A stretch of 42,783 nucleotides of DNA from Candidatus Eisenbacteria bacterium (GTDB taxonomy: Bacteria > Eisenbacteria > RBG-16-71-46). The notes beneath the pieces were generated by a model. It saw only the letters and a program-made list of their open reading frames with translations, searched no databases and was not told where the DNA came from. Position numbers and translations under genes: made by a program. The DNA lies in contig JABFRW010000006.1 of the NCBI GenBank assembly GCA_013140805.1, forward strand, positions 1 through 42,783. The letters are read 5' to 3'. Positions 1-42,783 of the stretch are shown here, piece by piece; within the stretch, counting starts at the first letter, position 1, and every line of letters begins with the position of its first letter.

Positions 1-79
1 CTATCAGGCGCTCGATCTGCGCTGCCAGCGGTTCACCGAGCGCGAGACCGAGCTCGGGCGCTTCGACTTCGTGCACTAG
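1..79 (+). CDS. 3' end of unidentified protein
   Basis: An open frame entering from the left edge (codon phase starting at base 2) ends in TAG at 77-79, eight bases before the E2 gene. Only about 25 C-terminal residues are visible, ending in GRFDFVH. They do not resemble the usual C-terminus of E1-beta or dihydrolipoamide dehydrogenase that I would expect here, so I cannot name the product. The tight spacing suggests it is co-transcribed with the E2 and E1-alpha genes. Confidence 0.55.
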   Translation, partial: YQALDLRCQRFTERETELGRFDFVH

Positions 80-87
80 GAGACGCC

Positions 88-1383
88 ATGGCCTTCGACG
101 TGAAGCTGCCCGATATCGGCGAAGGCGTCGCCGAAGGCGAGATCGTGCGCTGGTTCGTGAAGGCCGGCGACGCGGTGCGCGAGGACCAGCCGCTGGTCGA
201 AGTGATGACCGACAAGGCGACCGTCGAGATCCCCTCGCCCCGCAACGGCGTGATCGCCGCGGTGCACGTCGCCGAGGGCAAGGTCGTGCCGGTCGGCACC
301 GTGATCGTGAGCATCGAGGTGGGCGCCATCGCGGGCGCGACTCCGGCCGACGAGACGGGCGCGACCTTCGCAGGGACGCACCACGAAACCCCGTCGGGCC
401 GCGGCGCGCCTGCCGCGACGGCCGAGAGCTACAGCGGCCGCACCCCGAACTACGGCTCGCTCGCCCCGAGCGGCCAGGTGCACTCGACTCCCGCGGTCCG
501 AACCCTCGCCAGGCAGCTCGGCGTGGCACTCGCAGGCCTGCGCGGCAGCGGCCCGAACGGTCGCATCGTCGCGGAGGATGTGAAGAGCGCGAGCGGTCCG
601 GCGAGCGCGGCGCAACCCGGCGCGGTCGCCGAGCGGCCGCGTGCCGCGAGCGATGGCCCGCTGGCCGCAGCAGCCGGCGATGAGCGCCTGCCGATTCGCG
701 GGATGAGACGTCGAATCGCCGAGCACATGAAGCATTCGCTCGAGCGCGCGGCGCAATTCACTTTCGTCGCCGAGTGCGACATGTCGGCGATCGTCGCGCA
801 CCGCAGCGCGACCCTCGCCCATGCGGGTCAGCAGGGCGTGACGCTCACCTTCCTCGCCTATCTCGTGAAGGCGCTCGACGAACCGATCCGGAAGTTCCCG
901 CTGCTCAATGCCAGCGTGGACGAATCGAGCCAGGAGATCGTGGTGCGCAAGTCGCTCCACGTCGGCATGGCGACCGCGACCGAGCAGGGCCTGATGGTGC
1001 CGGTGATCCGCGATGTCGACCGGCGCACCCTCCTGCAGGTCGCGGGCGAGATCCAGCGCCTCGCCCGCGGGGCGCGCGACGGCGTGCTCAAGCTCGAGGA
1101 AATGCAGGGCGGGACCCTGACCGTGACCAGCACCGGCGCGCGCGGCGGACTGCTCGCCACGCCCATCCTGCATCATCCGCAGGTGGCGATCCTCGGCATG
1201 CACGAGGTCAAGAAGAAGCCGGTGGTGGTGGAGGACGCGATCGTGATCCGCGAGATGACGAACCTGTCGCTGTCGCTCGATCACCGCGTGGTGGATGGCG
1301 CGCTCGGCGCGGACTTCCTCTACGCGCTGATCGCACGACTCGAGAAGCCCGCAAGCTGGCTGACCCCCGAGGTGATCGGATGA
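88..1383 (+). CDS. Dihydrolipoamide acyltransferase (E2) of a 2-oxoacid dehydrogenase complex
   Basis: This is the E2 core of a pyruvate or branched-chain 2-oxoacid dehydrogenase complex, which moves the acyl group from E1 onto CoA in the cytoplasm. The 431-residue protein has the standard order. A lipoyl domain (about 1-80) carries the lipoylated lysine K43 in the motif VMTDKATVEIPSP. A peripheral-subunit-binding domain (about 130-160, STPAVRTLARQLG) follows an Ala/Pro-rich linker. The acyltransferase domain (about 205-431) ends with DHRVVDG, whose H399 and D403 are the catalytic pair. The start ATG follows an AGGAG ribosome site. The E1-alpha gene overlaps its stop, so the two are coupled. 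Substrate choice (pyruvate or branched-chain oxoacids) cannot be read from sequence alone; the single lipoyl domain fits either. Confidence 0.93.
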   Translation: MAFDVKLPDIGEGVAEGEIVRWFVKAGDAVREDQPLVEVMTDKATVEIPSPRNGVIAAVHVAEGKVVPVGTVIVSIEVGAIAGATPADETGATFAGTHHETPSGRGAPAATAESYSGRTPNYGSLAPSGQVHSTPAVRTLARQLGVALAGLRGSGPNGRIVAEDVKSASGPASAAQPGAVAERPRAASDGPLAAAAGDERLPIRGMRRRIAEHMKHSLERAAQFTFVAECDMSAIVAHRSATLAHAGQQGVTLTFLAYLVKALDEPIRKFPLLNASVDESSQEIVVRKSLHVGMATATEQGLMVPVIRDVDRRTLLQVAGEIQRLARGARDGVLKLEEMQGGTLTVTSTGARGGLLATPILHHPQVAILGMHEVKKKPVVVEDAIVIREMTNLSLSLDHRVVDGALGADFLYALIARLEKPASWLTPEVIG

Positions 1384-2471
1384 TGCAGCAGGTACTCGAC
1401 CCCGAAGGTCGACTGGTCGGCGAGGCGCCCGAGGTTCCGAACGCCGATCTGCTCGCGCTCCATCGGCACATGCTCAAGCTGCGGGTGCTGGATCAGCGCA
1501 TGCTCTCGCTTCAGCGCCAGGGCCGCATCGGCTTCTACGGCACCGCGGGAGGCCAGGAGGCGGCGATCGTCGGCTCGGCCTACGCATGGCGCGCGACCGA
1601 CTGGATCTTCCCGGCGCTCCGTGAACTCGGCGTCTCGATGTGGCGCGGCACCAGCATGAAGGAAGTGGTGTGCCAGCTGATCGGCAACAGTGGCGACGTG
1701 CTGATCGGGCGTCAGATGCCGATGCACTTCAGCGATCGCAGGGTGCGCAGCGTGGCCTGGTCGTCGGTGATCGGCACGCAGCTTCCCCACGCGGTCGGTG
1801 CGGCGTGGGCCGCCAAGCTGCGGCGCGAGGACACCGTGATGATCGGCTACCTCGGTGACGGCGCGACCTCCGGCGGCGACTTCCATGCCGCGGCGAACTT
1901 CGCCGGCGTCTACAAACTGCCGGTCGTGTTCTTCTGCCAGAACAACCAGTGGGCGATCTCGGTCCCGGTCTCCCAGCAGACCGCCTCCGAGAGCATCGCC
2001 ATCAAGGCGGTCGCTTACGGGTTCCCGGGCGTGCGCGTGGACGGCAACGACATCCTCGCCGTCATCACGGCTTCCCGTGAGGCCGCCGATCGAGCGCGCC
2101 GCGGCGAAGGCCCCACGCTCATCGAAGCCGTGACCTTTCGCATGGGCGGCCACTCCTCGAGCGACGATCCCTCGCGCTACCGCGGGGCGCACCTCGTGCC
2201 CGAGTGGGAGAAGAAGGACCCGGTCACGCGCCTGCGCGCCTGGCTGCGCGGGGCAAGCTTGTTGAAGGACGGCGACGAGGAGCGCTGGACCGAAGAGATC
2301 AATGACGAGATTTCGGTCGCGGTGACCGAAGCGGAGGCGCTGCCGCCACCCGCGATCGAGACGCTTTTCCGCGATGTCTACTCCCAGGTGCCGCGCCACA
2401 TCGAAGAGCAGATGCGCTACGCGATCGCGATGGGCGAAGGCACCAGGTTCGACGGCGCGTTCCCGCTCTAG
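1380..2471 (+). CDS. Thiamine-diphosphate-dependent 2-oxoacid dehydrogenase E1-alpha subunit
   Basis: This is the alpha subunit of the decarboxylating E1 component, working with an E1-beta subunit and the E2 encoded just upstream. The protein (363 residues from ATGATG at 1380; the second ATG at 1383 is an alternative) has the ThDP-binding motif GDG (159-161) followed about 27 residues later by NN (188-189). It also has the family features GFYGTAGGQEAA and RMGGHSSSDDPSRYR, the latter being the phosphorylation-loop-like region of branched-chain E1-alpha. The size is close to the usual 340-400. The start overlaps the E2 stop by 4 bases. The order E2 then E1-alpha is unusual, because most operons run alpha, beta, E2; no E1-beta gene follows. 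The gene ends 13 bases before a convergent glycosyltransferase gene. Confidence 0.92.
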   Translation: MMQQVLDPEGRLVGEAPEVPNADLLALHRHMLKLRVLDQRMLSLQRQGRIGFYGTAGGQEAAIVGSAYAWRATDWIFPALRELGVSMWRGTSMKEVVCQLIGNSGDVLIGRQMPMHFSDRRVRSVAWSSVIGTQLPHAVGAAWAAKLRREDTVMIGYLGDGATSGGDFHAAANFAGVYKLPVVFFCQNNQWAISVPVSQQTASESIAIKAVAYGFPGVRVDGNDILAVITASREAADRARRGEGPTLIEAVTFRMGGHSSSDDPSRYRGAHLVPEWEKKDPVTRLRAWLRGASLLKDGDEERWTEEINDEISVAVTEAEALPPPAIETLFRDVYSQVPRHIEEQMRYAIAMGEGTRFDGAFPL

Positions 2472-2484
2472 TCATGAATCCGAG

Positions 2485-3684
2485 TCACCCGCTCGCCAGC
2501 AGACGTTCCGCCGCGCTGATCGCCGGCTCGAGCTCCAGGGCCTCGATGGCGCGCGGCGCGTAGAACGTCACCGCACGATCGTGCTGCGGTCCCCACTCGG
2601 CGGGATCTCCGAGCGCGTGAAACGAGACGCTCGGCACCCGCAGCGCAGAAGCAATGTGCGCGACTCCTGAGTCGTTGCAGATCAGCAGATCGAGCGCCGA
2701 GCACGCGGCCGCGAAGTCGCCGATCGAACCCGCCGGCGCGAACGCCACACGAACACCGCGCGCCAGCAATCCAACGTGTACCGCCGCCGCGCGGCCGCGC
2801 TCGCGCGGCGCGTCGAACACGATCAGGCGTCGAGCTTCGTGCGGCCGCTCGAGCCCTGCGGCGGGTGCGTCTCCCACCAGTGCCGCACCAAGTTGGACGA
2901 AGCGGTCGAGCGGCCAGCACTTGAGCGGGTTCGCGGCCCCCGGATGGATACCGATCCAGCGTACCCGAGCACCCGCCGGGCCCGGGGAAGCGTCGACCGG
3001 CGCGCAAGCGCGCCACAGTTCCTCGAAACGGGTGCGCGCCACGAGTCGTTCGCTCGGATCCAGTTCGAGCACCAGATCGGGCCCCGCATCGGCGCCGCAC
3101 CAGCGCACCAGATCGAGCAGCCGCGCGGTCTGGTGGGTCGAGCCGCGGGCGACCGGAACATCGAGGTCGTAGACCGGATCTCGCAGCACGGGGAGCGGCT
3201 CCGCGTCGGGCACCGGCCCATCACCGACCCGACTCCGCCCCACCACGCATCCCGCACGCGAGAGCGCGGCGAATCCGTCGGCGCTCTTCGAACGCGACAC
3301 GCTGTTCATCACGAACGTCAGCTCGGGACGGAACGTGGCGGTCACTCGAACGGCCTGCACGAAACGAGCGAGCGAAGCCGCGTCTTCGATGCGCGGCAGG
3401 CTCACGACCTGATCGAGATCGCGATTGCGCTCGGCGAGCGGGCGCAGGAACTCGCGCGTGAGCAACACCAATCGCGCGTTCGGATAGCGGCGGCGCAGCG
3501 CGCGCACGGCCGGGGTCGCGACCAGGAAGTCGCCGAGCTGATCGTGCAGCTTGATTACCAGCACGCGCTTCACGCGTTCCGGATCGGCGAACGCGCGAAC
3601 GGCAGCCTCGTCGGGACGCGAAGCACGCAACAGCGTGGTGAGCAGCGGGCCCGCTCCGGCGGCGGCGACCGTGCGAAAGCTCAT
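2485..3684 (-). CDS. Glycosyltransferase family 9 (heptosyltransferase-like)
   Basis: This 399-residue protein resembles GT9 enzymes, which add ADP-heptose to lipopolysaccharide core on the cytoplasmic face of the inner membrane. The N-terminal Rossmann half opens with VLVIKLHDQLGDFLVATPAV, the family's acceptor-side glycine loop. The C-terminal half has the donor-site motif HPGAANPLKCWP beginning at H247 and the signature CNDSGVAHIASAL around D338. I chose ATG at 3684 because it opens the conserved region; the frame stays open further upstream but that stretch overlaps the neighbouring gene. It lies 56 bases downstream of a secreted propeller gene on the same strand and could be in one transcript with it. 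The exact sugar is unknown. Confidence 0.85.
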   Translation of the reverse strand: MSFRTVAAAGAGPLLTTLLRASRPDEAAVRAFADPERVKRVLVIKLHDQLGDFLVATPAVRALRRRYPNARLVLLTREFLRPLAERNRDLDQVVSLPRIEDAASLARFVQAVRVTATFRPELTFVMNSVSRSKSADGFAALSRAGCVVGRSRVGDGPVPDAEPLPVLRDPVYDLDVPVARGSTHQTARLLDLVRWCGADAGPDLVLELDPSERLVARTRFEELWRACAPVDASPGPAGARVRWIGIHPGAANPLKCWPLDRFVQLGAALVGDAPAAGLERPHEARRLIVFDAPRERGRAAAVHVGLLARGVRVAFAPAGSIGDFAAACSALDLLICNDSGVAHIASALRVPSVSFHALGDPAEWGPQHDRAVTFYAPRAIEALELEPAISAAERLLASG

Positions 3685-3740
3685 GACCCGCCCCGAAGTT
3701 CGCGCATGGCGCGCGACTATAGCAGCGCTTCGCAGCCCAA

Positions 3741-4754
3741 CTATCGGTAGCGCGTCTTGAGTCGGCCCCAGCTCGCGGCGCGCGTGCTCGTTGCGCCCGC
3801 CGGCGCGGTTGCGATCGGGCCCACCGGCATCGGGTAAGTGGGGCCATTGGGAAACAACGTCTGCAAATAGAGGAACGGCGTTGCGCAATTGGGACCGACG
3901 GTCAGGCAATCCGCGAGCAGCAGTTCTCCGTGGGCGCCGATCGTGAGTGCTTGGGAGCGCATGGATGAGTAACCGGGCACGCCCTGGCTGACGGCGACCG
4001 AGACGCCGCTGTTCGGATCGGTGCGACAGAAGGCACCCTCCCGACCCGAGACGTAGCCGCGGTTCGCGGTCCAGATGAAGCCGTCCGGTGCGACCTCGAT
4101 GTCGAACGGTCCCAGCAACCGGTTGCCGTGCTCCGCGACCCGCGTCTGCGCGCCGCTCGAGGGATCCACCCGCACGATGCTGCCGCGCCACGGCGGGGAT
4201 GCGGTACTGAGCGGGATCGCGAACTCAGCGACGTACAGGCGGCCATCGGGGCCAACGTCCACGTCGTGCGGCTCGCTGAGCCAGCCGCCCGAGGTGACGA
4301 CGCGCGACTGATGCGCCGCGACGTCGAGCCACAGAATCGCGTCCCCCGCGGCCACGTAGAGCCCGCCGTTGGGTGCGATGCAGAGCCCTCGCGGAACCCG
4401 GTTACCGAGCTCCGCGAGCGTGAAGCGCTGCGTCTGCGAACCGGTCGCCGCGTCGACCTCGACGATTCCGTTGGTCTGATCGGGTACGTAGATGCGGTCC
4501 CGCGCGTCGACTGCGATGCGACCGCCTTGCCCGATCAGCCCGTGGGAAGCGATCAACTCACGCTGGAAGGTGGCCGGGTCGATGCGCCACAGCCGCGGGC
4601 CGGCGTCCGGCGCGAGCATGACGTAGTCGCCGGGCTGGAGTTCCACCGCGTGCGCGGCGACGCTACCCAGCATCAGCGCAACCAGCGCGAGCGCGAACGG
4701 GCGCGCGATCGGCGGGGTGTTCACGCCGCGGCGAAACGTGCCGCTGAAGAGCAT
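3741..4754 (-). CDS. Secreted NHL-like beta-propeller protein
   Basis: This 337-residue exported protein has an N-terminal signal segment (hydrophobic run ALALVALMLGSVAAHA, probable cleavage after AHA). Five or six blade-like repeats follow, of the form D-x-x-G-R-I-Y-V-x-D and P-D/N-G-x-L/I-Y/W-V/T-A, as in NHL/SMP-30-type propellers. Blade examples are AVDARDRIYVPDQ, CIAPNGGLYVAAG, DVGPDGRLYVAEF and EVAPDGFIWTANR. It is likely periplasmic or extracellular; no catalytic residues can be assigned. A GTG twelve codons in (VNTPPIARP) would give a shorter, more standard signal peptide. The protein ends in SWGRLKTRYR, an unusual aromatic/basic tail discussed in the findings. The reading frame is closed by TAG at 3741. 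Confidence 0.75.
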   Translation of the reverse strand: MLFSGTFRRGVNTPPIARPFALALVALMLGSVAAHAVELQPGDYVMLAPDAGPRLWRIDPATFQRELIASHGLIGQGGRIAVDARDRIYVPDQTNGIVEVDAATGSQTQRFTLAELGNRVPRGLCIAPNGGLYVAAGDAILWLDVAAHQSRVVTSGGWLSEPHDVDVGPDGRLYVAEFAIPLSTASPPWRGSIVRVDPSSGAQTRVAEHGNRLLGPFDIEVAPDGFIWTANRGYVSGREGAFCRTDPNSGVSVAVSQGVPGYSSMRSQALTIGAHGELLLADCLTVGPNCATPFLYLQTLFPNGPTYPMPVGPIATAPAGATSTRAASWGRLKTRYR

Positions 4755-4847
4755 GGGGACATTGTGCCGTCCGCGTCTCCGATCTGTCAGCCTCTATTAT
4801 TTGCGACGCTTCGAGCCGCAGCGAATTTGAGCCCCGCCCCAAACGAA

Positions 4848-4877
4848 GAAGGGCGCGGGATCGCTCCCGCGCCCTTC
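4848..4877 (-). terminator. Hairpin terminator after the PorV-LysM gene
   Basis: A perfect 13-bp stem (GAAGGGCGCGGGA at 4848-4860 pairing with 4865-4877) closes a 4-base loop. It sits 16 bases beyond the stop of the reverse-strand PorV-LysM gene. Read on the reverse strand it is followed by TTCGTTT, a short T-rich run, so it is probably an intrinsic terminator for the operon that starts near 8214. Confidence 0.75.
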
Positions 4878-4893
4878 GATCGAATCCCGGGGA

Positions 4894-6345
4894 TCAGCGC
4901 TTCTTCGGGATCCGCAGCACCTGGCCAGGCTTGACGGACTCGTTGACCAGGTTGTTCTCCATCATCACTTCCGGAACCGAGAGCCCGTAGCGCTTGGCGA
5001 TCGAGTAGAGCGTGTCGCCATCCTTGACGGTCACCTTGTCCGGACGCTTCTGCGGGGCCGCTTCCTGCGCCGGAGGCGCGGGCTTGGACTCGATCTTCGG
5101 CGCCTCGACCTTCTCGGGCTCGGGCGGAGCCGGAGCCGCCTTGGTCTCGGTTGCGCCGACCGGAACCGGCGCGATCTTCGATTCCGAAGGACGCACTGCC
5201 GGAGTGACGCTCATCGATTCGTCCGCCTGCTTGCTCTGCGTGGGCTTCGGCTCGGCCTTCGCAACTTCAGCCTTCGGCGCCTCGACCGGCTTGAGCGACT
5301 TGGCAGCCTTCACCGGCTTCGCCGCGACCGGCTTCGGAGCGGGCGTCGCCTTGGCCGGCCGGCGCTGGGGTTCCATCGACTCGATGCTGCCGTAGCCGTC
5401 TCCCCCGCCGCCAAAGTTGCCGGGCGTGAAGTGGAAGCCGACCCGATGCTGCGCTTCGCCGTCGCTCGGAATCAGGTAGCCGTAGTCGAGCCAGTAGCCG
5501 TTGTGCCCCGCACCCAGGCCGAAGCTCGGGCCCGACAGCGGATCGTTGCCGAGGTCACTCATTTCGTGACGATAGCCGGCGCGCAACGCGAGCATCTCGC
5601 GCCACCGCCACTCGGCGCCCAGGCGCACGTCGTTGTAGTAGGCCTTCGGGAAGTTCGCGTCGAGCGCCAGTCGCACGCCCGACTGTGGAAGCGTGTAGGC
5701 GACACCGGCGCCGACGTTCCACGGGAACGGATAGGGCACGCCGGAGTAGCGCATCTGGCCGCCCATGTTCTGGCCTGCGAGCGCGAAGCCGAGGTTGCCG
5801 GTGCGGTAGGTCGCGCCGGCATCGAACGTCATGCCGAGTCCCGACGAGCCCGCGAGTTGCTCGCTGACGCCCTTGGCCGCGAAGCCGACGCCGAATGATT
5901 CGTTCACGCGATGCGCGACGTGAGCGCCGAACGCCATGCTGGAGGCGTTCAGAGTGCCGGTCGGGTTGTTCGAAGCGTCGCGACCTTCGATGCCGCCGAG
6001 ACCCTGGTAAAGGCCCGACACCATCCAAGACGTACGCGAGTTGCCGAAGCGGCCGCCGTAGCCGAGCCACTCCTGAGCGCTGCCGTCGTCGAGGCCCGCG
6101 TGTGACAGCACGAGCTCGCCGCGCTGCGCCCAGGCGACCGCGGCGGGATTCCACGCGCCGCTCGAGATGTCGTCGGTCAGACCGAGCGTCGCGCCGCCCA
6201 TGCCCAGCACGCGCGCGCCGCTGCCGACCGAAAGAAAGTTGGCCGCGGTGGTGCCGGCCTGATTGATGTCGGCGTGGGCGAAGCCCGCCGCGACCAGCGC
6301 CATCACGATGGCAGCCCCGGCCGCGAGCTTGAGGATCCGGTTCAT
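4894..6345 (-). CDS. PorV-like outer-membrane barrel fused to a C-terminal LysM domain
   Basis: This 483-residue protein starts with a signal peptide (cleavage probably after GFAHA). About 290 residues of PorV/PorQ-type beta-barrel follow; the opening NFLSVGSGARVLGMGG and the phrase ISSGAWNPAAVA are typical of that family. PorV proteins shuttle cargo in type IX secretion in Bacteroidota. Next is a roughly 110-residue Lys/Pro/Ala-rich linker. The last 47 residues form a LysM peptidoglycan-binding module (VKDGDTLYSIAKRYGLSVPE ... KPGQVLRIPK). I infer an outer-membrane barrel tethered to the cell wall. I chose ATG at 6345 because GGGAG stands just upstream; an ATG at 6363, overlapping the stop of the FN3 gene, is the alternative. 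It is last in a three-gene operon with two FN3 proteins. The fusion of barrel to LysM is unusual. Confidence 0.85.
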   Translation of the reverse strand: MNRILKLAAGAAIVMALVAAGFAHADINQAGTTAANFLSVGSGARVLGMGGATLGLTDDISSGAWNPAAVAWAQRGELVLSHAGLDDGSAQEWLGYGGRFGNSRTSWMVSGLYQGLGGIEGRDASNNPTGTLNASSMAFGAHVAHRVNESFGVGFAAKGVSEQLAGSSGLGMTFDAGATYRTGNLGFALAGQNMGGQMRYSGVPYPFPWNVGAGVAYTLPQSGVRLALDANFPKAYYNDVRLGAEWRWREMLALRAGYRHEMSDLGNDPLSGPSFGLGAGHNGYWLDYGYLIPSDGEAQHRVGFHFTPGNFGGGGDGYGSIESMEPQRRPAKATPAPKPVAAKPVKAAKSLKPVEAPKAEVAKAEPKPTQSKQADESMSVTPAVRPSESKIAPVPVGATETKAAPAPPEPEKVEAPKIESKPAPPAQEAAPQKRPDKVTVKDGDTLYSIAKRYGLSVPEVMMENNLVNESVKPGQVLRIPKKR

Positions 6346-6359
6346 GTCAGCTCCCGCGG

Positions 6360-7358
6360 TCATGGGACGAGTACCACGCGAACGTTGCGGCGCGTGCCGC
6401 CGGCAATGATCCACGCAGTGTAGACACCGGGCACCACGGGACGGCCTGCATCGTTGCGGCCATCCCAGACCACGGTTTGAGGACCGGCCGGCATCGAGCC
6501 GAGGTCGTAACGGCGCACGATGCGACGCGCGGCGTCGGTGACCATGAGTTCCGCCGAGCCTCCGCCTGCGACGTAGACCGGAACGTTCACGGAGCCACCG
6601 ACGCGGCCCGGATTCGGATACGCAGGATCGATTCGCCACTCGGCCGAAGCACCCTCGCCGGTGAGCGAGAGGACGGCTCCCGTGCTGCGTGCGCTCTCGT
6701 TGCCGGTCGCGTCGAGCGCGGTGACCTTGTACCAGACCTCGCTGCCACCCACCGGCACCGAGTTGTCGGTGAATTGCGTTGCGACGATCAGGTTGTTGTT
6801 GAGGCGCGTGTAGCTGCCGTTCTGCGTGGTCGCGCGATAGACGCGGTAGCCGGCCAGATCCGGCTCGCTGTTCGCGGCCCACTGCACGCGTGCGTCGGCG
6901 CCCTGGCGGGTCACGCTCACGCCGCTCGGAGTACCGGGAGGTGCGGAGTCGATCACCCAGTCGAAGCGCACCACGTTCGAGATCCCCGACCAGTTGCCGA
7001 CGTCGTCGACCGTCTTGATCGCGAAGTAGTAGGTCGTGCCGCGCGTCAGCCCCGAGACTCGCGCCGTCTGGCGCGTGCCGGCCGACAGCGGAGTCGGAAG
7101 TCCTCCGAGCGCGGTCGCCGCGTCGAAGTTGCCGGCGCTGATCGGAGCAGTCGACATACGCACGTCGTACGTCGTCGCGGTTCCGACGTTCGCGTCATCG
7201 CCGGGCGACGTCCACGCCAGCGTCACCGACGCGGTGTCCGGAGCCTGCGCGCGCGCGAGTGCCGGTGCGAGCACCAGCAGGAGAACCAGAACGAGGCCGA
7301 GCGGAATCCACCGCCCGAGGCGTCGCCTCGTCCGCTCCTGGGTTCTGAGTTTCGGCAT
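6360..7358 (-). CDS. Secreted FN3-repeat protein with FlgD-like C-terminal sorting domain
   Basis: This 332-residue exported protein has an N-terminal basic region and a hydrophobic signal segment (about 17-38, ending ALARAQA). Two fibronectin type III domains follow. The first (about 42-135) carries TSPGDDANVGTATTYDVR and YYFAIKTVDDVGNWS; the second (about 140-235) carries YRVYRATTQNGSYTRL. The C-terminal 90 residues form a FlgD-Ig/type IX-like sorting domain: PAYPNPG, then VVWDGRNDAGRPVVPGVYTA, ending in VVLVP. Such tails direct export and surface attachment in FCB-group bacteria. It lies between another FN3 gene and the PorV-LysM gene, whose barrel family handles exactly such cargo. Its function is probably structural or adhesive; no enzyme motif is visible. 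Confidence 0.82.
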   Translation of the reverse strand: MPKLRTQERTRRRLGRWIPLGLVLVLLLVLAPALARAQAPDTASVTLAWTSPGDDANVGTATTYDVRMSTAPISAGNFDAATALGGLPTPLSAGTRQTARVSGLTRGTTYYFAIKTVDDVGNWSGISNVVRFDWVIDSAPPGTPSGVSVTRQGADARVQWAANSEPDLAGYRVYRATTQNGSYTRLNNNLIVATQFTDNSVPVGGSEVWYKVTALDATGNESARSTGAVLSLTGEGASAEWRIDPAYPNPGRVGGSVNVPVYVAGGGSAELMVTDAARRIVRRYDLGSMPAGPQTVVWDGRNDAGRPVVPGVYTAWIIAGGTRRNVRVVLVP

Positions 7359-7377
7359 GGATCTCTCCCTGATCGGA

Positions 7378-8214
7378 TCAGCTGTTACGACGGACGTGCG
7401 AGAGCGTCACTCGCGGCGCTTCGACTGCCGGAGTAGCACCCAGCGACCACACGACACCCATGAAACCGACAGCGAGATTCGAGATGCTGCTCGGAGCGGT
7501 CTGGTCGGGCGTGGTCGCCGACGCGACGTTCGAGATCGCCGAGGCGTTGCCCGCGTCGTCGGTGGTTCGAATCGCCACGTAGTAGGTCGTCTGACGGTTG
7601 AGGTTGTTGATGGTGAACGTCTGATTGCTTCCGGGAGCCGAGGGAGCCGGCTCGCCACTCACCTGCGTCGCAGCGCCCCAGTTGGCAGCCGTGATCGGCG
7701 CGGTCGAGTAGCGAATGTCGTAGGTCGTCGCGGTGCCGGTGAGGCTGTCGTCACCGACCGCGGCCCAGCCGAGCGCCAGCGTGCGCTCGGTCGCGTTCGT
7801 GATCGCGAGGTTCGCGATCGCGGCCGGCCGGATCAGATCCGGGGCGGCAAGCGTGGTGCGAGAGAGAACGTTCGAGAGACCCGCCCAGTTCGGAACTTCA
7901 TCGGCGGTCTTGATCGCGAACCAGTAGGTCGTGTTCGGCGAGAGTCCGCTCACCGTCGCCGACTGATTGGTTCCCGACGCCGCGGGCGCCGGCACGCCGG
8001 TCGTCCAGCGAGTCGCCGACGCGAAATTCGCCGCCGTGATCTGCGCGGTCGAGAAGCGGATGTCGAACTGTGAAGCCGTTCCCAACAAGCTGTCGTCTCC
8101 CGGTGTGGTCCAGTTCAGCGTCACGCTGTTGTGCGTGACTTGAGCCATCGACGTCGTAGCGCTCATCGCGAGGCTCAGTAGAGCCGCACTCAGCACAAAG
8201 GAGCGAAAGCGCAT
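7378..8214 (-). CDS. Secreted protein with two FN3 domains, no sorting domain
   Basis: This 278-residue exported protein has a signal peptide (cleavage near TSMAQ). It has two fibronectin type III modules of the same subtype as its downstream neighbour (NSVTLNWTTPGDDSLLGTAS and GWAAVGDDSLTGTATTYD), each ending in a Y-x-A-I-K/R-T-x-D-D/E strand pattern. Unlike the neighbour, the C-terminus is a short, unrelated 35-residue segment (SISNLAVGFMG to SHVRRNS) with no FlgD-like domain. I chose ATG at 8214 because GGAGG stands 8-12 bases upstream; the upstream extension of the frame looks non-coding. It is first in the reverse operon and is transcribed away from the pilus operon. Its role is unknown; it might pair with the sorted FN3 protein. 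Confidence 0.78.
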   Translation of the reverse strand: MRFRSFVLSAALLSLAMSATTSMAQVTHNSVTLNWTTPGDDSLLGTASQFDIRFSTAQITAANFASATRWTTGVPAPAASGTNQSATVSGLSPNTTYWFAIKTADEVPNWAGLSNVLSRTTLAAPDLIRPAAIANLAITNATERTLALGWAAVGDDSLTGTATTYDIRYSTAPITAANWGAATQVSGEPAPSAPGSNQTFTINNLNRQTTYYVAIRTTDDAGNASAISNVASATTPDQTAPSSISNLAVGFMGVVWSLGATPAVEAPRVTLSHVRRNS

Positions 8215-8723
8215 GGTGTCTTCCTCCAGGATGTCGCGACCCACGCTCTCGTCCTTTGGGACTGCGAGCCGGGGCCACCGCGTCGTCTACATGCGAGATG
8301 CGAGGGCGGTGTTTCCGGTCGTGCCTGGCTCGCCGATTCCCTGGCGGCCGTGCGTGGCTCTCGGCCTAAGCCGAAGAGCCGCGCAGCGATTGAGCACGAA
8401 CCGTGCCCTGCATCGAGCAAGTTCGAACGACGCGGCCCGAATGCCCGAGAAGCCGCGAATTCACGGCGCTCGCGCGATTCGAGGCGAATCGGAGCAAGTG
8501 CTGCTGGGAGGCGGGGCGGAGAGACCCCTTGGATTCTGCAAACGAGGACCCCGCCGAATGCAACGCAGGGCGACCTTCCCTGTCGAAGTTCGGAGCCGAG
8601 GAGGGCTCTCGAAGAATGCCCCTCCATGGGCTGGCGCGGGGGCGTGATTGCAGAGTTCCGCGCGCGCGAGAACTTGCCACAGTCGTGCGTTTCGATCTAC
8701 TAAAAACGAATGAAGTCGGATCG
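8215..8723. other. Non-coding divergent intergenic region
   Basis: About 510 bases lie between the FN3 gene start (reverse) and the pilus promoter. Short open frames exist on both strands, but none has a ribosome site and recognisable protein features together. I see small dyads: GGCTCTCGGC/GCCGAAGAGCC at 8356-8379 (one bulged base), GATTCG/CGAATC at 8476-8490 and GAGCC/GGCTC at 8593-8608. The reverse operon must be transcribed from somewhere here, but I find no convincing -35/-10 pair for it. No known riboswitch core could be matched. Confidence 0.5.
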
Positions 8724-8752
8724 TTGACAGCATTTCAGCGCGCCCCTAGCAT
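8724..8752 (+). promoter_or_regulatory. Sigma70-type promoter of the type IV pilus operon
   Basis: A perfect -35 box TTGACA (8724-8729) and a -10 box TAGCAT (8747-8752) are separated by the optimal 17 bases. A transcript would start near 8759, leaving an untranslated leader of about 80 bases before the first pilus gene. It is the best housekeeping-type promoter I saw in the window; no sigma54-type GG/GC element is present, unlike many pilA promoters. Confidence 0.75.
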
Positions 8753-8841
8753 CATCACCCACTGCGTGCGGAGCACTCGAGCCGTGACCGCTCGCGCAAT
8801 CGAAAGGCGCACTCTCAGCGCGTGAGTCGGACCCCCGCCCC

Positions 8842-9966
8842 ATGACCCCATTCGTCCTCGAACGTGACGCCATCTTGCGTGGCGCCGTGGGGTTGGGTGC
8901 TTCCGACCTGATTCTCACGGCCGGCCACCCTCCTATGGTGACGATCTCGGGTGCGTTGCGCCCGATGCCGGGCGCGCCGGTGCTGACGCCCGCGGACTCA
9001 CGTTCGCTATCCGAAAGTTTTTTGACACCCGCGCTCCACGAGAAGTTCACGCGCGACCTGGAGCTCGATACCCGGTACGAGTTACCTGGTGTGGCAAATT
9101 TTCGCGTCAACCTCTACGTCCAGAGAGGCGCGTGGGGCTGCGCGGTGCGCATCGTGCCGCTCACCATTCCTCTGCCGGGTGAGCTCGGAATCGCGCCGCA
9201 CGTCCTGAGCCGGGTGCTTGCGCTCACTCGCGGGCTGGTGCTCGTCACCGGCCCCACCGGTGCCGGCAAGTCGACGACGATCGCGTCGATCCTGGAGCAG
9301 ATCAATCAGACCGGACCGGCACGCCACATCGTGACGGTCGAGGATCCAATCGAGTTCATGTTCCGGTCGAAGACCGCGGTGTTCGATCAGCGCGAAGTCG
9401 GCGTCGACACCCGCAGCTATGCACGTGGATTGAAGGGCGCCCTGCGCCAGCTTCCACACATCATCTTCGTCGGCGAGATGCGCGATCTGACCAGCATGGC
9501 GATCGCGCTCACCGCCGCCGAGACCGGCAACCTGGTGATCTCGACCATGGCGACCCAGTCCGCATCTCAGACCGTGACGCGCATCATCGATTCGTTCCCG
9601 CCGCATCAGCAGTCGCAGGTGCGCGCGCAGCTGTCGCTCACGCTGCGCGCGGTGATCTCTCAGGTGCTGCTGCCGCGCGCCGACGGCAAGGGTCGCGTGG
9701 CCGCGCGCGAGATCATGTTCGTGAATCAGGCGATCCAGAATCTGATCCGCGAGGACAAGGGGCATCAGATCCCGAACGTGATCGCGACCAGCCTGCGCGA
9801 GGACATGGTGCCGCTCGACGAGTCGATCACCGAGCTGGTCGAGCGCGGCACCATCGCGTTCGAGACCGCCTATCCGTTCTTCGAGGATCCCGAGAAACGC
9901 GCGTTGCTTCAGAAGCGCTACTACCGAATCGCAGCGGTGCCCGAAACCGGCGCGCGGCCGCGCTAG
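8842..9966 (+). CDS. pilT: PilT-like pilus retraction ATPase with altered His box
   Basis: This 374-residue cytoplasmic hexameric ATPase belongs to the PilT/PilU family, which powers pilus retraction. The N-terminal domain (about 1-115) is followed by Walker A GPTGAGKS (137-144), an Asp box EDPIEF, the Walker B region IIFVGEMRDL with the catalytic E212, and the PilT-type C-terminal motif AIQNLIRE (normally AIRNLIRE). Two changes stand out. The His box reads STMATQSA, so Ala237 replaces the near-invariant histidine of TLHT. The segment before Walker B reads RQLPHIIFVGE rather than R-E/Q-D-P-D-x-I-x-V-G-E. It may therefore be a PilU-like or regulatory paralogue. It is the first gene of the pilus operon, with PilB beginning 12 bases on. 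Another PilT may exist elsewhere. Confidence 0.85.
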   Translation: MTPFVLERDAILRGAVGLGASDLILTAGHPPMVTISGALRPMPGAPVLTPADSRSLSESFLTPALHEKFTRDLELDTRYELPGVANFRVNLYVQRGAWGCAVRIVPLTIPLPGELGIAPHVLSRVLALTRGLVLVTGPTGAGKSTTIASILEQINQTGPARHIVTVEDPIEFMFRSKTAVFDQREVGVDTRSYARGLKGALRQLPHIIFVGEMRDLTSMAIALTAAETGNLVISTMATQSASQTVTRIIDSFPPHQQSQVRAQLSLTLRAVISQVLLPRADGKGRVAAREIMFVNQAIQNLIREDKGHQIPNVIATSLREDMVPLDESITELVERGTIAFETAYPFFEDPEKRALLQKRYYRIAAVPETGARPR

Positions 9967-9978
9967 GAAACGAGCCCC

Positions 9979-11702
<1,724 letters not shown>

Positions 11703-11703
<1 letters not shown>

Positions 11704-12965
11704 TGCCGAGCTACTTCTACCGGGCGCGAGACGCCAGCGGGAAAGCCCACGAAGGCATCGAGGTCGCCGCCTCTGAAGAAGAGGTGCTGCGAATCCTCGA
11801 GCACTCGAAGCTGATTCCCATCTACGTCGAGAGTCGTGCTCCCGGTGGTGTCCTGGCCGTGCGCGGCCAGCTCGCGCGCGAGTGGGCCGACGTGGCGCAG
11901 CGCATGCGCACCTCGGTCAAACCGGTTGCGGTGGCCCTGTTCGCGCGGCAGCTCAGCACCATGATCAGCGCAGGACTTCCGCTGGTGCGCTCGCTGCGCT
12001 CGATCTCTCGGGATCACGAGGACAAGCGGCTCGGCCGCATCCTGGAACGGGTGTCCGACGACGTGCAGAAGGGCGACTCGCTGTCGACCGCGCTCGGAAA
12101 GCACCCCGGGGCATTCGACGAGGTGTTCGTGAGCCTCGTGAACACCGGCGAGGTTAGCGGAACCCTCGACACCATCATGGACCAGACCGCCAGCTACCTG
12201 GAGCGGGCCGAGACCCTGAGGCTCAAGGTCCAGGCGGCGCTCCGGTACCCCATGTTCGTGCTGGGGATCGCGGTGGCGATGCTGTTTCTGATGATCATCT
12301 GGGTGATCCCCAAGTTTTCGGTCATTTATTCGCAGTTCCGGGTACCGCTGCCGATTCCGACCCAGCTGGTCCTCGGGATGAGCCAGCTCGCGGTCCGCAA
12401 TCTCCCCATCCTCCTCTTGCTCCTGCTGCTGGGCTGGGTGACCGTCTGGTACAATCTGCGTAAGGAAATGGGGCGCCTGTGGTGGGATCGGATCAAGTTC
12501 AGCATGCCGGTCTTCGGCCCTCTGATCCGCCTGTATGCCATCACGAAATTCGCTCGCACGCTCAGCATCCTGACCGGTAGCGGAACGCAGATCCTCTACT
12601 CTTTGAAAGTGATACGGCCGGTGCCCGGAAACAAGGTGCTGGAGCGTGGAATCGACCAGGTCCGTTCGAGGGTCGAAGAGGGTGATGCACTCGCCAAGGC
12701 CATGGCCGACACCGGGGTGTTTCCCGAGATGCTCGTCCAGATGACCGCGACGGGTGAGGAAACCGGGCAGCTCGACAACATGCTTTCTCGCACGGCGGAC
12801 TTCTACGAGCAGCGGGTCACCACGCAGGTGGATGGCCTGAGTTCTCTGATCGAGCCGATCGCGATCGTGGTTTTGGGCGGCATGGTCGGACTCATGCTGC
12901 TGGCGCTGTACCTGCCGATCTTCAATCTCGGCCAGGCCATGCGTTCCGGCCTGCTGCAGCATTAG
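11703..12965 (+). CDS. pilC: PilC inner-membrane platform protein
   Basis: This 420-residue polytopic membrane protein of the GspF/PilC family is the inner-membrane platform on which PilB and the retraction ATPase act. It has the usual N-terminal lead (MPSYFYRARDASGKAHEG). Two homologous T2SSF domains follow (about 70-195 and 275-400), each with the G-x-L/x-x-A-L pattern, for example GDSLSTALGKHPGAF and GDALAKAMADTGVFPEM. Hydrophobic segments lie near 180-205 and 225-250 and in the last 40 residues. The ATG shares one base with the PilB stop. About 136 bases of non-coding sequence follow before the major pilin. Confidence 0.95.
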
Positions 12966-13101
12966 CGAACGCAAACGGCGATCAACCTCGCACGGAACGA
13001 GGCGAATCGTCTCCAACGGAAGTCAGCCGGCCGCATGGATGCGCCGCCGGAAACGTCACCTCGAGGAGAGCCAACACCCTCGCGGAGGAGGAGCAGAACT
13101 C

Positions 13102-13521
13102 ATGCGGCTCAAGAACCAGCGCGGCTTCACCCTGATGGAGTTGATGGTCGTCATTGTCATCGTCGCGATTCTCGCGGCGGTCGCGGTGCCGCTCTACATC
13201 AATTATGTCAGAGACGCACAGCGCACCGAGGCGCGGGGCGCCATCGGTGCAGTCATCACGGCGGAGCAGACCCAATTCCAGCGAACCGGCGCCTACTCCG
13301 CCGATGTGTTCGTTCGGAATCCGACTCCGGCGACTCAGGCGCTCAATTGCGACCTGACCGAAGCGCTGCAGAATTGGGACATCTCGGTCACTGCCGCAAC
13401 CCCTACTGATGGATTCAGAGTCGTGGCGACGGGAGTCGTGGGGCGTCCGACCGCGGGCTTGACCGTGACCTACACGTATTCCAGGGCAACTCCTTTGCCC
13501 GATCCTTGGGAAGGCACCTAG
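13102..13521 (+). CDS. pilA: Type IV major pilin (PilA-like)
   Basis: This 139-residue prepilin has a short positively charged leader MRLKNQRG, cut by the prepilin peptidase after Gly8. The class III methylation signature FTLMELMVV follows, with phenylalanine at +1 and the conserved Glu at +5 of the mature protein, and then the hydrophobic assembly helix. The globular part has few cysteines (one, C at NCDLTE) and so lacks the C-terminal disulfide loop of neisserial pilins. The start is set by GGAGGAGGAG just upstream. It is the only pilin in the cluster of the simple GspG/PilA form and has a strong ribosome site, so it is the likely major subunit. Confidence 0.9.
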   Translation: MRLKNQRGFTLMELMVVIVIVAILAAVAVPLYINYVRDAQRTEARGAIGAVITAEQTQFQRTGAYSADVFVRNPTPATQALNCDLTEALQNWDISVTAATPTDGFRVVATGVVGRPTAGLTVTYTYSRATPLPDPWEGT

Positions 13522-13564
13522 CACTCGGCACAACTCGATGCTCATCGTGCTCGTGACCCAAGAC

Positions 13565-14053
13565 ATGAGTTCTCCCGATCTCATCCGGCGGCCCTGCAGT
13601 TCACGGCCGCCGGATGTCTGTTCGGGGTTCACGCTCACCGAGGTTCTGGTCGCGTTGCTGATCAGCGTGATCACCGTGGTCGGGCTCGCTCACACGTTCG
13701 GAATCGGTCGCGGGCTGATCGATCGCTACGCGACCTCTCGCGACGCGCTCGGCGCCGCGGAGAGACGAATCGAGACCCTGCAGATGCAAGCCATGCAAGA
13801 CAGCGCTGCCAATTTCACCGATCTCACGCCGGGCAGTCACGGCCCGATTGCATTGACGCTCAATGGTCGTACCGCAGGTGTCGAGTTGTGGCTCATCGAG
13901 TCGATCGACGATACAGCCGATGGAATCAGCGCAGCCGACGTCGATCACAACACCGACGACTATCGACTTGCGACGGTTCGAATCGGGTGGACCCAGGCGG
14001 CGGTCACGGACACCCTTCGACTCACCACGATTCTCCCCTCCCCTCAGCCATGA
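13565..14053 (+). CDS. Minor pilin with PilV/PilE-like N-terminus
   Basis: A prepilin-like protein with the cleavage region CSG/FTLTEVLVALLISVITVV (Glu at +5). From ATG at 13565 it has 162 residues and an unusually long leader of 21; an ATG at 13538 would add nine more residues. Neither start has a clear ribosome site. The globular domain is Asp/Thr rich with a repeat-like DDTADGISAADVDHNTDDY region that might bind calcium. By position, after the major pilin and before PilW- and PilX-like genes, it matches PilV/PilI. Minor pilins prime pilus assembly and may form the tip. The stop overlaps the next gene by 4 bases. Confidence 0.75.
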   Translation: MSSPDLIRRPCSSRPPDVCSGFTLTEVLVALLISVITVVGLAHTFGIGRGLIDRYATSRDALGAAERRIETLQMQAMQDSAANFTDLTPGSHGPIALTLNGRTAGVELWLIESIDDTADGISAADVDHNTDDYRLATVRIGWTQAAVTDTLRLTTILPSPQP

Positions 14054-14547
14054 GATCCGCTCAGCGCTCCGGATTCACGCTCGTCGAGGTCGTCGTCGTC
14101 ATGGCCCTTGCCGGCGTCGTCACCATGGGGCTCGTTACGTTCTATCTCTACTCTCAAAGCACTTGGATCGACGCTTCGACCCAGGCCCTTACGCAGCGTG
14201 ACGCGACCGGTGCGCTGGAGGCGATCGGAGCAACCGTTTGGAGCGGCAACAACGCCACCGTGCTTCCGGCGGCCGGCGACAGCACCAACTCCGATCTGTT
14301 CGTCTACGATGCCGGCGGAACACTTCTCGGGCGCTACTACTGGGACCCGGCCGACTCGCTCATTCACTGGGGAGACGACGTCACCGCAGATCGCGGGCCG
14401 CTGGTTCCCAGCCGGGCCGAGCGATTCACGGTGAGTCTCGAAGACTCACTCGGACTGGTTCACATCGACTCGCTGCGACTCCGCTCCTCCATGGGACAGC
14501 CGGTCTCGCTGAGTTCCACCTTCGGGATGTACAACCGCACGCCATGA
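14050..14547 (+). CDS. Minor pilin (PilW/PilJ-like)
   Basis: This 165-residue prepilin has a leader MRSAQRSG and the mature start FTLVEVVVVMALAG (Glu at +5). The short globular domain resembles PilW/GspJ-type minor pilins in order and size, with segments such as SDLFVYDAGG and LLGRYYWDPADSLIHW. It overlaps both neighbours by ATGA, so the three minor-pilin genes are translated as a coupled set. The exact minor pilin class is inferred from gene order, not from a diagnostic motif. Confidence 0.78.
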   Translation: MRSAQRSGFTLVEVVVVMALAGVVTMGLVTFYLYSQSTWIDASTQALTQRDATGALEAIGATVWSGNNATVLPAAGDSTNSDLFVYDAGGTLLGRYYWDPADSLIHWGDDVTADRGPLVPSRAERFTVSLEDSLGLVHIDSLRLRSSMGQPVSLSSTFGMYNRTP

Positions 14548-15833
14548 CCCCACGACTTCGCCATCCGAGGGCCGGACAGCACGGCTTCATGCTCGTTGGC
14601 GTGATCATGTTCGCGCTCATCCTGAGCATTCTCGGCCTGTCGCTGTTCAGCCTCTCGAGCTTCGAGTCACAGTTCTTCTTCAAGTCCTACGACCGGACGC
14701 AATCTCTGCAGAGTGCGATCGGCGGAATTCAGCAGGCGCGCTACGTGTTGGCTTCGACCGCCGACTTGAGCCGGGTGGGCCAGAACCTGCCGAGCAATCA
14801 GGTCATCTGGGCGCGTGCCAAGCAGGGCGCGGACTACGACTCGGGCGACTCGACCGGAAACCTGAGCGGCGGCGGTGGACCGATCTGGATTCGCGCGCTC
14901 GCGGAAGTGAACGGCGAGCGTCAGCTGGTCGAGGCGCGTTTCAACTACAGCCCCGGGAACGAGATCTACAAGCGGCTCATGACGCTCACCGGAGATCTGA
15001 GCGTCGCCGTCACCGATTCGGGGGGTACCAACCGAATCAACCAGACCGTACTCGAGGGAGAGATCTGGAAGCTCGGTGGCTCCCCGGGGCCGTGGCCGAC
15101 GGGTTGCCTCCCCGAGGTTCGCCCCGCGGGCAGCATTCCAACTCCGGATGTCGAGGGCTCGTGGTGGTCCTCTCGGTATGGCTCGGCGACGTTCGTGCTT
15201 GCGACACCCGGAGCGCTTCCGAACGATCGCGTCTGGAATTTGAATCTCAGTAGCGGATTGACCTACTACAAGACCGAGGACGGGCTCTCGCCGGAATGGA
15301 GTCTCTACCGAACCAACGCGGGACGTGCCGAGATTCGAGTGACTGGGACCGCGGTGTGGTTGCTCAAGGACGGACTCCGAATCGAGCCGTGCGCGAGAAT
15401 CGTGGGGAGCGGACCCGGCGTCGCCACGCTGATCATCGTGACGCGACCGCTGCCGGGACGGACCGGAGATGAGGCGAATGTCGGAACGCTGTTCTACGGC
15501 GGAATCGAGACCTCGAACTGCAACCTGATCCTGGTCTCGAGCGGAACGGTCAAGCTCGAACACGACCTTTCGAATCAGGACGGCGATCTGGGCGTCACGT
15601 CCGACTATCTGTCGATCTTCGCGCAGAACTGCCGAGTCATGGGCACGTGGGCGATCGGGAGCTACGCGAACTTGCGATACACTCACGCGGTCGGCGACGC
15701 TCGCGACGACGCCGGAGAGTTGATCGACGACCTGATCGAACAGGGAGCGCTCCCGAATGGGTCGTCGTCGGGTCCGACCCGACTGGATCTCGTGGCCGGC
15801 TCCTGGCGCCAGCTCCAGCCACCGCTGAACTAG
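14544..15833 (+). CDS. Large PilX-like minor pilin
   Basis: This 429-residue protein has an N-terminal prepilin-like signal HG/FMLVGVIMFALILSILG. It is preceded by a basic leader and has no glutamate at +5, where Gly stands. This fits PilX/GspK-type proteins, which sit at the pilus tip and for which E5 is dispensable. The exported part (about 40-429) is far larger than a normal PilX (about 170-200) and contains several Tyr/Trp-rich beta segments and four or more cysteines. I recognise no enzyme or binding domain. The start overlaps the previous stop (ATGA). A tip adhesin role is an inference. Confidence 0.72.
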   Translation: MTPRLRHPRAGQHGFMLVGVIMFALILSILGLSLFSLSSFESQFFFKSYDRTQSLQSAIGGIQQARYVLASTADLSRVGQNLPSNQVIWARAKQGADYDSGDSTGNLSGGGGPIWIRALAEVNGERQLVEARFNYSPGNEIYKRLMTLTGDLSVAVTDSGGTNRINQTVLEGEIWKLGGSPGPWPTGCLPEVRPAGSIPTPDVEGSWWSSRYGSATFVLATPGALPNDRVWNLNLSSGLTYYKTEDGLSPEWSLYRTNAGRAEIRVTGTAVWLLKDGLRIEPCARIVGSGPGVATLIIVTRPLPGRTGDEANVGTLFYGGIETSNCNLILVSSGTVKLEHDLSNQDGDLGVTSDYLSIFAQNCRVMGTWAIGSYANLRYTHAVGDARDDAGELIDDLIEQGALPNGSSSGPTRLDLVAGSWRQLQPPLN

Positions 15834-15846
15834 TTCGAAGGAACGA

Positions 15847-16899
15847 ATGAGATCAGGGCTGCGATCCCGGCCGTGGGCCGGCCTCGATGTCGGCAATTTC
15901 AGCGTCAAGCTGCTCGCCCTGCAGGGAGGCGTGGGTGGCATGCGTCACTGGATCGCGGAGGTTCCGCTCCCTCCGCGCGGAGCCGACGGAAGCCGCACGC
16001 CCGAGACGCTCGCGCACGTCATCAACGAGGCGTTCTCGCTCGCCGGTCTCGCCGTTCGAACGGTGCGCGGGATTTCGCTCGGCATCTCGGGACCGGACGT
16101 GATCGTCAAACAGATCACGCTCCCGCTCCTCGATGACTCGGAAGTCGGCCCCGCGCTGCGCTTCGAGGCCCGCAAGCATCTGCCCTTCGACTTGAGCGCG
16201 ATGAATCTCGATTTTCAGATCCTGGGGCGCTTCCCCAGTGAGCGAAAACTCGAGATCCTGCTCGCGGCGGTCTCGCACGATCACATGCAGCGGCACCTCG
16301 CGCCGCTCAACCTGCTCGGGCTCGAACCGGACGTGCTCGACGCCACTCCGCTCGCCCTCGCGAACGCCTTGATGTATGGAACCGAGCTCGAGACTGGCGC
16401 TCACCTGCTGCTCGACATGGGCGAGGATTTCTCGCACCTGGTCCTCTATCAGCGCGGCCAGCCGTTCTTCAGTCGGCGCCTCGACTTTGGTGGGCGACAC
16501 CTCACCGACGCGATCGCGCGTGGCATTCGGGTGCCGTTCTCCGAGGCCGAAGAGTGGAAGCTGGCGGCGGGCGCGGACGAGCCCGGATTGCGAGTGGACT
16601 GGGACTCGTCGGAGATGCGCGCCGTGCTCGAAGCAATTCGAACCGTGCTGGTCGAGGAGCTTCGGCGGTCGATCGCGTTCTATCGCACGCAGGGGACGCT
16701 GCCGGAGTCGCTCCGTATCTCGATCTCGGGTGGCTCGGCGCGACTGCCAGGCCTCGCGGCACGCATGTCCGAGTTGTTGGGTTCGCCGGTTTCGCTGCTC
16801 AATCCGATTCAGCAGATCCTCGGACAGAACTCCGCGGATGCCTCGCTCTCAGGGCCGCAATTTGCTCAGGCGTTCGGACTCGCATTGAGGAACCAATGA
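15847..16899 (+). CDS. pilM: PilM actin-like assembly protein
   Basis: This 350-residue cytoplasmic, FtsA/actin-fold protein binds the N-terminal tail of PilN and couples the inner-membrane alignment complex to the ATPases. Recognisable parts are WAGLDVGNFSVKLLAL (phosphate-1 loop), the PilM-typical RFEARKHLPFDLSAMNLDFQ, the LLDMGEDFSHL loop (phosphate-2) and ISISGGSARLPGLAARMSEL (adenosine-side motif). The length matches PilM. An AAGGA ribosome site precedes the ATG, and the stop overlaps the PilN start. Confidence 0.93.
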   Translation: MRSGLRSRPWAGLDVGNFSVKLLALQGGVGGMRHWIAEVPLPPRGADGSRTPETLAHVINEAFSLAGLAVRTVRGISLGISGPDVIVKQITLPLLDDSEVGPALRFEARKHLPFDLSAMNLDFQILGRFPSERKLEILLAAVSHDHMQRHLAPLNLLGLEPDVLDATPLALANALMYGTELETGAHLLLDMGEDFSHLVLYQRGQPFFSRRLDFGGRHLTDAIARGIRVPFSEAEEWKLAAGADEPGLRVDWDSSEMRAVLEAIRTVLVEELRRSIAFYRTQGTLPESLRISISGGSARLPGLAARMSELLGSPVSLLNPIQQILGQNSADASLSGPQFAQAFGLALRNQ

Positions 16900-17474
16900 G
16901 TCCCGTGTTCACGATCAACTTTCGGCGCGAGGCGTATCAGCGCGAACAGGCTCGGGCCCGACAGCGCCTGTTTCAGCTCGGCGGCTGGCTGGCTTACTTC
17001 GGCGTGCTCGCGGTGGTCATCGGACTGTATGGCCTGAACTGTGGCGCACTCATCAGCCGTACTCGGCAGGTCGAGCGACTCGTCGAGCGCGCGGCGCGGA
17101 CTCCGGGCGCTTCGCCGGAGTGGCGCGTCGAAGGGACCACTCTGGTGGCGGTCGAGTCGTTTCGCGCCAGCGCGCCGCGCTGGCGTCAGCGTCTGATTCG
17201 GCTGGCCGAGCTGTTGCCGCCGACCGCCGCGCTGTCGACGATCGAAGCCAATCCCGAGAACACGCAACTGGACGCCGATCGGAATCGCCTGGTGATCACC
17301 GGGTTCATTCGGGTCCCGGCAGGGCAGGATCGCATGCGCCCGGTCGCCGACTTGATCGCGCGCCTGCGCGGGGACTCGCTGTTCGCGACCGGGTATTCGT
17401 CCATTCGTTTGTCCTCAAGCCGCGCCGTCGAAGCTTCCAATCCGGAGACTGAATTCGTGATCGAGTGCCGCTAG
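16896..17474 (+). CDS. pilN: PilN inner-membrane alignment protein
   Basis: This 192-residue bitopic protein has a conserved short cytoplasmic start (SPVFTINFRREAY, the PilM-binding I-N-L/F-x-P/R type motif), one membrane helix at about 28-50, then a coiled-coil-like stretch and a ferredoxin-like periplasmic domain. It forms a heterodimer with PilO. It overlaps PilM by ATGA, and the PilO start lies at or within its stop. It is identified mainly from position between PilM and PilO-like genes and from its topology. Confidence 0.85.
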   Translation: MSPVFTINFRREAYQREQARARQRLFQLGGWLAYFGVLAVVIGLYGLNCGALISRTRQVERLVERAARTPGASPEWRVEGTTLVAVESFRASAPRWRQRLIRLAELLPPTAALSTIEANPENTQLDADRNRLVITGFIRVPAGQDRMRPVADLIARLRGDSLFATGYSSIRLSSSRAVEASNPETEFVIECR

Positions 17475-18028
17475 TGAACACCCTCCTCCTCCAACAGCTC
17501 CGCCGCCACTGGCAGATCGTCGCGGCGGCGACTCTGTTGCTCGCCTTCCTCGCGACGCACTTCATGATCTTTCATCCGGCGCGCACGCGCCTCGAGCACG
17601 CGACGACGCGAGCGCAGTCGATGCGCGTGACGCTCGACCCGGACCGTCAGCCCGTGCTGGTGCCCCCGCGGGTCGTGGCGCTGTTTGCCGAGAACTCATT
17701 GACGACCGCGCGCGCCGTCGAGCTGGGCAATTCCGGTGAGCTGACGGCCGATCTCCTGTCGGAAGCATCCGAGATCGCGAATCGATGCGGCATGGACGTG
17801 CTCACCACCGAACCGGGCGCCGCGGCGCAGCAGGGCGAGGCGGTGCAGGTTCGAGCGCGCCTGACCGCGCGCGCGGACTACTCGGACCTGGTCCGATTCA
17901 TGGATGCGATTTCGCGCAGTCCACGTCTCATCGCGGTGGACCATTTCGTGTTGAAAGGCTCGGGCCGCAGCGTGTGCGAGTTGTCGATCGTGCGCTACGT
18001 GCTCAAGCGCTCGGGGAGCCGTTCGTGA
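17474..18028 (+). CDS. pilO: PilO-like inner-membrane alignment protein
   Basis: This 184-residue bitopic membrane protein has a short N-terminal tail, one transmembrane helix (about 17-35: VAAATLLLAFLATHFMIF) and a periplasmic region with a helical segment and a ferredoxin-like end (DYSDLVRFMDAISRSPRLIA), as in PilO/GspM. I chose GTG at 17474, which overlaps the PilN stop; GTG at 17465 would add three residues. Sequence conservation in PilO is weak, so gene order supports the call. The stop overlaps the PilP start (GTGA). Confidence 0.83.
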   Translation: MNTLLLQQLRRHWQIVAAATLLLAFLATHFMIFHPARTRLEHATTRAQSMRVTLDPDRQPVLVPPRVVALFAENSLTTARAVELGNSGELTADLLSEASEIANRCGMDVLTTEPGAAAQQGEAVQVRARLTARADYSDLVRFMDAISRSPRLIAVDHFVLKGSGRSVCELSIVRYVLKRSGSRS

Positions 18029-18516
18029 GTCCGGGCCCGCAGCGCGTTCTGGCGCTCGCGATCGGCGCCATCGCGCTGGCCGTCATCGGGCTGCAGACTT
18101 CCGAAGCCCTGCGCGCCGCCGGACCCTGGCGCCCCCGCGCCGCCAAGCCCACGGCGGTCTCGGCACCCTATGCTCGCCTCGAGCGCGTCCTGGCACAGGC
18201 CGAGTCCGGCGAGGTCCCCTCGACGTTGCGCGACCCGTTCAGCTACGGTGCGGCGCGTCCGATCGTCCCCACCGGGCCGACGACTCCGCGCATCGTGCGA
18301 CCGTCGAAGCCGGTCGCCCCTCCCGCACCAGTCGTCACCGCGATCGTGAGCGACGCCGACCCCCGCGCGATTCTCGTCTTCGAAGGTCGCAACTACATGG
18401 TCAAGCCCGGCGATTCGTTCGCGGGCTTTCAGGTCATCAGCATGACTCCCGAATCCGTGGTGCTGGAGTCGAACGGCCAGCGGCTCGTGATTCGACTCGC
18501 GTCGAAAGGAGAATGA
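18025..18516 (+). CDS. pilP: PilP-like periplasmic protein linking PilNO to the secretin
   Basis: This 163-residue protein has an N-terminal hydrophobic segment (about 6-24, possibly an uncleaved anchor; no lipobox Cys, unlike proteobacterial PilP). A Pro-rich linker follows, then a C-terminal beta domain resembling the PilP/GspC homology region (TAIVSDADPRAILVFEGRNY, VKPGDSFAGFQVISM, ESNGQRLVIRL). Such domains contact the secretin N0/N1 domains. It starts with GTG inside the PilO stop and overlaps the PilQ start by four bases. Confidence 0.83.
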   Translation: MSPGPQRVLALAIGAIALAVIGLQTSEALRAAGPWRPRAAKPTAVSAPYARLERVLAQAESGEVPSTLRDPFSYGAARPIVPTGPTTPRIVRPSKPVAPPAPVVTAIVSDADPRAILVFEGRNYMVKPGDSFAGFQVISMTPESVVLESNGQRLVIRLASKGE

Positions 18517-19784
18517 GCGTGAACCACTTCGTGCGCTGCCTGCGCGTTCTCATGATCGCGTCGGCCGCCGTTCTATTCGCACTTCCCGCCTCGGTTCACG
18601 CCGCGGGCGACCTGGATCGCCCGATCACACTGCAAGCCGACAACACCTCGATTCCCGCGCTGCTCAGGATTCTGGCCGAAAAGGGCGGCCTGAACATCGT
18701 GACGGGGCCAGGCGTCACCGAGGCCCGGATCTCGATCAGTATCCGGGACGTGCCGGTCGATCAAGCGGTCAACCTGGTGGTACGCGCGGCCGGCCTCGCC
18801 TATGAGCGCATCGGTAACTCGATCCTCGTTGCTTCGCCCGAGGCGCTCAAGCAGGAGTCGGGGCTGAGCACGTACATCGTGGAACTCAAGTTCGCCGGCG
18901 CCGACGAGGTGCGTGAGGCGCTTCAGGACCTGTGCAAAGAAATTCAGATCGACAAGAGCGGCAATCGGCTGATCGTCAAGACGAGCCCGCGCGTGATCTC
19001 CGAGATCAACGAAGTCGTCCGCATCATGGACGTCCCTGCACAGCAGGTGATGCTGGAGGCGCGCATCATCGAAGTGTCGACCGATGACCTGAAGACGCTC
19101 GGCATCGACTGGGACAAGCTGAATCGCCAGACCGCCGTGATTGTCGAGGGGCCGATCCCCGGCAGCACTCCTCCCGATGTGGGCCCCGCCAATCTGGGCT
19201 ATCAGAAGATCGGCGAGCAGATCAAGTACGGACCCTGGAATCGCCAGAACGACATGTTCCAGATCGCCCTCGACCTCCTGGTTCGCGATGGTCGAGCCCG
19301 CGTTCTCGCGACTCCTCGCATCGCGACGCTCAACGGCAAGGAAGCGTCCATGCTGATCGGGCGCCGCATTCCGTACGTGGTGACCGGCACCGTGTTCGCC
19401 GGCGGCGCTGCCGCGCCGACCCAGCGCGTCGAGAAGGAAGAAGTCGGCGTCAAGCTGCGCATCACGCCGCTCATCAACGCCGACGGATACATCACCACCA
19501 CGATCTCGCCCGAAGTCAGCTCAGTGACCGGCTTCGTGGGTCAGAACAACGACCTCCCGATCGTCTCGACACGACAGGCCACGACCACGGTGCGCCTCAA
19601 GGACGGCGACTCCGTGATCATCGGTGGGCTGCTTCAGGAAGACGAGACGAAGAACGTCACTCGGATTCCGATTCTCGGGGACATCCCGGGACTCGGATTG
19701 TTGTTCCAGCACCACAACTACACGCTCACCAAGCGCGATCTCGTCATCGAGGTCACGCCGCGCATCCTGCCGGAGAAGAAGTAG
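18513..19784 (+). CDS. pilQ: PilQ outer-membrane secretin
   Basis: This 423-residue secretin has a signal peptide (cleavage near SVHAA). An N0/STN-type domain (about 36-110: ITLQADNTSIPALLRILAEK ... SILVAS) is followed by an N1 secretin domain (about 115-175: TYIVELKFAGADEVREAL ... EVVRIMDVP). The secretin core (about 180-420) carries VLATPRIATLNGKEA and the signature VRLKDGDSVIIGGLL with IPILGDIPGLGLLF. It is short compared with proteobacterial PilQ (about 700) because no AMIN peptidoglycan-binding domain precedes N0. It is the last gene of the continuous pilus operon. Confidence 0.95.
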   Translation: MSVNHFVRCLRVLMIASAAVLFALPASVHAAGDLDRPITLQADNTSIPALLRILAEKGGLNIVTGPGVTEARISISIRDVPVDQAVNLVVRAAGLAYERIGNSILVASPEALKQESGLSTYIVELKFAGADEVREALQDLCKEIQIDKSGNRLIVKTSPRVISEINEVVRIMDVPAQQVMLEARIIEVSTDDLKTLGIDWDKLNRQTAVIVEGPIPGSTPPDVGPANLGYQKIGEQIKYGPWNRQNDMFQIALDLLVRDGRARVLATPRIATLNGKEASMLIGRRIPYVVTGTVFAGGAAAPTQRVEKEEVGVKLRITPLINADGYITTTISPEVSSVTGFVGQNNDLPIVSTRQATTTVRLKDGDSVIIGGLLQEDETKNVTRIPILGDIPGLGLLFQHHNYTLTKRDLVIEVTPRILPEKK

Positions 19785-19797
19785 CGTCGAAGCGAGG

Positions 19798-19819
19798 GCC
19801 GGCCGCTACTGCGGCCGGC
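19798..19819. terminator. Bidirectional hairpin between pilQ and a convergent gene
   Basis: A perfect 9-bp stem (GCCGGCCGC at 19798-19806 with GCGGCCGGC at 19811-19819) closes a TACT loop. It lies 13 bases after the pilQ stop and touches the stop codon of the convergent membrane-protein gene. There is no T-run on either side, so termination would rely on the very stable stem; the assignment is tentative. Confidence 0.5.
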
Positions 19820-20205
19820 TACAGGTGCGTGAATGCAGCAACGTGCAGGACGCCCGCCATCCAGCCGATCCATTGGCCGAGGGCCACGGTCAGCGCGAGC
19901 GTCACGAGCGCCAGGCCGGCGGACGCCAGTGTCGGCGAGGTGCGGCGCATGTGGTGGAGCCTCAGGATGAGAGCCGGCACCACGATGCCCTTCACGATCA
20001 CGAACCAGATCCAGTGCTGATGCGCCATCCCCGACAGCAGCGGATTGCCCTCGCGGTTGCCGAACAGGTGAATTCCGAACGCAGTCAGCACCAGGTCGAG
20101 GCTGTTGGCCAGGATGGCGAGGAACAACACGATGCGCATGTTGAACACGGAGACCTTCGAGTGGGAGCTTCGGTGCGCGGCCGTGCACGATTGTGGCAGA
20201 TCCAC
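19819..20205 (-). CDS. Small four-helix membrane protein (DUF5658-like)
   Basis: A hydrophobic protein of 128 residues with about four predicted membrane segments. The first contains ILANSLDLVLTAFGIHLFGN followed by REGNPLL; this N-x-x-D-x-x-x-T...E-x-N-P-L pattern is what I associate with DUF5658-type proteins of unknown function. An ATG at 20139 (MRIVLFLAILANSLD) gives a more natural start of 106 residues and avoids overlap with possible upstream starts of the prepilin peptidase on the other strand. It interrupts the forward pilus cluster on the opposite strand. Its function is unknown. Confidence 0.62.
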   Translation of the reverse strand: MDLPQSCTAAHRSSHSKVSVFNMRIVLFLAILANSLDLVLTAFGIHLFGNREGNPLLSGMAHQHWIWFVIVKGIVVPALILRLHHMRRTSPTLASAGLALVTLALTVALGQWIGWMAGVLHVAAFTHL

Positions 20206-20234
20206 GGCGCCGCCTTCAACGGGAGCGTGAACTC

Positions 20235-21017
20235 TTGAGTCTCGATGCGTTCGTGGTCGTGTTCCTGGTCGTCGCGATGGGACTGATCGCCGGCAGCGCC
20301 GCCACCGCGCTGGTGTGGCGCGTGCCGCGTCACATCTCGTGGGTGAGCGGTCGCTCGGCTTGCCCGTCGTGCGGGAAGCCGCTCGGCCCGTTGCAGCTCA
20401 TCCCGGTATTCAGCTGGCTGTTCTCGGGCGGTCGTTGCCGCCACTGTCGTGAGCGCATTCCGGTTCGTTACCCGGTGATCGAGCTGATGTGCGTGGCGTG
20501 GTGGCTGCTGCTCTACTTCAAGATCGGGATCATCTGGCCTTACCTCCCGCTCGCGCTGTGGGGCAGCATCCTGATCGCGCTGACCTGGATCGATCTCGAC
20601 TTTCAGCTCCTGCCCGACGTGCTCACGCTGCCCGGCACGCTCATTGGAGTCGCCGCCGCCCTGATGATCCCCAACGGGGCGCGCCACGCGATGTGGGGCA
20701 TGGCGCTGGGTGCCGGACTGCTGTGGCTGCTCGGCTGGCTCTACTGGAAGTTCCGAAAGGTCGAGGGCATGGGCGGTGGCGACGTCAAGCTCGCCGCGAT
20801 GTTCGGGGCGGTGCTCGGCTGGGAGATGACGCTCGTCACGCTGTTTCTCGCCGCACTCGCCGGCAGCCTGTGGGGCGGCTGGCTGATCCTGCGGCGCGGC
20901 GGCAACGGCCAGACCGCGCTCCCGTTCGGCACGCTGCTCGCCCCCGCCGCGATGATCGCGTTTCTGTGGGGCGACGTGTGGATGAACGCCTACCTCAGGA
21001 TTCTGCACGGCTCGTGA
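20235..21017 (+). CDS. pilD: Prepilin peptidase / N-methyltransferase
   Basis: This 260-residue polytopic aspartic protease cuts and N-methylates prepilins. The N-terminal cytoplasmic domain carries the zinc tetracysteine CPSC ... CRHC needed for methylation. The protease core has the D120-L-D122 ... LPD128 motif and GMGGGDVKL with D183, the two catalytic aspartate sites of type IV prepilin peptidases. I favour the TTG start at 20235 with GGGAG nine bases upstream; a GTG at 20193 would add 14 residues. The length is typical. It is 450 bases past pilQ, beyond one reverse-strand gene, and processes the four prepilins encoded upstream. Its stop overlaps the oxidoreductase start (GTGA). Confidence 0.93.
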   Translation: MSLDAFVVVFLVVAMGLIAGSAATALVWRVPRHISWVSGRSACPSCGKPLGPLQLIPVFSWLFSGGRCRHCRERIPVRYPVIELMCVAWWLLLYFKIGIIWPYLPLALWGSILIALTWIDLDFQLLPDVLTLPGTLIGVAAALMIPNGARHAMWGMALGAGLLWLLGWLYWKFRKVEGMGGGDVKLAAMFGAVLGWEMTLVTLFLAALAGSLWGGWLILRRGGNGQTALPFGTLLAPAAMIAFLWGDVWMNAYLRILHGS

Positions 21018-22270
21018 GCCACGACGCGATCGTCATCGGCGGCGGCATCATCGGCTGCTCGACTGCGTGGCACCTCGCGCGCCGCGGGGCCCGCGTCACG
21101 GTGCTCGAGCGCGAGGCTCGCGTCGGGCTCGGTTCGACTGCGCGCTCGACCGCGATCGTTCGCCAGCGCTACAGCCACGAGGCGGCGATGGCGCTGGCGC
21201 TCGAGGGCCTGCGCGAATGGGAACGCTGGTCCGATCGGGTGCCTCCCGGTGATCAGGGCAAGCGAGCGTCACTTCGCAATTGTGGCGTGCTGTTCCTGCT
21301 GCCGGCCGGCGAGCCCAGCACGCCGCAGCTCGCACGCTCGATGCGGCAGGTGGGAATCGTCGCCGAGCAGCTCGATCGCGACGCGCTGGCGCAGCGCTTT
21401 CCGACGCTTCAGTTCGATGCGGACGAGTCAGTCGAAGGGCTCTACGAGCCCGAAGGCGGCTACGTCGACGCGCCCGAGCAGGCGACGCGCGACGTGGCTC
21501 GCGCGGCCGCCGCGGCGGGCGCCAACATCGTGACCGGTGCGCGCGTGCGCGAGGTGCTCACCGAGTGGCGCGACGGCGGCCTGTCGGTGCGAGGGGTGCG
21601 AACCGACGCGAACGAACTGCTCGAAGCGCCGACCGTGATCAACTGCGCAGGACCGCACTCGGGCTGGGTGAATCTCGTCGCCCGCTCTCCGCTCGCGCTT
21701 CAGACCGCACCGCTGCGACAGGTCGTGCTGCACGCGACCGCGACTTCTCAGGCCGAGCGGCTCGCTGCGCTGCCCGTGATCGCGGACCTTCGCCACGGTT
21801 ACTACCTGCGCCCCGATCCCGAGCGCTTGCGCATCGGAGCGGTGTGGCCCGAGGACGAGACCGAGTGGATCGCCGAGGCCGACGCGCACGAGCCGACGGC
21901 CGAGCGAGCGGTGCTCCAGCGTCGGCTCGAAGCGGCGCGCAAGCGCGTGCCGTGGCTCGAGCCCGATCAGATCATGGGCCTCGTGGGGCTCTACGACGTC
22001 ACAGTGCAGGACTGGTACCCGATCGTCGATCGCACCGACACGCGCGGCTACTTCGTCGCGATCGGCACCAGCGGCGCGTGGTTCAAGGCCGCCCCGGTGA
22101 TCGGCTGGCTGGCCTCCGAGGTAGTGACGGCCAATGTCAGCGGCCGCAACACCGATGCGCAGCCGCTCGAGCTGACGCTGCCCAATACCGGATATCGCTT
22201 CCCGATGTCTCTGTTCTCGCGACGTCGCACTCCGGTTCCGCTGGCCTACGGTGGCGGAGTGCTGGGGTAG
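21014..22270 (+). CDS. FAD-dependent amino-acid oxidase-type oxidoreductase (DAO family)
   Basis: This 418-residue cytoplasmic flavoenzyme of the D-amino-acid oxidase/sarcosine oxidase/glycine oxidase fold has the Rossmann FAD loop IVIGGGIIGCSTAWHLARRG at residues 6-25. The acidic ribose-binding residue follows in VTVLERE, and the motif GLGSTARSTAIVRQRYSH fits the substrate-domain entry. The C-terminal region FVAIGTSGAWFKAAPVIGWL is the second FAD contact. The substrate cannot be deduced; sarcosine, proline-like or D-amino acids are all possible. It starts with GTG inside the pilD stop and is therefore probably co-translated, although no functional link to pili is known. Confidence 0.85.
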   Translation: MSHDAIVIGGGIIGCSTAWHLARRGARVTVLEREARVGLGSTARSTAIVRQRYSHEAAMALALEGLREWERWSDRVPPGDQGKRASLRNCGVLFLLPAGEPSTPQLARSMRQVGIVAEQLDRDALAQRFPTLQFDADESVEGLYEPEGGYVDAPEQATRDVARAAAAAGANIVTGARVREVLTEWRDGGLSVRGVRTDANELLEAPTVINCAGPHSGWVNLVARSPLALQTAPLRQVVLHATATSQAERLAALPVIADLRHGYYLRPDPERLRIGAVWPEDETEWIAEADAHEPTAERAVLQRRLEAARKRVPWLEPDQIMGLVGLYDVTVQDWYPIVDRTDTRGYFVAIGTSGAWFKAAPVIGWLASEVVTANVSGRNTDAQPLELTLPNTGYRFPMSLFSRRRTPVPLAYGGGVLG

Positions 22271-22304
22271 CGCTTCCCCGCGGGGCATGACACGTCGCGA
22301 GGTC

Positions 22305-22333
22305 GAGTGAGCGCGGAACTCACTCCCGCGCTC
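22305..22333 (+). other. Two mutually exclusive small hairpins upstream of the dockerin gene
   Basis: GAGTGAG (22305-22311) can pair with CTCACTC (22319-22325). GAGCGCGG (22309-22316) can instead pair with CCGCGCTC (22326-22333). The two stems share bases 22309-22311 and cannot coexist. They lie 47-75 bases upstream of the dockerin gene start. Whether they act as an RNA switch or are chance is unknown. Confidence 0.3.
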
Positions 22334-22379
22334 GGGGTATTGCCGAGTGTCCCGGCTGACCCGCGAACGGAGGCCGCCC

Positions 22380-23060
22380 ATGCCCCCCAGAGATGCGCAT
22401 CACCGAGCGACCCGAGTGATCGTGACGTGCGCGGCCGCCCTGCTGCTCTTCACATCCACGACCTCGGCTGCCACCGAAGTGCGACCCGAGAGCGGCTGTT
22501 GGCAACTCGAGCAGACGCCGCTCGGCGTCGGGCTGGTGCTTGGTGCTTCCAGCGGCGGCGTGATCGATGCACTGGTCGAAAAGGTCATCCAACTGCGGCG
22601 CGCCACCACCGGCACCCCGTGCCCGTTCGCGAGCGTTTCGATCGACTTCTCGGAGTGCGGCGAGCAGGGCGTGCAATTCTGCTCCGATCCCCTGTGGGGA
22701 GCACCGGGGACGTTTGCGAGCGGAGCGACGATCGTGTTCAGCGCCGACGCGAACTCCGAAGTACGCATTCGAGTGGCGGGCCACGCGAGTGCATCGCCCG
22801 CGGCCGCGACTCTCCCGCCGTGCGCGCAGGTCTACGTCGACGGCGCAGTCGCCGGGCGGCTGATCATCAGCACCCTCGACCTCGACGGTCACAACGGAGT
22901 CGACGCCGTGGACTTGAGTCGATTCCTCGCGCAGCGCTTCTCGAGCTACGGCTCGCGCTGCGACTACAACGCCGATGGGCAGCTCGATGCGCGCGACCTC
23001 TCGATCCTGCTGCGCGCCAGGTTCGCGGGCGGCTCCGTCCAGAGCTGCAGCCCGAACTAG
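22380..23060 (+). CDS. Secreted protein with C-terminal dockerin-like domain
   Basis: This 226-residue exported protein has a signal peptide (cleavage near TSAATE), a Cys-rich middle domain of unknown fold (about 35-155) and a C-terminal dockerin type I-like pair of calcium loops. The loops are DLDGHNGVDAVDLSRFLAQ and DYNADGQLDARDLSILLRA, each with Asp/Asn at positions 1, 3, 5 and 12 of an EF-hand-like loop. Seven cysteines suggest disulfides in the exported protein. I chose ATG at 22380 because GGAGG precedes it. Dockerins bind cohesins in cellulosomes, but in non-cellulolytic bacteria stand-alone dockerin modules are common and of unknown role; no cohesin is seen here. Its stop codon overlaps the convergent TPR gene's stop in a CTAG. 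Confidence 0.75.
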   Translation: MPPRDAHHRATRVIVTCAAALLLFTSTTSAATEVRPESGCWQLEQTPLGVGLVLGASSGGVIDALVEKVIQLRRATTGTPCPFASVSIDFSECGEQGVQFCSDPLWGAPGTFASGATIVFSADANSEVRIRVAGHASASPAAATLPPCAQVYVDGAVAGRLIISTLDLDGHNGVDAVDLSRFLAQRFSSYGSRCDYNADGQLDARDLSILLRARFAGGSVQSCSPN

Positions 23061-25105
23061 TAGAAGTACGGCGTCTTGCGGGCCCACGAACTGTTCGGGT
23101 AACGCGTTTTCAGGCGCTGGAACCAGGCACGCCGCGTGGCCTGGGGGATGCGCTCGTCATAGGTGCGAAGCCCCGCGTATCCGAAGGTGCCCGGCTTGTG
23201 GGTGAGGATCGCGTAGTGCAGCACCTTGGCCTCGAGATCGCTCGGCGGCTGCGTCGCGAGTCGCGCCAGCGCCTGCACGTAGTAGTCGATTGGCGGCGCG
23301 CCCCAGCGCTCCGACTCCGCAAGTGGCGAATCGCTCGAAAGTTGATAGCAAACGCAACACACGCCCGGCCAGTGGTCGCGCAGTTGCAGGAAGTAGCCCG
23401 CGTTGAACAGCCCGGCCGCATCGTTCGGGTTCGCGACCAGTCGACGCGCAGCGGTCTCGGCCTCGCCGAACGGCGCGGGCTTCCCGGCGCGCTCCCAGAG
23501 TTCGAGGAACTCCAGGTACTGCCGCGAGCGCAGATGTCTCAGCAATCGCAACGACGTGAGCGCGCGTGCTCCACCGACGGTGCCGCTCGCCGGGAGTTCC
23601 CCGAGTGCTCGGCTCGTAAGCAGTGCATCGAACAGCTCGAACGCCTGCAGGCTGTCGCGAAACGGCGAGCCAGGCGCGAACACTCCCGCCCAGTCGCCGT
23701 CCGCCCGATGCAGTCGCGCCACATCGGCCACGAACCGCGCATCCTGAGCGACTGCCGGGACGCCGATCGCGACCTGGCGAAGCGCTTCGCGCGCGGCCGC
23801 ATTCCGCCCCATCCCGGCCAGCGCTCGAGCGCGCAACAGGTGCAGCGAAAGCCGCAACAGCGGTGGCGCGTTCGCGGGCAGCTCCTCGCCGAGCGCGGTC
23901 GGACGCCCGGCCGCGAGCTCGAGACTTGAACGTGTGAAGACGTACAACCCGGGATAGCGGCTGTATGCCGACCTGGCCTCGGCCAGGGCCTTCATGGCTC
24001 CATCGAGATCGCTCATCACCCACCTCGCCCGCGGCAGATTCGCCACCGCGAGCAACGGCTCGCTCCACGGATAGTCGGCGGCGCTCAACTCGGCAGCGGG
24101 GAAATACGCGGTCGCCTCCCCCAGTACGAAGCCCGCGCCTGGATCCGAACTTCCGTCGGCGAGCAGCGCGTGAAACCCGGATACTTCGAGGCGCGCCAGC
24201 TCGGCGGCACCACCCGACAGGAGCAGGATACGACGCTCGATGCCACGGGCCGACGAGGCATAGCGCCCATTGGGGAACCTGGCCGAGTAGGTCGCGAACG
24301 CCGTCCGCGACGCGGTGAGCGTCGCCACGTCGATCGCCGAACGATCGCCCCAGCCGTCCCACCCCGCCTGCGCGGCGATCAGCAGCGAGCGCGCGATCAT
24401 GTAGCGCGAGGTCTCAGCGATCCACGGATTGCGCGCCTGTGTCGCACGCTCGAAGACGGTTCGAGCCGCGGCCGCACGGCCGGTATAGAACAACGCCGCG
24501 CCTTCCAGGTAAGTGGCCGCCTCGGCGAGCACCGCGTCGCCCTTCGACACGCGCTGCATCTCGCCGATCAGGCTGTCCGCCGACGCGGCCTCGCTCGCGC
24601 ACCACCCGACCAGCCGAAGTCGCCAGCCGATCAGCGTGTCGAGCCGCGTGAGCAACGCCGGCTCCGCCGCGATCGCGTCCAGAAAGCGGGCTGCGGCGGC
24701 GTAGTCGTTCGACCCGCACACGCCGTCGAAGTAGTTGAGGTAGCGCGTCGGATGCTCGGCGAGCGTCGGCATCGCGACCCGATGCGTCGCGCAGAAGTCG
24801 CGCAGGCGCGCGGCGAAGGAGTCGGCCTGGAACGATTGCCAGCTCGCCTCGTGCGATGCGCTCCACAGCTTTCGCGTGACGTCCCCGCCCAGGTAGACGC
24901 GCATCAGGGCCTCGAGTCGTCGCCCTGGCCCATCGTCGTCGCGGATCGGAAACACGCGCGCGCTGTCGGCGAGACCGGGCCACGCGTACGACTCGCAGGG
25001 ATCCGGACCACAGGCGCGCGCGGTCGGTGGAGCGGACACGGCAACGATCGCGATCAGCCACAGGGCACCCTCGGCGAGGCGGCGCATCACGACGGCTCGA
25101 ATCAT
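23057..25105 (-). CDS. Exported TPR-type protein with N-terminal ACGP motif
   Basis: This 682-residue protein is exported by a signal segment (LWLIAIVAVSAPPTARA), after which the mature N-terminus begins CGPDPCESYAWPG. A cysteine right after the predicted cut suggests a lipoprotein, though the -3 position is not a canonical lipobox. The rest is almost wholly alpha-helical with tetratricopeptide-like pairs (AEAATYLEGAALFYTGRAAA, ARWVMSDLDGAMKALAEARS, LLRARALAGMGRNAAAREAL). A conserved-looking CCVCYQLSS patch lies near residue 595. The ATG overlaps the stop of the DUF3142 gene (ATGA). I recall similar ACGP-type helical proteins beside DUF3142 genes in other Gram-negatives; no function is established. 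Confidence 0.72.
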   Translation of the reverse strand: MIRAVVMRRLAEGALWLIAIVAVSAPPTARACGPDPCESYAWPGLADSARVFPIRDDDGPGRRLEALMRVYLGGDVTRKLWSASHEASWQSFQADSFAARLRDFCATHRVAMPTLAEHPTRYLNYFDGVCGSNDYAAAARFLDAIAAEPALLTRLDTLIGWRLRLVGWCASEAASADSLIGEMQRVSKGDAVLAEAATYLEGAALFYTGRAAAARTVFERATQARNPWIAETSRYMIARSLLIAAQAGWDGWGDRSAIDVATLTASRTAFATYSARFPNGRYASSARGIERRILLLSGGAAELARLEVSGFHALLADGSSDPGAGFVLGEATAYFPAAELSAADYPWSEPLLAVANLPRARWVMSDLDGAMKALAEARSAYSRYPGLYVFTRSSLELAAGRPTALGEELPANAPPLLRLSLHLLRARALAGMGRNAAAREALRQVAIGVPAVAQDARFVADVARLHRADGDWAGVFAPGSPFRDSLQAFELFDALLTSRALGELPASGTVGGARALTSLRLLRHLRSRQYLEFLELWERAGKPAPFGEAETAARRLVANPNDAAGLFNAGYFLQLRDHWPGVCCVCYQLSSDSPLAESERWGAPPIDYYVQALARLATQPPSDLEAKVLHYAILTHKPGTFGYAGLRTYDERIPQATRRAWFQRLKTRYPNSSWARKTPYFY

Positions 25106-25854
25106 GGCGCAGGGACTCCCATTTGAATGAAGCGCAGGCTTCCGCGATAGCGTGGATTCGATCGCACGGCGGCCGGCACCGACATGCCGGCCAGCAGGCC
25201 GACGCGAAACGGCTGGCGGAAGCGCGCGAGTGCGGCGTGATAGAGACCAAGGCGCGGGACCGGGTGATGCGAGTGGTAGAGCTGAAAAACCACATCGTCC
25301 GCGGCGACCGCAAGCGCGTCGAGTGCCTCGGGTCGAGCTGCCACCAGCCAATCGGCAAGTCCCGTAACACTCAGCGCCAGAGCAGGATCCAGATTGCTTC
25401 TCACCTCGCGCACGAATCTGGCGTACTCGCCGAGGCGTCGTGACGGCGCGTCGTAGTCGAGTTGCACACCCGGCACGGTTCGGCCCCGCGAACGCCACGC
25501 GTTCGCGGCGCTCTCGAGCACCCGCACGCATTCGTGCGCTTCCACCTCGCCGCGAAGTCGCACCACCGGAATGAGCGCACGCGAGTCGCCGGCGGACGGC
25601 CACGGACCGCCGCGCGTGAAGTGCACGCCGTCGGCGTGGGCGACCAGCTCGCCCTGGTACACGTACAGCGTGCGCACCGACTGCGGGATCGCGCCGGGCG
25701 GAATGCCGGCCCACACCCACGCGGCTTCGCACGAATCGGCGCGGGGCGCCGGCGACGATCGTGCCTGCGCGGCCGCGCAAGCGAGCGCCATCGTCAGCAT
25801 CGAGGCGAGAATCATCGCGCGATGCGCGCCTCGTGCGACTCCTTGGATCGGCAT
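25102..25854 (-). CDS. DUF3142 domain exported protein
   Basis: This 250-residue exported protein has the DUF3142 hallmark VQLDYDAPSRRLGEYARFVR (Q-x-D-Y-D...Y), preceded by WVWAGIPP and followed by LALSVTGLADWL and VVFQLYHSHHP. The fold is probably a TIM-barrel-like glycoside hydrolase-related domain, and the Asp pair in QLDYD sits where such enzymes keep a catalytic acid; activity is unproven. I chose ATG at 25854, although ATG at 25815 (MILASMLTMALACAAAQA) would give a cleaner signal peptide. It is the first gene of a two-gene operon with the ACGP/TPR protein. Confidence 0.78.
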   Translation of the reverse strand: MPIQGVARGAHRAMILASMLTMALACAAAQARSSPAPRADSCEAAWVWAGIPPGAIPQSVRTLYVYQGELVAHADGVHFTRGGPWPSAGDSRALIPVVRLRGEVEAHECVRVLESAANAWRSRGRTVPGVQLDYDAPSRRLGEYARFVREVRSNLDPALALSVTGLADWLVAARPEALDALAVAADDVVFQLYHSHHPVPRLGLYHAALARFRQPFRVGLLAGMSVPAAVRSNPRYRGSLRFIQMGVPAP

Positions 25855-25863
25855 GATGGCGGC

Positions 25864-25869
25864 ATTATA
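25864..25869 (-). promoter_or_regulatory. Consensus -10 element close to the DUF3142 start
   Basis: TATAAT is read on the reverse strand at 25869-25864, only 9 bases upstream of the ATG at 25854. No good -35 box stands 16-18 bases further upstream. If it is used, the mRNA would be nearly leaderless for the ATG at 25854, or have a leader of about 40 bases for the ATG at 25815. Confidence 0.5.
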
Positions 25870-25930
25870 GTCGCCGACCTTCCGCGTGGCGCCGCCCCTG
25901 CGTCGTGCCCCCTCGACCGGAGTCCATCCC

Positions 25931-27982
25931 ATGCCCGATCGCCCTGTTCTTCACGCCCGCATTCGCCGGCTGTTCGTGGCCGCGACACTGTTCGTGCTCG
26001 CGGCCTCGCAGCCGGAGTCGGCGGCCTCCAAGCCGATCGATCCGCTCAACCTGGATCCGTCGGTCTCGCCCGGCCTCGACTTCTATCGCTTTGCGAACGG
26101 GGGTTGGATCGACCGCAATCCGGTGCCGGCCGATGAGAGCCGCTGGGGCTCGTTCGCGGTGCTCGCGAAGAGCAACCAGGATCTGCTGCGCTCGGTGCTC
26201 GAAGAAGCGGCACGCACCCGGTCGGCGCCGCACGGCAGCACGATTCAGCGCGTCGGCGACCTGTATGCGAGTGCGATGGACTCGGTGCGGGCCGAGATCG
26301 ACGGCGCCCGCCCGCTGGCCGGCGAACTGAAGTCGATCGCCCGCATCTCGGATCGCGACCAGCTGCTGGATGCGATCGCTCATCTGCAGACGCTGGGCCT
26401 TCGCGCACCGTTCGGCGTGTTCGCGGCCCCCGACGCCAAGCAGAGCACCGACGTGATCGTGCAGGTGTTCCAGGGCGGGCTCGGCATGCCGGACCGCGAC
26501 TACTACACCAAGACCGACCCCGCCTCGCAGAAGCTGCGCGATCAGTACGTCGCGCACATGGGCCGCATGTTCCGGATGCTGGGCGGTGACTCCACGGCGG
26601 CCGCGGCGCAGGCGGCGGCGGTGATGAAGATCGAGACCGAACTCGCGAACGCCTCGCTGACGCGCGTTCAGCGGCGCGACCAGGAGGCGAACTACCACAA
26701 GATGACGCTCGATTCGCTCGCGTCGCTCACCCCCAATCTGTCGTGGATCCGGCTCTACGAGGGCATGGGGATCGCGGATCGGCGCGCGCTCAACGTGGGG
26801 CAGCCCGAGTTCGTGAAGCAGCTCGACCGAATGATCGCGAGCGTGCCGATCGAGGACTGGAAATCGTACCTGCGCTGGAACGTGTTGCGCAGTTCCGCGG
26901 AGTACCTGAGCAGTGCCTTCGTGAACGAGAACTTCGACTTCTTCCAGCGTGCCCTGAGTGGAACCAGCGAGATGCGTCCGCGCTGGCGGCGCGCGCTGCT
27001 CACCGTCGATCGCAGCATCGGTGAGGCGCTCGGCGAGCTGTACGTCGCGCGGACCTTCAAGCCCGAAGCGAAGCTGCGAGTCGAGGCGATGGTCGAGAGC
27101 CTGCGGGTCGAGCTGCGCGAGCGCATCCAGACCCTCGACTGGATGGGCCCCCAGACCAAGCAGCAGGCGCTCGCCAAGCTCGAGGCATTCGCGGTCAAGA
27201 TCGGCTACCCCGCCCAGTGGCGTGACTACTCCGGACTCGAGATCGATCGCGGACCGCTGGTGCTGAACGTGATGCGCGCCCAACAGTTCGAATACCGGCG
27301 CAACATCGCCAAGCTCGGTCGCCCGGTCGATCGCAAGGAATGGAGCATGACGCCGCCGACGGTGAACGCGTACTACAACTCGCGCTTCAACGAGATCGTG
27401 TTCCCGGCCGGCATCCTGCAGCCGCCGTTCTTCGACGCGGAGGCCGACGACGCGGTCAACTACGGCGGCATCGGCTCGGTGATCGGGCACGAGCTGACGC
27501 ACGGCTTCGACGACCAGGGCCGCAAGTCGGACGCGGTCGGAAACCTGCGCGACTGGTGGACACCCGAGGACGCGAAGCGCTACGAGGAGCGCTCGTCGAA
27601 GGTCGAACGCCAGGCGAGCCGCTTCGTGGTGATCGACACGCTCAAGATCAACGGCAAGCTCACGCTCGGCGAGAACCTCGCGGACCTCGGCGGCGTGAGC
27701 ATCGCGTACGGCGCCCTGCAGCGTTCGCTCGCGAACAAGCGCATGCCGAAGATCGACGGCTTCACGCCCGCGCAGCGGTTCTTCCTCGCCTACGCGCAGC
27801 TGTGGCGTCAGAACGTGCGCGACGCGCAGGCGAAGCTGCTGCTGAACACCGATCCGCACGCACCGGGAGTGTTTCGAACCAATGGACCGCTCTCGAACCT
27901 GCCCGAGTTCGCGGACGCGTTCGGTCTCGAGGCGGGCGCGCCCATGGTGCTTCCGGAAGCGGAGCGCGCCCGCATCTGGTGA
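25931..27982 (+). CDS. M13-family (neprilysin-like) zinc metallopeptidase
   Basis: This 683-residue exported endopeptidase of the PepO/neprilysin family cuts peptides in the periplasm or outside the cell. It has a signal segment (about 10-28), then the M13 N-terminal helical domain starting with DPSVSPGLDFYRFANGGWID. The catalytic domain has the zinc motif HELTH (H520, E521, H524) within VIGHELTHGFDDQG, and the downstream glutamate ligand in ENLADLGG (E581, D585). NAYYNSRFNEIVFPAGILQPP is the substrate-binding segment. The C-terminus ends ARIW, lacking the usual Cys of C-x-x-W. The ATG at 25931 opens the signal peptide. It ends 15 bases before a convergent sulfurtransferase gene. All catalytic residues are present. 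Confidence 0.95.
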   Translation: MPDRPVLHARIRRLFVAATLFVLAASQPESAASKPIDPLNLDPSVSPGLDFYRFANGGWIDRNPVPADESRWGSFAVLAKSNQDLLRSVLEEAARTRSAPHGSTIQRVGDLYASAMDSVRAEIDGARPLAGELKSIARISDRDQLLDAIAHLQTLGLRAPFGVFAAPDAKQSTDVIVQVFQGGLGMPDRDYYTKTDPASQKLRDQYVAHMGRMFRMLGGDSTAAAAQAAAVMKIETELANASLTRVQRRDQEANYHKMTLDSLASLTPNLSWIRLYEGMGIADRRALNVGQPEFVKQLDRMIASVPIEDWKSYLRWNVLRSSAEYLSSAFVNENFDFFQRALSGTSEMRPRWRRALLTVDRSIGEALGELYVARTFKPEAKLRVEAMVESLRVELRERIQTLDWMGPQTKQQALAKLEAFAVKIGYPAQWRDYSGLEIDRGPLVLNVMRAQQFEYRRNIAKLGRPVDRKEWSMTPPTVNAYYNSRFNEIVFPAGILQPPFFDAEADDAVNYGGIGSVIGHELTHGFDDQGRKSDAVGNLRDWWTPEDAKRYEERSSKVERQASRFVVIDTLKINGKLTLGENLADLGGVSIAYGALQRSLANKRMPKIDGFTPAQRFFLAYAQLWRQNVRDAQAKLLLNTDPHAPGVFRTNGPLSNLPEFADAFGLEAGAPMVLPEAERARIW

Positions 27983-27997
27983 TCCAGCCGACGCGGG

Positions 27998-28873
27998 CTA
28001 CGAAGTGGTCGCGAGCGCTTCCACCGGGTCGCGCTCGATCGGCACTCCGATCATCGAGCCGTACTCGGTCCACGATCCGTCGTAGTTGCGGACGTCCTTC
28101 AGGTCGAGCAGGTAAGTGAGCACGAACCAGGTGTGGCTCGAGCGCTCCCCGATGCGACAGTAGGCGATCGTCGGTTTGGCGGGATCGAGCTGGGCATCGC
28201 CCAGATAGAGGGTTCGCAGCTCGTCGACGGACTTGAACGTGCCGTCCGGGTTGACGGCACGCGACCAGGGCACGCTGCGCGCTCCGGGCACGTGACCCGC
28301 GCGCTGGGCCGTCTCGGAGAGGCCGGGAGGCGCCAGCAGCTTGCCTGTAAATTCGTCGGGGCTGCGCACGTCGATCAGGTTGTGACTCCCGCCCTCGACC
28401 GCCCGCAGCACGTCGACGACCAGCGCCCGTAGCGAGCGATCGGGCTCGCGTGCCACATACCGGGTCTTCGCGATCGTGGGCTTCACGACCGTGAGCGCCT
28501 TGTCGTCTTCGGCGAGCCACTTCACGCGCCCGCCGTTCATGAGGCGCACGTCGCGATGTCCGTAGATGCGGAACAACCAGAACGCGTAGGCCGCGAACCA
28601 GTTGTTGTTGTCGCCATACAGCACCACGATGTCGTCGTTTCCGATCCCGTGGTCGCCCATCAATTGCTCGAAGGTCTCCTTCGACAGGATGTCCCGGCGC
28701 ACGCGATCCTGCAGCTGCGTCTGCCAGTTGAAGCCGATCGCGCCCGCGATGTGACCGGCGTCGTAGGCGAGGGTGTCCACATCGACTTCGACCAGCTTGA
28801 TCGACGGCGCGTCGAGATTCGCCTTCACCCAGTCGGTGGTGACCAGCACTTCCGATTGCGCGTGCTTCGACAT
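27998..28873 (-). CDS. cysA2: Thiosulfate sulfurtransferase (two-domain rhodanese, CysA2-type)
   Basis: This 291-residue cytoplasmic tandem-rhodanese enzyme moves sulfane sulfur from thiosulfate to cyanide or other thiophiles. The C-terminal domain holds the active cysteine C239 in YCRIGERSSHTWFVL, closely matching actinobacterial CysA2. Other shared segments are DNNNWFAAYAFWLFRIYGH, NLIDVRSPDEFTGKLLAP and NYDGSWTEYGSMIGVPIE. I chose ATG at 28873, preceded by AAAGGAAA; an ATG at 28891 is possible. It starts 14 bases after a cysteine synthase gene, and the pair probably works together on thiosulfate or cysteine sulfur. Confidence 0.93.
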   Translation of the reverse strand: MSKHAQSEVLVTTDWVKANLDAPSIKLVEVDVDTLAYDAGHIAGAIGFNWQTQLQDRVRRDILSKETFEQLMGDHGIGNDDIVVLYGDNNNWFAAYAFWLFRIYGHRDVRLMNGGRVKWLAEDDKALTVVKPTIAKTRYVAREPDRSLRALVVDVLRAVEGGSHNLIDVRSPDEFTGKLLAPPGLSETAQRAGHVPGARSVPWSRAVNPDGTFKSVDELRTLYLGDAQLDPAKPTIAYCRIGERSSHTWFVLTYLLDLKDVRNYDGSWTEYGSMIGVPIERDPVEALATTS

Positions 28874-28887
28874 CTGGGAGTTTCCTT

Positions 28888-29886
28888 TCATTCGGTCGTC
28901 CGTGACGCGTGTTCACGACGGTCGGCCGTCGTCCCCTCGGCCAGCTGTGGAAGGTGTTTGACGAAGCTCGAGATGTACTTGAATGCATTGTCCGGAAAGA
29001 TCATCACGCCGACTCCCGCGCCCCCGCGCTCGGCCACTCGACACGCGCCCTCGAACACCAGTCCGGCGCTCGGACCGGCCATCAGCCCTTCGCCGCGTGC
29101 CAGTTCGAGCGCACGTGTGTAGGCGAGTTCGAAGTCGATCTCGATCAGCTCGTCGATCATCGCGGGGTCGAACAGCCTGGAAACTCCGAGCTCCGACACG
29201 TTGCGCAGGCCGGGCACGTCGTGCCCCTCGCTCGGCTGCAGCGCGATCAGCTTCACCCGTGGATTGCGCTCCTTCAAGAACCGGCCGCAACCCATCGCGG
29301 TCCCGCAGGTGCCGAGCGTCACGAACAGGTGCGTCACGCGGCCGGCGGTCTGGCGCCAGATCTCGGGGCCGGTGGTCTCGTAGTGGGCTCGCGCGTTGAG
29401 CTCGTTCTCGTACTGGTTCGGCATCACGTAGCGATCCGGTTCGGCCCTGGCGCGCGTGCGCGCCAGGTTGATCGACCCCTCGCCCATGCCGGGACTCGGG
29501 CACACCGCGTCGTTGATCACGTCGAGTTCGGCGCCGGCGATGCGCAGCAGCACTTTCTTCTCGAGCGGCACCCGGTTCGGAACCACGGCGCGCATCCCCA
29601 CACCGAGGGCGGCCGCAATGCCCGCCATGCTGAGCCCGGTGTTTCCCGAAGTCGCCTCGACCGCGGAACGACCGGGCACGAGCTTGCCCTGCCTCACGAG
29701 GTCCCGCAGCAGGTAGGCCGCCGCCCGGTCCTTTACCGAGCCGAACGGGTTCATCCACTCGAGCTTGGCGTGCAGCTCGAAGCCCGTCACGGGCGCCAGA
29801 CGGCGAATGCGCACCAGCGGCGTCGGATGATCCACGTCGGGCAGCAGCTCGAGAATGTCGTCGTAGACACGCGTCTGATGATTCAT
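28888..29886 (-). CDS. Cysteine synthase-family PLP enzyme
   Basis: This 332-residue fold-type II PLP enzyme is related to CysK/CysM, which make cysteine from O-acetylserine (or O-phosphoserine) and sulfide or thiosulfate. The PLP lysine is K52 in NPFGSVKDRAA, the substrate loop is EATSGNTGLSMAG, and the phosphate-binding loop is TLGTCGTAMGCGRFL. GEGLMAGPSAGLVFEGA near the C-terminus carries the second PLP-ring contact. The region after residue 120 (NRVPLEKKVLLRIAGAELDVI) is typical. The following thiosulfate sulfurtransferase suggests thiosulfate-derived sulfur and hence a CysM-like role, but cystathionine beta-synthase-like activity cannot be excluded. ATG at 29886. Confidence 0.9.
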   Translation of the reverse strand: MNHQTRVYDDILELLPDVDHPTPLVRIRRLAPVTGFELHAKLEWMNPFGSVKDRAAAYLLRDLVRQGKLVPGRSAVEATSGNTGLSMAGIAAALGVGMRAVVPNRVPLEKKVLLRIAGAELDVINDAVCPSPGMGEGSINLARTRARAEPDRYVMPNQYENELNARAHYETTGPEIWRQTAGRVTHLFVTLGTCGTAMGCGRFLKERNPRVKLIALQPSEGHDVPGLRNVSELGVSRLFDPAMIDELIEIDFELAYTRALELARGEGLMAGPSAGLVFEGACRVAERGGAGVGVMIFPDNAFKYISSFVKHLPQLAEGTTADRREHASRTTE

Positions 29887-29915
29887 GGCTGACACCGCTC
29901 CGAGGGTCTCGCGGC

Positions 29916-29933
29916 ATCGCGCGCCCGCGCGAT
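29916..29933. promoter_or_regulatory. Perfect 8-bp dyad upstream of the cysteine synthase gene
   Basis: ATCGCGCG-CC-CGCGCGAT forms an 18-base perfect inverted repeat, centred about 38 bases upstream of the ATG at 29886. Its place between a likely promoter and the gene makes it a candidate operator for the cysteine/sulfurtransferase operon. It could equally form an RNA hairpin in the leader. No regulator is encoded nearby. Confidence 0.45.
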
Positions 29934-30021
29934 CCGAGGGGCCAGGACAACACTGGGTGGAATGGCGAAAAGTTTCAGCGATCGAACTCCCTGGCGGCGC
30001 CGGCGGGTGCTCCAAACACCA

Positions 30022-30245
30022 ACAAAAAAGCCCACCGCGTTGCGGTGGGCCTCAAGTCCCGAGTTTCGGCGTCGTCTGCGTCAGCCGCGCTCGAGAAAAC
30101 CACGTGAAGTCCCCCGCCGAGGCGGGGAACAACACGTGCAGAAGATCGAGAGCGAAGAAGTCTTCATGGCAGGAAGTCTGGGGGCCGAGCTCCGCCGCGT
30201 CAATCGGAATCGCGGCGGACCCGGTGAGTTTGCAGAAGCGGAATG
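30022..30245 (-). ncRNA. Candidate structured RNA or 3'UTR element after the helicase gene
   Basis: About 220 bases without a credible gene lie between the RNA helicase stop and the strong terminator. They contain a 9-bp hairpin (TCCGCCGCG 30191-30199 with 30211-30219). They also hold a symmetric element: CACGTG at 30101-30106 and 30133-30138, each 5 bases from an inner 7-bp stem CCCCGCC/GGCGGGG (30112-30127). The terminator hairpin completes the series. A 28-codon frame starting with ATG near 30167 (MKTSSLSIF...) exists but has no ribosome site. I could not match the region to SRP RNA, 6S RNA or tmRNA. It may be a small RNA or the helicase 3' end. Confidence 0.4.
30024..30050 (-). terminator. 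Strong intrinsic terminator (reverse strand)
   Basis: A 9-bp GC-rich stem (GCCCACCGC at 30030-30038 with GCGGTGGGC at 30042-30050, 3-base loop) is followed on the reverse strand by TTTTTTGTT. It is the clearest rho-independent terminator in the window. It lies about 195 bases beyond the helicase stop, so it ends either a long 3' untranslated region or a separate RNA. Confidence 0.85.
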
Positions 30246-31835
30246 CTAACGCCTCCGGCCGTCACGCGCGGGCTTGGGACGCCGCCCGTGCGATGCAGCA
30301 GGCTTCGCGTGTCCGCCCGAGCGCGATTCTCCGGCCGGCTTCGACTCGCCGGACGACGACCGACCGGTCGCCGCATGCGAGCTGCGACCGCGCGCCGGAG
30401 CGGCGGTGTCGCGGGCGTGCGACGCACGCGCCGGAGCACCTTCGCGACTCGCGCTGCGCCGAACGCGACCACGTTCCTCGCGAGGTTCGCGCGCACCACC
30501 GCGCCCTCCACCGGCGTTCGCACCGCGCGGCGGAGCCACGCGGCCGTAGTCGAAATCGCTCAGCTTGCGGCGCGTGACCTTGTGCCCGATGTGACGCTCG
30601 ATCGCATTCGCGTCCTTCTCTTCCTCGGGGCTCACCAGCGTCAGCGCATCGCCGGTCGAGTGCATGCGACCGGTGCGGCCGATGCGGTGCACGTAGTCCT
30701 CGGGTGACAGCGGCACGTCGAAGTTGATGACGTGCGTGACGTCGGTCACGTCGATGCCCCGCGAGGCGATGTCGGTCGCCACCAGAATGTCCACCCGACC
30801 GCGGCGGAACTTGAGCATGGTGCGCTCGCGCTGACCCTGGCTGCGATCGCCGTGCAGCACGTCGGCGTCGAGACCGCGATCATGCAGGATGCGGGTCAGC
30901 CGGTCCGCTCCGCGCTTGGTGCGCGCGAACACGATCGTGCTGCCGCGTTCGGCACGCTGCAGGATTTCTTCGAGCAGGTTCGCCTTCAAGTGGCGCGAGA
31001 CCGGATAGAACGCCTGCGAGACCGATTCCACCGGCTTGGAAGGCGGCGAGATCTCGAGTCGCTGCGGCTTGTTCAGCGCTTCGCTCGCGACCTTGTTCAG
31101 CTCGGTCGGCATGGTGGCGGAGAACATCAGCGTCTGACGATGGCTCGGAAGCAGATGCAGGATGCGCCGCAGGTCGGGGGCAAACCCCATGTCGACCATG
31201 CGATCGGCTTCGTCGAGCACCAGAACTTCGACGTCCTGAAGGCTGACGCTTTGACGGCCGTTGAGGTCCAGCAGGCGTCCGGGAGTGGCGATCAACAGGT
31301 CCACGCCCTCGTGCCTGAGCACGCGCTCCTGCGGTCCGATCGGCACGCCGCCGTAAACGGATGCCACGCGAATGCCGGTGTGACGCGCGTATTTCTGCGC
31401 CGCCTGCTCGACCTGCGCCGCGAGTTCACGAGTCGGCACCAGAACCAGGCCACGCAGCCGGTCCCCGGCGGTCAGCAACCGGACCAGGATCGGAAGCAGA
31501 AATGCGGCAGTCTTGCCGCTGCCGGTCTGAGCGGCCGCGACCAGATCGCGGCCGGGAAGAATGAGCGGAATCGCGCGAGCCTGGATCGGCGTCGGATTCT
31601 CGTAGCCGACCGAGCGGAGGTTGCGGACCAGTTTCTCGGGAAGTCCGAGCGATTCGAAGGTGACGCTGGTGGTCACCGATGCGTTCCGCGTACCCGCCGG
31701 ACGTCGCGGCGCAGGAGCCGCATGACTGGGTGCAGCGACCGCGTGTTTCGTTGCGGAGGCTGCGTGACTTGAAGCGGCGGAGGTCGATTTCGTCGCGCGT
31801 TCGCGCTCGCCTCCGCGTTTCGTGTGGGGACTCAT
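30246..31835 (-). CDS. rhlE: DEAD-box ATP-dependent RNA helicase (RhlE-type)
   Basis: This 529-residue helicase remodels structured RNA, for example in ribosome assembly or mRNA decay. After a 58-residue Ala/Ser/His-rich tail, the core shows the Q motif (FESLGLPEKLVRNLRS ... NPTPIQ), Walker A AQTGSGKT, PTRELA, TPGRLLD, DEAD, SAT, then ATDIASRGIDV and HRIGRTGR. All motifs are intact. The C-terminal 110 residues are a low-complexity Arg/Gly/Ser/Ala tail that probably binds RNA. Basic tails on both sides are longer than usual for RhlE. The start may lie anywhere in the low-complexity tail; ATG at 31835 is the first. It lies 22 bases after the YebC gene on the same strand. Confidence 0.93.
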   Translation of the reverse strand: MSPHTKRGGERERATKSTSAASSHAASATKHAVAAPSHAAPAPRRPAGTRNASVTTSVTFESLGLPEKLVRNLRSVGYENPTPIQARAIPLILPGRDLVAAAQTGSGKTAAFLLPILVRLLTAGDRLRGLVLVPTRELAAQVEQAAQKYARHTGIRVASVYGGVPIGPQERVLRHEGVDLLIATPGRLLDLNGRQSVSLQDVEVLVLDEADRMVDMGFAPDLRRILHLLPSHRQTLMFSATMPTELNKVASEALNKPQRLEISPPSKPVESVSQAFYPVSRHLKANLLEEILQRAERGSTIVFARTKRGADRLTRILHDRGLDADVLHGDRSQGQRERTMLKFRRGRVDILVATDIASRGIDVTDVTHVINFDVPLSPEDYVHRIGRTGRMHSTGDALTLVSPEEEKDANAIERHIGHKVTRRKLSDFDYGRVAPPRGANAGGGRGGAREPREERGRVRRSASREGAPARASHARDTAAPARGRSSHAATGRSSSGESKPAGESRSGGHAKPAASHGRRPKPARDGRRR

Positions 31836-31857
31836 GCCATTCCTTCCACCCGGCGTC

Positions 31858-32580
31858 TCAGGCCAGGTTGTGAAACACCTTTTGCACGTCGTCGTCCTGC
31901 TCCAGCAGGTCCACGAGTTTCATGACTTCGGTCGCCTGCGCTTCGGGCAGTTCGATCGGAGTCGTCGCGATGTACTCGGACTCGGCGGAGAGCGGCACGA
32001 GCTTGCGGTCCTCGAGGGCCTTCTGAAGTTGCCCGAAGTCGGCGAACGCGCAACGGACTACCAGCTGCGCCTCGCCCTTCTCTCCGGTGCTCTCGCCCAT
32101 TTCGTCGAGACCGTGATCGATCAGATCGAGTTCCAGGGCTTCGGGTTCGAGGCCCTCGGGTTTCAAGCGGAAGACACCCATGCGCTTGAACTGGAACGCC
32201 ACGCTTCCGGTGCTGCCGAGGTTTCCGTTGCCCTTGTAGAGGCGACTGCGGATGCTTCCGGCAGTGCGGGTGACGTTGTCGGTCGCGGCCTCGATCAGGA
32301 TCGCGACTCCATGTGGTGCGTACGCTTCGTAGACGATTTCCTCGTAGTTCGCCTGGTCGTTGCCGAGCGCGCGCTTGATCGCGGCCTCGACCTTGTCCTT
32401 CGGCATGTTGACCTGCCGCGCGTTCTGAATGACGCGCCGCAGGGTGGAATTGTCGTCGGGATTCGGGCCACCGGCCCGCACCGCGATCGCGATCTGCTTG
32501 CCGACACGCGCAAACGCCTTGGACATGCGGTCCCAGCGGGCGAACATGACGTGTTTGCGTGCTTCGAAAATGCGTCCCAT
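31858..32580 (-). CDS. yebC: YebC/PmpR (TACO1) family protein
   Basis: This 240-residue cytoplasmic protein of the YebC family was long annotated as a transcription regulator; recent work describes family members as ribosome-bound factors that relieve stalling at proline runs. The N-terminus [19 protein letters not shown] differs slightly from the E. coli type (MAGHSKWAN) and is the form I associate with the other family branch. The core has [55 protein letters not shown] and [19 protein letters not shown]. The C-terminal domain ends in [14 protein letters not shown]. The length is typical. The helicase gene follows closely, and both may serve translation. Confidence 0.95.
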
Positions 32581-32881
32581 GGTCGATCCTGAGCCGGTGG
32601 CGTCCGTCGGGGTCGGCGCGCACCTGGCAGCGCCACAATCGGGGCGACCCGCCGGGGGTGGCGAGGTCGGTCTGGGACGCAGTGTGACCCGAGACGGCCC
32701 TTCGAGACAAGGCGGCCCGAGCGCCGAATTCGCCTTGCGGCGTCATTGCGGGCCGATTCTGCCAGTTCTCGCTATCGACTCGTCGGGGTCGGCCGGTAGA
32801 CTTGGTGCATCGTTTTGCCCGTTTGGGCCGTCATCCTTCCGCTACGACGCCGCGCTCCCCGCTTCGACCGAGGACTCACTC
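32581..32881. other. Divergent intergenic region
   Basis: About 300 bases separate the yebC start (reverse) from the repeat-protein start (forward). A possible -10 TAGACT stands at 32797-32802 without a good -35 box. GAGGA precedes the forward ATG. I see no gene, terminator or recognisable RNA here. Confidence 0.5.
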
Positions 32882-35800
32882 ATGCGCTTCGCTCCCCCGC
32901 TTCGCGTGATGCTCGCCCTGTGCTCTCTGCTCGCGACCGCGGCTCCGGCCGCCTTCGCTGCCGGACCCCTCACCTCGGGAACGGTGGTCAGCGGCACGAT
33001 CGCGGGACCCACCTTTACCGAGACTTGGACTTTTTCCGGCAGCAACGGTCAACGCGTCCTCATCAGCGCGGTGACGACCAGCGGAGCCCCGAACACGAGC
33101 ATCGTCCTGAGAGCTCCGGGAGGAACCGTGACCTGGAACAGCTCCGCCGACCGGCTCGACTTTCAGCTCACGGCCAACGGGACGTGGACGGTTGAGATTT
33201 CGGACGTCGGACTCAATGACGCGGGCGGCTACAGCATTGGTTTCGTGAACCTGACGATCGGTCCCTATACCTCGGGCGGTGATCTGGACGGTGGGGCGAT
33301 CGTCTCGGCCGAGATCAAGACCGGGAGCAACGCGGCGATCGGTGACTTCGACGTGTTCACGTTCTCCGGGACGGCCGGCCAGCGCATCGCGTTCGCGGCG
33401 GTCGAGACCAGCGCGGCGAGCTACAACACCGTGATCACGATCTACCCGCCGGGCGGTGGCAACTTCGAGGCCTCGGTCAACTCCAACCGGCTCGATCATC
33501 AGCTGCTGGCGACCGGCACCTACACCGCGGTGGTCGAGGACTTCGCGAACGACCACACCGGCACCTACACACTCTCCTATCTCAACGTCACCGCCGGGCC
33601 ATTCACGATCGCCGGCGATCTGGATGGCGGCCCGATCGCTTCGAACGAGATCAAGACCGGTACCGTGAGCGGGGTCGGCGACATGGACGCGTTCACGTTC
33701 TCGGGGACATCGGGCCAGCGCGTCCTGTTCGTGGGTGTGGCGACCGGTGGCGCGATGAACAGCCAGCTGTGGCTCTACCCGGCAGGTGGTGGCCCTCCGA
33801 TCTACATCAGCACCGCCGACCGCGCGGATGTGCAACTGAACGCCACCGGCACCTGGACGGCACTCATCGAAGACGCCGCCAACGACCAGGGTGGCAACTA
33901 CTCGGTCTCGTTCATGAACGTGAGCGCCGGGCCGTTCACCTCGGTCGGTGACCTCGACGGTGGCGCGATCGTCTCGGCCGAGATCAAGACCGGCAACAAC
34001 ACCGGCATCGGCGACATCGACGCGTTCACGTTCTCCGGAGTCGCCGGCCAGCGCATCGCGTTCGCGGCGGTCGAGACCAGTGCGGCGAGCTACAACACGG
34101 TGGTCACGATCTACCCGCCGGGCGGTGGCAACTTCGAGGCCTCGGTCAACTCCAACCGGCTCGATCATCAGCTGCTGGCGACCGGCACCTACACCGCGGT
34201 GGTCGAGGACTTCGCGAACGACCACACCGGCACCTACACACTCTCCTATCTCAACGTCACCGCCGGGCCATTCACGATCGCGGGCGATCTGGATGGCGGC
34301 CCGATCGCTTCGAACGAGATCAAGACCGGTACCGTGAGCGGGGTCGGCGACATGGACGCGTTCACGTTCTCGGGAACCACGGGCCAGCGCGTCCTGTTCG
34401 TGGATGTGGCGACCGGTGGCGCGATGAACAGCCAGCTGTGGCTCTACCCGGCCGGTGGTGGCCCGCCCATCTATGTCAGCTCGGCCGACCGCGCGGATGT
34501 GCAACTGAACGCCACCGGCACCTGGACGGCACTCATCGAAGACGCCGCCAACGATCAGGGCGGCAGCTACTCGGTCTCGTTCATGAACGTGAGCGCCGGG
34601 CCATTCACCTCGGTCGGCGACCTCGATGGCGGTGCGATCGTCTCGGCCGAGATCAAGACCGGCAACAACACCGGCATCGGCGACATCGACGCGTTCACGT
34701 TCTCCGGGACGGCCGGCCAGCGCATCGCGTTCGCGGCGGTCGAGACCAGCGCGGCGAGCTACAACACCGTGATCACGATCTACCCGCCGGGCGGTGGCAA
34801 CTTCGAGGCCTCGGTCAACTCCAACCGGCTCGATCATCAGCTGCTGGCGACCGGCACCTACACCGCGGTGGTCGAGGACTTCGCGAACGACCACACCGGC
34901 ACCTACACACTCTCCTATCTCAACGTCACCGCCGGGCCATTCACGATCGCCGGCGATCTGGATGGCGGCCCGATCGCTTCGAACGAGATCAAGACCGGTA
35001 CCGTGAGCGGGGTCGGCGACATGGACGCGTTCACGTTCTCGGGGACATCGGGCCAGCGCGTCCTGTTCGTGGGTGTGGCGACCGGTGGCGCGATGAACAG
35101 CCAGCTGTGGCTCTACCCGGCAGGTGGCGGCCCGCCCATCTATGTCAGCTCGGCCGACCGCGCGGATGTGCAACTGAACGCCACCGGCACCTGGACGGCA
35201 CTCATCGAAGACGCCGCCAACGATGAGAGCGGCAGCTACTCGGTCTCGCTGATGAACGTCTCGGCGGGTCCCCACACCTCGGGCGGAGATCTGGATGGCG
35301 GCGCAATCGTGTCGGGCGGCACCAGGCTCGGCAACAACACCGGCGTCGGCGACTTCGACGCATACACGTTCACGGGCACCCTCGGTCAACGCGTGGTCTT
35401 CAGCGCGGTCGAGACCAGTGCGGCGAGCTACAACACCGTGGTCACGATCTACCCGCCGGGCGGTGGCAACTTCGAGGCCTCGGTCAACTCCAACCGGCTC
35501 GATCATCAGCTGCTGGCGACCGGCACCTACACCGCGGTGGTCGAGGACTTCGCCGGTGACCACACCGGCACCTACAACCTCGCGTTCGTGAACGTCACGA
35601 CCGGCATCTTCACCTCCGCCACCGATCCCAACGGTGGAGTCGTGACCTCGGGTGCCGCCCGCAGCGGCTCGATCTCGCCGATCGGCGACCTCGACGTGTA
35701 CTCGTTCCACGGCACCAGCGGGCAGACCGCGCAGATCGGCGCCGTCACCACCTCGGGGCTGCTGAATACCGAGATCTGGATCTATCCGCCCGGCGGCGGA

Positions 35801-36256
35801 CCCGCCACGGTCGCGACCTCGACCGACAACGTCAGCTATCCGCTGACCGCGACCGGGTATCACATGGTGATGATCGAGGACGCGGGACTCAACGACACCG
35901 GCAACTACAACTTCACGCTCTCGGGCACCCTCACGAACGTGGACATCCCGGAAGGGCCGATCGCGTTGCTCGATCCGATTCGAGTCGTGATGCGCCCGCC
36001 GTTCCCGAATCCGTTCGCACGCGATGCCGCACTCACCTACTCGCTGCCCGCGCGACTGCCGGTGCGGATGCGAATCTTCGACCTGCAGGGAGCGCTGGTG
36101 CGCACGCTGGTGGACGGGATGATCGAGCCGGGCGTACGGACGGCTTCATGGGATGGCTCGAACGACCGTGGTGAACGGATGGTCTCGGGCGTCTACTTCG
36201 CCGAACTCACTGCCGGCGGCGAAACGGTGCGCCACAAGCTGGTGCGGATGCGGTAG
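32882..36256 (+). CDS. Giant secreted repeat protein with FlgD-like sorting domain
   Basis: This 1124-residue exported protein has a signal peptide (about 1-27, cleavage near AAFAAG). Nine beta-rich modules of about 111 residues follow. The first is divergent (about 29-126), modules 1-7 (127-907) are very similar, and the last (908-1020) is divergent. Each module reads like a pre-peptidase C-terminal (PPC)-type sandwich: GDLDGGAI, DVFTFSGTAGQR, TIYPPGGG, LDHQLLATGTYTA, VVEDFANDHTGTYTL. Modules alternate between two types, A (112 residues) and B (111). The C-terminal 85 residues form a FlgD-like domain beginning FPNPF (1041) with TASWDGSNDRGERMVSGVYF. I infer a surface filament or adhesin. It is transcribed alone; a hairpin follows the stop. 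The start follows GAGGA. Confidence 0.85.
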   Translation: MRFAPPLRVMLALCSLLATAAPAAFAAGPLTSGTVVSGTIAGPTFTETWTFSGSNGQRVLISAVTTSGAPNTSIVLRAPGGTVTWNSSADRLDFQLTANGTWTVEISDVGLNDAGGYSIGFVNLTIGPYTSGGDLDGGAIVSAEIKTGSNAAIGDFDVFTFSGTAGQRIAFAAVETSAASYNTVITIYPPGGGNFEASVNSNRLDHQLLATGTYTAVVEDFANDHTGTYTLSYLNVTAGPFTIAGDLDGGPIASNEIKTGTVSGVGDMDAFTFSGTSGQRVLFVGVATGGAMNSQLWLYPAGGGPPIYISTADRADVQLNATGTWTALIEDAANDQGGNYSVSFMNVSAGPFTSVGDLDGGAIVSAEIKTGNNTGIGDIDAFTFSGVAGQRIAFAAVETSAASYNTVVTIYPPGGGNFEASVNSNRLDHQLLATGTYTAVVEDFANDHTGTYTLSYLNVTAGPFTIAGDLDGGPIASNEIKTGTVSGVGDMDAFTFSGTTGQRVLFVDVATGGAMNSQLWLYPAGGGPPIYVSSADRADVQLNATGTWTALIEDAANDQGGSYSVSFMNVSAGPFTSVGDLDGGAIVSAEIKTGNNTGIGDIDAFTFSGTAGQRIAFAAVETSAASYNTVITIYPPGGGNFEASVNSNRLDHQLLATGTYTAVVEDFANDHTGTYTLSYLNVTAGPFTIAGDLDGGPIASNEIKTGTVSGVGDMDAFTFSGTSGQRVLFVGVATGGAMNSQLWLYPAGGGPPIYVSSADRADVQLNATGTWTALIEDAANDESGSYSVSLMNVSAGPHTSGGDLDGGAIVSGGTRLGNNTGVGDFDAYTFTGTLGQRVVFSAVETSAASYNTVVTIYPPGGGNFEASVNSNRLDHQLLATGTYTAVVEDFAGDHTGTYNLAFVNVTTGIFTSATDPNGGVVTSGAARSGSISPIGDLDVYSFHGTSGQTAQIGAVTTSGLLNTEIWIYPPGGGPATVATSTDNVSYPLTATGYHMVMIEDAGLNDTGNYNFTLSGTLTNVDIPEGPIALLDPIRVVMRPPFPNPFARDAALTYSLPARLPVRMRIFDLQGALVRTLVDGMIEPGVRTASWDGSNDRGERMVSGVYFAELTAGGETVRHKLVRMR
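33260..35602 (+). repeat. Three and a half tandem 669-bp units
   Basis: Within the giant repeat gene, the 669-bp A+B unit occurs at 33260-33928, 33929-34597 and 34598-35266, followed by a half unit (A-type) at 35267-35602. Unit halves are exactly 336 and 333 bases. Long stretches are base-for-base identical between copies, including synonymous sites, so the copies are recent or are kept alike by gene conversion. Differences are few and mosaic: IYISTADR in unit 1 but IYVSSADR in units 2 and 3, while FVGVATGG occurs in units 1 and 3 and FVDVATGG in unit 2. Confidence 0.92.
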
Positions 36257-36266
36257 CCGGGTCGCG

Positions 36267-36293
36267 ACCGCCGTGCCGCTCGGACGCGGCGGT
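36267..36293. terminator. Hairpin between convergent genes
   Basis: ACCGCCG (36267-36273) pairs with CGGCGGT (36287-36293) around a 13-base loop that can itself form a CCG/CGG inner stem. It lies between the stop of the repeat-protein gene (36256) and the stop of the reverse hydrolase gene (36305). With no T-run, it is a possible shared terminator only. Confidence 0.4.
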
Positions 36294-36304
36294 AGCGCCG
36301 TACC

Positions 36305-37279
36305 TCAGCGCGGCAGCGGCGCGCCGCGAATCGCGGCCAGCAGCACCGGGTAGACGCGAGCCACACGTGCTCCGACCTGCGCCGGGTCGATCATGTCGTG
36401 CACGATCGAGTCACCGGCGGCGAACTGGTACTCGTTCACGGTCGCGCCCGCATTGCGCCAGTGACGCGCGAGCGTCGCGGCGCGCACATTGTCGACCGCG
36501 CGGTCGTCGGCGGTGGTGAAGATCCACAGGCTGCGCGCGCGCGGTGCGCCACGGGTGGCGTCCACCATGACCTGCCCGCCGAATCGGTAGCCCTCGCCCA
36601 TCGCCCGGGTCGAGAATCGCGGGTAGCACTGGCGTGGTCCTTCGAGCCGTTCCTCCTTCGCATCGTCCCACCACACGAACACGTTCGGCAGTCGCAGCGA
36701 GAGTCGCGTCGCGAGCGGCGCGAGCCAGGCAGGTCGCCAGGGTGGCGCGAAGGCCGGAGCGATCACGATCGCGCGGTCGACGTCGGCCAGATTGTCGGCC
36801 GCCCACGCGGTCGCGACACCGGTCAGCGAGAGACCCACGACCACCACGGTGTCGCCGAAGCCCCGCGCCACACCGACGCACTCGGCGACCAGCCCCGCGA
36901 CCTCCTCGGCTCGAAGCGAGGCCAGCTCGACGGTCATTCGATCGGCGAGCCCGTGACGCGGCAGCCGCGGCACCAGCACGTTGTCTCCTGTCGCGTGCAG
37001 CGATTCGGCGAGCGCCGCGAACTGAAGCGGGCAGTTCGTGATGCCGTGCAGCAGCAACACCGCGCGGGGCGCGCGAGCACCCTGCAACAGCGCGCGGCTC
37101 TCGCAGCCGGGCGTGAGCGCAAGCGCGTCGGCGGCGCGCAGTCCTTGCCACCGCGCGAACGCTTCCTCGTAGGAAGACGCGTCGCGCGCAGCGGCCTGCT
37201 GAACCGCGGGCGGAGGCATCAACAACCAGACCGTCGCGACCGTCACGAGCAGCAGCACTGCAATCAGGGGGCGGCGCAT
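36305..37279 (-). CDS. Membrane-anchored or exported alpha/beta hydrolase
   Basis: This 324-residue protein has an N-terminal hydrophobic signal or anchor (about 4-24, LIAVLLLVTVATVWLLMPPP) and an alpha/beta-hydrolase domain. The oxyanion segment is LLLHGITNCPLQF, the nucleophile elbow GLSLTG has S151, and an Asp (TTADDRAVD) and a His (DSIVHDM) near the C-terminus could complete the triad. This resembles carboxylesterase/lysophospholipase-type hydrolases; the substrate is unknown. I chose ATG at 37279, giving a compact signal; a GTG at 37300 would add seven residues. It is encoded between two giant exoprotein genes on the opposite strand. Confidence 0.8.
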   Translation of the reverse strand: MRRPLIAVLLLVTVATVWLLMPPPAVQQAAARDASSYEEAFARWQGLRAADALALTPGCESRALLQGARAPRAVLLLHGITNCPLQFAALAESLHATGDNVLVPRLPRHGLADRMTVELASLRAEEVAGLVAECVGVARGFGDTVVVVGLSLTGVATAWAADNLADVDRAIVIAPAFAPPWRPAWLAPLATRLSLRLPNVFVWWDDAKEERLEGPRQCYPRFSTRAMGEGYRFGGQVMVDATRGAPRARSLWIFTTADDRAVDNVRAATLARHWRNAGATVNEYQFAAGDSIVHDMIDPAQVGARVARVYPVLLAAIRGAPLPR

Positions 37280-37329
37280 GGGCGCGAGTCTAGCAGTCAC
37301 GGCACCCGCGACGACCCCGCAACCCGAGG

Positions 37330-38259
37330 TCAGCGAAGGATCGCGGCCACGCGACGATCGAGTTCCTGTTCGGTGAGGCGCGTCGGCAGGTAGTCACGGA
37401 CCACACCGCGCCGATCCACGAAAATGAAGGTCGGCGTGCTCGAGCCACCGTAGCGCTGCATCGAGGCGGTGCTGAACACGTTCGGGATCGGACCGATGTC
37501 GCGGTAGACGTCGTTCCACACGCTGTCGGCCCGCGCCTTTTCGACACTCGCTTCCTCGCCACCGTAGTAGCGCGTCAACGCCACCACCTGAAGCCCTGCG
37601 GGTTCGTAGCGCCGTTTGACCGCCGCCAGTGCCGCCGCCTGAGCCTTGCAGTCTCCGCACGATTCCGACCACACGAACAGCAGCACCGGCCGCCCCTCGA
37701 GCGCCGCGAGCGACGTCGACGCGGCTCCGAGCCGATCCTCGACCGCGAGCTCGGGCGCCGCCTGACCCTCGAGCGTCAACAGGTTGAGACGCTTGTAGAT
37801 GCGCGATCGGAATCCGATCGGCTTCGAGTAACGCGCGAGCTGACCCTCGAGGTACCGGGCCGCATTGCGCGTTCCCTTCGAGTGCTGCCGCAGTTGAGCT
37901 TCGACCTCGATCGAGGCACCGAGTGCGGTGACGAGGCTGCTCTCGGTTTCGAGATCTGCCCCGGCTGCGATTCGCGTCTCGCAGGTCCGACAGGTGGTGT
38001 CCGCGTAACGTTTAGCCTTCTCGCGTTCGCCGAGCAGCAGCGCGCCACGCGCCAGCCATCCAAGGCCCTCGACCCATTGCGCGTCGCGGCCATTGTTGCG
38101 CTCGTAGACTTCGAGAATCGACTCGGCGCTCAACAGGTCGGCGGCCGAGATCTTGTTGCGGATCGCGCCGACGGGCGAGCGAGGCAGCTCTGCCGCTCGA
38201 ACCGGTGTGGAGAAGGCGAATGCCACAGCGACGATCAACCAGGAGCAGGCCAGCTTCAT
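37330..38259 (-). CDS. Exported TlpA-like thioredoxin-fold protein
   Basis: This 309-residue periplasmic protein has a signal peptide (about 1-22, cleavage near VRAAE), a helical N-terminal region of about 150 residues, and a C-terminal TlpA/AhpC-type thioredoxin domain. That domain carries the redox motif C201-G-D-C204 (WSESCGDCKAQ), the cis-proline loop GGSSTPTFIFVD and a typical end LTEQELDRRVAAIL. A second CxxC (TTCRTCETR, near residue 90) lies in the helical region, so it may hold two redox pairs or a metal. The start follows GGAGGAC. The role is probably thiol-disulfide exchange on exported proteins or cytochromes; the exact partner is unknown. Confidence 0.82.
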   Translation of the reverse strand: MKLACSWLIVAVAFAFSTPVRAAELPRSPVGAIRNKISAADLLSAESILEVYERNNGRDAQWVEGLGWLARGALLLGEREKAKRYADTTCRTCETRIAAGADLETESSLVTALGASIEVEAQLRQHSKGTRNAARYLEGQLARYSKPIGFRSRIYKRLNLLTLEGQAAPELAVEDRLGAASTSLAALEGRPVLLFVWSESCGDCKAQAAALAAVKRRYEPAGLQVVALTRYYGGEEASVEKARADSVWNDVYRDIGPIPNVFSTASMQRYGGSSTPTFIFVDRRGVVRDYLPTRLTEQELDRRVAAILR

Positions 38260-38379
38260 GTGTCCTCCGTGGGGATGGAGAGCGGGAATCGAGCCGACGA
38301 CCCGGCCCGACCGCGTGCGGTGGCGCACGACCGGTTCAGCGTGGCGGCACTCCCTAGGTCGGAGCAGCGCAAGAAAGGG

Positions 38380-38407
38380 TTGGAGATTCGCGCAACCTGG
38401 CTAGAAT
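38380..38407 (+). promoter_or_regulatory. Probable promoter of the Calx-beta exoprotein gene
   Basis: A -35-like TTGGAG (38380-38385) and a -10 TAGAAT (38402-38407) are 16 bases apart. A transcript starting near 38414 would have a leader of about 55 bases. It lies between this gene and the divergent TlpA-like gene. Confidence 0.55.
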
Positions 38408-38468
38408 CATCCGTCCTCTCGGCCCAGCCCGATACCCCGAGCCTCCCACTCCAGTCGCGGAGTCCCCC

Positions 38469-41400
38469 ATGAACGCACCTCGGCGTCCACTGTTGATCAT
38501 GCTGCTCGTGCTCGCGTCACCGGTGCTCGCGGTTCGATTTGCCGACGCCGCGGAGCGCGAGCTTCCGGTCGCCTCCGCCACCAGCACCGGTGCCGTTGGG
38601 GTCGGCCAGTCGGTCGCGCAGATCATGCGGGCGCAGGCGGCCGTCGATGCGAGCGGACGCGCGCCCAAGGACATGGAGGGCGAAGTCGAGCAGCCGGACC
38701 GCTCGAACCTGCCGCAGAACCCCGCCTCGCCCGCGAGCCCCGCGGGTTCAGGACTGCCCTCGAACGGCAAGACCGACGCGAATCGCAATGGCCTGCTCAG
38801 CCCTCAGACGTTGGGAACCAACTTTACGGCCGCGACGCTCCAGGGGGTGAATCCCACCCTGTCGTTCCCGCCTGACGTGATGGGCGCGGTCGGGCCGAGT
38901 CAGTTCGTGACGTTCGTCAACGGTCGTCTCGTGACGTTCAACAAGTCGACCGGAGTCGCCGATGGCGTGCTCAACACGGATACCGACGTGTTCTTCAGTT
39001 CGGTGCTGGCCGGCTCGTCGACGAGCGATCCGCGCATTCGCTACGACCGGCTGAGCGCGCGCTGGATCCTCGTGATCATCTCGGTGAGCGTTCCGAATCG
39101 CATCCTGATCGCGGTCAGCGACGCGGCGAGCGCCGGCGTGATCACCCCGAGTACCGTCTTCACGCGCTTCTTCATCCCGATCGCTTCGACGCCGCCGACC
39201 ATCTCGAACACCTGCCTGGCGGACTACCCGACGCTCGGCGTGGACGCCGGCGCGCTGTACATCGGGACCAACAACTTCTGCGGCGCCTCGCTGACCTTCA
39301 ACAGCACCGACGGCTACGTCGTGCGCAAGAGTTCGGTGCTCGGCGCGGGTCCAATCGTGGTGACGGCGTTCCGAGGCCTGGTCGCGACCGCAGGTTCGAG
39401 CGGCCCCTACACGCCGCAGGGCGTCGACAACCTGGACCCCGCCGCAACCGAGGGCTACTTCATCGGAGTGGACAACCTGACGTTCGGCACGCTCATGTTC
39501 CGACGGGTCTCGAATCCCGCGGGCACACCCACGATCTCCGGCAACCTCTCGATCACGGTGCCGACCACGCGCTCGCCGATCCTGGTGCCGCACCTCGGCA
39601 ACAGCGGCGGCAACCCCGGGCGTCTCGATGCGCTCGACGATCGCCTGTTCGCGGCCCATCTGCGCAATGGCCGGCTGTGGACCGCGCACAACTTCGGAGT
39701 GACGAACACCGGAGCGACTTCCGGGACCGCGACGCGCAACGCCTCGCGCTGGTACGAACTCAATGTCCCGGTCGGCTCCGGCACGCCGACGCTGGTCCAG
39801 TCCGGCACCGTCTTCACCGCCTCCGGTTCGAATTCCACCGACCAGCGCCACTACTGGATCCCCTCGATCATGGTCTCGGGTCAGGGCCACGCGGCGATGG
39901 GCTTCAGCGTGGCGGGCACCAACGAGCGCGCGAACGCCGCGACGGTCGGGCGCCTCGCCGGCGATGCGCCGGGCACCATGCAGACACCGGTGCTGTTCAC
40001 GAGCAGCACCACGCCCTACAACCCGCCGAGCGATCCCGGCGGTTCCGGCGGACGACGCTGGGGCGACTACTCGTACACCAGCCTCGATCCGCTCGACGAC
40101 CAGACGATGTGGACCACGCAGGAGTTCTGCGACGCGAGCAACTCCTACGGGGTGCGCGTGGTGAAGCTCATCGCGCCGCCGCCCGCGACGCCCAGTACGA
40201 TCGCCAACGTCACCGAAGGCCAGAACCCGGCGAACGTGACGCTCACCGGCGCGTCGATCGCGGGCTCGGGCTTCTGGGATCCGGGCACGAATCTGCCGGG
40301 GGTTCCGCCTTACGCACACGTGGCGGCGAGCGTCGTGAACGGCGGCGCCACCGGCACCCCGCCGACCGTGGTCTCGGCCGTCTACGTGAATCCGACCACG
40401 CTTCAATTGACGCTCGACGCCTCGAGCGCGACCGCGAACCTGCCCGGCGAGAAGTACACGGTGCAGGTCACGAACCCCGACGGGCAGAGCACTTCCGCCG
40501 CGGTGCTGACGGTGGTGGACGGAACGCCGGTGGCCACCCTCGGCAGCGGAGTGACCCTCGACGAAGGCAACGCGGGCTCCACCCCTCTCGAGTTCACGGT
40601 CAACCTCTCGAGCCCGGCCGTCGCTTCGGTGGTGGTGCGCTATCAGACTTCGGACGGGACCGCGACCGTGAGCGACAACGATTACGTCGCCGTCACCGAC
40701 TCGATTACGATTCTGCCCGGCAACTCGAGCGGCCCGATCACTCTGAACGCGAACGGGGACACGCGGTTCGAAAACGGGGAGACCTTCGTGCTCACGCTCA
40801 CCTCGGCCACCCACGCGACGCTCGGCGCGACGGTCGCGGCAGCCGGCAGTCTCACCAACGACGACGCGCCACCGAGCCTCACGATCGACGACCTCGTACA
40901 GGCCGAGGGCGACGCCGACAGTGCTGCGTTCACGTTCACGCTCTCGCTCTCGACCGCGAGTGGGCTGCCGGTGTCCGCGGACTTCGCAACCGCCGACAGC
41001 ACCGCGACGACCCTCGATAGCGACTATCGAGCGACCAGCGGCAGCGTGAATTTCGCGGCGGACCAGCTCACGCAGAGCATCACCGTCTTCGCTTTTGGGG
41101 ATACGGTCCCCGAGGCGGACGAGGTGTTCAACGTCGTGCTCTCGAACCCTGCCGGGGCGTTGATGGCCGATTCGGTCGGACGTGGCGTGCTCGAGAACGA
41201 CGACGAGGCGCCCGCGCTCTCGATCGGCGACGTCATTGCGGTCGAGACCCAGTCGGGCTCGACCACGTTCGAGTTTCCGGTCACGCTGTCCTACGCCAGC
41301 GGACTTCCGGTCACGGTCGCCTACCAGACCTCCGACGGCAGCGCGACGATCGCGGACGGGGATTACGATGCCGTCTCGGACGTGCTCGTGATCCCGGCCC

Positions 41401-42167
41401 TGGCGCTCTCTGGTTCGATCAGCGTGACGATTCACGGCGACGCGTGCGGCGAGAGCGACGAGACCTTCGCGGTGACACTTGCCTCGCCGACCGCGGCGAC
41501 TCTCGCGGACGCGGTCGCCAGCGGCACGCTGCAGAACGACGACGACGCGATCGCGCCGAGCGTCGCCGTCACCGCCCCCAATGGCGCGGAGGTGCTGAGC
41601 GTCGGAACCTCGAGCGAGATCACCTGGAACGCCGCCGATGACGTCGCCGTGAGCTCCGTGGACGTGCTGCTCTCACGCGACGGCGGGACGAGCTATCCCG
41701 AAGCCCTCGCGACCGGAATCGCCAACACCGGTTCCTTCGCATGGAACGTCTCGCCTCCCACGGTCGCGGCCGGCGCGGCGTTCGTGCGAGTGGTCGCGCA
41801 CGACGCCGGCTGCAACGTGACTGTGGATTCGAGTGATGCGGGATTTGAGATCGTTGACGGCGTCACCGCGGTGACGCCGGTCGCGACCGTGACGGAGTTC
41901 GCGCTCGGCGCGGTGCATCCGAATCCGAGCCATGGCACCGCACGGGTCGACTACGAGCTGCCGCGCGAAGCCCACGTGCGCATGAGCGTCTTCGACATCC
42001 GGGGGCGCGAGGTGGCGAGGCTGGTCGACGGCAGGGCGGGTGCGGGGCGGCATCAGACGTCGTGGGACGGCAACTCCGGCGGCCGCCCTGCCGGTTCAGG
42101 CGTTTACTTCATGCGCTTTCGAGCCGGCGACCGCAACTTCCAGCGCCGCTTCGTACTCGCGCGGTGA
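38469..42167 (+). CDS. Giant secreted protein with propeller, TIG-like and Calx-beta domains and FlgD-like tail
   Basis: This 1232-residue exported protein has a signal peptide (about 1-28) and an N-terminal domain of about 450 residues of the kind opening PPDVMGAVGPSQFVTFVN and DPRIRYDRLSARWILV, probably a sialidase-like beta-propeller. A TIG/IPT-like region follows (about 575-685), then three Calx-beta calcium-binding domains (about 685-795, 800-905 and 910-1020), each with the pattern YQTSDGTA...DNDYVAV...GD...E-x-x-E-x-F. Next is an Ig-like module (about 1030-1125, SVDVLLSRDGGTSYPEAL). The C-terminal FlgD-like sorting domain has HPNPSHGT and SWDGNSGGRPAGSGVYF. This is likely a calcium-stabilised surface or released protein; an enzymatic role for the propeller is unproven. 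The stop overlaps the phosphatase start. Confidence 0.85.
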   Translation: MNAPRRPLLIMLLVLASPVLAVRFADAAERELPVASATSTGAVGVGQSVAQIMRAQAAVDASGRAPKDMEGEVEQPDRSNLPQNPASPASPAGSGLPSNGKTDANRNGLLSPQTLGTNFTAATLQGVNPTLSFPPDVMGAVGPSQFVTFVNGRLVTFNKSTGVADGVLNTDTDVFFSSVLAGSSTSDPRIRYDRLSARWILVIISVSVPNRILIAVSDAASAGVITPSTVFTRFFIPIASTPPTISNTCLADYPTLGVDAGALYIGTNNFCGASLTFNSTDGYVVRKSSVLGAGPIVVTAFRGLVATAGSSGPYTPQGVDNLDPAATEGYFIGVDNLTFGTLMFRRVSNPAGTPTISGNLSITVPTTRSPILVPHLGNSGGNPGRLDALDDRLFAAHLRNGRLWTAHNFGVTNTGATSGTATRNASRWYELNVPVGSGTPTLVQSGTVFTASGSNSTDQRHYWIPSIMVSGQGHAAMGFSVAGTNERANAATVGRLAGDAPGTMQTPVLFTSSTTPYNPPSDPGGSGGRRWGDYSYTSLDPLDDQTMWTTQEFCDASNSYGVRVVKLIAPPPATPSTIANVTEGQNPANVTLTGASIAGSGFWDPGTNLPGVPPYAHVAASVVNGGATGTPPTVVSAVYVNPTTLQLTLDASSATANLPGEKYTVQVTNPDGQSTSAAVLTVVDGTPVATLGSGVTLDEGNAGSTPLEFTVNLSSPAVASVVVRYQTSDGTATVSDNDYVAVTDSITILPGNSSGPITLNANGDTRFENGETFVLTLTSATHATLGATVAAAGSLTNDDAPPSLTIDDLVQAEGDADSAAFTFTLSLSTASGLPVSADFATADSTATTLDSDYRATSGSVNFAADQLTQSITVFAFGDTVPEADEVFNVVLSNPAGALMADSVGRGVLENDDEAPALSIGDVIAVETQSGSTTFEFPVTLSYASGLPVTVAYQTSDGSATIADGDYDAVSDVLVIPALALSGSISVTIHGDACGESDETFAVTLASPTAATLADAVASGTLQNDDDAIAPSVAVTAPNGAEVLSVGTSSEITWNAADDVAVSSVDVLLSRDGGTSYPEALATGIANTGSFAWNVSPPTVAAGAAFVRVVAHDAGCNVTVDSSDAGFEIVDGVTAVTPVATVTEFALGAVHPNPSHGTARVDYELPREAHVRMSVFDIRGREVARLVDGRAGAGRHQTSWDGNSGGRPAGSGVYFMRFRAGDRNFQRRFVLAR

Positions 42168-42783
42168 AATTTCGCGGACGGCGGACGCGGCCAGCGGTGC
42201 TTCCGGTGCTCATGACGAGTTGCCTGCTGATGCTCGGACTGGTGACTCTGGCGAGGGCGATCGAGCCGGGTGAGCACCGCGCGACTGCTCGCAACGTGAT
42301 CTTCATGATCGGTGACGGCTGCGGCCCCGCCTACGTCGAGCTGGGTCGCGGGGTGAAGGGTGCTCCGCTCTCGCTCGATCCCTACCTGGTCGGCGCGTCC
42401 CAGACCGCGGCCAGCGATTCACGCGTGACCGATTCCGCAGCGTCTGCGACGGCGCTCGCATGCGGCGTGCAGACCCGCAACGAAGCGATCGGAGTCGATA
42501 CGCGCGGTCGAGCCCATCGCACCCTGCTCGAGGCCGCCGAGTCGTGCGGGCGGTCGACCGGGCTCGTGGCCACGTCCCGCATCACGCACGCGACGCCGGC
42601 TGCATTCGCCGCGCATGTGCCGCATCGCGACGACGAGGACGCGATCGCGGCCCAGGAAGTCGAACAGAACATCGAACTGCTGCTCGGCGCCGGCGCCCGC
42701 CACTTCATTCCGGTCGCGAGCGGCGGACACCGCACCGACTCGCGCAATCTTCTGGACGAGCAGCGGCGGTCGCGGCGTCACGG
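42164..42783 (+). CDS. Alkaline phosphatase (PhoA family), truncated by window end
   Basis: A frame open to the right edge starts at GTG 42164 inside the preceding stop (GTGA). About 206 residues are visible. A signal segment (about 13-32, VLMTSCLLMLGLVTLARA) is followed by the metal-binding opening NVIFMIGDGCGPAYVEL and the catalytic segment VTDSAASATALACGVQTRNE, in which the serine after the first Asp is the phosphorylated nucleophile. The next part, IGVDTRGRAHRTLLEAAE and TSRITHATPAAFAAHV, matches PhoA-type enzymes including the Thr/His metal-site loop. It probably releases phosphate from monoesters outside the cytoplasm. The rest, including later metal ligands, is outside the window. Confidence 0.88.
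   Translation, partial: MKFRGRRTRPAVLPVLMTSCLLMLGLVTLARAIEPGEHRATARNVIFMIGDGCGPAYVELGRGVKGAPLSLDPYLVGASQTAASDSRVTDSAASATALACGVQTRNEAIGVDTRGRAHRTLLEAAESCGRSTGLVATSRITHATPAAFAAHVPHRDDEDAIAAQEVEQNIELLLGAGARHFIPVASGGHRTDSRNLLDEQRRSRRH

Follow-up and report, generated by a model that had tools for sequence, protein, structure and literature searches.

Organisation of the array gene and its surroundings

The window, i.e. the whole 42,783-nucleotide stretch of DNA that was analysed, belongs to a genome of the Candidatus Eisenbacteria phylum (3.80 Mb, 215 contigs, 96% complete). A gene containing a long tandem array was located at positions 32882-36256 (+). The mechanical ORF extends from 32429 to 36256 (+). 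As its first 151 codons partly overlap antisense yebC, the likely start is the ATG at 32882, which is preceded 7 nt upstream by a GAGGA sequence (32870-32874). Translation from this ATG to the stop at 36256 would yield a protein of 1124 aa. A signal peptide, MRFAPPLRVMLALCSLLATAAPAAFA (32882-32959, +), was identified by eye from the translation. Nine modules of 99-112 aa each (~111 aa) follow in the order M0-A1-B1-A2-B2-A3-B3-A4-C, and a C-terminal FlgD_ig/T9SS-type sorting domain completes the protein (35933-36253, +; PF13860 34.7 bits, cut-off 27; TIGR04183 33.6 bits, cut-off 23). Module borders were placed at the motif AGP[F/H]T. The first PPC module, M0, is divergent (32960-33256, +) and scored 25.9 bits for PF04151, exactly the cut-off. 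It is followed on the same strand by A1 (33257-33592), B1 (33593-33925), A2 (33926-34261), B2 (34262-34594), A3 (34595-34930), B3 (34931-35263), the half unit A4 (35264-35599) and the divergent last module, C (35600-35932).

The yebC/TACO1 gene (31858-32580, -; PF01709 160.9 bits) lies in antisense orientation and overlaps the start of the mechanical ORF. A 304-aa frame at 31832-32746 (-) is a shadow frame around yebC that is interrupted by stops in several relatives. A 995-aa antisense frame (32876-35863, -) is open across the whole array, which probably results from high-GC codon use.

The original prediction of an in-frame tandem array at 33260-35602 was correct except for a 3-base shift, and we refined the register to 33257-35599. 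Three full A+B units (33257-33925, 33926-34594 and 34595-35263) with a start-to-start spacing of 669 are followed by A4. Over the 669 sites, 41 differences were counted between units 1 and 2, 40 between units 1 and 3, and 27 between units 2 and 3, such that the units are 94-96% identical at the DNA level. A lag scan from 60 to <1800 in steps of 3 gave self-identities of 67% at lag 669 and 59% at lag 1338, with ~34% at unrelated lags; Tandem Repeats Finder with periods limited to 500 reported no repeat. Protein identity was 91-98% among A1-A3, 95% among B1-B3, 79-81% between A4 and A1-A3, and 50-56% between A and B modules. The flanking modules are divergent, as had been predicted, with protein identities to the other modules of 39-46% for M0 and 35-40% for C. 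The most notable feature of the locus is that near-identical copies in the array are never adjacent.

Mosaic variation and probable exchange between copies

It had also been predicted that variants were shuffled between the copies, and our tests bear this out. The 53 variable sites fall into 14 runs compared to 35.3 in shuffles, and 0 of 20000 shuffles gave a value as low as 14. When only synonymous codons were considered, 11 runs were found versus 19.4 in shuffles (P = 0.0002). Differences for the pairs 1-2, 1-3 and 2-3 numbered 19, 22 and 5 at offsets 0-97, 13, 0 and 13 at offsets 98-532, and 9, 18 and 9 at offsets 533-668. As the pairwise differences change by segment, different stretches of the unit support different trees. 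A GENECONV-like permutation test was significant for all three pairs (P = 0.0015 for 1-2, 0/20000 for 1-3 and 0.019 for 2-3). A 435-bp tract of unit 1 (33355-33789, +) is identical to the corresponding tract of unit 3 (34693-35127, +), whereas unit 2 has 13 private differences there.

Both ends of A4 are divergent from A1-A3, but the 112 bp between them (35442-35553, +) are identical in all four A copies (33435-33546, 34104-34215 and 34773-34884 in A1-A3). None of the 22 fourfold-degenerate sites within this block varies among the four A copies, compared to 15 of the 31 outside it (Fisher P = 9e-5). Concordant-run tests with A4 were significant for A2 (P = 0.0025) and A3 (P = 0.0033) but not for A1 (P = 0.78). 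Because protein-level constraint does not explain the silent-site identity of the 112-bp block, exchange between copies is its simplest cause.

We considered whether the mosaic could have arisen without exchange, from a single triplication followed by selection, on the protein or on an internal DNA or RNA signal, that differed along the unit. Constraint does operate on the array, as dN was lower than dS in each of the nine same-type (A or B) pairs. Moreover, the 112-bp block could in principle contain an overlapping signal, and the 995-aa antisense frame spans the array. However, constraint cannot account for the 435 bp over which units 1 and 3 are identical and unit 2 differs at 13 positions, nor for the reversed grouping of the units over the first 98 bp. 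The runs test restricted to synonymous codons also argues against this explanation, and an Rfam search of the window found no family. We therefore regard a history free of exchange as very improbable.

An assembly artefact was also considered, in which near-identical copies were collapsed or wrongly joined during short-read assembly and the path jumped from one copy to another wherever they are identical. The assembly consists of 215 contigs, the identical stretches of 112-435 bp would allow such switching, and the 435-bp tract exceeds a typical short read. On the other hand, the 53 variable sites and the private variants of each unit indicate that several distinct copies exist, and a block in which 0 of 22 fourfold sites vary among four copies is not a product of assembly. 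The same kind of two-module array is also present in G032, a genome of the same class assembled as a single contig. Thus, misassembly is an improbable source of the pattern. From these results we conclude that the mosaic fits intragenic recombination or gene conversion, in agreement with the original reading of duplication plus gene conversion, which is supported by the mosaic identity, the runs tests and the segment-wise conflict.

The duplication had been described as recent. NG86 dS values were 0.11-0.18 among A1-A3, 0.095-0.13 among B1-B3, and 0.37-0.42 between these A modules and A4. As mean dS between units was 0.10-0.18, the units were not duplicated very recently and the claim is only half right: homogenisation of certain tracts does look recent. 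We conclude that a duplication of moderate age was followed by what looks like recent homogenisation of these tracts.

Predicted fold, export and proposed origin of the array

The A2-B2 pair was modelled with AlphaFold2 using an alignment of 14 module pairs from the window array and from L050, a distant homologue encoded in G032 (CP070702.1). The model had a mean pLDDT of 83.7 and a pTM of 0.81. Structural matches included the ColG collagen-binding domain (1nqj; Z 12.8, rmsd 2.0, 91 aligned), the B. anthracis collagenase PPC domain (5sv5; Z 12.6, rmsd 2.1, 100 aligned) and, tied with these two, the periplasmic lysozyme inhibitor PliG (4dzg; Z 13.4, rmsd 1.9, 100 aligned). As modelled, A2 and B2 both match the beta-sandwich fold of PPC (bacterial pre-peptidase C-terminal)/collagen-binding domains. 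PF04151 (cut-off 25.9) scored 20.6 bits on the whole protein and 84.2 bits on L050. Apart from M0, the modules A1 (18.9 bits) and A3 (15.1 bits) were listed, while A2, B1-B3, A4 and C were not; the A, B and C modules singly fall under the Pfam cut-off. A sequence search of PDB chains with E values up to 1 returned no match. The modules share their fold and size with the collagen-binding domains of clostridial collagenases (PF04151; 1nqj, 5sv5), and ColG, with two such domains in tandem (s3a-s3b), resembles the window array. In contrast to these collagenases, the window protein is without a protease and has nine modules in a row.

A glycine-cleavage T-protein domain was rejected. PF08669 (GCV_T_C) scored 30.4 bits on the whole protein, above its cut-off of 25.9. 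However, single modules gave 14-18 bits for A1-A3 and none for the rest, and the modelled fold matches PPC-like domains, which points to a summed chance match. The GCV_T_C match at 34667-34817 (+; residues 746-796) is thus likely to be a misleading annotation.

The original prediction called the product a secreted protein. This is supported by the signal peptide, the TIGR04183 score and the fact that the genome also encodes proteins related to SprA and PorV; PF18962 reached 21.2 bits on the C-terminus, below its cut-off of 27. SprA_N was matched at 56 bits in a 2145-aa frame, and four PorV-like matches were found, three of them over the cut-off (PorV, 58.3 bits). The protein had 106 matches in its own genome, only two of which fall outside its C-terminal region. 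Together with SprA_N and PorV, these mostly C-terminal matches make a T9SS-like export route with many cargoes likely in this genome. T9SS cargo can be either cell-attached or released. We infer both export and a surface role from these sequence features, and the term surface protein used in the original prediction is to be read in this sense. Among the open-access papers searched, none was found on PPC domains with type IX secretion or on type IX secretion in Eisenbacteria.

Other secretion-related genes were observed in the window. A second T9SS-type protein, with three Calx-beta stretches and a TIGR04183 score of 36.8 bits, is encoded 2.2 kb downstream of the array gene (38469-42167, +). 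A cluster at 8842-19784 that includes T2SSE ATPases (8842-9966 and 9979-11703) and a secretin (18513-19784) is type IV pilus or type II secretion-like. The product of 4894-6882 (-) has a C-terminal LysM domain and a region that weakly resembles PorV, its 20.3 bits falling short of the cut-off.

Our preferred reading, to which we assign a probability of roughly 0.7, is that the gene encodes a T9SS-type secreted PPC-fold repeat protein whose A+B units were amplified by unequal crossing-over and whose tracts were overwritten by exchange, the product serving as an adhesive or structural string. An old A+B duplication followed by unequal crossing-over would have brought the array to its three and a half units, and tracts of 100-435 bp would keep being overwritten by gene conversion or further crossing-over, such that the copies evolve in concert. 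As 669 = 3 x 223, the length of the protein could be altered by whole A+B units with the frame intact, and copy number may change in this way, possibly between strains as originally predicted. With an unlike pair as the unit, gain or loss would keep neighbouring modules dissimilar. Once exported, the protein would most likely form a long chain of modules, located at the cell surface or beyond it, with an adhesive or structural role. Pfam and NCBIfam recognised no head or ligand-binding domain, and an adhesive or projecting role is therefore proposed rather than read from a known domain.

Alternatively, each module might bind a ligand, either protein or polysaccharide, in which case the repeats would provide avidity rather than length or a stalk. 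Collagen-binding domains are among the best structural matches and a separate head domain was not found, but the fold by itself does not show binding. We consider binding by each module a tenable, though not a probable, function, and one that is compatible with the same evolutionary mechanism.

Distribution and comparison with other repeat arrays

The phylum set comprised 47 genomes, own genome included, and the family set 20; the genus is represented by this genome alone. In BLAST searches the array was present in 1 of the 20 family genomes, i.e. its own. As it is absent from the 19 others, no close orthologue supports a function. Unit DNA had a long match to this array alone among the 47 phylum genomes, other matches being 29-85 bases. 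The module profile found something in 15 of the 47, mostly single weak modules, and arrays of at least eight modules were present only in G000 and G032. In G022, from another family of the class, the N-terminus and first module are 53% identical and the contig ends there; contigs of this genome average ~4 kb, and the contig end is thus no evidence of a repeat. In a further contig (L055, G034:C13), positions 1-450 already belong to a PPC-like array within a 1320-aa frame, and a third array of the class may thus have been cut off at the contig start.

The search for a horizontal or mobile origin was negative: none of 50,697 phage records matched at the DNA level (distant mode), and viral contigs contained no relative. 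The downstream hydrolase has relatives in seven of the 19 other family genomes. In the neighbourhoods of six of these seven (G012 excepted) the other neighbours found in the window were not present in order, and the only further matches were an L070 protein like that of 25865-27859 and a sorting-domain match in L068. As the neighbourhoods are not conserved, there is no empty insertion site to read.

The single-contig genome G032 (CP070702.1, Candidatus Eisenbacteria bin56; L050/L060) contains a distant array of eight alternating A/B PPC modules with a T9SS-type C-terminus, an arrangement like that of the window array. Among its modules 1-6 (numbered from 0), identity was 74-80% at the same parity and 58-65% at opposite parity, with the first and last modules being less regular. 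Its location on a single contig makes an assembly cause unlikely there. The G032 modules are only 25-29% identical to the window pairs and, unlike the window array, same-type copies at 74-80% are without near-identical DNA.

According to PMC8201768 and PMC9704523, Periscope Proteins (SasG/Aap E-G5, Rib, Sgo_0707) are secreted surface proteins with tandem repeats of high identity at the DNA level, for which length change through intragenic recombination has been proposed, as we propose for the window gene. The units of the window array, at 94-96% identity, are such repeats, and both the SasG repeat (E-G5) and the window repeat are two-domain units. However, the two domains of the window unit are homologous to each other but only 50-56% identical, and adjacent modules share just 38-56% protein identity, short of the high neighbour identity of Periscope Proteins. 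The window protein also differs in being without a recognised N-terminal head domain and in having a sorting domain of the T9SS type. The Periscope papers state that close similarity between neighbouring domains is normally disfavoured. According to Bjorklund et al. 2006 (PMC1553488), who also discuss aggregation, the unit in domain repeats most often consists of two domains. In that account several domains are added at a time, often in the middle of an array, as in the window; those repeats are mainly eukaryotic, whereas the window array consists of bacterial PPC modules with detectable exchange tracts.

Alternation was compared across 13 arrays, consisting of the window array, L060 of G032 and eleven from plasmid records; six of the 17 plasmid records were left out, three from Leptolyngbya boryana that duplicate the L080 match and three whose match is confined to the C-terminal domain. 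Across these arrays 139 module pairs were at least 70% identical, of which 138 were at even distance and one was adjacent, the latter being the sole such pair of the Nonomuraea array (L063). Four of the 13 arrays (L061, L077, L078 and L080) had no pair at this level, and even-odd order tests fell short of 0.05 for these four and for L063. Since the query used to find the plasmid arrays was itself alternating, arrays of that type may be over-represented among them. The four from rhizobia resemble one another and do not count as independent; with per-module scores of only 0-16 bits on the A1 profile, they are not established as PPC. Given the possible query bias, the related arrays, the arrays lacking such pairs and the failed order tests, the even-distance pattern is a lead and not a rule. 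The Calothrix array (L062) had He_PIG matches besides PPC matches. On Rhizobium and Mesorhizobium plasmids (L064, L079, L081 and L082), Ig-like genes of very large size were observed, at 30-32 kb for the two with annotation, and their near-identical modules lie at even distances and are never adjacent.

It is conceivable, although doubtful, that bacterial beta-sandwich arrays of this kind regularly amplify an unlike pair, or a pair of pairs, and almost never juxtapose near-identical domains, thereby avoiding the misfolding cost to which Periscope Proteins are said to be exposed. If so, an unlike-pair unit would supply long near-identical DNA for recombination-driven length change without creating identical neighbours, and an even-distance pattern, if general, would be a testable rule reconciling recombination-prone repeats with the folding of neighbouring domains. 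Proteins are already known to lengthen by such copying, and among secreted repeat proteins this gene is a clear case but a rather ordinary one. The locus records copies that evolve in concert within a probable T9SS cargo gene from an uncultured phylum, and it shows cleanly how two homologous but unlike domains can together form the unit that is amplified.
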